Shown: piece after piece, positions 1 to 64,000 of the stretch | How the letters are laid out: each line of letters opens with the position of its first letter | Position numbering within the stretch: position 1 is the stretch's first letter | Origin: Amyelois transitella | Lineage: Eukaryota; Arthropoda; Insecta; Lepidoptera; Pyralidae | Direction: 5' to 3' | Length of the DNA: 64,000 bases | NCBI RefSeq assembly: GCF_032362555.1 | Contig: NC_083505.1 | Span: 1,017,001 to 1,081,000 of the forward strand | Notes under the pieces: model-generated | Databases searched by the model: none | What the model was told of the DNA's origin: nothing | Seen by the model: the letters and a program-made list of their open reading frames with translations, nothing else | Position numbers and translations under genes: made by a program

Positions 1-700
1 CACGCCAAAACCGCTGAACTTCAATTGCTACTCTCTCTACTACTCTCTTTCTCTCTAAATGCAGCGTCTTCTATCATGCTTCGGAGCTTGGGGTCTAAGA
101 TTCCAACATTTCATATTCCACACGGTCTGGTCCCGTGCAAACTACGCCGGGTGACTTATTGGTACCAGTCAAAACTTAGCAAATTTCAATTCATGCATAC
201 AGATCAGTCCATGAATCTCGTAAAATATGATTTTCAGTAATTTTTCAGTACAAACTTTTTGGCGGGAACAGAGATTTTTCGCAGATACCAGGATCAGCTG
301 ATCGACCACCGCCATGTTTCTGCAGTGTCCGAGCAAGAGACAAGACAAAATAATACAGGCTGGCTGTCATACATTTTTTTTTTACAAGAGGTTTTAACTA
401 TGAGGCTAAGATCTATCATCGATAACGATTTTGAAAAAATTTGAACGTTTAAAATTTTTCTAAGGCCCATACACCACGAAAATACGTGGTCTATAATTAT
501 TCTAGGCTAACAATTGGGATTGAACTGTGAACTAGGCACGGCGACCTTCAGGCAGAACCAGGTATAGGTAGATTTATCTTGTATAGATTGGTTCCGCTGA
601 ACCGTGAAACTACATAGATTTGCATGAAGTAGGTGCATAATAGATGAAACGCATACTGCTTATTATATTGCTTTGCGTATTTGACATAGGTTTTATACAT

Positions 701-782
701 AGCCGCCTTTTACGACATCCATGGGAAGGAGATGAAGTGGTCCTATTCTTTTTTCTATTGGTGCCGGAAACAAAACGGCACC
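701..782 (-). repeat. Family A SINE-like repeat, fragment
   Basis: Only the hairpin-end third is present, from the TTTTACGACATCCATGGGA segment to a degraded GGTGCCGG end. Confidence 0.7.
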
Positions 783-1326
783 AAATAAATAATTGTCAAG
801 GTTTTATATACATATGTAGGTACATAAATTAGAAATAGGTACTTAGATTGTTTCGTGCCAAAACGGCTGATCCGACTTTTGTGTCATAATTTTGAGAAAA
901 TGCAATCTGGAATTCTATTCTAAAACCCAAGAAACAGATTTCTCAGTCTATTCACGTAATAAACAAAACCCAGTTTCATAACGCACTTCATATCGCATCG
1001 TTTCATGGGTTTTCAATACGATCATTGATAAAAATAAAGCTATAAAGGTTTGCCCTTGGACTCATGGCGGCTGCGAGGAATAGAAATGGGGTCACACTGG
1101 ATTTCTAAAGGTCAAATCCAGAGGGGTATGAATTTTGTGTAAGCTTTATTATGCCTTTGCTATTTAAAAAAAAATTGGTATAAGATTTATTCGGACAGAA
1201 TACATAAAGAGCTTTAGTAATATTATTGTAGATACTTAATTGTTTTGATCTTTTTCTGTTAATCTTAATAAAATATTTAAAGAAAGAAAGAAAATAGTTT
1301 ATTACGAGTATCACTATAGTAAGTCA

Positions 1327-1390
1327 TACACACATACTAACATACGTCATACATATGATTATATGTATGACGTATGTTAGTATGTGTGTA
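1327..1390. repeat. Perfect 30-bp inverted repeat with 4-base loop
   Basis: The arms at 1327-1356 and 1361-1390 are exact reverse complements around GATT. The right arm runs straight into a family A fragment at 1388-1465 (GTATCCCTTGCGGGG onward). Confidence 0.9.
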
Positions 1391-1689
1391 TCCCTTGCGG
1401 GGAGACAGAGCCAACAGTCTCGAACTCTGAACAAAGCTGTTTGGCTTCATAATGAAACTGATGGCCAGTACCTTCATCCAATAAAGTGAACGAGAACACA
1501 GAGATAAGAAGTTAGCGAACTCCAGGCTACTGAGTTCTGTGCAAAACCTAGATACACCGGAAGCATAGCTTAACGTCTGTTATATAACAACTCTTCGTTA
1601 AATGGCGATAGGCGATATAATTAGCATGAAATTAGCGCGAGGAAAATCGGTCGCTTGATCGCCAGATTTACTACATTACCTATACTAAC

Positions 1690-1906
1690 AAATCCTACTA
1701 ATATTATAAATGCGAAAGTTTGTGAGTATGTCAGGATGTCAGTATGAATGTTTGTTATTTCTCACGCAAAAACTTCTGAAACGATTGCGATGAAATTAGG
1801 TATGTAGGTAGCTGAAGACCCAGAATAATATATAGGCTACTTTTTATCCCGGAGTTCTCGCGGGATTGATTCCACGCGTACGAAGTCGCGGGCGGCCTCT
1901 AGTAAA
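1690..1906 (+). mobile_element. Lep1-like non-autonomous Helitron copy
   Basis: It runs from CTACTAATATTATAAATGCG to TCGCGGGCGGCCTCTAGTA. The central CTGAAGACCCAGAATAA segment is shared with the copies at 21.6, 25.0 and 25.7 kb. The Lep1 assignment rests on remembered similarity of the terminal motifs. Confidence 0.65.
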
Positions 1907-2152
1907 TCCGTATTTACACCAACATGTGCCGTGCGGTTCTAGGCACATTAGAACCACTCCATCTATTTACCATAGATATCGTAATAGACTTCTAAACTTG
2001 GGATTGTTGTAAGCGTTTTCAAAACTGTGGACTCTGTTTAACCAGCAAGGAATATAGACGTGATTATACACATGTATACCAACATTCATCATTTTCTTAG
2101 GCCCGTTCACGTCACCTCATAACGTAATCATAAGTCTTCCTTCTTCCTCCTG

Positions 2153-2372
2153 GCTTTAGTCCCGGTTGCATCCTCACCTCTCTGGAGAGGAGCATGGCTT
2201 TGACCATGGATCCTCGATTAGGTAAGTCAGGTTTTCACACGCAGCGACTCCCACCTGACCTCCGCAACCTTTGCAGGGAAACCTATCCCTTATTGGATCC
2301 ATGATTACACATCCAGTTGTCTGAATGTGCAGGTTTCCTCACGATGTCTTCCTGTTCCTTTCAGTGGAATCC
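2153..2372 (+). repeat. GGTTGCATCCTCACC-family interspersed repeat
   Basis: Nearly complete copy: TTTAGTCCCGGTTGCATCC, GACCATGGATCCTCGATTAG, CACGCAGCGACTCCCACC, then CACATCCAGTTGTCTGAATG and CACGATGT. The same order recurs at 15.7, 30.3, 47.9, 51.8 and 54.1 kb. It has no coding potential. Confidence 0.8.
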
Positions 2373-2592
2373 CAAATTTATAAGCTATTCCCTTAGTCGA
2401 CATTCATGGGTAAAATATGGAGAGGTCCTATTCTAATGCGCTGGAAACCACACGGCTAACCCTTAATATACAAATATCATATCCTAGCCATTTCGACTTT
2501 GACAAAACACTATTTTTATCAATAGTTCATTGCATTATTAAGGTGACATTAATATTACCACATTGAAAATGATTACATGTGTAAATATAAAT

Positions 2593-3079
2593 TATACAGG
2601 ATGACTTTTAATTCAACTGCATAAATTTAACTGTTAAGTGTACTGATCTAAAGGATATTTAAAAACGTTAAAAGAAAAATATCGGTTCATATTTCAGAAA
2701 GTACGAAAAAAAATAATAGTATCAAAATCCACGATCCTAAATACGTCATATCACCCCGGCCGGCGGAAAAGCGACCCGTAAGATTCAGAGGTCAACGACA
2801 CAATTTATTCAGCTGAGCGATCTCAACAACTCTGTACTTTACTTGATCTTGATACTAGAAAAATAATTTCTTTTTCAGACATTTATTAAGATGTGTAGTT
2901 TTAATTTCTTTTTGTAGTATTGGTCTTTAATAAAGCGTGTGACGTAGTTTTTGAGGGTTTTTTAAATGTGAAAATGATGACGTTTAATTTAAATAAAAAT
3001 AGGCACAAACAGCTCAGAAGCATGTGTATTATAGTCTATGTTTAAAAGGACGCAGTTGTTTAAAATGTCACCCTGTATA
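2593..3079. mobile_element. MITE with TATACAGG terminal inverted repeats
   Basis: The left end TATACAGGATGAC and the right end GTCACCCTGTATA are inverted partners. The match continues inward to the CAACTGC and GCAGTTG motifs, about 27 bases per arm. The 487-bp interior is AT-rich and non-coding. The superfamily was not determined. Confidence 0.65.
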
Positions 3080-3098
3080 TATACATCGAACACATACT

Positions 3099-3380
3099 GT
3101 GCCGTGTGGTTCCCGGCACCAATAGAAAAAAGAATAGGACTACTCCATTTCCATTTCCCACGGATGTCGTGAAAGGCGACTAAGGGATTGGCTAAAAACT
3201 TGGGTTTCTTCTTTTAGGCGATGGACTAGCAACCTGTTACTATTTGAATCTCAATTCTATCATTAAGCCAAATAGCTAAACGTGGCCTTTCAGTATTTTC
3301 AAGACTGTTGGCTCTGTCTACCCCGCAAGGGATACAGACTTGATGATATGTATGTACGTAGATATGTATGTTTGTACGTA
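3099..3380 (+). repeat. Family A SINE-like repeat, full length
   Basis: A reference copy of the family. It starts with the short hairpin GTGCCGTG...CGGCAC, continues through CCACGGATGTCGTGAAAGGC, TGGACTAGCAACCTGTTAC and TTGGCTCTGTCTACCCCGCA, and ends in an ATGTATGT-type simple tail. That tail sits at the 3' end when the element is read in this direction. Confidence 0.9.
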
Positions 3381-3525
3381 CTGTTTTTTTGTCGTTATCA
3401 AAGCAAGGTGAAATCACTAATCGAACAACGAATTGCTAAAAATAAATCATCTGTTGTTGCTTATTAAATGATAAGAGTTATTTGTGTTATATTGAGAATG
3501 AAGAAATAACACGGATTGTGAAAAT

Positions 3526-3750
3526 ACATACGTTTAATCACGTCTGTTTCCCTGTGGAGTAGACAGAGCTACAAGTTTTGAAAAAAATCTGTAAGGCCAC
3601 GTTCAGCTGTATGGCTAAATGATGGAGTTGAGATTGAAATAATCACATTTTGCTAACCCATCGCTTAAAAGAAGAATCCCAAGTTTATAATAATAAGCCT
3701 TATTAGTCCCTCAGTCGCCTTTTACGACATCCATGTGAAAGAAATGTAGA
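3526..3750 (-). repeat. Family A repeat, 5'-truncated
   Basis: The tail side starts with ACGTTTAATCACGTCTG and homology is lost after GACATCCATGTGAAAG, so the hairpin end is missing. Confidence 0.8.
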
Positions 3751-4277
3751 CAGCTACCCACGAGGCATATAGATGTGAGTATATGAATGAATGAAAAATC
3801 ATTATCGTCATTGTTCGTTACTAACCCATCGCCTAAATGTATTATAAATAAATTTAATCAATGTGTGTGTCTTACAATATGTTTACATATCTAAGCTTCA
3901 TCTTTCTCAAAAACCTTAGAATTGCGCAGTGTCACTTTGTATTATATTATACTTAGTCTAAGAGATAATCGCTCTTTTGGTAACAATGAATCAGCAATCA
4001 GTGGAAGCTTTCATCAGTTGTAAGAGTAAAGAATGCAATAGGTACCTTCAAAGGTTCACATTGAAAGTGTAGGTAAGTTATAACAAAAACATAATTGATT
4101 GAGACAGACACAGCCTCAAAGTAAATTATCGTGATTTTGGGGACATTTACACATAGAATTAAAGTACAAATATACATCCAAGACGGTGTCTTGGCCATTA
4201 AAAAAAGAAATTTGTCACTATTTACTTACTGGTATTAAACGCACTCGTAACGTACCTTTATTTTTTCTCGGACGTTT

Positions 4278-4375
4278 CAAATCATATTTCAATGATCTGT
4301 TTAAGTAAATTTTACACCATGTCCTGACCGAGGATCGAACCCACTACCCGTTGTTGTATAAGCTGAACCTTTAAC
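4278..4375 (-). repeat. Possible degenerate tRNA-like SINE fragment
   Basis: On the minus strand GGGTTCGATCCTCGGTCAG resembles a pol III B box with flanks. No A box or cloverleaf is convincing. Confidence 0.3.
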
Positions 4376-4659
4376 AGCAGATGGTAAAACTTCGTTATGT
4401 GACGTTCGTGAATCAGGCACAATGAGCTTACCTACCGACTGTTACCAAAATCACATTAGTCTCTCAGACTAGAATAGTTCGATGGAATGCAGGTGCTCTC
4501 GTTCTAAATAACAACTGATGTGAACCTGTATTTATATGGTAGTGTAATGAACACCATTCGGTGTCATATATCTACCACACCACGTTAACATAATGAGTAA
4601 ATATGCAATGTGATAGATTTTAAGATAAACACGCTATTGACAAACGTATAGTGGGTATA

Positions 4660-5013
4660 TAATATGTATGTGTAAGAGAGTCAGTGGTGATGAATCGGTG
4701 ATGTGCAGAATCGCACGGGTTCAAATCCCACCTCGGCCATGTACCAATACATACATACATACATATAATCACGTCTATATCCCTTGCGGGGTAGACAGAG
4801 CCAACAGTCTTTTAAAGACTGATAGGCCACGTTCAACTATTTGGCTTAATGATAGAATTGAGATCCAAATAGTGACAGATTGCTAGCCCATCGCCTAAAA
4901 AAAGAATCCCAAGTTTGTAAGCCTATCCCTTAGTCGCCTTTTACGACATCCGTGGGAAAGAGATGGAGTGGTCCTATTCTTTTTTGTAATGGTGCCGGGA
5001 ACCACAAGGCACA
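4660..5013 (-). repeat. tRNA-like segment joined to a full family A copy
   Basis: 4660-4746 carries the B-box-like GGGTTCAAATCCCACC followed by CTCGGCCATGTACCAATA, as in tRNA-derived SINEs. It runs through a CATA repeat directly into a family A copy (4747-5013, minus orientation) that ends in GGTGCCGGGAACCACAAGGC. The same junction occurs near 45.95 kb. Confidence 0.75.
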
Positions 5014-5435
5014 CACTTATAAATTAATGAGTTTTTATGACTCAATGAATCTGTGTAGAACATTGGTTTATTATATTATTGATTATTCTGTGATGAATGG
5101 CGTCTATCATAGTCTTGTATGAAGATAGTAACTTAAATATGGATTAATCGAAAGAAATTATAACCGTGGAACGTGGCAACTGAAAGAATGTGATTCTCTG
5201 CTTAGGTACATACGTCTCCAGATCTAGTTAGTTCTCTTACAATTCGAAAAAGATGTTAAGAGGCCTTATTCTTAATAAGGGAAAACCACGCGATACAAAG
5301 GATATTTATGTATTATTCATAGGAGTAGTCGCGTGTGTGACCATACGCTTTCCGGTAGACTAGTATAGGACCACACACAGTTTCTGTTTATTTATATCGC
5401 GGAAATAGTAGAAAATCGGTACCTGTTAGCTGATA

Positions 5436-5539
5436 CATACATATGGTCACGTCTATATCCTTTGCGGGGTAGACAGAGCCAAGTCTTGAAAAGACTGAAA
5501 TGCCACATCCTGCTATTTCAAATAGTAACAGGTTGCTAA
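5436..5539 (-). repeat. Family A insertion with 13-bp target-site duplication
   Basis: CTGTTAGCTGATA flanks this shortened copy at 5423-5435 and 5540-5552. The CATA tail side is intact and the other end is truncated. Confidence 0.85.
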
Positions 5540-5939
5540 CTGTTAGCTGATAGTGTAAAGAAATACAAAATATAGACAAGAAAAGATAAAAAATAAAGAT
5601 GCATCCTTACATTAAACTTCTTAAGCTTAATTCACATGGGAGCGTTGCAATACGGATCAATACTTACGATTTTCTCATAAACAAAAAATAAGAGTCAAGC
5701 ATTTTTGTATCTACGCTAGAAGACTAGCGTAGTAGCGTAGCGTAAACCCCAGTTTCCACATACAAGTAAGGGTTTGCACATACCATGAGCCCCCCTTAAA
5801 GTACCTTTATAAGTTACCATACTTCCCACTAGAGGGCCCATCCCCTGATTAATTATCAAAAGGACAGCTATTCTGAAAAAATGACATAAAAATAGCACTC
5901 CGTAAACTCACCCCATCGTTTAGGCGTCCGCCCCAAGAT

Positions 5940-6020
5940 GCTGTTATCGTCAGGGTTATACAGAACCTTTGCGGCCCTTAGCCAAGCCGGGCCCGAGGGG
6001 GGCGGGGCCCGAGCCCAATC
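5940..6020. other. Short GC-rich patch
   Basis: Runs of G and C around 5985-6015 (GCCGGGCCCGAGGGGGGCGG and neighbours) stand out from AT-rich surroundings. The patch is partly self-complementary. I could assign no gene or known element. Confidence 0.4.
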
Positions 6021-6467
6021 ACTCATCATATCATGAGTATTACTCATTATACTACAATATCAATTATTTAAAACTCCGCGAATTACATAAACAGCGCGAA
6101 AAAAGCGTGCGGCGTAGCCCTCTGATAGTTTACAACTGAATTAAATAACAGCGGGAATGCGCACGCGCATGTGTCTCAGTCTACATGTGCAAAGGAACAG
6201 ATTTTTTTCTTGACCGTTATGGGGATGCTGACACATTAGTATGCTTTTGAATATGATTTGAATGGCACCGAATGTTAAACTATTGGGCTCAATTATCTCT
6301 ATTATATTTATATTAATTTAATTATCTAATTAAACATAAAAATAATTTAATAATACCATGTGCCTTACGATTGCGATCTAAGAATGTAGAATAAGTACAG
6401 TCGGGATATAATTGATCAAGTGTAGAACAAGTGAATATAAAAAAAATTAAAATATAGACAAAATTCA

Positions 6468-6473
6468 TTTATT
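6468..6473 (-). terminator. Candidate poly(A) signal AATAAA
   Basis: Minus-strand AATAAA in the context AAGGAATAAATGAATTTTG, followed by a T-rich segment. It is a plausible distal cleavage signal for the beta-subunit transcript. Confidence 0.4.
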
Positions 6474-8506
6474 CCTTACAATATATTCGAGGCACACAAG
6501 TTTTCAAACTTACAACTATAAAAGTATAAGGCAGATCTTTACTGGACGGATAATAATATTAAATTGGAATATATTATTATTATTATTTTAAAATTTATAC
6601 ATCGAAATATAAAATTAATAAAGTAGAGATTCGGTATATGATAATAAAGTCTATCAGGCTCATATTTCTGAACTACGTTATAGGTTATTTACAACAACAA
6701 AAACACACCTTAATCGTGAGTACCTATTACATACTTTTTCAATAAAAATGAATATTACATAGTTTATAGTTACAGCAAGGTTTGTCAGGCAGTTCATATT
6801 CTTTCTTTCAATAAAGGTAAGATCTTATTCACAGACGGTACTTGACCTGAAAGGGAAATTAACAAAAGAGCATCGCATGACGACATGCAAACATAATACA
6901 AAGATTTGAATAAAAAAAAACATGGAACCCCAAGTACCTAACAGGTTTGTTTGAGTTTTTAAAAAACAAGTATAACTGGCGTTTTAACTTGTTAATTGGA
7001 GGATTATTTTTAAGCTGTATTGACTTATTATTACCTTTTGTAAAAAAAAAATACTTCTTGCTTGCATGATAAGCAAGCTGCATTTAATACAACAGTCAAA
7101 TTATAAATAAAAACATATCATTGTAAATTCCTTAAAGAGAGTAAAGTGAAAGTATAAAAATATTAAGTAACTATTGTAAAAATAAACAATATTTGTAAAT
7201 TCTTAAATGTAAAGAGAAAAGCGCAGAACAAATATCATAAAAATTGTATAAAGAAGTGATTATTTCGACATTTTGAAAAACAGATGGCTTGATCTTTCAT
7301 ATCAGATGTCAAATCCATAATTTTTGGCGGGAATTTGAACGACTTGTTACATTTTGTTCAACATTTCAAGCCTTTACATGTGACCTTACATTAGAAGTGT
7401 TAAAGACGAAAACTAAATTAAATATCCCTTCAGATATTAACATAAACAATTTATTTGAATGTTTTCTTTTAGTTTAATTGGCGTTCTCGAAAATTTTATT
7501 TTTAAACTGTTTGTATTAGTCAAGACCTGTAATTGGCTCTTAAATGTATATTTTATTAGCTAATGATTGCAAAACATGCTGTTGGTCATCCAAATATATA
7601 AAAAAAAATAAAAAAAAATAATAGAAGGCAGTAGATTTATTGCCGCATAGAATTGAGTGAACGAGGTCCGTAAAAAAGGCGAAATAATAGATAAGTTAAT
7701 ATAGGTTATGACTTCCCCACTTACCAATGAGGTTATGGTTTTATCCAACTGTCAGAAATCAAGCTATCGTTTAACCACAGAATTCGGAATTATATACACA
7801 AAATATAGAAGTGGTTAGTACTGTTTTAGTATTCAATAACAATTTTAAGATTTATTTGACAGCTTTTCAAATTGGTGCTATAATGTTTGCAGAACAATAT
7901 GGCATTTTTATTTTTCTTATGAGTATTATTCCGATTTAGGTATATGCTTTTTACATAGTATCAGCATCGTGAAAGAAAAATGTCAAAGAATAAATATAAT
8001 TCATACTTGAAGAATATATTTATATAAAAATATCAGTCTAAGATATGCATAAACTGGACGGTATATTCAAATATTAAGACTGGTGTCTTACAAGTTATAT
8101 CTAATTTAATATAACATAAAAATATATATAAAAAACACGAAGTCTGGTACTAACCTAGCAGAAAAAAAAATCCTTATCTTATTAGACACATATGTTTTAT
8201 AAACAATCTTATTTCCTGATTTTAAAGGAATCAAATTTAAAAGTATTTTGTAAAAAAAAATAAAATTCAATATTTTTCGAAAAATCAGTTTCGTAAAAAA
8301 AAATTCATCAGTACAAAACTAAGAAAAATTCATATAATAGTTAATTATTTAACCACAAAACCAGTGTTTTAGTTTATTTAAGCTTATTTCTAAAGTACCA
8401 CATTGTGAGATACAAAACAAATATAATAAAGAACACATTTAAAATATATGCAATAAAAATGGCTCGGATAAAAATTAAGATCTACATTATCTTCTTCTTT
8501 CACCCG

Positions 8507-8556
8507 GAATTAGTCCCGGTTGCATCCTCACCGCTCTGGAGAGGAGCCCGGGGTTC
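8507..8556 (+). repeat. GGTTGCATCCTCACC-family fragment
   Basis: Only the opening 50 bases are present (TTAGTCCCGGTTGCATCCTC to GGAGAGGAGCCCGGGG). Confidence 0.7.
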
Positions 8557-9125
8557 GCCTTATAAAGTAAATTGTTTTAATCTACAAAAAAATATTACAC
8601 TACTTTGGAAATGCGTTTTTTTTAAAGTCTAATAAAAAATTAAAAAATGCATTTATTTATTCTACTGTATAATTGTATTCATTTGAGATTCATATACTGA
8701 ATTTTCTTTTACATTTTAAAATTCTTTAACTTGAGTGACGATAGAACGTACAAATGTTTTTTTTTTGTATTATAATATTGCAATTTTTTGAACATGAAAT
8801 GACCTTGAACATAAAATTTATTAGCTTCTCATTTCATATCATATTTATTTATGTTAGGCTCAGTCGTTATAGGTAAACATTAGAGATATATGACAGAAAA
8901 TGGCTTGTGACCAAAAAAACTACAGATATAACATTAATTGGAACAGGCAAAAATTGTTAACATATTGTACAACGGCCAAAGGTCAGGTCAAGAGTACCTC
9001 GAGCTTGTATGGAGAGAGTTATGAATCGGGAAGATGTATGTATGTATATACATTGTACAATTTTCCTAAACTATCCAAACTCTATGGTGTATAGCTGCTC
9101 GATCATCAGCCCCTCAAAATCATCA

Positions 9126-9271
9126 GCCCCCGCGGTATGTCACGCGCGACGCCGTTTTTATCGCGAGCATATACTATATCGCTGTACCGTTTCACGTTAA
9201 AATAAAAGAGCGATAGCGAAAGAGCGATAGTTTTTCGCGCGATAATGCTAACGTCGCGCGTGCTACGGGGG
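9126..9271. mobile_element. CGCG-rich foldback MITE, complete
   Basis: The left arm has CACGCGCGACGCCGTTTTTA with TCGCG, and the right arm TTTTTCGCGCGATAATGC with GTCGCGCGTGCTACGGGG. The element is close to a perfect hairpin of about 146 bases. Related copies are at 17.13, 28.88 and 29.78 kb. This one lies just past the beta-subunit stop codon, in the presumed 3'UTR. Confidence 0.8.
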
Positions 9272-9302
9272 AAACGGTCATACATACATACATACATACA
9301 AA

Positions 9303-12300
9303 TTACTCTATCATGAGCTCAAAATGTACTACTCCAAGCCGCTCCCTCCTGTCATATTTGATATTCCGCGCCCACGCTCGGCATTCTATGTTTATAACGA
9401 TGCCAGCTGTAATAATAAAAAAGATATAGCTAATTCAAATTAAATTTAATTTTTTTTAGAAGAGGCGGTAACAAACTGCACTGCAGCATTTTCTTCAACA
9501 ATGTCAACTTTACAACTATCCAAACTTAGAATAGAAATGTGGACGAGAGAATACATTATTTAGATCAACCAACTGATTAATATGAGATTTTAATAATAAT
9601 AAAAAAAAATATTTTTTTTTTATGGATTGCCAATTTTAAATAGATTTATGTACAGAGTGTACTGAATTTTGATTTAGGTTCAAATCTCTATCCCTATCCA
9701 CGTCTATATCCCTTACGGTCTAGACAGAGCCAACTGTCTTAAAAAGAATGATTGACCGACCACGCTCAGCCTTTTGGCTTGACGATAGAATTAAAAATAT
9801 ATACAGATGACACTTACTCTTACCTGTCACTATTTGAATCTCAATTCTGTCTTAAAGCCAAATAGCTGAACGTGGCTTATCAGTCTTTACAAGGCTTTGT
9901 CTACCCCGCAAGAGATATAGACGTGATTATATGTATGTATGACACTTACTCTTAGGCCTCTGCAGATGAACAGCCACCAGCGGGCTGAGGTACCCCTCGG
10001 CGTTCTCGTAGGGATAGAAGTAGCCGGGGAACCCTGGGCCCGGGAGGTACTCGATCGGGCCGATGTTCTCCTTGTCCGCCGGGGTCTCGCCGTAACACTG
10101 TACCCATACCTGGCAAAAAAAAAAACATAATAATCGTCATAGCTACCTCCACTCTTGACATTAGACAGAAGTTCTAGATTCATTCATGTTTTTTAATGTA
10201 GACAATGTGCACGATTTAGATTTAATTGGGATCTTTATTTGTAAATTCGGATATAGATCCGAGCTCTTTCAATTCAAACCCGTTCATTTTAAAAATTTTG
10301 TTACCTATTCTTTGTTTGACGGTTCTCATTCTGTCAATAATAATTAGGCGCTAACTAGTGCCTACCATATGTCTAATCTGTCTTAATTTTTTTTAATATA
10401 CTGTCTACTCTTACCAACCATTAAAAAACTAAATTAATTAATACCAAAACAAAGACTGTATTCTGATGCTTCTAACATTTGAGTGTACTTATATTTATGT
10501 AAGTTTATAAATATTTTATTTATGTATGTATAACATAAACGTAACATAAAATCACGCCTCTTTCCCGGAGGGGAAAAACTTTTATTTCTGTATGTTTATC
10601 ATTAATTAGTTTATAATTAATTGATTGTTGTAACGCATCCTCAATGCTTTTAATGTGCGCTGCCTCTTTGATTATGGATTTTCCTTTTTATTTTGGTTGA
10701 ATGGAAGAAATCACGATTGGGATAAGTCCGCCATTGCACATATTCTTCTATATCCAATGACTGTTCTATTTTTGTTACATTTATTTTTATGTGCAATAAA
10801 GAGTTTACAAACAAACAAACAAATATATGTCATCGTGGCCATTATCAAAACTAGTTCAGTAAATACTGGTCCAAGCGTACCATGACTCACAATATAACGT
10901 ACGTAAGTACTCGTACGTATGAGCGTACTCGTACGTAAGAGCGCACTCGTACGTAAGAGCGCACTCGTACGTAAGAGCGCACTCGTACGTAAGAGCGCAC
11001 TCGTACGTAAGAGCGCACTCGTACGTAAGAGCGCACTCGTACGTAAGAGCGCACTCGTACGTAAGAGCGCACTCGTACGTAAGAGCGTACTCGTACGTAT
11101 GACTCACATAGTTCCTGTTGATACTGGAGCTGATGTTTCGCACGTGGTATTGCAACTCGCGCGGCATGTCCGATGGCAGGCTGTCTGTCTCGTTGTAGTA
11201 CTCAGGCCGCCAACCGTAGATTCTAGGGAATAAATAAATACATACATACATAAAGTCAGTGCAGAAGAAGCGGTAACAAATTGCACTGCACCGCATTTTC
11301 TTCAATAACGTCAAAGTAAGTCTGTGGGTAATTTTTTAACTTTACATTATAAACATTCTTTAAATATTTTTATGACATTTGAAAAATACTTTATTATAGG
11401 TTCTTTAGGAAAATCCGCGGGCTTATGTGCACATAATCTGTGACCATTAAATACTACTTATATACATACCAGAGGCCGCCCGCGACTTCGTCCGCATGGA
11501 AACCCTATCCTAACATTAGTAGGATATTTACCAACTATGGTATAGATAGGTTAGATTAATTAGACTAAAAAGATTACCTGTTCAGCTTCAAGAAGATACA
11601 AGGCGAGGACTTGTGGAACGAGAAGTGGTTCTCCTGGATGCAGGGCTCCCAGCCGCGCACATCCACGTCGCAGACCTTCCCCGGCGGCGGCAGCTTGTTG
11701 AAGTCACAGTCGAAGATGTTCTGACCAGCGCCGGCGGTCTGACCTTTCTTCTTGTACACTGTAAATGAATTGGCATATAGTATAACTTTTTGATGAAGTC
11801 AAAATAAGATATCTTCACAAGGAGAACAGAACATGTTTGTGATTTATCTTGATTGCTTGCTTATACTATAAATCTTAGCTAACTTTTTCGTCCGACTTTG
11901 TCCATAGATCCAATGGCCTATGTACAAAGTTTGTTTTTGTGTTTTGTAATTTAATCTATGTCAAATATGACCTGACCTGACCTGAAACCTTGAACTGAAA
12001 CGAATAAAAATTTTACAGAAAAATATGTGAAAATACGTTAACACTACATTCAGAAGGAGGAAGAAGTTACGATATTCATAATGAATTATCGACACAAATT
12101 TCCCGAGATTGATTCCAATTGGGTCGATTATCAGACGACAAACCAGAGGTCTGACAGAACTTGATCCAAACTAATCCAAAGTAATAATCTGATGGGGGAA
12201 AAGATATGAAAAGATTCACTTTAAACTGAATCTGTGTAATTTTTTCTGTACATTTAAACAATTACTAACTAAGAGTAAACACACTTACCTGACAAAAAAT

Positions 12301-14019
12301 CAATTAGTTGGTTCTCCCAATACTTGTAATCATCATAGCCGGATCCTTTATAGTATATCAGGGTGCTCCTAACATCTGGGGGTAGAGGGCGGAAGCCAAG
12401 CCCTGGACTGGTCCCGATGAGGCCGTAATCCTGCTGAAGACGGGGCACTCGAGGGTTGATGTAATGTTGGAGGAATGTTACCATGCAGATTGCAAATATA
12501 GCTACCAAAACTGCGTAAAATATGAAGTAGAAGAGGAGAATTTTACCTATAAAACAAAATAAAAATAAAGGTTATCAAGGGAGTGATCCTTTGTATTGGC
12601 CTATCTAGCTTATGAAGTGCCGTGTGGTTCCCAGCACCAATAGAAAAAAAGAATAGGACCACTACATCTCTTTCAAATGGATGTTGTAAAAGACTATTAA
12701 GGGATAGGCTTATAATCCTGGAATTTTTCTTTTAGGCAATGGGCTAGCAACTTAAGGCTGACTGTCCATTTGAACCTAAATTCTATGGCCCATCAGTCTT
12801 TTCTAGACTGCTGGCTCCATCTATCCCGCAAGGGATATACATGTGGTTATATGTATGTATGGGCCTTAGATAAGTTACTTTATTAAAATTATCTTCAAAT
12901 AGGTCCTCAAAGGTATACAAACAGATAAACACAGTCATGGAAATTAGATGTGGGGAGTTGTCATATCACTCGACCCACGTGTTAATCCAACCAAATCAAT
13001 ACCCATACCTCCATATCATGGAGATATCTTAAGGATTATCTGATTGGAATTTCTTTTAAAATAATAATATTTTTTTAGGTGATGGTCTAGCAACCTATCA
13101 CTATTTGAATCTCTCTACCATTAAGCCAAACAGCTAAACGTGGCCAATCAGCCTTTTTAAGACTGTTGGCACTGTCTACTCCGCATGGGATATAGACGCA
13201 AATATATGTATGTATAGTACATCTTTTTCTATGTGCTTACTAATAATGAAGTTTCACTCAAACAATGTTTATAATATTAATACTACATAACTTTTATAAT
13301 TCTTTAAATATATATTTCAGCTGAATTATGCCGTAGACAGATGCTATCAAATCCTATAAATAGGGCTTCCTAATGGCAATTAAAAGGATTACCGGGTGGT
13401 AATCCTAAGTGGGTATTTAGCTAGATTATTTTCTTGTTAATCACAGCTCATATTAGGTTTCTTTCAACATAGTATGCAATTGATTTATTAAAATATAAAT
13501 AAAAAATTATAGTAGTCACTTTTGACTGCGACATCATCCATGAGGTAAAGTTAAATTCATAAATAAAATCACGCCTCTTTCCCGAAAGGTAGGCAGAGAC
13601 ATCTTTCCACTTTCCACAATGTCAGTATACTATTTTTTTCTCGTCATAATCTCATATCTCTGTAAGCTTGTCGGTTTATGGTAGCCTTGACCTGATCTTG
13701 AAATTGGATTTCCAGAATTAGTAAATTACAAACCAGGGCGGCAACCTGGAAATAGTAGGCGCCACGCCCTAAAACTTTTTACGTTTTTCTATGTTTCCTT
13801 AAACAGTTTAAAGCCAAAATTATATTTGCCCAATCAATTATTAATTATTCTTATAATTCTCACAGAAAATGAAGTTCACTCACCCCAACTTTTCGGAGTT
13901 CTTCCAAGGAAAGCTCCTGTGTTTTCATTATAACAGAAATGAGATAATTTTCGACTCCAAGTATTTTTGGACCTCTTTGTTTCGATTTCGAACTCTGCCA
14001 TACCCGGGTTCCGATACAT
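9303..14019 (-). CDS. nrv: Na+/K+-ATPase subunit beta (nervana family), six exons
   Basis: Beta subunit of the sodium pump, a type II membrane glycoprotein that escorts the alpha subunit to the plasma membrane and tunes its cation affinity. Minus-strand exons are 14019-13884, 12546-12289, 11758-11578, 11222-11108, 10109-9950 and 9406-9303. All junctions are GT-AG, phases agree, and the sum is 954 nt (317 residues). The cytoplasmic N-terminus holds TGAFLGRTPKSWG, and one transmembrane helix follows (KILLFYFIFYAVLVAIFAIC). Then come GLGFRPLPPD and YKYWENQLIDFL, and six extracellular cysteines in DCD, VCD, EPC, SPC, QCYGE and IECRAW, which fit the three disulfides known in the family. The C-terminus is VHFELMIE. 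The first ATG (14019) was chosen because an in-frame stop lies upstream; the ATG six codons later is also possible. The family is certain, but the paralog (nrv1, nrv2 or nrv3 type) is not. Confidence 0.95.
9699..9796 (-). repeat. Family A repeat fragment in beta-subunit intron 5
   Basis: Tail-side fragment from CCACGTCTATATCCCTTACG to TTTTGGCTTGACGATAGAAT. It lies beside the separate insertion at 9823. Confidence 0.75.
9808..9954 (+). repeat. Family A insertion whose target duplication contains a splice donor
   Basis: A 5'-truncated copy (9823-9939) is flanked by TGACACTTACTCTTA at 9808-9822 and 9940-9954. The right duplicate spans the exon 5 / intron 5 boundary of the beta-subunit gene: 9950-9954 are exonic and the donor GT is 9949-9948. 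The left duplicate therefore carries a second copy of the same GTAAGTG donor inside the intron. Confidence 0.9.
10550..10582 (+). repeat. Fragment of a CACGCCTCTTTCCCGGAGG repeat
   Basis: A short stretch shared with 13.56 kb and, more weakly, 49.77 kb. The family was not identified. Confidence 0.4.
10917..11100. repeat. 18-bp minisatellite touching a splice donor
   Basis: Nine to ten near-identical copies of GCGCACTCGTACGTAAGA in tandem, with slightly different copies at both ends. Each unit contains the palindrome CGTACG. The array starts a few bases inside intron 4 of the beta-subunit gene, next to the exon 4 donor at 11107. It is open in several frames only because 18 is a multiple of three, and I do not consider it coding. 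Confidence 0.95.
11463..11525 (-). mobile_element. Lep1-like Helitron end fragment
   Basis: AGAGGCCGCCCGCGACTTCG then TCCGCATGGAAACCCTATCC match the terminal part of the longer copies. About 60 bases remain, in intron 3 of the beta-subunit gene. Confidence 0.6.
12617..12861 (+). repeat. Family A repeat, near full length, beta-subunit intron 1
   Basis: It starts at GTGCCGTGTGGTTCCCAGCA and ends in ATATGTATGTATG. It is more diverged than the 33.2 or 59.3 kb copies and is antisense to the host gene. Confidence 0.85.
13073..13217 (+). repeat. Family A repeat, 5'-truncated, beta-subunit intron 1
   Basis: Starts at TTTTAGGTGATGGTCTAGCA and ends in a short ATGTATGTAT tail. Confidence 0.8.
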
Positions 14020-14523
14020 TTTTGAAAGCAGTATACAGTAAATAATAACTTAAAATTAAAAATACAAAATAACACAACAAGCCACTACCGTTGGCCCTGT
14101 TTGTTTGACTTTAGTTCAGAGCAGTGTTGCTAACTCTTTTCCACGGGGAGGCGCAAAATAAGTCGCAAAATGCGATGGTGATAAATAACAAAAACTCTCA
14201 AAAAACTCTAAGATCAATTTTGATGAAACAAAAAGAAAACGTTATCCGTTAAGATGTTTTAAACATTAATAATAATAAGAAAAATAATCCTATCTTTTTA
14301 AATGAATGAAGAACCAACTAAAAAATAATTATCTGCGGAAGTAACGTAAGAATGTGAGAATGGCAGGCAAATATTGTCAAAATGACAATCACCAGAGAAA
14401 ACAAAAACTCAAATCCATTCTATTCATTCATATCATTCACCGCTGGTGTTGTTGTCACATGTGGCTTTAAGGTTATATTTACTTTAATCTTAAACGTTGC
14501 ATTTAATTTGTGTATAAGATAAA
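14020..14523. promoter_or_regulatory. Intergenic region between divergent nrv and GAR1
   Basis: The two start codons face away from each other 504 bp apart, so both promoters must lie here unless further 5' exons exist. I see no clear TATA box. A shared bidirectional promoter is inferred from geometry alone. Confidence 0.5.
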
Positions 14524-15180
14524 ATGTCTTTCCGTGGAAGAGGAGGAGGCGGTGGCCGTGGTGGTTTTGGTGGAGGCCGCGGACGTGGATTTGGAGGCGG
14601 TGGCAGAGGACGAGGTGGTGGCGGAGGCGGCTTCAGACAGCAAGACACCGGTCCACCGGAGACTGTAATCCCGTTGGGCCACTACGGATGGACCGTTCAA
14701 GACGATTTAGTATGCAAAGTGGACATAGAAGACGTACCCTACTTCAACGCTCCAATATATTTAGAAAACAAGGAACAAATCGGCAAAATCGATGAAATAT
14801 TCGGCAATCTACGCGATTATTACGTGTCTGTAAAACTTGGAGAGAACATAAAGGCAAAGAGTTTTAAAGATGGTCAACAATTCTTTATTGATCCGGCAAA
14901 ATTATTGCCGCTGAAGAGGTTTCTGCCGCAGCCGCCTGGTGCGAAGCGTGGGGGCGGAGGCAGAGGTGGGCCGCGAGGAGGCCGAGGCGGAGGTTTTGGT
15001 GGACGTGGCGGCGGCGGCGGATTCGGTAGAGGTGGCGGAGGCCGCGGCGGCGGCGGTCGCGGTGGTTTCAATAGAGGCGGAGGCGGCGGGTTTAACAGAG
15101 GTGGAGGAGGCGGTTTCAACCGAGGCGGAGGCTTCAACAGAGGCGGTGGAGGCAGAGGTGGCTTCAGAGGCGGACGGTAG
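14524..15180 (+). CDS. GAR1: H/ACA ribonucleoprotein complex subunit GAR1
   Basis: GAR1 is the nucleolar H/ACA RNP subunit that binds dyskerin and helps load and release substrate RNA during pseudouridylation. This is one uninterrupted exon of 218 residues, close to the family norm. A glycine/arginine-rich N-terminal tail (residues 1-38) precedes the conserved core at about 42-135, seen in [50 protein letters not shown] and [18 protein letters not shown] long C-terminal RGG domain with repeated FNRGGGG units follows. The ATG is the first in frame. The RGG codons produce long proline-rich or alanine-rich open frames in other registers, which are artefacts. A poly(A) signal lies at 15350. Confidence 0.97.
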
Positions 15181-16415
15181 TGCTAGTGTATTGGGACTGT
15201 GCTGGACTTATTGGGTACTGACCCACTGCATGTGTTGATGGCCCTCGCCATACTAATATTCATTCTAAGTTCTAATTGTTCCCCATTAATATAGACTTTA
15301 TTTCAGTATAATTTAGAATGAAGAATTAAGTGACTTTGGAGCTATTCTGAATAAAAATTATTGAATTATAAGGAAATTATTTTGCCATTGTCTTACTCAG
15401 AAATTTATAGTCTAGGCAAGATGTTATAGTTGGTAAAATGTAAATATAAATATTTCATATGTGTGTGGCGAGGGCCACACTTGCTTACATATTCATAATT
15501 TTAATAAAAAATAAAACATTTTACAATTTTTTTTTCTGGAAAACAATAATTATTTGTAAGCTTTCACCTACATAAAATGTATGTACACTGGAAAAAAAAT
15601 CATTAATAAATGTCTGACATGGTGACTTATGAAATGATAAATACCTACCTTGACTGGAAAGCACAGGTTCAAATCATACCTCTTCCAATGCACCAATGAT
15701 CATGAGGAAACCTGCACATTCAGGCAACTGGATGGATGCAATTCGAGTAAGGTTGCCTGTTAAAGTTGCGGAGGTCAGATGGGAGTCGCTTAGTGTAAAA
15801 ACCTGACTCACCCAATCCAGGATCCATGGTCAAAGGCATACCACAGGCTCCTCTCCAGAGTGGTGAGGATACAACTGGGACTAAAGCTAGGAAGATGAAA
15901 AATAATAAAATTATGTAAAAACAGAAATATTTTAATACATTTCGTAAATAAATTAGTTGCTTATTAAAACTTAGTACTCTCCACCAGGGTTGACAAAACA
16001 AACCAATTAAAAATATAAATCAATTTAAATTTTCAAAATCAATTCTCATTCATCATCTTTTATTTACTTCATATAATTAAAGATACCTAATTGGTTAATA
16101 ATTAAGGCCCAGAATCAATGCGGACCCCGAAACACTTCTATGGAGGTTGCAACCTGAAACAGGCAGAGATGAGAGAGGTGAAAAGACAATGCACAGTTGG
16201 TCAGTATAATTGTTTCTTTTTTAACTGAGGTGTTGAGCAAATTGGATGTGAATTCACCTAATGGTAAACAAAATGAGGTGGTACACACTAAAAAATTGCA
16301 TTAGTCCCTAAGTTGTAAGAATTGAGAACTGGGAGGGAGGATAAATTACTTTAATAGAGGACTTATTCCACTAAACTAGAAGAAAGAAACAAAATATCTA
16401 CTTTTACAATTATTC
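15181..16415. other. GAR1 3'UTR and intergenic sequence
   Basis: It contains the GAR1 poly(A) signal AATAAA at 15350-15355, a minus-strand GGTTGCATCCTCACC-family copy (15679-15895), and AT-rich sequence that presumably includes the 3'UTR of EMC5 on the other strand. No gene was seen. Confidence 0.6.
15679..15895 (-). repeat. GGTTGCATCCTCACC-family repeat
   Basis: Reverse-oriented copy. It contains GGAGGTCAGATGGGAGTCGC and GGATCCATGGTCAAAGGC and ends at CTGGGACTAAAGCTAGG. Confidence 0.8.
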
Positions 16416-16962
16416 TTATTGCTTAACAAATTTTGTATCATCAATAGGATCTGGTGCAGATAAGAATTTCCCACGATGACTGAATATATAGAAGGAGGGA
16501 AGGTTCCGCTGTGTCTCCCATTGGATCTGGTTGAGTTCTGCCGCAGCACGTATCTCGCGGAGGTTTCCTGCTATGTTAAGTACTCCCCACATAATGGCGA
16601 ATAGACTGACTACTGCTTGGACCACAATCTGCAAATAACGAGAAAATATATTGGGTCAAAGTCAAAAGTTGTCTGAATGTGCAGGTTTTTTCATGATATT
16701 GTCAACTCACTCGCCGAACACAACAAAATATACTTACATCCAATGGCAGCGTCGTAAACTCCTGAGATGTGATACGAAGGTATGATCGATCTGAAAAATA
16801 CATTGGATGTACAGAACATCTTTGACAAACTTTTTGAAAAATAGTAAGCTGATGGGCATTTCCTATAAGTATTTGAAACTTACGTTGAGCAGCAGAAAAG
16901 GCAGAATGAAATAAGGATATGAAACCAACAATAAGAATTATTTTATTGAACGAAGATGCCAT
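16416..16962 (-). CDS. EMC5: ER membrane protein complex subunit 5 (EMC5/MMGT1), three exons
   Basis: A small two-helix subunit of the ER membrane complex, which inserts tail-anchored and multi-pass proteins; vertebrate MMGT1 is also described as a magnesium transporter. Exons 16962-16884, 16790-16738 and 16628-16416 give 114 residues, a normal length. The first helix is at residues 6-24 (NKIILIVGFISLFHSAFSAA). The family block HRSYLRITSQEFTTLPLD is split by intron 1, and the second helix starts at IVVQAVVSLFAIMWG. The C-terminal tail holds REIRAAAELNQIQWETQRN and NLPSFYIFSHRGKFL. All junctions are GT-AG with consistent phases. It is head to head with the shugoshin-like gene. Confidence 0.96.
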
Positions 16963-17755
16963 TGTTTCAATAAATCCTGTTTAAGAGTTTTAGTTATTGA
17001 ATTTTGTTTCTAAATGAAACACAAGATACTTACTATATAATAATATCAATTGACTAATTATTTTGACGACTTGACGTTAACTTGACATAACGACATTGAT
17101 TGTAGATTATAGCACCGACAGCCCCTGCATGCCCCGTAGCATGACACGCGCGACGCCGTTTTTATCGCGCGAAAAACTATTGTCCTTTAGCTAGAACGTA
17201 CATACATACACATAGAATTATAAAGTCTGTGCCCACTACATTCCTTAAAAAATGTGTCAATCAAATCAAATGCTTGTCAACATGACGCTCGTTAGGGATG
17301 ATCGTTGACGCATTCCGATGACGAGACTTAACTTAACTTAACTTTAAAAATGTAATCATTTTTATTATTGTTAATTCCCTCCCTATAATGTATTCTTTTA
17401 ATTACTACCGTTTAATAATACAAAATAATAAAAAGATAAAGATGTAGATTTACTGTTTTTTATTTTAATATTTATAGTTTTCTATTTCTACAGTTTTTTT
17501 TGGTTGGCAACATTGATCTCAATCAACAGTCTTTTGTTAAATTAAATTGGATTGATTGATTGATTGATTCGAGTTGATAATTCCAGTCAAGCAAAGAGTA
17601 GCAGTGATCAATTTACCATACCATTTACCTTTACATTGCAAGCTTTTTGGATTTGTGTATATTAGTGGTTTATTTTTAATATTATATTTATGTTCAGGGC
17701 CCTCTGTGTTTAACGTGGTACTTTAGAGTACAGTGTTATATTATAGTGATTCGGG
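16963..17755. promoter_or_regulatory. Intergenic region between divergent EMC5 and the shugoshin-like gene
   Basis: 793 bp separate the two start codons. The middle carries half of a CGCG foldback element (17132-17190) and a TGATTGATTGATTGAT run near 17550. No TATA box was recognised. Confidence 0.5.
17132..17190 (+). mobile_element. CGCG-rich foldback MITE, one arm only
   Basis: The left arm CCCCGTAGCATGACACGCGC and TCGCGCGAAAAACTATTG are present. The matching right arm is missing. Confidence 0.65.
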
Positions 17756-20700
17756 ATGGCTACTTTAGAAGACGAAATCAGAGACCTAAAAGAGAAAAAC
17801 AATGAATTGGTTCAAAAAGTGCAGTATTGGAAGGTGGCTGCCGCTAATAAAGAGGATGAGAAGTTAGAGCTGATGAAAGAGATCAATGAACTTAGACTGA
17901 AACTGAGTGTAAGGTTTTATTTTGAAAATCCATAAATACAGGGTTGCTAGGTTGCCGAACGTATGGGCGAACAGAACTCTTGAGAGTTAACAAATTTTAG
18001 GCCAAACTGATTGAGACATCTCAATTGTTGGTTTAAAGTGTGTAAGCATCTTAGTGAAGCTTTTTATGTTGTAAAATGATTTGCTAGTAGTTAACATGAT
18101 TTATACCTTTTTATTTTTTAAAACACTAGCAGCTTATGCGTGTATATCACTGTGCTTGTGGTTTCAAATGTTAGTTCAGTCTATTTTTTAAAGTCTTTAC
18201 ACTTGGAGCACTTATTACTGTCTCTGGTAGAGACAAACATTGCCAATTTCTACAAAAAATTTTCTCAATGACTGTAGCAATATGTTTTGTATAGCAGGGG
18301 TGCACTGGAATCTCTGCTCTTTTCATATTTTTCTTTTCACATTTTCTGTCCATTTCCAGAGACTGCGAAGTGGTGGGGCAGCGCAAGCTCGTAAACTTGA
18401 TACGGCTCTACAATCAACCAGCGAAGAAGCTCTTACCCACCTCGTAAAGGCTTCCAGTGCTGTTGCACGGACTATAGAGCTTGCTAAGACCTACATGCAA
18501 GAGAGGCAGGAACTGCAGACTGCCTCCCCTCGTTGGAGCGCCATCGGAGGCACCCCGAGCTCTGACAGGGTCCATCGAGTGCCTCCCATGCTGATTGGTG
18601 GTCAATCTATACAGCCTGTAGTGTCCTTGAGCAGGACTTTAATGAATACTAGTGTCAATCCACACGCGCCTTCACGTAAGTTGGCTATAACTAGAACATT
18701 GATTAATTCAATGATCTAGTTGTTGTTGTTGACTATGTATGTTGTGTGTTGACTATAGTTTTAAATCTAGAATTTTCATCTACTTATTAAGGTTGTATTT
18801 TTTTTTTATTAATTTAGTGTGCTATTCAACAGTTATGTTTGTGCAATAATAACTCAAAATGCTGAGCTCTTTTATTCCACATTTGTTTTATTGGATTATG
18901 AGACAGTGAGTGTCTCACAGATATAGAGAAAATGTGGATAATCAATACCTTAATTGTTATTTTCTTTTTTTCATACATAAATACATTCATATTAGACAAA
19001 GCAAACAGTCTTGAAAGACTGACAGGCCAAGTTCAGCTATTAGTCATAGTGATAGAATTGATATTCAAATAGTGACAGGTTGCTAGACCATCACCTAAGA
19101 GGAGTATCCCTACCTTTAAGTAAGTAGAAGTACCTTAGTTTATTATCTCAATTCTATCATTAAGCCAAATAGCTGAACGTGGCCATTCAGTCTTTTCAAG
19201 ACTGGTAGCTCTGTCTACCTCGCAAGGGATATAGACGTGATCATATGTATGTATGTACCTTAGTTTATAAGCCTATCCCTTAATCGACTTTTACGAAATC
19301 CATGAGAAAGAGATAGAGTGGTCCTATAATTTTTTTCTATTAATGCCGGGAACCACACTTTTTTCAGGTACAATTGTACTTTCAAGGAGCCCTCAACAAA
19401 ATCGGAATGTGGCAGAGAGGGCTGTGCCTGTGCGCATGTTACAAGGTCAATTTTATTTGCAATTAATTTATAAGGTAGTCAAAAGGTGGACTGTGTATAC
19501 AGGGTGTCTCGAAGATCGCATTGCATATTGAAAGGCGGCACTCATTGTCTGATTCTGTATATCTATCTATTCTGTTGTAGTGCTTAATTACAGTTTTGCG
19601 ATTGAAATAGTGACAGGTTGCTAGCCCATCGCCTTTCATGTGATTTTATGACTGACCATACGAGGATAATTTTAACAAAGCATGCTAAAAATATGACTGT
19701 TGAAATAATATTTTACTCAACTTAATCTTGTGTCTTTTAATATGTTACAGATGTTTATATACCACTCACAAGGATAGATTTGCCGGAAACTCACTCTAAC
19801 AATATGGAGACTGACACTGAGAATAATGAATTAGATAATAGTGAAGATAACCTTAATCTTGAAGGTGAGCATACAAATATATCAGTTGAAAGATGAAAAC
19901 AAAATTAATGAATACAAATAACTTTAACTCAGGACTTGGCTTACCTGAAATATTACAGGAACACTAGCTGTCCCGGCAAACATTGTTTTGCCATATAAAT
20001 AATTTTTAAGTAATTTCTAGTTAAACAAAAAAAATGTTACCCTATAATTTTATATATGTGATATTTCAAGAAGATTAATTCCGTAGAAAACCATGAAGAG
20101 GTAACAGACAAACAAATAAACTTATTTTCGCATTTATAAGTTGAGATACAAGTTAGATAAGGGATAGGCTTACAAACTTGAGATTCTTTTTTAGGCGTTG
20201 GCTAGCAACCTGTCACTATTTGAATTTCAATTGTATCATTAAGCCAAATAGCTGAACGTGGCTATTCAGTTTTTTCAAGACTGTTGGCTCTGTCTACCCC
20301 GCAAGGGACATAGACGCGACCATATGTATGTATATTGAGATACCATGCAAATAATAGTAGTAAATATGTCAAGTCACTGTGTTATCTTCATCATCAGAAC
20401 CTCAAACAATTTTTTTAATCCTTTTCAGACAGTGGAGAAAGATCACTTGAGGAGTCACAGAATATGTCTGATGGAGATGATTTCGAGTCTTCGTAAGTAG
20501 TTTCAATATAGTATACTAATGTCATCAAGTTATAAGGATTCAAAGACTTAATTAGTTTGGGTTATTGGGTTTGGGCCATTTGGTTTATAGACTAAAAAAA
20601 TAATTATATAAATAAATACTTACGGAACAGATTACACAGATTGAGTTAGCCTCGATGTAAGTCCGAGATTTGTGTTCGAGTATATAAAATGTAGTATCGT

Positions 20701-23700
20701 GCAGTTAGTAGATACTAACTGCAAGATACTACATTTTATAATATATACTTTAGATATTAAAAAATGCTGCAGTGCAGTTTGTTTCTTCTGCACTGATACT
20801 TTAAGTAAACTTAGTTTTAAGTTACTATTTGACGTCAACCAATGTTGTGAAACCGAAAGATATGACAATTATTAGTTGATGTTGAAGTGTCCCATGATAA
20901 TGAATAAAAGTTTTGAATTTGAATTTGTGATAAGTCCCTTACATACATACATATGATCACGTCTTTATCCCTTACGGGGTAGACAGAGCCAACAGTCTTG
21001 AAAAGACTGATAGGCCACATTCAGTTGTTTGGCTTAATGATAGAATAAATAAAATAATTAGTCCCTTATTAGTTTATTTATTCGTTAAATTAATTTCAGG
21101 AGACGATTGGAGGCCGTGGCCGAAGATTTGGAACCAGAGGACATTGACGAAACGCCACCCAGGTTTGTAGTACATACATAAAACTATATCTCCGTCCCCT
21201 ACAGGGTAGACAGAGGACCAAGCTCATTTATGTATATACTTTAAATTATGGGATTGAGTAGTACTGGTATAAAAATGACATTTTTATTTATGTTAATACT
21301 AACTTTTGCGCGGGACTTCACTCCCGTGGAAAAGTTCAGAAAAAGAGTAGCCTATGTTATGCCTCCCTAAATTAAGATAGTCAATAATAGATCAAAACTA
21401 CTAAATTTCATTCAAATCGGTCCAGCGGTTTAGCTGTCAAAGACGGACAGACAGACTTTTGCAGTTATAATATGTATTATTAAGGTAAGGGAGTAAAAAA
21501 TTTTGCCACGATCAATACATATACTTAATATTAATATCTTTTAATAAATGTTGTTTTCAGAAGCAGAACCGATAATCCTTTAGAAGGCCCTAGTTGGCTA
21601 CTGGATCGGCCGACGAATGCGAGGGTGAGTTTGTTTTTTATAATAATACTAGCTTTGACCTGCAGCTTCGCTTATATAGGATGTCAGTATGGATGTTTGT
21701 TACTGTCTCACGCAAAAACTGCTGAACCGATTACATGTAGGCTTTACACTTTTTATCCCAGAATTCCAGCGGGATTGATAGGGTTTCCACGCGGACGAAG
21801 TCGCGGCGGCCTCTATTATAAAATATAAATATAAATATATACGGGACAAATTACACTGATTGAGTTAGCCTCGAAGTAAGTTCGAAACTTGTGTTACGAG
21901 ATACTAACTCAACGATACTATATTTTATAATAAATACTTATATAGATAAATATCCAAGACCCAGGCCAATCAGAAAAAGTTCTTTTCTCATCATGCCCTG
22001 GCCAGGATTCGAACCCGGGACCTCCAGTGTCACAGACAAGCGTACTACCGCTGAGCCACAGAGGCCGTCAATATATATATTATATAATATATTTGAACTG
22101 TTGAGCTTAACACATTTGAACAAGTAGTAATAATGTAATGTATGTTTGATTTTCAGACGAGAGCGAGAACCGGCAAGAGTAAGAGCAACTTGGAGCCGGA
22201 CTCCACGACTCAGCTCGATGAGAACTCTGCGAACGCCGCTACAGCTCTTGCTGTAAATGATGACGAGGTATTATAAATAATTTAATCCGTTGGGTCCTTC
22301 CAATTGAGAATCAAACAGTGACACGTTGCTAGCCATTTGCCTAAAAGAATACCAAGTTTATAAGCCTATCCCTTAGTCGCCTTTTACTACATCCACGGGA
22401 AAGAGTGGTCCTATTCTTTTTTTTTTTTATTACTGCCAGAAACTACCATACGAGGGTGGTTTGAAAAGTTCTCGGCCTAACCTAGATTTGAGGGTAGAAC
22501 AAAAATAAGAATATACTCATTCAAGAGATTGATTCTTGAATGAGTATATTCACTTGTGTTAAATTTAATTGTGATAGGTTGTGTGATTATTTTTTTACGA
22601 TTTTTTGTTTGAGCTAATCTGACTCTCTACCGGAAAAATGGAAAAAACCGAAGTAAGAGCCGTGATTAAATATTTCGTCAAAAAAAATATGACACCTAGC
22701 CAAATTAAGGAAGACATGGATAACACTTTAGGTGAATCTGCGCCTTCGTATTCGACGATAAAAAGTGGGTAGCTTTATTTAAACAAGGCAGAGAAAGCGT
22801 CGAAGATGACCCTAGGAGCGGAAGGCCTTCAACGTTCACCACGCCAGAAATGAGCGATAAAATCCATAAATGGTTTTAGACGACCGCAGATTAAAAGTGC
22901 GAGAGATAAGTGACACTATAGGGATCTCAACCGAGCGGGTATTTAATATTTTAACTTGGAATGAAAAAGGTTTCGGCAAGATGGGTGCCGCGTTTGCTGA
23001 CCGCCGAACAAACACTCAACAGAGTTGAAATTTCAAGTGAGATTCTGGCCTTGTTTAGGTCAAATACCGCCGATATTTTGAAAAGATTTGTTACCACCGA
23101 TGAAACTTGGATACATCATTATATTCCTGAAACAAAAGAACAATCAAAACAGTGGAAACATAGAGGTTCTCCGCCTCCAAAGAAGGCCAAGGCGATAAAG
23201 TCTGCAGGAAAAGTTCTGGCATCCGTGTTTTCGGATTACAAGGGAATAATTTTTATTAACTACCTTCCGAAAGGACAAATTATTACAGGCCCATACTATG
23301 CTAACCTGCTGGATAAATTAGCAGAAAAAATCCGTGAAAAACGCCCGGGATTGGCGAAAAAAAAATCCTTTTTCATCAGGATAATGCACCAGTGCACAAG
23401 TCAGTTGTTGCAATAGCTAAACTCCATGAACTGCGTTTTGTAGTATTGAACCATCACCATTATTCACCGGATTTAGCACCATCGGACTATTATCTGTTCC
23501 CTAATTTGAAAAAACACCTGGCTGGAAAGAAATTTTCCACAAATGAAGAAGTCATAGCTGAGGCGGAACGTTTTTTCGACGAGTTGGAAGAATCGGCCTA
23601 TAAGAGTGGCATAGAAGAAGAGGGGATTATGTAGAAAAATAAAAAATATTTTTTTGTTTAATTACCTTTGTTTTCTTAGACGGGCCGAGAATTTTTCAAA

Positions 23701-26700
23701 CCACCCTCGTACCTCCATGGATGTAGTAATGGATATGGATGGGCTTATAAACTTGGGATTCTTTTAGGCAAATGGCAAGCAACGTGTCACTGTTTGATTC
23801 TGAATTGGAATGACCCAACGGATAGTCTCAATTTATGTTTGTCAATATTTATTATGGTGTATCTGACGTCCGTTGACCAAGCACCGCTCGGTCGCCCAGG
23901 TGCATACGTACAGTAACTATATTATAGGTGATTGTTTGCAGCCGAGCGCGCCGCCGGCCGCGTTCTCGCCGACCGTCCGCCGCCGCCGGCGCGCCAGCTC
24001 GCCGCCGAGGAACAGGTGAGTTTGTCATTCCAATTCTGCAGATTTAGCGCCACCTACGCGCGCGGATTTAGCGCCACCTATAGTGTTAGAATATAGGTTT
24101 TTTTTGGCCAATGCGACGGGAATTGTAGTTTTTACCGGAACGTACCTTATGTTCTTCTCCAGACTATTTAATTATATAAACACGATTTCATACATACATA
24201 CACATGTATGAAATCCTGTTTATATACATATATATAATCACGTCGATATCTCTTGCGTGATAGACAGAGCCAACAGTTCCGAAAATGCTGATAGGCCACG
24301 TTAAGCTATTTTGCTTACTGATAGAATTGAGATTCATATAAAGTGACAGGTTGCTAGTCCGTCGGCTAAAAGAAGAATCCCAAGTTTATACGCCTATCCC
24401 TAAGTCGCCTTTAACAACAACCGTGGGAACGAGATGGAGTGGTCCTATAATTTTTTTTTATATTGGTACCGGGAACCACAAGGCACACACACAATTTCAA
24501 GAAGGCTGATTGAGTAGATTAAAGAGACAAAGAAAAGGCTAATTAACTTGGGATTCTTCTTGTAGGTGATAGGCTAGTAACCTGTCAATATTTGTATCTC
24601 AATTCTATCATAACTGAATGTAGCCTTTCATGTCTGACTGTCGACTCTGTCTACCCCGCAATTGATATAGACGTGATTATACGTATGTACGTATGTATTT
24701 ATTTCACAGCAATAGTGGCCGAGTGTTAAAAGTGTTGGTCGCTAAGATGAGGCTGGACAGTGGCAGCGACGGCGATGACGTCACGCCGCCCAAGAGACCG
24801 ACATTGAGCGAAAACAAGCGATTGTGTGAGTGGAGGAACATCTATACTTTTAATAGTATAAAGCTGAAGAGTTTGTTTGTTTGAACGCGCTAATCTCGGG
24901 AACTAGTGGTTCGAGTTGAAATGAATTGTTTTTGCGTTGAATGGACCATTTAAAGAGGAATGCTTTAGGCTTTAGGTATATAACACTAGAGGCCGCCCGC
25001 GACTTCGTCCGCATGGAAATCCTATCAATTCCGCGAGAACTCCATGGTAAAAAGCGTAAAGCCTATATGTTATTCTGGGTCTTCAGCTACCTACATACCA
25101 AATTTCATCGTAATCGGTTCAGTAGTTTTTGCGTGAATGAGTGACAAACATCCATACTGATATACTCACAAACTTTCACATTTATAATATTAGTAGGAAC
25201 ACGCTGCAACTATAAGGAACAAAGAAATAATGGAAAATGTGAAAAACAAACGGGGAAAATTATTCCTCCTTGAGGGCTTCAATGATGCCCAAAATAACTA
25301 TTCCACGCGGACGAAGTCGCGGGCATAACTAGTTAATTAATAAAGCTATTTCAGTTGCAAAAAAAGTTGAATTTCATGTGGTTCCCGGAACTTTGGTAAA
25401 CCTCTGCATCTCTTTCACATGGATGTCTTAAAAGGCGACTAAGAGATTATTTAAACTTCATTGCACAAAATACAAATGTATAGCACAATTGGCGGACTTA
25501 ATGACAGCATTATCTACCAGTCAACCATTGGGTCTGACAGAGAACTTTACGTGGGGTCAAACTAAATAAATATACCTATATAAAATATAATATAAAATAA
25601 TTATTATATACCTACCTACATACACAAAAACTACAAAAGATAACCACAATAATCCTACTACTATTATTAAGGCGAAAGTTTGTATGGATGTATGGATGTT
25701 TGTTACTCTTTCACGCAAAAACTACTGAACCGATTACCATGAAATTTGGTATGTAGGTAGCTGAAGACCCAGAATAACACATAGGCTACTTTTTATCCCA
25801 GAGTTCCCGCGGGATTGATAGGGTTTCCATGCGGACTAAGTCGCGGGCGGCCTCTAGTACTTATAATAATTTACACTCACATCAATTTAGGTCCTTAAAA
25901 TACGTAAATTTTATCCTGTTTTTCAGCACGCGACTCGTCACCCGGCAAGCGCCTGATGGAGTTCGACGCACCCAGTCCCAATGGCGCCACTGACGCCAGG
26001 GTCATCGTGTTGTGAGTACTACCACTATACATATATGATCCTCATTCCAACTGCAATAAGCACACTGCTGGACTTATGTCCCCTCCAGTGGCGTAACTAT
26101 ACCATTCGTGGCCCGTGGCAAATTCATCGGATAGGTACGTTCTAAACTGGGTTACAACCCTTTTTTTTTACAAAAGCTTTGAATTTTTAATATTTCTTTT
26201 TACTTGTGTAGGAAACTGAGTAGGTAACAAAAATAAATCAAAGACTAAAACTTTTTTTAACTAAACATGTATGATAAATAAGAAATGTTGGGAGTTGGGA
26301 TTCTCCTCTGACCGGGGGCCCCTTCCGGCTGGGGGCCCGTGGCATTTTGCCGACTTGCCACCCTGTAGTTACGCCACTGGTCCCCTCCCTCCACCAAAGG
26401 TTCAATTGACAGCGAATTTTTTGAAAGATTAAGTAAATATAAATACATACATATAATCATGTCTTGTGGGGTAGTTAGAGCCAAGTGTCTTGAGAAGACT
26501 AAAAGGCCACGTTCAGATTTAAGAATTGAAATAATTAAAATAGTGTCAGGTTGCAAGTCCATCGCTTACAAGAAGAATCCAAAGTTTATTAACCTTTCCC
26601 TTAGTCGCCTTTTACGTCCATGGGAAATATAAGCTGAAACTATACAAAATAATAAATTTGGCAGACTACTTATTTCTAAACTAAATACTATACACATACC

Positions 26701-28194
26701 TGCTTTATCAAAAAATTTTATTCTTAAAAATAATGAATACTGCTAAACACGTCATTGAAGTTAAAAAAATAATAATATGTTGTGTAAACAATAATTATTT
26801 CTGCTATAACAGGGAGCGTACAAAGACACAAGAGCGTGGTTCAGGCGAGCCCACGAGCGTGACAGCCGGCCGGCGGGACAGCCGGCACGCGCGCCCGGAC
26901 TGCGGCGACGGCCGGGACCCCAGTCTGGGGGACGGAAACCGCACTAGAGCTGACAAACGCTCGAGAACTGACCGAGTTTCCAATAATGATAGCCTTATAG
27001 TGGACAATGATAGCCTTACAGTGAACAATGATAGCCTTACAGTGAATAATGATAGTGATAGTGAAGTGATGATCAGTGTTTTACATAGAGCCGGTACCAG
27101 CCGCGCTGAGCTCAGGATAAGCGAGTACCTGGGTGACGGAGTGGATGAAATGATGGTGGTTTCCCATAGAGGGGGTCAGAGCCGCGCTGGGGGGTCGAGG
27201 AGTGATGATAGAATAGGGAGTTTTACTGGCGACGTGAGCGATATGGGGAGATTGGAAAATGTTAGCCGCGACAGCGATAGTAGCACGGAACAAGTCAGAG
27301 AGGGACGGACGAGGCGGCCGAGGAAGCAAGTCGTTTATAAAGAGAAACCACTGAATAGGTAAGTGTGATATGAAGTCTATAATACATACATACATATAAT
27401 CACATCTATGTCCCTTGCGGGGTAGACAGAGCCAACAGTCTTGAGCGGACTGATAGGCCACGTTCAGCTAGTTGCTAGCCCATCGCCTAAAAAAAGAATC
27501 TCAAATTTGTAAGCCTATCCCTTAGTCGCCTTTTACAACATCCATTGGGAAGAGATGGATTGGTCCTATTCTTTTTTGTATTGGTGCCAGGAACCACACG
27601 GCATAAAGTCTTAATAACTGATTAAAAATTTTTCGCCTTGCATTCTATTATTTATTAATAATGCAGATATAAAACTACATAGCATGTAACATACCTTTAT
27701 GTTATCCGAGACGTGTTGCATCATGTTACACCGAGTCAGTCGCATGCTCGGTGACCGTGGATCATTGTAACATGATTTGAAACATCCGCAATTAAATAAA
27801 GGTACGTTACGTGCGCGTTTAATATCTGTAGTATTTATAAAGTCTTTATATTTATTCATCTCATAAATTGATTTTCATCTAGGCGAGAGAGCGAGACGTT
27901 AAATTCTGATACTTTAGGTTCTTGACTCTTTCTGTTCTAAAATATTGGTTCAGTTTGGTTGTAAATACAAACATATTTTCGAGAACTGTATAAATATTTT
28001 TTTACAAGTAGCATTAGACTTATGCCCGTAGCTTCGACTCCCCGTGGAAATTTCCAAGAATAAAAGTATCCTATCCTAAATTTTTGAAAACTTCATCAAA
28101 ATCGTTCTGGTAATTAATTTGTTACATTGTTATATTAATGTTGATGATATTAAATTGGATTATTTCTTATTGTTACAGAAAAATGCGGAGATGA
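17756..28194 (+). CDS. sgo: Shugoshin-like protein, thirteen exons
   Basis: Shugoshins recruit PP2A-B56 to protect cohesin and help tension sensing at kinetochores. Exons: 17756-17908, 18360-18675, 19368-19445, 19751-19864, 20429-20492, 21100-21162, 21561-21624, 22157-22267, 23942-24015, 24710-24825, 25927-26011, 26813-27358, 28179-28194. All are GT-AG with matching phases, totalling 1800 nt (599 residues). Residues 3-51 form a heptad-rich coiled coil (MATLEDEIRDLKEKNNELVQ onward), as in shugoshin N-termini. The middle is low-complexity, acidic and Ser-rich. The C-terminus RTRRPRKQVVYKEKPLNR plus KMRR matches the basic shugoshin box (consensus like KEPSLxxKLRR) and is split by the last intron. 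Exons 5-7 are only 63-64 nt. Identity rests on the coiled coil plus this terminal box; the middle matches nothing I recall firmly. Poly(A) signals lie at 28417 and 28667. Confidence 0.78.
18975..19358 (-). repeat. Family A copy interrupted by a younger family A insertion
   Basis: Two halves of one minus-oriented copy (18975-19143 and 19269-19358) are split by a plus-oriented copy at 19144-19254. The older copy ends at GCCGGGAACCACAC, only 9 bases before the exon 3 acceptor AG of the shugoshin-like gene. Confidence 0.88.
19144..19254 (+). repeat. Family A insertion with 14-bp target-site duplication
   Basis: GTACCTTAGTTTAT is duplicated at 19130-19143 and 19255-19268. The copy is truncated at its GTGCCG end and keeps its ATGTATGT tail, the pattern left by target-primed reverse transcription. 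Confidence 0.92.
19975..20140 (+). repeat. Helitron-like or unknown interspersed repeat
   Basis: CTAGCTGTCCCGGCAAACAT, ATTTCAAGAAGATTAATTCC and the closing TTCGCATTTATAAG are shared in part with 35.34-35.47 kb and 57.94-58.16 kb. No coding content. Confidence 0.5.
20150..20334 (+). repeat. Family A insertion with 9-bp target-site duplication
   Basis: TTGAGATAC flanks the copy at 20141-20149 and 20335-20343. It is 5'-truncated at AGATAAGGGATAGGC and has a short ATGTATGTA tail. It lies in intron 4 of the shugoshin-like gene. Confidence 0.85.
20690..20880. repeat. Interspersed repeat with TTCTGCACTGA motif
   Basis: TTCTGCACTGATACTTTAAG then GACGTCAACCAATGTTGTGA recur at 46.27-46.36 kb and in part, reversed, at 9.46 and 11.27 kb. 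Just upstream TAGTATC..GATACTA forms a short palindrome. The family is unknown. Confidence 0.5.
20941..21046 (-). repeat. Family A insertion, short, with probable TSD
   Basis: AGTCCCTTA occurs on both sides (near 20934 and 21059). The tail side ACATACATACATATGATCAC is intact, and the copy stops at TTAATGATAGAAT. Confidence 0.75.
21290..21485 (+). repeat. Degenerate Helitron-like end
   Basis: GCGCGGGACTTCACTCCCGT, CGGTCCAGCGGTTTAGCTGT and AGACGGACAGACAGACTTTT are typical of lepidopteran Helitron or RTE-like repeat termini. A similar fragment lies at 28.01-28.13 kb. Confidence 0.45.
21640..21825 (+). mobile_element. Lep1-like non-autonomous Helitron copy
   Basis: Begins near TAATACTAGCTTTGACCTGC and ends GGACGAAGTCGCGGCGGCCT. 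It lies 16 bases past the exon 7 donor of the shugoshin-like gene. Confidence 0.6.
21838..22075 (-). repeat. tRNA-derived SINE, first of two copies
   Basis: On the minus strand the head reads GGCCTCTGTGGCTCAGCGGT (A-box-like), then GGTCCCGGGTTCGAATCC (B box), then GAAAAGAACTTTTTCTGATT and an AT-rich 3' part. A second copy at 61.6 kb has the same order and orientation. I count it as a SINE, not a tRNA gene, because of the repeated downstream body. Confidence 0.8.
22285..22449 (-). repeat. Family A copy, left arm of an inverted duplication
   Basis: ATCCGTTGGGTCCTTCCAAT and CAGTGACACGTTGC differ from the family consensus, but the same variants recur in reverse at 23714-23824. The two arms are therefore copies of one degenerate element and its flank. 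Confidence 0.8.
22451..23709 (+). mobile_element. Mariner-family DNA transposon, decayed
   Basis: A 1259-bp Tc1/mariner element with 27-bp inverted ends (CGAGGGTGGTTTGAAAAGTT and its partner) and TA duplications at 22449-22450 and 23710-23711. The transposase begins at ATG 22638 (MEKTEVRAVIKYFVKKNM). Catalytic blocks are visible: TTDETWIHHY, then HQDNAPVHK and SPDLAPSDYYLF, with 34 residues between the last two aspartates, the mariner D34D spacing. The reading frame is broken at least three times (about 22.76, 22.87 and 23.37 kb), so it is not active. It lies in intron 8 of the shugoshin-like gene. Confidence 0.95.
23714..23824 (+). repeat. Family A copy, right arm of the inverted duplication around mariner
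   Basis: Reverse complement of 22285-22398, including the shared non-consensus variants AACGTGTCACTGTTTGATTC and GACCCAACGGAT. Confidence 0.8.
24226..24486 (-). repeat. Family A repeat, full length
   Basis: Runs from TATATATAATCACGTCGATA to GGTACCGGGAACCACAAGGC. It is preceded by a small palindrome (GATTTCATAC with GTATGAAATC). Confidence 0.85.
24545..24696 (+). repeat. Family A repeat adjoining the exon 10 acceptor
   Basis: The 5'-truncated copy starts AACTTGGGATTCTTCTTGTA and its ACGTATGTACGTATGTAT tail ends 13 bases before the exon 10 start (24710). Only TTATTTCACAG separates the tail from the shugoshin-like exon. Confidence 0.85.
24846..25330 (+). mobile_element. Helitron-like element split by a Lep1-like insertion
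   Basis: The outer element (24846-24981 and about 25200-25330) begins AGTATAAAGCTGAAGAG and ends CCACGCGGACGAAGTCGCGG, and matches the intact copy at 59.95-60.15 kb. A minus-oriented Lep1-like copy (24982-25199) sits inside it, starting CACTAGAGGCCGCCCGCG and ending TTTATAATATTAGTAGG. Confidence 0.7.
25378..25448 (+). repeat. Family A fragment, hairpin-end side
   Basis: Only GTGGTTCCCGGAAC through ATGTCTTAAAAGGCGACTAA remains. Confidence 0.6.
25470..25570 (+). repeat. Interspersed repeat with AATTGGCGGACTTAATG motif
   Basis: TAGCACAATTGGCGGACTTA and CAACCATTGGGTCTGACAGA recur in reverse at 59.20-59.30 kb and, diverged, at 60.18-60.25 kb. They may be LINE 3'-end remnants. Confidence 0.45.
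25655..25858 (+). mobile_element. Lep1-like non-autonomous Helitron copy
   Basis: Starts at ATCCTACTACTATTATTAAG and ends AAGTCGCGGGCGGCCTCTAG. It is one of the better preserved copies, in intron 10 of the shugoshin-like gene. Confidence 0.65.
26440..26630 (-). repeat. Family A repeat, degenerate
   Basis: The tail side AATACATACATATAATCATG is present, then internal gaps. It ends at CTTTTACGTCCATGGGAA. Confidence 0.7.
27383..27605 (-). repeat. Family A repeat, intron 12 of the shugoshin-like gene
   Basis: It begins about 25 bases past the exon 12 donor and ends CAGGAACCACACGGCA. An internal deletion removes the AATAGTGACAGG segment. Confidence 0.85.
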
Positions 28195-28879
28195 TCGTCA
28201 TAATTCATTTAAGTCATTTTAAAATACATGTGTTAAATTGTATAATTATCCTCTCATCACTCTGACCTGCGACGTTTTACCTAAAAGCGTCACAAAATTT
28301 ATGCTAAAACACAGTATGTACCTGCTACGCTAAGGCTGATATTTATATATTTATTTACATAGCGTACTTGCTTTGTTCCAAAGCCCCGCCCATTGTCCGA
28401 AAAAAGTGTAAATAGGAATAAATTATCATTTTGAAACCTATGTATTTAGTAACCTTTTTTAACAAACTACAATATTATTTTTGTCAAAGTTCATTAAACT
28501 ATTATTATTCAATCGGAGATACATGTCCGAATATTGATATTCAATCAACTTCAAGGTGAATCGTTATATTGGTTTTAGAAGGAATAGAAGCTAGTTAGAA
28601 ATTTGAGAGTATAAAAAAATTATGAACAGAAGCTACTCTAATGTAGCAAAAGCAGACGTGTGCTGGAATAAAGACTGGAAATCGTGTGACTTAGCCCACC
28701 TTTATTTTTATTTTAGTGCATTTATTTATTTTTTACATTATTATAACATTGTACTTCGTATTCAGTCAAGTTTATGTGAATTATTAAAAATAAATTGACA
28801 AAACAGTGGATCTTTTCAAAATCTTTGATTAGTCTTATCGCCACGTATATAGTCTATAGTATTTATATACTAGTATATA

Positions 28880-28985
28880 GCCCACGTAGCATGGAACGAG
28901 CGACACCGTTTTTTATCGCGCGTAAAACCCGCCATTTCGCTTTTTATTATGACATGAAACGGGACAGCGATAGTTATTCGCTTAT
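28880..28985. mobile_element. CGCG-rich foldback MITE, right end eroded
   Basis: CCCACGTAGCATGGAACGAG and CCGTTTTTTATCGCGCG on the left. On the right ACGGGACAGCGATAGTTATT continues only to the middle of the arm. Confidence 0.65.
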
Positions 28986-29774
28986 TAGAGACTGTAAATT
29001 TATAAGACTTATTAAAGACTGTAATTAAATCCACTGTTTTGGAAGCATCACATGTATTGTCACAAAATACATATACATTGTTGTTGGTCAGAGGTTTCAA
29101 ACCTGTGAAAAAACAAAGACAACAAAAACAGCTATGTGCAGAACAATTACTGAGAATTCAATAGAACTCGTTTTACTAAAGTTATTATTTAATATGCATT
29201 ACTGGCCTGTTCTGAACCATATTTTCTTTGTTAATTGTCTTCCAACCATGAAATAAAATAGAGAAATTATTTTTAACGCAAAAATAGCCTGATGTTGATG
29301 TTAATGTTTTATTTTAATGTGTCATTATTATTACAATTCCAGTTAATTTAGATTCATGGGTTTTTAGATAGTAATTTTATTGTTATCAAGGTGTTTTTTT
29401 AATAATAATTGTAAAATTTGGTCCCATGGTCAGATTTAGAAGCAGGTAGGCCTTGGGCTAACGCAGTAACCATATAAATCGTTTGGACGCCATGACCTTA
29501 TATACTATTTAATCAGATGCGCATGATAGGACATAAAATCGCCTTATAACTTATCATATATTCATGCTTTTTTCTTTCAAATAAATTCTGAATAACATAG
29601 CAGTTTGACGTATTTTATACCTAATTGTAACCAGTTTAGCTATATATTTTTAACTGTATTATTAAAAGGCATTCATTGCGCTTAGTTTACGTCTGTAATA
29701 CGGTTTTATATAATAAAGACTTAACTGTTATTTTTGCTTTTTATTCTTCTTCATGATAAATATGTACATCAGCT

Positions 29775-29913
29775 CCCGTAGCATAGTACGCGTGACGCCG
29801 TCTTTATCGCGCGAAAAAACAATTGCTGTTCCACTTTCCATTGTGACGTGGAAACGGGACAGCGATAGTTTTTCGCGCGATAAAAATGCGTTGCGCGTAA
29901 CATTCTACGTGGG
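29775..29913. mobile_element. CGCG-rich foldback MITE, complete
   Basis: 139 bp. The left arm is CCCGTAGCATAGTACGCGTG with TTTATCGCGCGAAAAA, and the right arm TTTTTCGCGCGATAAAAATG with TTCTACGTGGG. The arms pair along most of their length. Confidence 0.8.
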
Positions 29914-30275
29914 CAGAACAGTGGAAATATTTAAAAATAAATTAAGACTCAAAAACTACTAGACGGATTTTTTGGTTCGAATTAATAGGGAGATTGACAA
30001 TACAGGTTATTTTGTGGGAATTTCACGTTAATATTGCACTCTTCTATAATGCATACACACATTTATCACGTCATTATCTCTACGGTATAGACAGAGTCAA
30101 TTGTCACGAGACTAAATTAACGAGAAAAAATAAACCACATGTCTTAAAAATAGGATTTATTTCATATTAATCACTTAACATAGTAATGGAAAATTAAATA
30201 AAATTAAGTAAATGGCGTTTAAACATACAATAGAATCTGGATATCGCGATTTAGTTTATTACTTCTTCATCATGG

Positions 30276-30365
30276 CTATAGTCCCGGTTGCATCCTCACC
30301 ACTCTGGAGAGGAGTCGGGGGTAAGCCTTTGACCATGGATCCTGGATTGTGTGAGTCAGTTTTTT
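30276..30365 (+). repeat. GGTTGCATCCTCACC-family fragment
   Basis: From TAGTCCCGGTTGCATCCTCA to GGATTGTGTGAGTCAGTTTT. Confidence 0.7.
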
Positions 30366-31012
30366 ACACATCAATTTGAACTGTGGTGAAGTCGACATAA
30401 GCCACAATGTAGAAAAATGCTAAATTGTGCAATCAGCATAGTTTCTACGAATTGAAGAATATTTAAATCCTCGGAATATCTTCAATATATGGCGGCCGAT
30501 TCCGAACCATCGCTACATACCTACGATTGATCTGATGGTACATCCAGATTCTACTTAAAATGCATTTAGGTATAATACATTTCACAATAACAAGTCAGGG
30601 TCAATACTTAAAATTAAACATGCAAACATAATGTACGACTACCCTATGGGATTATAACATCAAGTTTTATTATAAATGCGGTGAGTGTAATAGATTAATA
30701 AAAAAAAAGGTTGCTTTGTTTCACTTTGACGCCATAAAATTGAACGTTTTATGCCAATAAATATTTTTTTTAAAACGGACGCAGATTTTTTTGCAATATT
30801 CTAAGTTCACGTAAGTCGCGGTAGCAAACTAAAAACAAAAAAAATATGACAAATATATTTTTTTTTCAATATTTAAAAACATACGCACCAACAATTGACG
30901 AAAAATTCCTATGTACATTTTTTAATTCACTATAGTGAATGATAACACTAACATTTAAGTAAATTTTAAATCGTAATGTTTTCATGACCGTTATCTTATC
31001 CTAAAGTACTTT

Positions 31013-31106
31013 AGTACAGTCAACACTGTACCAACCCCTTTACTTTCAATTAGCGCGTCATAATGTTGCACAAACAGGGTAACTTGATATGCGGTTGACT
31101 GTACTT
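31013..31106. mobile_element. Tiny MITE with AGTACAGTCAAC ends
   Basis: AGTACAGTCAAC (31013-31024) and GTTGACTGTACT (31095-31106) are exact inverted ends 94 bp apart. The right-hand GTAACTTGATATGCGG stretch recurs at 40.07 kb. Confidence 0.6.
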
Positions 31107-31378
31107 AAGTGCCAACATTAAGGAAAAAAATTATACATACATAAGTGGGAATTTTGAAGACTACCTTTTTATAATGATAGATCGTAAGATCATTAATAGA
31201 TATAAAACCTACCTCAGAAAACCCTCTTTCCAACATCACAAACAGCAACAAAATCCGTCCGCAACTTACCGAGATTAGCACAAACATACAGACAGATAAA
31301 TTACTATAGACTCTACAATATTAGCGATGATAATTCACACAGTACAATACAGACGTTATTGCTTGAGTGTTATAATCA

Positions 31379-31696
31379 GAGATCGGAATAGGTAGATTGA
31401 TTTTATGTACTTGCATCATGAATTACCATAGAAAGCATAACATGGATAAGCCTCTTTTCCGGGATTACATTTCAGTTCTTACACTTACATTGTCCGCGGG
31501 TAACATAGGACTACAATTTACGTGAACGAAGTCGGGGGAAAACAGCTACCACTAATATATTCTTCATGCCACTTGTAAAAATTTCGGAAAAAATCTTAAT
31601 AATTTACAAATCCAGCAATCCCGGACGGAGGCATGTCCATATTAATATATACGTTTCAGTTCATTGATTCCAATTCAATCTACCTATTCCGATCTT
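31379..31696. mobile_element. MITE with perfect 21-bp inverted ends
   Basis: AGATCGGAATAGGTAGATTG plus A is present at 31379-31399 and exactly inverted at 31676-31696. The 318-bp element lies 13 bp beyond the PPP1R11 stop codon, so it should form most of that gene's 3'UTR. Confidence 0.75.
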
Positions 31697-31709
31697 TAGT
31701 CATAACAAC

Positions 31710-34700
31710 TTAGCTGGAGGCCGCCGGTTGCTCCGGGTTGTCGGGCGGCGCGGACGGCTCGCCCGGCTTCAGCGTCACAGTGGTCGCGGGTTCGACGCCG
31801 TCTGTGGTCGTCGTGGTCGCTGACTATAGTGAAACGTATAGGACAAATCTTATATACATACATATAGTCACGTCTATATCCCTTGCGGGGTAGACAGAGC
31901 CAACAGTCTTGAAAAGACTGACAGGCCACGTTCAGCTTTTTGGCTTGATGAAAGAATCGATACATACATATAGTCATATGATAGTATGAGTAGAAAGAGA
32001 GTGACCAGTGAGATGGCAATTGACAGAGGTAATTGGAAAACACTAACATACTGTGCCGACCCCGCGTAGAAAGTGGGAAAAGGTCGTTTAACTTCAAAGA
32101 AAACACAAAGATGAAGATATATACATATATATATATATAAAGTCACGTTTATATACCTTGCGGGGTAGACAGAGCCAACCAGCCTTGAAAAGACTGACAG
32201 GCCACGTTCAGCTTTTTGGCTCGATGATAGAATTGAGATTCAAATAGTGACAGGTCGCTAGCCCATCGCCTAAAGAAGAATCCCAAGTTTATAAGCCTAT
32301 CCCTTAGTCGCCTTTTACGACATCCATGGGAACGAGATGGAGTGGTCAATCTTATATATACTTATATATTTTGACATGCCTCTGCTGAAAAGCAAGAAAA
32401 CTTGTTTATTACAATAGGACCACTCCATATCCTTCATTTGAATGTCGTAAAAGGCGATTAAGGGAAAGGCTTATATTAACTTGGGATTCTTTTAGGCATC
32501 GGGCTAGCAACTTGTCACTAGTTATTTGAATCTAAATTCCATCATTAAGCCATATAGCTGAATGTCGCCTTTCAGTCTTTTTAAGTTGGCTTAGACCCAA
32601 AATCGATTTTTTGGAAATATCTTTCAAGTACAGAAATCGGTCAGTTATACTATTTTATGAATTGCCTACCTATAAATCATCGACACAATATACATTGTTT
32701 TTGAAATTAAAGAATTATTACATAAATGAACATCATATTTATTTGACATTTGATGAATTTTATTTATTTATTTTTGTCTCAATTTAATTTATTTTTTAAT
32801 TAATATTTTAATTTGACAAATTTATTTCTTATTTGACATTGAAATATTGACAAAATGATCATAACTAGACAGAGCCTTTATACGCTGCTTATTCAAAATA
32901 TATATACTTACATAATTCCGACGCCTTAAGAGGTAGAATATGTGTTCACAAAAACTTTAACTAAATAAGTAAGACCTATATTGTAACCATAATTAAGGAA
33001 TAAATAAATACATACGTACATATAATCACGTCTATATCCCTTGCGGGGTACTTAGACAGAGCCTGCAGTCTTATAAAGACTGATAGGCCATGTTCAGCTA
33101 TTTGGCTTTAAGATAGGATTGAGATTCAACTAGTGACAGGTTGCCAGCCCATCGCCTAAGAGAAGAATCCCAAGTTTATAAGCCTACCCCTTAGTCGGCT
33201 TTTACGACATCCATGGAATAAGGAATAAATGATAATGATTGAGTGCCGTGTGGTTCCCGGCACCAATACAAAAAAGAATAGGACCACTCCATCTCTTTCC
33301 CATGGATGTCGTAAAAGGCGACTAAGGGATAGGCTTACAAACTTGGGATTCTTTTCTAGGCGATGGGCTAGCAACCTGTCACTATTTGAATCTCAATTCT
33401 ATCATTAAGCCAAATAGCTGAACGTGGCCATTCAGTCTTTTCAAGACTGTTGGCTCTGTCTACCCCGCAAGGGATATAGACGTGACCATATGTATGTATG
33501 TATGTATGAATGATAATGATTATTATAATTTTCTTACCTGCGCCTGGGCACTGGTGGAGGCCTGCTGATGGTGCTTGTGCCGGCGCCTCTCGACGTGCCC
33601 TGAACAATGTTCGCACTCGTCGTCGCTCGTCTCCGAGTCAGACTCGCCGAACCTGCGAGGTTTCTCGTAAATGCAGCAACCTGAAATCGCACATTTTGTT
33701 ACATTTGGTTCAGTAGTTCAGGGCTCTAAAACTGACCCCTGGTGACGACTGACGGTTGAAGTTTTCCAAGTCATAGGAGTGACAAATCATCACATCACTT
33801 CATTACCCAAGCTACTTACCTGTGTAACATTTCAGGTCAGAATTCAACAGGTGAAAAGAAAAATTTTTGTTTGAAGTAGATGTTCCGAATACAAATTTAC
33901 CTTTGAGAACTGTTGCTAAGGAAGCAGCCATAGGAACAGGCCAGGGATTTATGCGCTGCGTATGCAAGAAAGGATGTATGTCAAAAAGATGTCTCTGCAA
34001 GAAACATGGTTACCTTTGTAACTCAAAGTGCCACGATAGTTTGCCTTGTAATAATAAGAAGATCCTCATCCTTTTTATAAATTTAAGATTGTTTAATTAT
34101 TATTATTAGTATTCGGAACATCTACTTCAAGCAAAAAATTTTCTTTGCACCTGTTGAATTCTGACCTGAAAATCATATTAAAATAGTCATCTTTTACCTA
34201 TCTATTAAGTAGAGGAAAGTAACCAAATATGGGCTACCATTTTGTTTTTGCCTCAAAAATAAAAAACTATTAAAAAAATAACCATTTATTGTGGTCAAAA
34301 TAATCACACATACATTTTTAAAGAGCTAAGTAACAATCATATGTTCTTAATATTATTATATATTATTATCTTGAGCATTAAACAAAATATCAAAATAGAT
34401 TCTAAATATGGAACAGGTACTTAAATATGGGCTACTAATAGAAACTTAATATGTCTTCTACGAAAATAACAATTATAAATATTTACCTTATAAGAGATCA
34501 AATTACTTTGGTAGATGGAAGAAATCACATAATTTACTTACAAAAATCACATATCCAAGTGTCGAACTCTGGCCCAGCACAGTCATTATGTGCCCAGAGC
34601 TGACACATTAAACATCTTACCCACAGTTCTCCTGCTGCGTTTTCTGAAAAAAATTCCTGACAAAACATACACGCTGCATCGGCAGTATCAGGAGCCTCTC

Positions 34701-37700
34701 TTCCTATAGGGGCATCTGGTTCACTATCTGAATCAAATTGGAGATATTCTTCACTTACACTTTCTTCCTTGGTCTTGGCTTACTTATTTCCTAAACTTCT
34801 TTTGCTTGGGTTACTTATCTTTTGTTTTATTTTCTTTTTCAATTTTCTTCCTACTTGTTGCAATAAGGCCATTTTTATATGGAGACAAAGTTATGACCGA
34901 AGCCACAGCAGCCCATATTTAGGACCATAGTAATAGCCCATATTCGAAATTCTTAACTAAAATAAATTTGATCTTGTACTTTACAAATCATATATAGCAA
35001 GCAATAAATCGACCGAAAATCATAAAATTAAACTTATATTTTGCAATAAAACACATGGTTAGAGTATTTAGACCTAATTTTCTTTGATTAAACAACACAT
35101 TGATACGAACCTCAGAAAACTTTTCGACAGCAACAACACAAGAACAGCTGACAATGGCGACAGCTCGCGCGCGATTGACGAGAGCGAGTGAGTGCGATGT
35201 CAAAGCGAATGAATGCGATGGACGATCGTCATTTGTTGTGTCATTCGACTGTAGGTTTTCGAGAATTGTTACTAGCCCATATTAAAGCACTAGCCCACAT
35301 TTAGTTACTTTCCTCTATAACAACCAATATACTAACCACTATACACTATAGGATTCACCCGGTTGTCTAATTATATATAGTACGCGAAATTTCAAGAAGA
35401 TTGGTTCTGTAGATAACGCGTGAAGAGCTAACAAACAAACAAACTCACTTTCGCATTTATAATATCAGTATCGATAACTATAACGTCGACCGAGACTTAC
35501 ATTTTGACTTTTTCTTGTTCATATTCTCATTGTCAACGGTGTCCTCCGTCCAGACTACCTTCTTCCTCTCCTGCGCACGCGTCGGTCGCAGTGTAATCAC
35601 TGCGATTGGCTGCACTGGTTCCTGAGAAATGATAAATGAAATTTAACTATTTCTTCGACGTGAACTTAAAACCTTGCAAACACTTTGTATTTTTAACAGT
35701 ACGTTGAATATCTCAAAAACTACTTAACCGATTGCGATGCCCGACGAACTTAATAATGACAGATCCTACATATATTTTAAATTTCATCAAAATCGGACTA
35801 GCGGTACGAAAGTTAACGCGTTATAGACATACATACAAAAATGTATTTTCGCCCCACGTTGGTTAATTTTCCTTTTCATATTCTTTATAAAGATTAAGAG
35901 TTGAATCAAATTAATAGTGGCTTGTGTATTTACAACCATATTAATTCCACTTATATTAATAAACTTGCATTGCGCATAGCCATCCTTCGATATAGATATG
36001 CCATTGTGGAAATTCCCATAGAAACAAAGTATTAGTTGGAAAGTTTAAAGTCAAATAAATAAGTAATACATATTTGTATACAACTTACCGCCTTTCCATT
36101 TTATTGGCATAATAAACATGTCTTATCAATACTGCTGCATATAGATAAAAGTATGATATATGTACCACAATGTAGGTACTCTTAATTTCGATCATACATC
36201 TATTGTACTTATTTTATTAAAGTATTTACGTTTGGTGTGAGCTGTGTATAATATTAAATCATTTTAATATGTAATCATTACAAGAGTGGTTCTTCCGTTT
36301 CGTCCTAATCGCCATTCCAGGTCAAAAGTCGTTATGAATATTGTAATTAACCGTATTTTTTTTATTGGATAAGGTAGGACGTACTTTTATCTTAAATGTC
36401 CATCATATATATCAGGTTTAAACCTCATAACAAAAAAAATTTTAGAACAAAAACATGTATTTTTTTCATTCCTCTCCTTGTTCAAATGGACCCTCAGAAC
36501 GTTGTGACACACTTTTGTTGACTTTCCTAGGAGAGAAGTACATTTTTTTTTTCTTATATACTAATGTATTCACTGACTATTATAAACCTGCAATACAGTA
36601 TTTTTTATAAGTGTTTAATATAGAAAGAATTGTCTTCAAAGTTTTGTCAACCCAAAAACTACATTGCCTTCCACAAAAATATAACATTAAAATTTTTATG
36701 CACGTACAATACTATCTATTTCTTGCCAAACAAAAGACGCTCCCGCGCACCTCCGTCCGTCGATACAAGTCCTCAGGAGAGGACGGACGCTGCCCAGACA
36801 AAATATTTTTACGATTTAATTTCTGAAAACAGCGTTTGTCACGAGTAAGTAAACATTACCTTCCGTAGTTTTTGTATGTGAGTGTAGACGTAAAAAAATA
36901 ATTTCAACTTTTGGTAATTAGCATACTGTAGGGTCTAGTTATCAATTAATTATGAATATCTAGCCTTTATTAATTCATGAGTAAATTCAGGAAATCTGCT
37001 CAAACTTCATTTCTTTCCGTATAATTCCCTTCCGTTCCCTCCAATTTTTTAAAGGAGGGTAATGAATCACTTTGGATTGTAATGATTTTTTTTTAATATA
37101 AAATTAATATGTACCTACCTATGTCTCTTTGTTATTTTTTTCCTATTATTTTGATTATATCGAATTATAACTTGTGTAAGTATATGTCAGTATTATTGAA
37201 CTAACTTAAAATTAAATCTGTACATTTTGTAACCTACCTAAGTACTTAGGTAGGCTTCGAAAGAAGACAGACAGCTGTCTGTTCGCAATAAACTGAAAAA
37301 CTACTGAATGAACGGAATAGGTAGGTACCTAATTAATAAAGAAGGTTTCGTGAAATATTCGATTATTTTGCTTAGTTTTGTTTTTTAGATACATCTGCAA
37401 TAATGTCGAAGCCGAAGAAACTGGCAATTAAAGAAAAAAAAATAGGTAAAGACAGATTGCGAAAGAAGGTAAAATACGCAGAAATCAAGGCGGATCCTGA
37501 AAAATACAAATTAGAGAAGGAGAAACAAAAGAGGAAATTCCTTGTAAAAAAAGAAAAGAAACAAGTCCTAAGTATAACAGAGATGACGGCACGACAAAAG
37601 AGGGAGCGAAGGCGAAGATGGCGAAAAAACTCCAAAAAATATTTAAATAAGGTGAAAGAGCAGAAAATATTGCAAATAATTATAATAGACAACTCTCCGC

Positions 37701-40700
37701 CCAGTAATAAAACTGAGGAATTTATAAACATCCAGAACCTACAATACACGACCCTCTTATGTTACAAGAAGAATCCACATCAAGCCAAAGTACATCGAAG
37801 TCACATTTAGTGCATCAAAAAACTAGTATTTCAAGCGCAATGAGAAAGTTGCGATACATATCTAAAAAAGCAATAACAATCTTACAGAATGAATTTGATA
37901 AACTAAAAAAATGAGAAAGCGCTTTTAAGAAGACATTTATTTATGGAGCAGATGTTACAAAAAGATAAGATTCAAGAAAATAAAGTAGATGAAATCATAA
38001 AAAACATAAATAATGAGAAGGTACAAGAAGTGATAAAGAAGCTTTTGTTGAATGAAACAGTTTGTCGAGGAGTATCAGAAAAACACAAAAGCCTTCCGAA
38101 AAAAGAGGAAAGAGGAGCTTTTGCTGGATATAATTGATAATTCGAAGCTCAAAAAGTATGGGATATTGTCAAATATTACTTTTGCTATGAGAAATTAACT
38201 GAAAAAAAAATTCGAGATAATAAAACTGCGAAACTAAAACAAAGTGTTGAAAATTTTCTACAAGAAGATGAAAACAGTCAAATGGCGCCAGGAAAAAACG
38301 AATTTATTAAAAAAGGTGCATTAAAAAAACAAAAAAGATATTTAACCGATAATATGAAAAATTTACATGCGAAGTTTTGTAAGAAATGGGGCCATATACA
38401 TTACTCAGTATTCTGCAAATATAGACCATTCTGGATAATTCAACCTTCATCAAAAAGAGACACGTGCCAATGCAAGCTGCACTCTAACATTGAACTTATT
38501 ATTAAATTTTTAAAGAAAGCTAATATAATCACAGAAAATTCTTTATCTGAGGTTTTGAACAATTTATGTTGTAGTGTGTACCTACGAAAGAAATTGTTTA
38601 GAGAGAAAGTGCAAAATCTGCAAAAATAAAGTCACGACGTACCAGGAATTTGACAATCGGAAAACTATTATTTATCATGAATGGATTTTTGAGAAGCAAG
38701 ACTACGTAGGAAAAGATGAAAAAAAACAAGAGAGTTACATTAAAAAAGAAAAAGGAAGATTTACCACCTAATGTCATTATGAAGTTCGAAACTCTACTGG
38801 CAGTTTTCTTCAAGCGGGTTTTAAATATAACAATGCAATATTCCGCTATTAAGAATCTGCAACGTGATTTATCTCCTAGTGAAGTCATATGCCATATAGA
38901 CTTCAGCAAAAATTATTTATTAAAATATAAAGAAGAAATACAAAGTTTTCATTTCGGTGGAAGCCGCCAACAAATCTCTTTGCATACAGGAGTATTATAT
39001 TTTTATGATCAGGAAACCAAAGTAGTAATTCATAAATCTTTTTGTACAATAAGCGAAAATATAATGCACGATGCTTCTGCTATATGGGCACACTTACAAC
39101 CAGTTTTGAACATGGCCCAAGAGTTAGTCCCAATTATATCGGTAAAATTTTAAATAGAATGCAAAGTTTTCTAGAGTATAAAATATTTTTTTAAGGAGAG
39201 ATCAGGGCTAGTCTAAGAAATTTGGCTGGCTGCTAATTAGCGATGATGAATCAAACAAAATGATGAATGAATGATGAATTAGCGATGATGAATACCCGCA
39301 TCACGAATTTTGCAACGTTTGAATGAGCCGGAAGAATTTAGAAGAGGGCAATTTGTGTTTAAAAATTTACTAAATATTAATTTTAAATAAGTAGAAATGA
39401 CTGATTGTAACTTTGATTAGGCTGATTACTAATTTAATTCTTGAGAGTTCCTACTTATTGTTTATAATGTTAACTAATCCGTTACATTTTATTAACATTT
39501 TTAATGTATGGGAATGAAAGTTGGGTATGGCAAAAGTAGCACGAAAGCAGAATAAATGCAGTGGAAATGAGAGCGTTAAGGAGTATGATAGGTGGAAATT
39601 GAGTGAACGGAAAAGGAACAGCGTGATAAAGCAATGTTGTGATGTGAAAGAAGATGTAGTTACAGGAATAGAAAAGGGTATGTTAAGATGATTTGGTCAT
39701 GAGGAGAGAGAGAGATCATTCTGATTATTCATTACTTTCCATACGAAATCATTACACTCCCGTCATATTTAATTTTATTTCATTACCTTCCAAATTCAAG
39801 CATTACCTTCCGTACTTATTTCATTACCTTCCGTGGGTTCATTACATTCCAGCTATTTTCTTGACAATGAAAGCTTTTTCATGAAGGCCTTTACTGATAA
39901 TCTATACTTGAAAGGTACCCGAATGATTATATGTAACTGTTTTAAAAAATCGATTAAAAAAAAAACTTTCTTCAAAATCGTTGAGATTTGAACGAAACGG
40001 AAGAATCACTCACAAGTATAGTCCAGCATATCAACCTACACAAATTAAATAGACTTCACGCACGGTAACTTGATATGCGGGGGACTGTACTAATGAATTT
40101 TAAGACAAAAAAGTTTGAAATAAAACAAAAATATTGACAGACACTTTATTAACAATCATCTTACAACCTTCTTATTGTACAAATCATTGATCATTTCATC
40201 ATCATATCCCAAATATTCTGACAATATATCCCTCGTGTGTTGCCCCAGTGTAGGGGGCGGTGTCCTAGCCAAATTTCCACCTTCGCTGTACTCCGTCGGT
40301 GGTCTCACCAGCTTAATCTTCCCTGCCTCCGGATGAACCAATTCCTGTACTAAACCTATTGATTGCACATGCTCATCCTCAAAAACATCTTTCATCTTAT
40401 TAACAGGTCCGTTTGGGAACGATGCATTCTTGAATATTTGTGCCCATTCCTTATTGGTCTTCGTTTTGATAACCTCGCTGACAATTCTCACAATCACCTC
40501 CCGATTCTCAACCCGAAGCGAGTTATCTTTAAACCTTTCATCATGTATCAACTCTTCTTTGCCAATTAACGTGCAGAAATCAACAAACTGTGCATTCGAG
40601 CCTGTACCAATGACCATGTCTCCGTCTTTCGTTTTGAACGCTTGGTACGGGACGAGGTTAGCATGGGCAGTTCCCCACTTCTGCCCTTCGATGCCACAAT

Positions 40701-42884
40701 TCAGGTAAATGCAAGCAATGTTGATCATGCTTGAGATCTGAGTGGAGAGCAAGTTGCAGTCGACTCTCTGGCCTTTTCCTGTGTTTTTTCTGTAGTACAG
40801 AGCGGTCATTATGGCCCCGAAAGCGTGGAGTCCTGTTGTGACGTCCGTTATGGCAACACCAGGCTTCACAGGGTTGCCATTTCTCTCGCCTGTCGTGTTT
40901 AATAGTCCGCCCATTGCGGATGCTATTACGTCGTAACTATAAAAAAAATATCATTGCTTTGTAAAGAGATTATAATCTGTAACCTTCAAAATAGAAATTT
41001 CAGTTTGTTTATGTATGTATGTTTCGTTTTAAGGCTAAACAGATGAACTTATTGAAATGTATTTTATGGTATAAGTTAATCTTCTTAAATTTAAGAGCTA
41101 TCTCTTGTCGGTGGAGTTAAGTGGAGTGTTCTCCATTCATGTCTTTTCTCATAGTTAGTGGTTAAAAATAAAATTATAGAAATTTTTTAAAAGTATTATT
41201 TACTTGTGTATTACCCAGGCTTATTAGCATATGGTCCTTTTTGTCCAAACCCAGTTATAGAACAATAGATCAACTGTGGATTCATTGTTTTGAGCTTATC
41301 GTAGCCCACATCCATTTTGTCCAGCTTTCCCGGCAGGAAATTCTCCACCAAAACATCAGATTTACGAGCTAAGTCGTATATGACATTTTTACCTAAAAAA
41401 GTAAACTTAAAAATTATTCATATCTCTTTCTTTTTAAGAAAATTTTCCAACTTTATCTATATTACTTTTTTTAGTGAATAATTGTGTTAATGGCGAGTGT
41501 AAAATCAAGATGTACTTTCAAACGCATCAGGTTTTTGCACATTTATTCATATGATCACATCTACATCCTTTGTAGAGTAGAAAGAGCCAGCAGTCTTGAA
41601 AGACTGATAGTCCATGTTCAGCTGATAGGCTTCATTGTCAATCAATGAAGCCTATCAGCTGAACATTCTATCTCTCAATGAATCATTGAGAATCAAATAG
41701 TGACAGGTAGCTAGCCTTTATCTAAGTCATCTTTTATGACATCCATGGGAAAGAGATGGAATGGCCCTATTCTTTTTTTTATATTTGTGCCAGTTACCAC
41801 ACGGCCCTTCTTTTTTGGCAGAAATTTAAGCTTTTTAAAGGTTTAAAGAGTGTGATGGTAAGATGTTTCAAAATCATTTTATCAAACTGTTAGGCAAAGG
41901 TCTTGATTATTTCTCTTAAATATGTATCAACAATGTTATCAGCCTCCTATGATGCACTGATAAGATATGATAAATAAAAATCATATTACAGATAAATTTA
42001 AGTAGCGCCATCAAAAATATTTTCCATATCATTTATATATCTACTATATCTTTCATATCATTTACCTGGTTATATATCATCAGCAGTTTACTGAATCATA
42101 CTAAGACAGCATTTAACTGTTACTTTTTATTTGTGAAATTATTTGGCAAGGTTGATTTGGACAACATTTTATAGGTATCCTATATATACCTAATCAGTAA
42201 TCAGTACCTAATTCAGGGAAATCAGTAAATTTAAAAAATATACAAAAAAATTCTCAACAATATCTAGTTTTTACCCAAATTTAAGGCCAAGCGTGTAAGT
42301 CTCCCCCGCCATTAGATATGATGAACTGGCAGTTCTAGGAGTGGGCATAAAGATATGTTTAAAATTTGGGAAACTTACCTTCCTTGGTCTTGAAATCAAT
42401 GCAAATACTCTTCTTATTCCTGTTCACTGACAGAAAGTAATACGAATCCTTGTTGCCATTTATAAAGGGAGGCCCCCATTTCCTTGCCTCATCTCCGTCC
42501 AGACTCTCCACCTTGATCACATTAGCACCCAGGTCTCCCAGGGTCATAGTACAAACGGGCCCGGCTACGACACGGGTCAAATCCAGAACATTTATATCGC
42601 TCAATAAACCCGGCGGTTTCGTAGAATATTCAAATTTCAAAATACATTTTTGCTTTGTTACTACACCAGAAAATAACGCTCTGACGGCAGACATCGCGAA
42701 CAACAAATGGAATAAACGATTGTTTGTTTAACTTATCAATGCCTTAGCATGTTAAATAAAAGAGATAAGGTGCTTGTAATGGGAATGTATTATTTACCTC
42801 TTGCAATTGAGCAGGGACGGTGGAAACCGCCGTGCTGGTTGTAGCCATCTCTTCCGGTCTCCGGATTCTTTGACTATCACCCAT
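31710..42884 (-). CDS. PPP1R11: Protein phosphatase 1 inhibitor-3 (PPP1R11), four exons
   Basis: A small, heat-stable, disordered PP1 inhibitor; vertebrate PPP1R11 has also been described as an E3 ligase. Exons 42884-42798, 35621-35501, 33680-33538 and 31823-31710 give 154 residues with matched phases. Exon 1 supplies a Thr/Ser-rich N-terminus ([17 protein letters not shown] after [12 protein letters not shown]). Exon 2 has the PP1-docking block [20 protein letters not shown] (KVxW motif). Exon 3 opens with [17 protein letters not shown], the hallmark of the family, then an acidic and His/Cys stretch. Exon 4 is a Thr- and Pro-rich tail. Exons 2-4 are certain. Exon 1 lies 7.2 kb away and is assigned by phase, Thr-rich character and a clean donor. 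Its intron contains SUGCT on the same strand. Confidence 0.92.
31853..31960 (-). repeat. Family A repeat, truncated, 30 bp from the PPP1R11 exon 4 acceptor
   Basis: From ACATACATATAGTCACG to TTTTTGGCTTGATGAAAGAA. Confidence 0.8.
32118..32348 (-). repeat. Family A repeat, nearly full length
   Basis: It is preceded by a TATATATA run, starts AAGTCACGTTTATATACC and ends GGGAACGAGATGGAGTGGTC without the hairpin end. Confidence 0.85.
32411..32595 (+). repeat. Family A fragment lacking both ends
   Basis: ACAATAGGACCACTCCATAT to TCGCCTTTCAGTCTTTTTAA, with no simple tail. Confidence 0.7.
33010..33222 (-). repeat. Family A repeat, 5'-truncated
   Basis: Tail-side start ATACGTACATATAATCACGT; ends at TTTTACGACATCCATGG. 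Confidence 0.85.
33243..33509 (+). repeat. Family A repeat, full length and well preserved
   Basis: It starts GTGCCGTGTGGTTCCCGGCA and ends with a (GTAT)n run 30 bp from the PPP1R11 exon 3 donor. It is among the cleanest copies and useful for a consensus. Confidence 0.9.
33830..34172. mobile_element. Short palindromic element carrying a Cys-rich tail ORF
   Basis: Inverted arms of about 63 bp (33830-33892 and 34110-34172) differ at only a few positions. Between them a plus-strand ORF (33867-34109) encodes [36 protein letters not shown] and LPCNNK. This CxCKxGC...C.CKK pattern resembles the Cys-rich C-terminal domain I associate with Ginger/KRBA2-type transposases and with CXC domains. I read it as a deletion derivative keeping only the tail of a transposase gene. 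It lies in PPP1R11 intron 2, just upstream of exon 3. The family assignment is from memory. Confidence 0.65.
34212..35315 (-). mobile_element. Pogo-like DNA transposon, internally deleted
   Basis: Inverted ends GAGGAAAGTAACCAAATATG and the partner ending TTAGTTACTTTCCTC are flanked by TA (34210-34211, 35316-35317), as for the Tc1/mariner/pogo superfamily. ATATGGGCTA motifs repeat near both ends. A minus-strand ORF tail (about 34782-34534) reads [48 protein letters not shown] and DTWICDFCK then stop. This is the C-terminal zinc finger typical of insect pogo transposases. The DDE core is missing, so the copy is not autonomous. Confidence 0.8.
35340..35475 (+). repeat. Interspersed repeat end, Helitron-like
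   Basis: AATTTCAAGAAGATTGGTTC and TTTCGCATTTATAATATCAG match the 20.0-20.15 kb repeat. It ends about 25 bases from PPP1R11 exon 2. Confidence 0.5.
36540..37402 (+). other. Possible 5' region of the decayed transposon at 37.4 kb
   Basis: A CATTACCTTCCGTA motif at 36854 is shared with the repeats at 39.73-39.85 kb. An open segment near 36745-36845 ([20 protein letters not shown]) ends at a donor-like GTAAGT, and an acceptor-like TTTTTTAG precedes the ATG at 37403, so a spliced leader exon is possible. Confidence 0.35.
37403..39153 (+). pseudogene. Decayed transposase-like gene of unknown DNA transposon family
   Basis: Four or five plus-strand open pieces follow one another and appear to be one broken protein. 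First comes a very basic N-terminus ([40 protein letters not shown]), then a Cys-containing middle ([34 protein letters not shown]). The C-terminal part has acidic motifs in an RNase-H-like pattern ([52 protein letters not shown]). I do not recognise the family. The motif spacing suggests a DDE-type cut-and-paste transposase, as an inference. It is AT-rich, several times frameshifted, and lies in PPP1R11 intron 1 downstream of SUGCT. Confidence 0.6.
39495..39715 (+). mobile_element. LINE reverse-transcriptase C-terminal remnant
   Basis: The translation resembles the end of lepidopteran LINE ORF2: [27 protein letters not shown] and [18 protein letters not shown] followed by FGHEE. It contains in-frame stops and at least one frameshift. 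Confidence 0.6.
39730..39855 (+). repeat. Array of six CATTACCTTCCGT-like repeats at ~20-bp spacing
   Basis: Units start at 39730, 39750, 39781, 39801, 39822 and 39840. The best read CATTACCTTCCGTAC and CATTACCTTCCGTGG. The same word stands alone at 36854, on the other side of the transposase-like remnant. This looks like a subterminal transposase-binding array. Confidence 0.75.
40145..40150 (-). terminator. SUGCT poly(A) signal AATAAA
   Basis: Minus-strand AATAAA begins only five bases after the SUGCT stop codon, followed by T-rich sequence. It implies a 3'UTR of a few tens of bases. Confidence 0.6.
40156..42697 (-). CDS. SUGCT: Succinyl-CoA:glutarate CoA-transferase (SUGCT), three exons
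   Basis: A mitochondrial class III (CaiB/BaiF) CoA-transferase that re-activates glutarate to glutaryl-CoA with succinyl-CoA as donor. Exons 42697-42379, 41392-41215 and 40936-40156 give 425 residues, close to vertebrate [25 protein letters not shown] is a basic, hydrophobic presequence. Family blocks follow: [73 protein letters not shown] and [18 protein letters not shown], the last carrying the likely catalytic Asp. Next come [16 protein letters not shown], and near the C-terminus [22 protein letters not shown] 42697 is used; a frame-compatible TTG three codons upstream is not a credible eukaryotic start. The gene lies entirely inside intron 1 of PPP1R11, its ATG 100 bp past that gene's exon 1. 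Confidence 0.95.
41542..41817 (-). repeat. Family A repeat with an internal inverted duplication
   Basis: It starts ATTCATATGATCACATCTAC and ends TGTGCCAGTTACCACACGGC. Around 41620-41665 the segment GATAGGCTTCATTG is followed by its inverted copy CAATGAAGCCTATC, forming a hairpin. It lies in SUGCT intron 1. Confidence 0.8.
42698..42797 (-). promoter_or_regulatory. Candidate SUGCT promoter within PPP1R11 intron 1
   Basis: Only these 100 bases separate the PPP1R11 exon 1 donor from the SUGCT ATG. The SUGCT promoter must overlap this stretch or PPP1R11 exon 1 itself, or the two genes share a start region and differ by splicing. No TATA box is evident. Confidence 0.4.
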
Positions 42885-44221
42885 GAAACTAGATCGCAAT
42901 TTTGGAATATCTGCGCATTCTACACTTCGATTAAATGTGAAAAGACACTTTTTGAATTATTCGAGTAAATCGAACAACACCGACCGACTGACTGTGATCA
43001 TCCGTGAATTGACTTTGACATTTATTTAGAATATTTTAGAATGAACAAAGAAATTATGTAATGAACAAATATTTCGTAATTTTACTGTATAGATTTTTCT
43101 AGTAATAAAAATTCCATACATTAAAATGAATCATAATTGTTTACACTGAAAAACGATGGAAATGCGAAACATGGAACAAAGTTTTTGTCATGTTCAATCG
43201 TTTGTGACATTGACACTAGTGGAAGATGTTTTTTTTTCAGCGACCACTTATAGGTAAATCAGCTATAAGTTTACATGTTTTGTTTGTACTTATTTCTTTT
43301 TTCCTATTGTATTTTTATGTTAATTTGATATTCTTGTATTTTCGTGCAAAATTTTAGACAGGATATAGGAAGGTACCTACAATCAGAAAACAAAATACAG
43401 AAGGCAATACAAAGTATATTGCGAAAAACGAAACCACGCGGTTGAAGTTGCGGGAAAAGCTTTAGACTCTAAACTAAATGTTAAGTAAAAGTAAAAAGGG
43501 CAAGTTAGGAACCTTGCACGAGGCACCTCTGATGATGTAAGAAGAAGGGTTTATAAAAAGTACTAGCTTATACACGCAGCTACAACAGCGTAACATACAG
43601 AGTTAGGGACATTTAGTACGGAATAATATCATAGATATTTCTATTAATAAAAGCTTTTTTTTTGGTTTGACACGCCCTCTGCACCACGAGGCCATAGGCG
43701 GTGGCCCACATCGCCCACACCTTACGCCGCCACAGCCTACAATACATATCTAGGTATTCTAATATAATTTATTGCATACCGACCATCTAGAAATGAATAA
43801 GAAATGCCAAAGGTTAATTTTGTTTTAACTCTTAACCGCTGTTCGCTGGCTTCGAACCCCGCTGCGGAACCAATGACTAAGTATAAACTTTACGGGGTAG
43901 ACAGAGTCAACTATTATATGTTCTATAGTGACCACTAACGTCACACACCATCTGTCAATCATAGCGAAGAATATGTTACGCTCGGCATAAAGCAGCGAAA
44001 ATTCTAAATCGCGTAAGCAAAGATTTAACGGATTGGAGCATAAATACCTACAACCTACGACTAAGCATCGTCTGTCGCGCGGTTCCCCAGGCATCACACC
44101 TAGCCTGGTGGAAGATTGAACCCGAATCATCGCTACCCCTACAGTTTATTATTATAACAAAATACAATATTAAAATCCATAAGAGATTCCTATATTTGTT
44201 ACCAATGTATTCAAAAACTAC

Positions 44222-44395
44222 TAAAAGGCGACTAAGAGTAGGCTTATAAATATATAGTTGGGATTCTCCTCCTCTTGTAGACGATGGGTTTGCAACCTAT
44301 CACTATTTGAATCTTAATTCCATCATGAACTTGGCCTTTTTTTCGAGGCTGTTGGCTCTGTCTACCCCGCAACAGAAGACGTGACTATGTATATA
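44222..44395 (+). repeat. Family A repeat, degenerate
   Basis: AAAGGCGACTAAGAGTAGGC to GACGTGACTATGTATATAC, with insertions around the CTCCTCCTCTTG segment. Confidence 0.65.
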
Positions 44396-45439
44396 CTCAG
44401 TCTTAGGCTTCATTTAATTGCTTTAAATCAAAGGAAAATACTAAATCATAAAATAGACAAGGTTAACATAAAAAAATCTATTGCTGCCACAAAATATAAA
44501 TCACTGAATTTCTTGTAAATAAACAATTTATTTTATTGTAGGCCACAACATCCGCAATTTTGATTGGTACTTGAAATAACGCCGCAAATATAATTTTTTC
44601 TTAACTGAAATTATTTGGATTATATCCAAAAATCACGCATCACGAAAAACATGTTGGCGACTCGACATTTAAAAATAAAAAATTAAAAAGTTAAGTGTGC
44701 AAAGAGCGACGATCCCTTGTTTACGATGGCGAACTATTTTAGATTCTGTTGTTGAGGTAAATGTCCCATCGTATATTTTGATAGTAGATATTTTTAATTT
44801 CTTGCCATCTAGTAATAATGACATGGTCGAAATAATAAATGGATGAAGGAAATAAACATTCAATCATTTACGATACATTTTTGTAACATTCTTATCTAAC
44901 TAAGAACACCGATATCCTTCATTTTTTGAAATCAGTTTATTAAACCTTCTTGTAAGTTTAACAAACAATTTCCTTAAAAACCGCAACAAAATCGGTGTGG
45001 TGAAACGCGAGATAATCACGGACACACATACAAACATGCATACATACTAATAGGTCAAATTGGAAACCGCCTTTTTGGTTGAGTGACACAACGCGTGACC
45101 CAAACCGCTGGGTCTAGAGCCATACACTCGTTAATTTCTTTTAATTCTATTAGACCATAGGCAAATGCCTAGACATACAGACTTAGTTACTTACGGGGTA
45201 GACAAATGTCTACCCAGTAAGATATAACTAAAACACAATGTGTGTTTTTATTGATATAAGTTATCCAAATATCAAAAAGTTTTGTCCAATAAATTCATAT
45301 TTACACGAAAATTCTTTCGAGAGCGATGTCTCTAGGAATAATTAGTTTAATTTAAAAGTTTCTTCTCAATTTCACGGGAATTAAGGTTAATTATAAGATA
45401 TGTGTATCCATACATATAAAATAAAATAGTTCCTGACTG

Positions 45440-45700
45440 ATGACTGACTTGAAATATATTGCTAAAAATCGTTAAGTGAATCTACATTCACGTAAAAGAC
45501 AAAAGTATGCTTTTTAGAATTTCCGTCTGTATGTTTGTACACGGAAAACGCGAAAACTATTGCTCCGATTTAGACGTTGTTTTTTTTCACTTAATTAGGT
45601 CCGGTCCTACTTAAAAACTATTATACAAAAATTACTTCATCCGTTAGTTTTATCAGTGAGCTTTTACGGCGAACGAAGTCGCAGGGAATAGCTAGTTTGT
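45440..45700 (+). repeat. Degenerate Helitron-like copy
   Basis: It closes with ACGGCGAACGAAGTCGCAGG then GAATAGCTAGTTTG, the usual terminal wording of these elements. The interior is diverged. Confidence 0.45.
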
Positions 45701-45885
45701 ATATAAAATAAACGTGGGCAGAAGATGAAGTAAGTCCCGAGGGGCTGTTAAACTACTTTTGATCTCTAGTTTATGAGCGTGGCAGTAAAATAGTTTACAT
45801 TTCGCGAAATGACTCAGGTTCCCTCGATTTTGCAGTCGCTATGCTGAAATTGTGATGAGTTTAATTTATTCGCCGTTGCAGAACG

Positions 45886-46248
45886 TGGGTGGTCGATAGT
45901 TAAGGTGCCCGGTTAAAAAGCGGGATGCGCAGGTTCGAATCCCATCTCGGCCATGGGCCAATGACTTCTTGTATATATAAGTTTACATACATACATACAT
46001 ATAATCACGTCTATATCCCTTGCGGGGTAGACAGAGCCAACAGTCTTGAAAAGACTGATAGGCCACGTTCAGCTGTTTGGCTTTATGATGGAATTGAGAT
46101 TCAAATAGTGACAGGTTGCTAGCCCATCGCCTAAAAGAAGAATCCCATGTTTATAAGCCTATCCCTTAGTCGCCTTTTACGACATCCATGGGAACGAGAT
46201 GGAGTGGTCCTATTCTTTTTTTTTATTGGTGCCGGGAACCACACGGCA
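45886..46248 (-). repeat. tRNA-like segment joined to a full family A copy
   Basis: 45886-45960 reads GTGGTCGATAGTTAAGGTGC (A-box-like), then GCGCAGGTTCGAATCCCATC (B box), then CTCGGCCATGGGCCAATGAC. A CATA run leads into family A (45977-46248), which ends GGTGCCGGGAACCACACGGC. No acceptor stem closes around it, so I treat it as SINE-derived and not as a tRNA gene. Confidence 0.8.
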
Positions 46249-46261
46249 CGGTATATAAGTT

Positions 46262-46445
46262 TAAATGAAGAAAATGCTGCTACTTCTGCACTGACGCTTT
46301 CGAAGCGGCAGTAAACTTAGTTTTAACTAATTTATTTGCCGTCAACCAATGCTGTGAAATTATACAGCTGATCTTGGCATTTCAGTCTTCGCGAGATATT
46401 TTGGCTTTGTTTACCCCGTGACAGATGAAGTCATGCTTATATGTA
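46262..46445 (+). repeat. TTCTGCACTGA repeat followed by a family A tail fragment
   Basis: CTACTTCTGCACTGACGC and GCCGTCAACCAATGCTGTGA match 20.77-20.86 kb. Then TTTCAGTCTTCGCGAGA to GTCATGCTTATATGTA is a worn family A end. Confidence 0.55.
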
Positions 46446-46807
46446 AGTACCTACATATGATACTATCGGTAAGATTTAATTAATTATAAAAACAACTTAA
46501 TTTATCTCACAACTAACCTAAATTACATACAAATAGTTCGCGCGCTCGGAATCAAGTTCATTAAAAAAAAAAAACAAAAAAAAACAACCGTTAATTTGTC
46601 GACGCCACAGAGCAAATAAAGTCACCGTGGGTGGTTCTGCGTTCTGTGACTGGCACACATCAAGCGTGGGATAGCTGTTTGTCGTTCTACTGAATACAAA
46701 GAAGCGGACATCAAATATGTCTAAATAATCATCATCAAGTGAATAGATCGAGGAAAATGTGGAAGAAGAACAGGAGATAATTGGTATTATATTGGTATGT
46801 GTAGACA

Positions 46808-47022
46808 CATATGTATATAGTCACGTCTATATCCCTTGCGGAGAAGACATAGCCAACAGTATTGAAATGGACTGAAATACCTCGTTCAGCTGTAGGTATC
46901 GCTGTATGATGGAATTGAGATTCAAATAGTGACAGGTTGCTAGCCAATCTCCTGCAAGAATATTATTAACATTTCCCTTAGTCACTTAGAATACTAAAGT
47001 GCTGTAAACCACATGGCACGGA
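46808..47022 (-). repeat. Family A repeat, highly diverged
   Basis: Starts ATGTATATAGTCACGTC and ends AAACCACATGGCAC. Many changes and a missing ACATCCATGGGAAAG segment suggest an old copy. Confidence 0.7.
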
Positions 47023-47204
47023 TTATTGGTAGGTTTCTAGAAAATTCATTAAAAATGAAGAACATCCTAGATAGGGGTTTTCAAAACAGTTACCTAATTA
47101 AATTATTTAAAATTATACCCCAATTAATTTAAATGCTTATTTTATATATCCATTTTCATAATCAAAAGAAATACAAAATTTTTAAAACTTTGATCGTTAT
47201 GCGT

Positions 47205-47330
47205 CCTGTCACTATTTGAATCTCAATACGAGTACCATCAAATCTATACAGCTGTACCCACGTGGCCCGTTTGCCTTTTCAAGACTGTTGGCTGTGTCTA
47301 CCCCACAAGGGATATAACCGTGCCTATGTA
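47205..47330 (+). repeat. Family A fragment
   Basis: CCTGTCACTATTTGAATCTC to CCACAAGGGATATAACCG. Confidence 0.7.
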
Positions 47331-47706
47331 CATAAGTAAATATTGATAAAAATTTCGCAGCATATAAGTAGTTTTAGACAATGTTTTGATCAACGATTTT
47401 GTATAAGCGACGGTATTTAAAATTAGACCTGATGTGATTGCGTTTGGCATACCGACTCCTTAATCGGTTTGTGTTTATCACAAACAAGCTAAAAATAAAT
47501 CGTTTCACAAAACAAGCTTTAAATAAAACTTTCGATGAATGAAGCGTAGCAATCTGAATTCAGATATATCATCCCCTTCATATTCCATTACATAAATTAT
47601 ACTTAAGAGCCATATATGTCATTATAATGAGGTAATTCAGTACTTACCTTTACTTATCAGGATATTTACATCTATTTAAAATTAACATAAATATCTTAGA
47701 TTTTAA

Positions 47707-48050
47707 CATATACATGTACATACATAATTTTAATGACGTCTTCATCCCTTACGGGGTAAACAGAGCCAACAGTCTTGAAAAGACTGAAAGGCCACGTTCA
47801 GCTGTATGGTTTAATGATGAAATTGAGATTTAAATCCTCATCCTTCTGGCTTTAGTCTTCGTTGCATCCTCACCACTCTGCAGAGGAGCCCGGCAACCCC
47901 TGGTCTTTGAATCCTGGATTGGGTGAGTCAGGTTTTTACACGAAGCCACTCCCATCTGACCTCCGCAACCTTTGCCTAACCTAACCCGTATTCGATCGAT
48001 CATAGTTTCACATCCAGTTGCCTGAATGTGCAGGTTTCCTCATGATGTTT
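47707..48050. repeat. Family A fragment abutting a GGTTGCATCCTCACC copy
   Basis: 47707-47836 is a minus-oriented family A piece truncated after GAAATTGAGATTTAAAT. 47842-48050 is a plus-oriented GGTTGCATCCTCACC copy ending CAGGTTTCCTCATGATG. Confidence 0.75.
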
Positions 48051-48452
48051 TACCTCACCGTGAGAACATCGGTTAGATGTCAAAACCAATCAAGTGTAGG
48101 GAATCAATTTATATTGCAATTAATTAAGTAATTTTCTTTTTATGTCTGGAAATGCATTGCCATTTCGGTGTCTGGGGAGCCGTCTGGTAACAGCTTTTGA
48201 CCACGAAAATGATCCAAAAGAGAGTTAATAAGGTCATGGAGCCAGTCTGGTCTAATTTCTGTAACTTTGCTTACGGAGAATCTGGCCCGATTTGATCGAT
48301 TACTTAGGTTTAACCATAGAAAAACATTGGTTATAACGAAAAGCGTTCACCTCTTACAATAACCCTGTAGTTTCATATCTAAAACATTTTAGTAACGTTA
48401 AGATTTACGCAACCGCATCTCACTCCAGAGAAGTGCGGACGCGCCGCGAGTA

Positions 48453-48490
48453 GGTATAAACAATACGCCCGTGACGTCACAGTCGATGTT
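48453..48490 (+). promoter_or_regulatory. Candidate TATA promoter with a CRE-like palindrome
   Basis: TATAAA lies at 48455-48460 and the CREB/ATF palindrome TGACGTCA at 48472-48479. The surrounding 48.41-48.57 kb is unusually GC-rich for the region, and the next plus-strand exon is the first sarcolamban-type one. A second TGACGTCA is at 49705-49712. Promoter function is inference. Confidence 0.35.
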
Positions 48491-48621
48491 CCAGCCGCGC
48501 AGATACCCCGCTTTCCAGCTCCGGGAACACAGGGCCGCATTCAAGGTTGTCCAGAATGTATTGGACATTTCCAGACGATTCTTTTCCATTTTCAAATGTG
48601 CTTTCCCTCTTTTGTTTTTTA

Positions 48622-48850
48622 ACATACATATAGTCACGTATAAATCCCTTGCGTAGACAGAGCCAACAGTCTAGAAAAACTGAAAGGCTGCTTTCAGCTT
48701 ACGGCTTAATGAAAGAATTGAGACTCAAATAGTGACAGGTTGCTAGCCCATCGTCTAAATGAAGAATCCCAAGTTTATAAGCCTATCCCTCAGTCGCCTT
48801 TTAAGACATCCATGGGAAAGAGATGGACTGATCCTATTTTTTTTTGTTTT
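48622..48850 (-). repeat. Family A repeat, nearly full length
   Basis: Starts AACATACATATAGTCACG and ends GGAAAGAGATGGACTGATCC. The hairpin end is lost in a T-rich run. Confidence 0.8.
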
Positions 48851-49206
48851 TTAACCTTGAATTTAAAAAAAGAAAATGTGTTATCGGTTACATTATTTTC
48901 GACGAAATAGAAACCGAGAATATAAAAATAACTTAAAATGCCCAAGGTCGGCAGCCGAGCCCACTAATACGCAACTCTTTTGGCAAGAAGGGGGGCTAAG
49001 AAAACAAAAAAAAATGTAAATAATTACAATGGATCCCTCGTCGAGCACACCGTCCCGACTGGTAATTAATCACCGGCGCTGTTCCAACGAAAAATAGAAT
49101 TTTAACGTCACGTCAGCTAAATTTTAAGAAATAATTGTACAATATCAAGCTTTGTTTCACACATTTTCCTCAGTTGCTTTAAAACGGGCAGAGAGACAGC
49201 TACACT

Positions 49207-49299
49207 ATGACTTCGGAAGGAGCAAACCTTGTCACAACTTACGGCATTCTCTTGCTGCTTCTGGTAGCCTTATGGTTACTCTACTCAACTGCATTCTAA
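49207..49299 (+). CDS. Sarcolamban-like micropeptide A (30 aa)
   Basis: A predicted single-helix micropeptide of the sarcolamban/sarcolipin/phospholamban class, which sits in the sarcoplasmic reticulum membrane and inhibits the SERCA calcium pump. Residues 1-10 are MTSEGANLVT and residues 11-30 TYGILLLLLVALWLLYSTAF. This aligns end to end with Drosophila sarcolambans (28-29 aa, pattern LFTTFxILxxLLFxLYxxY), and shares NL..TY.IL.LLL...LWLLYS with its two neighbours. The exon starts after the acceptor ATTTTCCTCAG (from 49174), and a donor-like GTAAGT begins at 49303, three bases past the stop codon. Too short for routine ORF calling. Function is inferred from similarity. Confidence 0.85.
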   Translation: MTSEGANLVTTYGILLLLLVALWLLYSTAF

Positions 49300-50002
49300 A
49301 CAGTAAGTACTTACTGAAAATTAAAAAAAATATACTTCCTACTTGTTTTTTTTTTAAATAAAATCTGATATAATATTTCAAGGCTCAGAATTTCCAGTGG
49401 TTTGAAAATAAATTGTTTGCGGTGTGCGATATATTTAAACGAGCTTATGAGTGATTGTTGTGGGTGTGAATAAAATAATGTGACTTCAGCTCTCTAGAAA
49501 TATTTGTTTTTGAATTCGCTAGGAAGTTTAAATATTAATTAACCTATATGTAAATAAAATATGATTTAAATAACTTGTCTCAAATAGATTTAAAATTTAA
49601 ATTGTTATAAGGCGGCTATAGATGTGTTGGTATTAATTTGGGATGGTTAAATAATGATTCAGATGCAGCGTGTTTTGTAAAAAAGATTTGAAAATAAAGA
49701 CCTGTGACGTCACATACTGCAATTTACTCATATGTATATTGGACAACCACCGTATTTTAACATACATAAATTGCATAAATCACTTTCTTTCCCGGAGGCA
49801 GACTAAATCATTCCACTAGCCACGATCCCTGCATATAGTTCTTTCCAAAGAAGCAATATGTACCCAGCATCAAAATGTTCAGTTAAAAATTCCAGGATTT
49901 CCAAATCCTAAGCCTTAATATGTCCCTGTATATTGACGTGCGTGCGCTTCAAAGCAACCACTTTGGAAGTGAGTTGACCAGTGCTGCTAGTACCGTGATA
50001 CC

Positions 50003-50101
50003 ATGCCGATCAACGCCGAGACGGTGAACCTGGCCGCCACGTACATGATTCTTGTGATCCTGTTGTTCTTCCTCTGGCTGTTCTACTCGGCCATCTTTTA
50101 G
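50003..50101 (+). CDS. Sarcolamban-like micropeptide B (32 aa)
   Basis: Second member of the cluster: MPINAETVNLAATYMI, then LVILLFFLWLFYSAIF. The polar N-terminal third and the aromatic-ended helix (LLFFLW) are closest to Drosophila sarcolamban A among the three. The start context ATACCATG is acceptable. The stop TAG is followed after five bases by a donor GTAAGTTTT (50107). Codons are GC-rich compared with the flanks, which supports real coding constraint. The upstream exon boundary is not clear; it may be a first exon with its own transcription start. It lies 0.7 kb downstream of peptide A. Confidence 0.85.
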   Translation: MPINAETVNLAATYMILVILLFFLWLFYSAIF

Positions 50102-50835
50102 CAATTGTAAGTTTTATTTCTTTGGAATAAGAAACAAACTGCGTCGTGTGAAACGCCTAGTAAATTCGGTTAAATGCTCTTAAAATTCGACGTAGTAAAT
50201 TTGAAACAGGTGTTCCGCGAACCGCGATCTCTTTTCAGTCTAACTATACGTACTCTAAGTTTAAAATTTCTTTAATAAAAAAAAAGATTAAAAAAAGATA
50301 GATTGCAGATGGCCAGTGCGCGAAATGGTTATGAAAAGGAAAAAGTTTCATAAAACGATTTTTTTAACGATTGCGTTAAAAACTACCTTTTATATTCTAA
50401 TGTGAATTTAAAGGTAGATTTTAGCGGTGAATATGGACTTGTCTTGTGGACATGATAAGATGCTGCTTATCAATTAATTTGTGAATAACATACCTATTTT
50501 CGTTCACTTTATTGTAAAAATATCTTTAAAAACGATGTTACCGGAAATAAAAACAAAAACAATTTTAAAAATATTTGTGTACTTTACGTATTGTCCATTT
50601 ATTTCAACTGTTGCTGCCTCGACATTAATACCTAAGCAAAAACAAAATACTTATCAAATAGCAAAACTCAACAAGAAAATTCTACTCAATTCCGTACTAC
50701 ACCAATCATCGCAATCTAAAAATATTTGAATTTGGAAGGCGTGGACGCGTAGGCGCGGCGACAAACCAGCGTCCCCAGTTCCCTGGAGTCGTTTGTCCAG
50801 TGAAGTCCTCGAAGCAGTCAGGTGCCAAAGTCGCC

Positions 50836-50931
50836 ATGCCCAACCACGAGACCACCAACCTGATAGCCACCTACCTGATCCTGCTGCTACTGCTGGGGTC
50901 TCTGTGGCTGCTGTACTCCGGGCTGTACTGA
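50836..50931 (+). CDS. Sarcolamban-like micropeptide C (31 aa)
   Basis: Third member: MPNHETTNLIATYLI, then LLLLLGSLWLLYSGLY. The start lies in a strong Kozak context (AAGTCGCCATGC). The exon is GC-rich and uses mainly CTG for leucine, unlike its AT-rich neighbourhood. The stop codon is followed by a GTGAGT donor at 50948. A SERCA-binding-type Asn in NL and the LWLLYS tail are shared with A and B. It replaces the FF of peptide B by GS in the helix, so partner affinity may differ. No acceptor is convincing upstream, and the GC-rich 50.74-50.83 kb segment may be a promoter and leader. Confidence 0.85.
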   Translation: MPNHETTNLIATYLILLLLLGSLWLLYSGLY

Positions 50932-51721
50932 GGTGCCTTGTCTTTTTGTGAGTTGTGTCCGTGTTTCGTGTAAAGTGCTGTATTAAATTAGGATTTCAGA
51001 TTTTAAGGACCAACCGCACTGGAATCAAGTTAAAGGTCCTTTCATCTGTGAAGCATAAGAATATACTTACTCGTAATTTTTGCAGATTTTTTTATAGAAA
51101 GTTTGTGGTCAATAGGTTTCTTTCTTGCGTCATCTTCGAAATTCATCCGTCTATATATTTATAAATTACATATCGGTCCCCTTGGGGATCGAAAGGGAAG
51201 CATCTTAATATTTTTTTGACTGGTTAAAGGACTTTAAACTTTGAGTTTTTTTCACAAAAGCACGTGATCTAGATCCTTACCTCTTCAAAGTCTCAGATTT
51301 TTATTAACATCAAACATTTGCTTCATTAAAGAGAGTGAAATTATTACCTAACATGGGCGTGTCATGAATGATGCTGTGTGTTTTACAAAAACACACATAC
51401 ATTTAGTCACGTCCATGCAAAAGTTGAGAAGTCTAGAAAAGATTAAAGATGATCATTAGAACGAGCCCCTAATCCCGACCTATGACAACGCACGACAAGC
51501 AATTAGACAATAGCCCGACCGTGCCAACACGCCTATCACGGTTCCACGCTCTGTAAACTGACAATTTGTCTTAATGTTGTTAAATTGGAAACTACAGGGT
51601 TACTTGTAGAACATCAAGAACCTTGTATTGCTAAAAAGCCAACAGCATTTAGCAATATTTAGATATTTTTATCCAAAAATGTATCCAAAACGGGATAAGT
51701 TTACTGATGGATGGGAGTCGC

Positions 51722-51868
51722 ATAACCTGCAAAGGTTGCGGAGGTCAGATGGGAGTCGCTTCGTGTAAAAACCTGACTCACCCAATATAGGATCCATGGT
51801 CAAAGGCATAACCCGGGCTTCTCTCCAGAGAGGTGAGGATGCAACCGGGACTAAAGCCAGGGTAGAAG
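51722..51868 (-). repeat. GGTTGCATCCTCACC-family repeat
   Basis: GGAGGTCAGATGGGAGTCGC and ACTCACCCAATATAGGATCC through GATGCAACCGGGACTAAAGC. CCCGGGCTTCTCTCCAGAGA is intact. Confidence 0.75.
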
Positions 51869-52984
51869 ATTTTTCCAAAAATGTCGCTACGTTTAGGTAG
51901 GTAATGGTGGTTTATATAATTGTGCTTTTAGTATTAAATATATATTTTTTATTTAACAAATATTTGGTGTGTGAAGATATAACATGTTTATATTCATATT
52001 CGAATCAAAGTCATAGCTTTAAATAAAATAAATATAAAAACAGATTTAACGAAAACATTTCAGCGTCTATGATTGACGAGCGGATGCCCGTGTCTCAATC
52101 GAAATGAAATCAGTTATGAAAATAATTTTGATGTAGAAGCGGCCAGATGTTGAGATGAAAGCTAAAATTGTACTCGCGCCAGAGACCGCCACTAGATATC
52201 ATAACATTCCAGCCTTTAAATAACCTGAATAATTGTACAGACTCTTGAATGGCCCGTCGTAAAATATGCAGCAGCGAAAACGTTGAAATATTGTTGTTTT
52301 TAACCAAAAATTGTACGTGTGCCAAGTGTTTTTTTTCTTTTTGTAAAGGATTAAAGCGGAATTTCTCGCATAAACATGTCCGGCACGACGTCTGTCACGA
52401 ATGTTAGGTTGCGTTAGACGAGCGGTTCTTCCGCTGTAAACAGTCGCTTCAAAAACGCTATTGCAAAATTTTTGTTACATGTTAAATTTAGGAGTCCGAT
52501 TTTCCAGGGTGTTATTGTAACGTTAAAAAAGGCAGTGTGTGTTCTGTATCTGGTCATAGACGAAAGCTTTTTTTAAAGCTACTTTAAATTATTAAAAAAA
52601 AGAATTAACGCGGTACTTGTAATAACCGATATAGAAGACACTATATTAGTCAATGGTAGATACTACGTGGTCTTATTTGTGGACGAAACGTGTAATTTAC
52701 TAATTGACCAGTTTTGAACTGCTCGTCTGTTAAACAATATGAGTTCAGCAGTAATCCTGCAACAAACAAACAAGCCGAATCGGTCCAAGATGAAACAGAA
52801 CAATCCACACAAAACACAAGGTCACCGGCGGCCATCAAACAAACTGTAAAATCTACTTCCCACGATTGTTTATCAATTTGGTTCATTGATCAATGCGAAC
52901 AGATTTAGAAGCGTGGAGGATTTGATCACAAAATCAATAGTATGTATTTGCCACTAGATTGTACTTACCTATATTATGACAATG

Positions 52985-53235
52985 AATGTGGATGTGAACG
53001 AGAGAATTGCGAAACTGAAAAGTGGGAGAAGGCTGGTCATGCGGACAGAAAAGAAGATTCCTGGTACAAATAAGTCCTTAGACGGCGAGCATGCGGATTC
53101 GTGAGATCAAGATGATAACCGCAAATGAAAGAACGGCCAAAAGGAAAAAGTCTGCAGAAACTGGATCGTAACTGCTCAAAACAGGGATATTTAGTGAGGG
53201 TAAAAGGAGGTCTAGGTGATTATGATAATGAGGAA
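52985..53235 (+). repeat. Possible LINE 3' remnant
   Basis: Word order such as GGCTGGTCATGCGGACAGAA, GAACGGCCAAAAGGAAAAAG and CTGCAGAAACTGGATCG resembles the terminal part of LINE ORF2 (LRWxGHxxR ... GRPKK), heavily mutated. Confidence 0.35.
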
Positions 53236-53737
53236 TCCACTAATACCTACATATATTTTAATATTAATTGATTAACTTAAAAACAACGTCATAGTCTAAA
53301 TATAAATATCATTGTATCAAAATAAACTCTGAAGCCATGAAAAATCGAAACAATGACAAAAATAAAATTAACACTGTGAACAAAAATAAATTTTTAGTGT
53401 CTGTTGTTTCCAATGAAAACAAAACAGTTGCGCAAATTTAATATTTATTTATCAAAAAGCTTCTGCGCATGGCTTCACTCTCATGATAATTTCAAATAAT
53501 TATTTTTATCAAAAAGTTAAATTAAAATATAGTAATTTGCAAAACCGATTCGATATACTATGGTAATATGATATATTGCTTTCTAGTAGATCACCACTCA
53601 GTGATCATTACTTTTTTCACTTGTTATGTGGGAATTATTTTTCAACACATTTCAAAGCAATGCTTCTAGAATTTAAGTTAAATAAAATTTATAATGCAAT
53701 CTTAATAAAACCTGAAATAACTCTGAGGTATATGTGG

Positions 53738-54426
53738 GACTATAACGAATGATGCGTGTCAAACATGTTGATATTCGAATACATTTTATCAGCGCCATAG
53801 TGAATAATATAAATGAAGACCATGTCATTCTGGAATGTTAGAGATTTTAAACATTTTGTCATAAGTGTGAAATAGTTAATACGGTCAAATTATTATTTCG
53901 GGAACAAAATCGATGAGTTCCCTGGACGATGTTTTCTTTTTGCATTCGCTCGTAATCTGATTGATAACTGAACTAACCCCTAATGATATTAGCTTATGTT
54001 TCATGTGTATGCTTTTTCAGAAGTGTTCCCTTATTTCTGACGAGGAAACCGGCGCACACATAATAACCACGAACCCAGATTGAGTAAGTCAGTATTTTAC
54101 ACAAAGCCACTTCATATTAGATCATGATTTATAGTCCATAGGATCATACGCACCGGAAGGTTTTTACCCAATTATACAAAACATCCAGTTGCGCAAAATG
54201 CATTTTGAATGTGTAGATATTGTCACGATATTTCCAATAGAAATATGTAATCTATATTAAGTAGATAATCAGAAAAAAGATTTTTCGACCACAGACGCCC
54301 ACGAGACTATAACGAGTGAGGTTTGTCAAGCATCGTTGATATTCTAATATTTACCGGACTCACAGTGAATAATAATAAATAAAGACCGTGTCATTCTGGA
54401 ATGCTAGAGATTTTCAACAATTTGTC
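53738..54426 (+). repeat. Diverged direct duplication flanking a repeat copy
   Basis: 53738-53860 and 54304-54426, 123 bp each, share GACTATAACGA, TGTTGATATTC or CGTTGATATTC, and GTCATTCTGGAATG followed by TAGAGATTTT. A degenerate GGTTGCATCCTCACC-family copy (about 54065-54235) lies between them. Confidence 0.75.
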
Positions 54427-54975
54427 GCGTGTGCAAAATAGGCAGATTGACGTCAATGCTCATGTTTCCGGCATAAGTGCCCCGAAAATATTACTTACAT
54501 AGACGATGTTTTTATGTGCAGTCAATAATAGCTAGTTAATATTTAAATAATTTAGATTATAGTTATAAAACTAAATATTTTTTTTTATTTTCATACCTCA
54601 ACAAGGTTTATTTTTATTAGGAAAATTTTATAAGGAACACATAAGATCTTTTTTTATATGTACCAGGCACATATCACATAAAAAAAACTATATTAGTAAA
54701 TTGACATCCGGTGAAACTGCTGCAGTGGAGCTTGTTCCGCCGCTTCTTCCACACATGTGTTGTGGAAGAATTATAATTAAGTTTTGTTAACGCCAAAAAG
54801 TGTTACCTTGATGTGAAAATGTCAATAAATTTTGAAAAGAAATCTATTCTATAATAATATATTCTGAACTCCATGGTTTACGACGATGACTAGAGAGCGA
54901 TTTGGCTCAGTAAATTAGCAGAGATACCATATTATTTAAAATACGTTGCATTACTAGTCTTTTTGTTTGTTACAG

Positions 54976-55310
54976 ACGAGAGCAAGTAAACGTCACCATG
55001 TGAGACCAAAGTGCGAAGCAGAGCTGAAATGCAACTTAAATTAAGAAACCGTAATTTTAGTATTAAGTTAATAAGTTAAGCCATTTTATACCCGAGCATT
55101 TAAGTTATCGTAATGGAGGTCCCTGGTCTGAGACAGGAGCTATGGTGCTGGGCATTCCAATTTAAACTCTAAAATTTAGAGGAAAGACAGATAAAACACC
55201 GATTATGTGAATAGAGCCTAGCAATTAATATTTGCTGAAAGGCGTAACACCAGAACTAAAGATTTTATCATTGTTAAGAATAATTTAAGTGTTTTAATAA
55301 AGATTTTTCT
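54976..55310 (+). other. Probable shared 3'UTR exon of the sarcolamban-like cluster
   Basis: A clean acceptor (TTTTTGTTTGTTACAG) precedes 335 bases with no significant ORF, ending just after the poly(A) signal AATAAA at 55296-55301. All three micropeptide exons end in donor-like sites directly after their stops, so each needs a downstream untranslated exon, and this is the only good candidate before the opposite-strand channel gene. Joining is inferred. Confidence 0.5.
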
Positions 55311-56039
55311 ATTAAGTTTCTTATTTATTTGGAATCCACCATTTTCCTTTATAATTTGGAATTTTATTTTAATTAAATTATCAAAGCTTTAATTTATTTT
55401 TGGAAATCTTATTATTGTATTACATATTTAATTTCTGATAGGTAATTGTGAACTAAAATAAAACCAAAAATCTAGTTTAGTTCCTTCTTGAAACACCATC
55501 TAGACGTTCTCTAACACCAAAAAAAGATTTGTCAATGCGTCTCTAGCTGTTCGTGGAGAAGTGCATCGAAAAATGTTAAAGGAATCATCTCCTTATATCC
55601 AAGTACAAATAAAAGAACACTGACCGACTGATTGCCTGACATTATCTTTGTTTTCGAGTTTAGGTTTTTACGTGCACTAAGATATATTTTCCCGCGAGAA
55701 CGTTCCCGTGAGCCAACTCTAGTTTTAAATAAGTTACGAACCCAGAGAAAAGTATGGTGATTGTAAAACTATTCTTAATTTGGGGGGAGTTTTTACAATG
55801 AAGAAAGTAATTATAATAGGTTTTTTTTAAATGAAGACCTATTTGTTTTATATAATATGATAATATATTTATTTAAAATTTAATGGTTATTAACGACCAA
55901 GGGTTGGACATGACATACTACCAAATAAACACATAGGTTTGACATTATATTTTATTTTCTTCAAAGACGAATTATAACAAGAACACTAAACACAATATGA
56001 ATAAAGACTAAAAATTAAGACTTTTCTACGTTATCTTAA
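55311..56039. other. Short tail-to-tail intergenic gap
   Basis: AT-rich sequence between the sarcolamban 3' exon (+) and the channel gene (-). A minus-strand AATAAA-like signal for the channel probably lies in 55.86-55.99 kb. Nothing else was seen. Confidence 0.5.
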
Positions 56040-59000
56040 TCACTTTTTCTCTGAATCTTTCTTTTTATCTACGTTTTTATTTTTATTTTCAGATGAAGTT
56101 GATGGTTGTTCATGATCTTGGGCATCTTCAGGTTGCAAGGGTACACCTTGAAGTAAAGACTTTTCGTCTTTATAACGAACATGAACAGACCGCCTATTCA
56201 AACGAATAGCTGCATTATCTTTGTGGTCACTATCATCAATACCATCATAATCTTCCACATCAAAATCAACCAATGTTTGGAGTAATTTCTTCTCATCTTT
56301 ACTGGCTCCAGAGTGGTCTGCTTGGTCTGAAGTGGTAGATATTTCTGGTTCCGGGTTTAATATTGCTGCAGACTGGGAAAGTTTTAGTTCTGATGGGACA
56401 TGTTCAGTATGTCGCGATTTTAATACGTTGATGAGTGTGGTGGAGGTTACTTGCGCTTCTGAATCTAAAAGATTTTTATCAATAGAAAACGATGATAAAG
56501 CATCTTCGTTATCATTATATTTAGTTTCATCCTTAACTGTTGTTTCTCTATCCGATGGAGATTCTTTATTCAAACCTTCTTCTTTGTTTTTATTATCCTG
56601 AAAGAGACTATCTCTAAAGGACTCTTCTCTACTAAGCTTCATAGCTTCTAAATCTTCACTTTCTGGCCCACTTTCTGACATTCCACTGGTTCCTGAAGGC
56701 GATGTATCGTCAGAACTGTCAGCATTTTTTATAGTTGCCAAACTTTCTCCAGTTCTAGGTAGCTCCTGCATTGCTTCACCATCAAGTCTGTCGGTGAGTG
56801 AAATATTAGTCAATTCAAACTCAGATTGTGAATCAGACGTTTTCTTTAATGTTCTCGGAAGCTCTGTCTCTTGTCTGTTAAGTTCTGAAGGTTCAGGTGC
56901 AGCGTCTTCAGACAAAGCACCTGGTGGGCTACTTGGAGGGAAACCTGGTGGTCCACCTGCTCCTGGAGGGACAGGCGCAAAGTCAGCGTGCGCCCAGGGG
57001 ATAGATGTTTTTCTGACTTGATGAAATGTTGGTCTTTCGTAAGGTTGACCAGAATCGTCATCGAAATCTAAATGGTCGTAAATAGAATCAGCGCTATTAG
57101 GAAAGTGTGTTAGCAGGAAATTCCAGTCTTCATATGCAAGCGTCAGAATTTGGCTCTTCAGTACCGATTGATAAGAGCACTTGAATGGCGTGTTGGGATA
57201 TAAGCCTTCCACCTGAAAGCAATATATGAAATCAGAAGATCAAAATGATTCATACTCGTATCATTTCGTTTTATGTTGAGAAATCAAGAATAACTTTTTA
57301 GAGTATTTTATAAGTTCTATTGTGTTAGGTATTGTTATTGTACCGTGTGGTTCCCGGCACCAACATAAAAAAGAAAAGGATCACTCCATCTCATTCCCCG
57401 TGGATGTCGTAAGAGGCGACTAAGGGATGGGCTTATAAACTTGGGATTCTTGTTTTAGGCGATGGGCTAGCAATCTGTCGCTATTTGAATCTCAATTCTA
57501 TCATAAAGCCAAACAGCTGAACGTGGCCTACCAGTCTCTTCAAGACTTTTGGCTCTGTCTACCCCGCAAGGGATATAGACGTGACTATATGAATGAATAA
57601 ATATGAATTGTCTTAGGCTAGACACCAAAATCATCTCTTGAATGAAAATTATTAATTAACCATCTCATTAATGAAAAAATATTTATTTACCAGTCCGAAA
57701 CTGCCACCAGCAATGATGCTCCTGATTGTGGTGGATCTCGACGAGGTCTCCCTGACCTTGCCGGTGTGGACAATGTATATGGTGTCGGTGATCTCGCCTT
57801 CCTTCACGATGAACATATCTGAGGAGGAAATACAAATGTTATTATCACCTATACCTCTTCCTCTTCTTCTCCGAGTAGCGGTGATACAACCAAGTCTAAC
57901 TCCAGGACAGGAGGATAATGTTGGCTAATCTTATACATAAAATTCTCGTGTCACAATGTTTGTCTCTGTACTCCTCAGAAACGGCTTCACCGATTTTAAC
58001 CACATTTTGCATGCATATTCAGTAGGTCTGAGAATCGGCTAACATCTATTTTTCATACCCCTAAGTGTTAAGGGTTGTCCACCCTTAACATTTTTTTAAC
58101 TAGACATTACTTATAAAATTATTAATATGGCAAAACAACTTTTGCCGGGACAGCTAGTTATAAATAAAAATTGCACTACCGAAATGCATTTTCGACAATA
58201 ATTTTGATACTATGTTGATAGGTAGGTATGTGTCGAAATAAGTGTATCAGCACATATAAGAAAAGAACATATTCCCAAATATTTTTAAAAGAGTTATAGT
58301 AGGTACCGTGTGTTATGTGTATGATGTGCCGTGTGGTTCTCGGCACAAATAAAAAAAGGACCACTCCATTTCTTTACCATGGATGTCGTAAAAAGCGACT
58401 AAGGGATAGGCTTATGAACTAGGGATTCTTCTTTTAGGCGATGGGCTAGCAACATGTCATTATTTGAATCTCATTTCTATCATTGAGCCAAACAGCTGAA
58501 CGTGGCCTACCAGTCTAAGACTGTTGGCACTGTCTACCCCGCAAGGGATATAGACGTGACTATATGTATGTATGTAGCTATTATAGTAGGTACAAAAATT
58601 AACTATGCTTACTGCGATTGTAATAATACATTTTCAATTTCCCAACCAGCTGTCGCAGGAATGCGCGCTCGCAGGCTTCAAACACGATGTGCTTTAACAA
58701 TAAATAATGTATACTTTTTTTTTTTTGAGACGCTAATTTGTTTGTTTGGCAATAAATTGTTTATTAGATGGGTATACTGGGTACAACTGTTTGATAAGTG
58801 TAGCGTTGATGGGTCTCTGCTATTTGATAATAATGTATAGTTATTCGTCTCCCGGTACCAATAAAAAAAGTAGAATAGGACCACACCATCTCGTTCCCAT
58901 GGATGTCGTAAAAGGCGACTAAGTTATAGGCTTATAAACTTGGGATTCTTCTTTTAGGCAATGTGCTAGCAACCTGTCACTATTTGAATCTCAATTCTAT

Positions 59001-62000
59001 CGTTACGCCCAACAGCTGAACGTGGTATATCAGTCTTTTTAACACTGTTGGCTCTGTCTACCCCGCAAGGGATATAGACGTGATTATATGTATGCATGAT
59101 GTATGATAGAGAGAAGAGAAGACTTTACGTGTTTAAGATAGCGCCGTCTTTCCTTGAATACTATGCTCGCACCGAATTACCTACTTCTGGATCGCGATAA
59201 TAAAGTTCTTTGTCAGACCCAATGGTTGACTGGTAGATAATGTTTCCAGCATTAAGTCCGCCAATTGTGCTATACATTATGTGCAATTTAGTATAAATAA
59301 AAATAAATAATAAGCTTGCCTTGTGGTTCCCGGCACGAATAGAAAAAAGAATAGGACCACTCCATCTCTTTCCCATGGATGTCGTAAAAGGCGACTAAGG
59401 GGTAGGCTTATAAACTTGGGATTCTTCTTTTAGGCGATGGGCTAGCAACCTGTCACTATTTGAATCTCAATTCCATCTTAAAGTCAAACAGCTGAACGTG
59501 GCCTATTAGTCTTTACAAGACTGTTGGCTCTGTCTACCCCGCAAGGGATTTAGACGTGATTATATGTATGTATGTAAATAATAAGCAGATCCCGGATCAG
59601 CTTCAGCCGGATCTCGCGAGGTTCTCCTTCTCGGAACGGATCTAGGGTAGGAACTTACATGGTTGAGATGCGTCATGTAAGCAGCGGCCATCACCTTCAG
59701 CTTCAGCGCGGGGGGTGCAGTCTCCAGGAAATGTGGCACCTGCAGGCCGCGCGCCTCCCTCCACAGGTGGAGGGAGTAATGGTTCACCGTGTTCACCAGG
59801 TTCTTGGAGACGCGGTTGTTTGCAAGGAAATGCTGAGTGATGAAAATTTAAACTGGTCAAGAATAATGTAATACATACATATGGTCACGTCTATATCCCT
59901 TGCGGGGTAGACAGAGCCAACAGTCCAAAGCCAACTAATGTAATCTATACTAATATTATAAAGCTGAAGAGTTTCTTTGCGTGAACGCGCTAATCTTTTT
60001 GTGTTCAATAGACCATTTATCGAGGAAGGCTTTAGGCTATATAACATCAGAAGAAATAATGGAAAATGTAAAAATAGGGGAAAATTTTTTCATCCTTGAG
60101 GGCTTCAATGATGCCCAAAATAACTATTTCACGCGGACGAAGTCGCGGGTACAGCAAGTATAATTTAAACTTTATGCACGTAAAATGTACAATAGGTGAA
60201 CTTAATGCCACAAGGCATTCTCTGCCAGTCGAACCTTTGGATCAAACGGAGCTGGATGTACCTTCTTATGATAATAAAACTAATGATGGATGTACTGAGA
60301 TGATGTAATAATGTTAGGGTAACTCATTAAAATTTTCCTATGTATTTGCGGCCAGAAACAGTACGAGTATTAGGCTATGAAAGGCTAGGCTAGATTAGGC
60401 TAAAAAAGAAGTTTGAAACTTCGACGGCGGATTGCTTTTTGTTGACGAATCGGAAAGATGAAAAGTCCTGCCGTTTAGAAGCCTAAGGACTTTAAAATAA
60501 GTAGTTAATGTTGTGAAGGGCGCACGATCATCGGAGAACAGTGAATGAATAGGTAAATTTTTCCAAAAGCCACGTCTGCCTTAAGCATGTTATTAGTAAT
60601 TTGTAAGAATAAGAACATTTATCGAAATTCTTTAGAAACAATTTTCCTACATTTGTAGAGTCCCCAACTCTAGAAATTTCCCTTGTAAACGATGCCTGTT
60701 TCATTATATTTAATTAAACAATTATATCTTAGAAAAAGCAAATTTTTGTTTGTATGTAAGTAAATTTTTGTACTCATTCTTAGAAGTGAAAACTCTAACG
60801 CCATAACCTTTAGCTCCAGGAACTTGCAGTAGAAGCCGAAATTCCTGAAGGATTGGTACTGGATGATGTTGGAGAACTCGCCCACGTACACCATGTACAC
60901 CATCACTGATATTATTTGGAAGATGCATACAAACACCACCTGGACGAAAGAATTTAGTGTTTAATGTTTCTCCTTAAAATCGTTAATGAAACAAAAGATA
61001 AAATTATATTCGGACATGTAGCGGGAGCGATAGTTCGGGCTCGACCGCCACAAAGACAAGATTTTACGCCAGGCCGGTGTTTTGCTTGAACCGCGGCTCA
61101 AACGAGGTTTTGTCCGAGGTTGTATATATGCTCCAATCCGCGAAATCTTTGCTTGCGCGATTTAGACTTTTCGCTGTTATTAGCTTAAAGCATCGCGTGA
61201 TGGGCTGTTGTGACTTGTGGCGTAGAGATATAGCCACAGAATATGTCTGTGGCTATATCTCTACGCAGCAGATTGAAGTCTGATGGAATGGATGGATCCG
61301 ATAGAAGAAACTCTGAAGAAGAAATCAACGGTATTTAATTTAATAAGTTACTAACTATAAAGTTTGGAATATGTATTTGTAGTTTCTGGTAAAGTGAATT
61401 ATTAAAAAAAAGCTTGCTTTGGATAATACCTATACTTCGGTATCATCGTGGCTGGTTTAGAAATGTGGAATAGACAATGTAGGACAATGACAAAGTAATT
61501 TATTTAAAACTCTGTTAAACCTTACAGCTACAACTGGTAAACTTTAAATGCTCAAAGCATTACCTATCAGTCAACCTTCAGAATAAATAAATAAATATAA
61601 ATAAGTATATACGGGACAAATTACACAGATTAAGTTAGCCTCGAAGTAAGTTCGAGACTTGTGTAACGAGATACTAACTCAACGATACTATATTTTATAA
61701 TAAATACTTATAAAGATAAACATCCAAGACCCAGGCCAATCAGAAAAAGTTATTTTCTCATCATGCCCTGGCCGGGATTCGAACCCAGGACCTCCGGAGT
61801 CACAGAAGCGTACTACCGCTGCGCCACAGAGGACGTCTAAAATACTTATAAATTCATACTGTGGCTTCATTATGGCTTACTTGAATTCTACCATTACTAT
61901 ACAAGTCCATATCAACCACTATCAACATTTCTAACATCTTAGTTACACGCAGTTCACTGTACAACATTCTCATGTTTATAAATTTTAACTGTCAGGTACA

Positions 62001-63575
62001 GAAATAGTGAAACAAAACACAAACAAATCTCAAGACTGGATATAAATGTTGTGCAATGAATTTACTCAAGAGGATTACGAATATTATAATGGAGTAGGCA
62101 CATTTTGTGTTGCTTGGCAGTGACTCAACTCTGATTTTGTTGAATAGTTCGAAATGACTTGTTTTTAGTATAGGTATTAATCCAATCATTCATAGAGTCA
62201 AGTGCTCTAATGCTTCCTCTGTGACCGAGTTGCGATCTCATTGATTTTTATGTGCTATAAAATTATTAATACTGACCGTGTAAAATGTATGTATTACTCT
62301 ACTTACTATACTCTACATCGTTAAGTTAGTACCCCATAATACAAGTCTTAATTTTAGCTGATTTTGTATTGGTGCCGTGTGGTACCCGGCACCAATACAA
62401 AAAAGTATAGGACCTCTGCATCTCTTTCCCATGGATGTCGTAAAAAGCGACTTAGGGATAGGCTTACAAACTTGGGATTACAAATTTATTTTTTAGGCGA
62501 TGGGCTAGCAACCTGTCATTGTTTGAATCTCAATTCTATCATTAAGCCAAATAGCTGAACGTGGCCATTCAGTCTTTTCAAGACTGTTGGCTCTGTCTAC
62601 CCCGCAAGGGATATAGACGTGACCATATGTATGTATGTATGTTAATTTTAGCTTCTGGTCTCTCAACTCGTGTAATGGTAGACCCGTGTCTGATTGTTAC
62701 CTCCGAATGGTTCTTGGGCATGATGTCACCGACCCCGTTCTGGGTGAAGGTGGTCAGCACGAAGTACATTGAGCACACGTACAGGTTGCTGCACAATGTC
62801 CCGTTGTTTCCTTCGTGAAGAATATCATCATTAATTCATATTCTCTATTGCTTCCTGTTAGTTAGTGATCGTTCTTCTCTCCGAAGAGATGAGGATATAA
62901 CTGGGTTTAGGCCTACCTATGACTTTGCTCTCCAAATTCTCTTTTGAATTGGATTTCATTAATTAGGTTATGTATATATTATATGTCATTTATCATGTGG
63001 ATGTAGGTAGTAATTAATCATTGCCTATTTTTTCCATATTACGATAAAAAGAATAGAACCACTCCATCTCTTTCCCATGGATATAGTAAAAGGCCTCTAA
63101 GGGATACGCTTGTAAATATGAGATTCTTCTTTTGGACGATGGGCTACCGGTCTGTCACTCTATCATTGAGCCAAGCAGCTGAACGTGGCTGATTAGTCTT
63201 TTTGAAACTGTTAGCTCTGTCTTCCCTACAGGGGACGGGGATACCGACGTAATTGTATGTATGTTCCATGGTACGAAAGATAGACATTTCTTACATGCTG
63301 TGATACATAGCTTACAAATGTAGCCGCCATCTTGCAATCGGAAATGACGTTAACATTTATAAAACGAATAATAAAATAGCTTCATAACAATTACTGCTAT
63401 AAATCCACGAGGATTGTGGTCTCTTCGCGTCCTCCATTACACCGATGAAGTACCAGAGACAGGTGGACGTGTGGATGAAGAGGGAGAACCAGATGACCAC
63501 GGTGAAGACTGTGGTGACGGTCAGGTTGATGTTCAGCCGCTCGTGGTGACGGACCAGGCATTTGTATACTGTCAT
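56040..63575 (-). CDS. Cyclic-nucleotide-gated/HCN-like channel, C-terminal seven exons (partial)
   Basis: Exons in the window: 63575-63395, 62810-62701, 60939-60808, 59832-59659, 58691-58613, 57818-57691 and 57212-56040, giving 658 residues with matched phases. S1-S4 exons lie beyond the window. Visible parts: S5 at about 18-45 (TVFTVVIWFSLFIHTSTCLW), pore at 67-90 (YFVLTTFTQNGVGDI), S6 at 98-120 (FVCIFQIISVMVYMVYVGEF) and C-linker at 125-199 (NNRVSKNLVNTVNHYSLHLW, PHFLETAPPALKLKVMAAAY). A cNMP-binding-type fold follows at 200-290 (ACERAFLRQLVGKLKMYYYN, FIVKEGEITDTIYIVHTGKV), then a 370-residue acidic, Ser/Pro-rich tail. The filter TQNGVGD is neither the CNG (TIGETP) nor the HCN (CIGYG) form. 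The exon at 62810 has a weak acceptor tract. It could be an insect-specific CNG-like clade such as Drosophila CG3536/CG17922; I am not sure. Confidence 0.85.
57343..57598 (+). repeat. Family A repeat, full length, channel last intron
   Basis: TGTGGTTCCCGGCACCAACA to GACGTGACTATATGAATGAA. It is the first of four similar plus-oriented copies in 2.3 kb. Confidence 0.88.
57935..58160 (+). repeat. Helitron-like interspersed repeat
   Basis: AAATTCTCGTGTCACAATGT, CGGCTTCACCGATTTTAACC and the closing TTGCCGGGACAGCTAGTTAT. The closing part matches, in reverse wording, the 19.98 kb repeat. Confidence 0.55.
58325..58577 (+). repeat. Family A repeat, full length
   Basis: GTGCCGTGTGGTTCTCGGCA to TATATGTATGTATGTA. 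It lies 36 bases from the 58613-58691 channel exon, on its donor side. Confidence 0.88.
58847..59100 (+). repeat. Family A repeat, hairpin end shortened
   Basis: Starts CGTCTCCCGGTACCAATAAA and ends GATTATATGTATGCATG. Confidence 0.85.
59200..59305 (-). repeat. Interspersed repeat with TTAAGTCCGCCAATTGTGC motif
   Basis: Reverse counterpart of 25.47-25.57 kb (CAATGGTTGACTGGTAGATA, CATTAAGTCCGCCAATTGTG). Confidence 0.45.
59322..59577 (+). repeat. Family A repeat, full length and well preserved
   Basis: TTGTGGTTCCCGGCACGAAT to TTATATGTATGTATGTA, on the donor side of the C-linker exon (59659-59832). Confidence 0.88.
59871..59925 (-). repeat. Family A insertion, very short
   Basis: Only the CATACATATGGTCACGTCTA to GACAGAGCCAACAGTC end is present, an extreme 5' truncation, about 40 bases upstream of the C-linker exon acceptor. 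Confidence 0.75.
59943..60155 (+). mobile_element. Helitron-like element, intact copy
   Basis: It starts TATACTAATATTATAAAGCT and ends CACGCGGACGAAGTCGCGGG. It is the uninterrupted counterpart of the split element at 24.85-25.33 kb. Confidence 0.65.
61221..61265. repeat. Perfect 19-bp hairpin
   Basis: CGTAGAGATATAGCCACAG (61221-61239) and its exact inverse (61247-61265) around a 7-base loop, in a channel intron. Confidence 0.9.
61598..61838 (-). repeat. tRNA-derived SINE, second copy
   Basis: Minus-strand head GTGGCGCAGCGGTAGTACGC (A-box-like) and GGTCCTGGGTTCGAATCC (B box), then the same body as the copy at 21.84 kb. It is about 90 percent similar by eye. Confidence 0.8.
62371..62641 (+). 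repeat. Family A repeat, full length
   Basis: GTGCCGTGTGGTACCCGGCA to ATGTATGTATGTATG. It ends 60 bases from the donor of the channel pore exon. Confidence 0.9.
63037..63265 (+). repeat. Family A repeat, diverged
   Basis: AAGAATAGAACCACTCCATC to CCGACGTAATTGTATGTATG, with a disrupted CACTATTTGAATCTC segment. Confidence 0.75.
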
Positions 63576-64000
63576 CTGGTAAATGTGGTTATTGGCTAAC
63601 TTAATCTCATGTGAACAGTTAGGTAAAAGCGATTAAATCAATACGTATGATCACACCTTTAGATGTAGCGATAGGCAGAGACTATATTTTTTTTCTCGAT
63701 GCGATCCAGGAGTTTGTTTTATGTACATTGACTATTATTTTCACAAAAGATCGGTTTAGTCTTGGTTTATCTTTAACAAGAAATCTTCAAGAGTCCTTAA
63801 CTTGATCGAACTATCTAAGCGATCCAGTAATTAGAAAAACAATGAAACTGATTACTCGAGAAAAAACTACGACATGAGAAGGAAGAGTAGACGGCGGAAA
63901 ATTTCTACTTTAATCACGAGTATCTTTATAATCAATGGTACTATTTACCCTACGGAGAATTCAAAGAGTATCATTCAATGGTACTATTTACCTACCCTAC
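63576..64000. other. Right edge, channel intron
   Basis: No exon recognised. A short direct repeat, AATGGTACTATTTACC, occurs near 63937 and again near 63978, next to CTACGGAGAATTC. Confidence 0.5.

Follow-up and report, generated by a model that had tools for sequence, protein, structure and literature searches.

A probable sarcolamban-family locus with three tandem micropeptide paralogs in Amyelois transitella

Sarcolambans are single helices of the muscle sarco/endoplasmic reticulum that bind SERCA and slow it. The Drosophila peptides have been described as localised to the ER/SR, where they bind SERCA and lower its activity, and their loss has been described as leading to arrhythmia (excerpts of PMC9338278 and PMC7686979). 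Neprilysins cleave the fly peptides at the luminal end, beside hydrophobic residues (excerpt of PMC9338278). The vertebrate regulins phospholamban, sarcolipin, myoregulin and DWORF are likewise treated as single-helix SERCA micropeptides in passages of PMC8396278 and PMC9338278. Several micropeptides per insect locus have also been described for pri/tarsal-less and sloth1/2 (excerpt of PMC11475943). Their peptides and targets are unrelated to those considered here, and they are poly- or bicistronic, whereas the layout of the present locus is inferred from sequence.

The locus of A. transitella resembles fly sarcolamban A and B (scl, pncr003:2L) in peptide length (28 and 29 aa in the fly according to the excerpted PMC7686979, 30–32 aa here), in having one hydrophobic helix and in holding several related peptides. 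By the fly letters used here, an acidic residue ahead of an N/S-L-x-x-T-Y/F core is also common to both. On the other hand, there are two copies in the fly and three here, and where the fly peptides read LY the present ones read LW (Trp for Tyr), and they have Ser past the following Tyr. Moreover, the ORFs of the present locus lie 0.7–0.8 kb apart and have splice donors just past two of the stops. That several sarcolamban peptides are encoded per locus is already known. Three copies in this layout were not found among the matches listed for one open-access literature library, and, going by title or opening of the abstract, none of the 28 papers matching "sarcolamban" in that library concerns Lepidoptera, nor is such a paper among the further matches listed. 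A survey of silkworm smORFs (PMC9841908) gave no match for "sarcolamban" and its main text does not contain "SERCA". The letters used for the fly peptides had 0 matches in open-access papers.

We analysed a stretch of 64 kb, called the window below. The three reading frames under study are:

49207..49299, plus strand: p1 (ORF 1), sarcolamban-type micropeptide, 30 codons from ATG to stop
50003..50101, plus strand: p2 (ORF 2), sarcolamban-type micropeptide, 32 codons from ATG to stop
50836..50931, plus strand: p3 (ORF 3), paralog of p1 and p2, 31 codons from ATG to stop

It is very likely that they constitute a locus of the sarcolamban family whose three members are old tandem paralogs. The original prediction, made from the letters alone, had proposed three micro-ORFs of 30, 32 and 31 codons, each with a polar N-terminus and a single hydrophobic stretch, and all of this is found, on one strand and within 1.73 kb. 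The best 19-residue Kyte–Doolittle means are 2.29 for p1, 2.49 for p2 and 2.28 for p3. The peptides have about 30 aa, a polar N-terminus and one transmembrane-type helix, the helix being predicted on p1 alone: AlphaFold2, run with p1 only, models residues 3–29 as a single helix (mean pLDDT 95.9). All three start codons have a purine at −3. Across the alignment of the three peptides 15 columns are invariant; they include an acidic residue, NLxxTY, IL, LL, LWL and YS. The predicted motif NL..TY.IL.LLL...LWLLYS needs a minor correction, the strictly common form being NLxxTYxILxxLLxxLWLxYS; p2 reads LWLFYS. The description of the ORFs as GC-rich fits p2 (52.5%) and p3 (58.3%) and is weak for p1 (44.1%), the window having 36% GC. 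At third positions GC amounts to 48%, 91% and 88% in p1, p2 and p3, respectively.

Assignment to the family rests on the Pfam profile PF21898 (Sarcolamban), whose curated cut-off is 27 bits. p1 scores 27.9 bits (E 1.9e-6; residues 3–29 aligned with profile positions 2–28 of 28) and p2 28.8 bits (E 1e-6; positions 3–27 of 28). Because these scores lie just over the cut-off, by 0.9 and 1.8 bits, p1 and p2 are classed as sarcolambans narrowly. p3 scores 16.8 bits (E 0.0057), about 10 bits under the cut-off, and is filed as a paralog; with this qualification the predicted sarcolamban-type family is supported. For comparison, the letters used here for SclA and SclB of the fly reach 68.8 and 65.4 bits on the same profile. 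Among the ORFs of the window, the three best matches to SclA are p1 (23.5 bits), p2 (21.2 bits) and p3 (14.5 bits), and those to SclB are p2 (18.1 bits), p1 (14.7 bits) and p3 (12.8 bits). Pfam includes the regulin families, and in contrast to the regulins the present peptides are listed with Sarcolamban only: PF21898 is the sole family at E up to 10 for p1–p3, in a listing from which HMMER filters discard most matches above about 0.1, and any other Pfam family was rejected on this basis. Residue-shuffled peptides (three per peptide) match PF21898 in 0 of 9 cases, one of them matching PsbH at E 0.35. At their C-termini these fly letters tally with the luminal fragments YLIYAVL and YAFYEAAF given in the excerpted PMC9338278. 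Compared with the PDB, p1 has one weak match, to a photosystem I subunit (E 0.13). In viral contigs, 27 pattern matches to the peptides yielded 0 confirmed relatives.

The three copies are related to each other more clearly than to any other ORF of the window. When all 462 ATG ORFs of 20–60 aa in the window are compared, p1, p2 and p3 retrieve one another with E values from 8e-7 to 2e-9; past these hits, no match to any of them is better than E 0.16. The proposed three-member family is seen as three tandem copies that are mutually nearest within this set. A held-out copy scores 34.9–42.4 bits on the profile of the two remaining copies (p2 41.2, p3 42.4). Scored against p1, a set of 100 first-order Markov windows reached at most 9.8 bits (median 6.3), as compared to 26.5 and 23.4 bits for its real neighbours. 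With p1 as query, the whole assembly (327,366,114 bases, 33 contigs) yielded 3 candidates: p3 at E 0.00995, p2 at E 0.105 and the query's own locus; the best candidates alone were scored, and distant further copies are possible. A fourth copy within the window was rejected, since the profile of all three peptides, run over the six frames, gives nothing else better than E 0.24.

Constraint on the peptide frame, as predicted, is visible between the paralogs of this one genome. By the Nei–Gojobori method, pS is 0.87 for p1–p2, 0.97 for p1–p3 and 0.65 for p2–p3, which is near saturation, versus pN of 0.30, 0.27 and 0.25. Identical residues number 16 of 30 (p1–p2), 18 of 30 (p1–p3) and 19 of 31 (p2–p3), while neutral change with equal base differences would leave means of 8.9, 8.2 and 11.6; the excess has P = 0.0002, 0 and 0.0002 in 5000 trials each. 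None of the six flank comparisons (400 nt upstream and downstream, three pairs) exceeds the random 95% level, and promoter or leader DNA common to the copies was rejected on these grounds. Since synonymous sites and flanks have diverged and pN has stayed low, the comparison indicates an old tandem duplication in which the peptide has been retained by selection.

Hydrophobic frames are not rare in this DNA: a 19-residue mean of at least 1.6 is found in 38 of the 462 window ORFs, and one other ORF exceeds p2. One could suppose on this ground that p1–p3 are chance hydrophobic ORFs or dead copies. The Markov windows, the leave-one-out profiles and the shuffled peptides all speak to the contrary, and so does the contrast between synonymous and amino-acid-changing differences in 3 of 3 pairs. 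Chance hydrophobic ORFs were rejected on the Markov windows, the shuffles and the pS/pN contrast, and we hold this explanation, dead copies included, to be extremely improbable. Membership of the locus in the sarcolamban family together with a coding function is, in our judgement, highly likely. It is also conceivable that the peptides, or at least p3, are derived from sarcolambans and now act in the membrane on another target. p3 falls under the Pfam cut-off and is the least similar of the three to the fly peptides. Yet it has 19 of 31 residues in common with p2 and 18 of 30 with p1, and the pN of the pairs containing p3 (0.25 and 0.27) is no higher than that of p1–p2. On sequence p3 is a clear paralog of p1 and p2, and another target is improbable. 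By analogy with the fly, SERCA regulation is likely to be the job of the peptides. Their tails, LLYSTAF, LFYSAIF and LLYSGLY, carry hydrophobic residues, and cutting by neprilysin is our guess from the same analogy.

Regarding the transcript, splice sites were scored with two generic matrices, hand-written and untrained on this species; the second is a judgement-based revision of the first which penalises acceptors that have another AG shortly upstream. The elements considered are:

49174..49206, plus strand: p1 leader without ATG, opening at the candidate acceptor cctcag/T
49303..49308, plus strand: candidate donor GTAAGT, 3 nt past the p1 stop, in the top 1.6% of 3434 GTs
50107..50112, plus strand: candidate donor GTAAGT, 5 nt past the p2 stop, in the top 2.7% of GTs
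50535..50835, plus strand: probable p3 leader or promoter region, 301 nt without ATG, its last part GC-rich
50933..50953, plus strand: GTGCCT at 50933 (top 4.1%) and GTGAGT at 50948 (top 6.2%), two weaker candidate donors downstream of p3
54976..55315 (end estimated), plus strand: candidate common 3' untranslated exon, with acceptor at 54976 and AATAAA at 55296

Among 243 ORFs on the plus strand, 6 carry an equally good donor no more than 6 nt past the stop, and p1 and p2 are two of these. The coordinate 50947, at which the original prediction ended its feature, is the base before GTGAGT. The revised matrix, applied to 3567 AGs, places the p1 acceptor at 49174 in the top 2.4%, and the first matrix places it in the top 2.8%; the bases at this site also fit the insect initiator TCAGTT (49170). 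For p2 and p3 the outcome varies with the matrix. The candidate at 49802, upstream of p2, is in the top 2.5% by the first matrix and outside the top 3% by the revised one, which places 49896 in the top 6.5%. Upstream of p3, the candidate at 50801 goes from the top 6% to the top 25.3%. Gaps from the start codon to the nearest upstream ATG are 178 nt (p1), 83 nt (p2) and 301 nt (p3), and 4.6%, 22% and 0.8% of the window ATGs, respectively, have gaps that large. The 200 nt from 50740 contain 60.5% GC (99.5th percentile). The acceptor at 54976 is number 2 of the 3567 plus-strand AGs by the revised matrix and is followed by stops in three frames. The candidate 3' exon stops short of an opposite-strand gene with its last reading frame ending at 56040.

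These sites suggest an arrangement in which each ORF would lie on its own exon behind a short ATG-free leader, p1 and p2 with a donor right past the stop, and all peptide exons would be joined to the same 3' untranslated exon near 54976–55315. One peptide per exon had been predicted. The donors after the p1 and p2 stops and the strong acceptor at 54976 agree with it; the part of it that concerns p2 and p3 is less secure, their acceptors being matrix-dependent and the p3 donor weak. Separate peptide exons with a common 3' end near 54976–55315 are plausible and we propose them tentatively, with somewhat less trust in the common 3' end since the two matrices disagree on the acceptors. For p2 and p3, alternative first exons are a possibility; they could also be internal exons, the first-matrix candidates 49802 and 50801 for this having been lost on revision. 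The weak donor of p3 speaks against a uniform exon design.

Two other layouts have to be weighed against separate exons with a common 3' end. All three peptides could be made together from one tricistronic RNA, the donors past p1 and p2 serving to remove the intervening stretches. The ORFs lie on one strand within 1.73 kb, the excerpted PMC11475943 describes fly sarcolamban and pri as poly- or bicistronic with redundant peptides, and the first matrix does offer acceptors before p2 (49802) and before p3 (50801). By the revised matrix, however, the AGs between p2 and its last upstream ATG reach at best the top 32.6% and those ahead of p3 at best the top 25.3%. A p2 exon beginning at 49896 or 49802 would include upstream ATGs, the last of them at 49920, and an unspliced RNA would hold many (on average one per 55 nt). 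We regard a tricistronic RNA as possible, though doubtful. Less credit is given to three independent small genes, every one with a promoter and a poly(A) site to itself, which we consider unlikely. AATAAA does occur past p1 (at 49357 and four more times before 49700) and past p2 (50274), and the start regions of p2 and p3 are GC-rich (91.8th and 99.5th percentile, respectively, when 200-nt stretches are ranked). But AATAAA is frequent in this AT-rich DNA (259 in the window, counting both strands), and the plus strand has none between p3 and 52022. Moreover, the donors right past the p1 and p2 stops suggest onward splicing.

With three copies available, muscles or stages could differ in which peptide, or how much of it, they use, which is our guess. 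A bolder version would see in the locus three alternative first exons that all splice to one common 3' end. Each would amount to a whole micropeptide gene under a promoter of its own, so that tissues would choose their pump regulator through promoter use, and p3, as the most diverged copy, would have a different job, either in another tissue or in relieving inhibition instead of causing it; taken as a whole, we think that this version is rather unlikely. Should the model of a common 3' end be true, the locus would offer a compact example of promoters selecting the micropeptide. Micropeptides so short are easily overlooked in annotation. The two sarcolamban peptides of the fly are described as redundant (excerpt of PMC11475943). 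With three old and separately retained copies, one could ask directly why insects hold on to several SERCA peptides; distinct expression or distinct action of the copies should be visible.

Muscle regulatory motifs between 47.5 and 55.5 kb occur at about the expected frequency or below it. MEF2 is not enriched, with 10 matches (5 places, both strands) versus 12 expected, and none between 47.7 and 52.4 kb. Observed and expected numbers are 56 and 53 for CANNTG, 2 and 5 for CAGCTG, and 2 and 2 for TYAAGTG.

The surroundings of the locus contain several other features. The downstream gene on the minus strand comprises 56043–57239 and 57655–57924. The latter piece matches the cyclic nucleotide-binding domain PF00027 with 22.7 bits, under the cut-off of 27.5, and is the one piece of six that matched. 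Further minus-strand pieces up to 63.6 kb look, by eye, like a cyclic-nucleotide-gated-channel type. Of two ORFs of this gene compared with the PDB, one had a best match at E 0.2 and the other had none. A short repeat with diverged copies in both orientations, up to 94% alike, occupies 46000–48850 and 57340–57608; it resembles a lepidopteran interspersed repeat. Its words, one exact word per search, had 0 matches in viral contigs and prokaryote genomes and 0 in open-access papers. On the other side of the locus, a gene of CoA-transferase family III (PF02515) has two exons on the minus strand, at 40159–40950 and 42362–42727, preceded by a series of lysine-rich ORFs on the plus strand (37376–39153), of which the one ORF checked, 38141–38626, has no Pfam match. 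A transposase fragment (PF01359, Transposase_1), presumably of mariner type, is found at 22955–23413 on the plus strand, and a tRNA-His (GTG) at 21994–22065 on the minus strand is recognised by both ARAGORN and Rfam (34 bits). A gene with a Gar1/Naf1 domain (PF04410) and many glycine–arginine repeats is located at 14521–15177 on the plus strand. Finally, a short tandem repeat at 10711–11335 on the minus strand is open in two overlapping frames, with RTSALL and YECALT as their repeated units.
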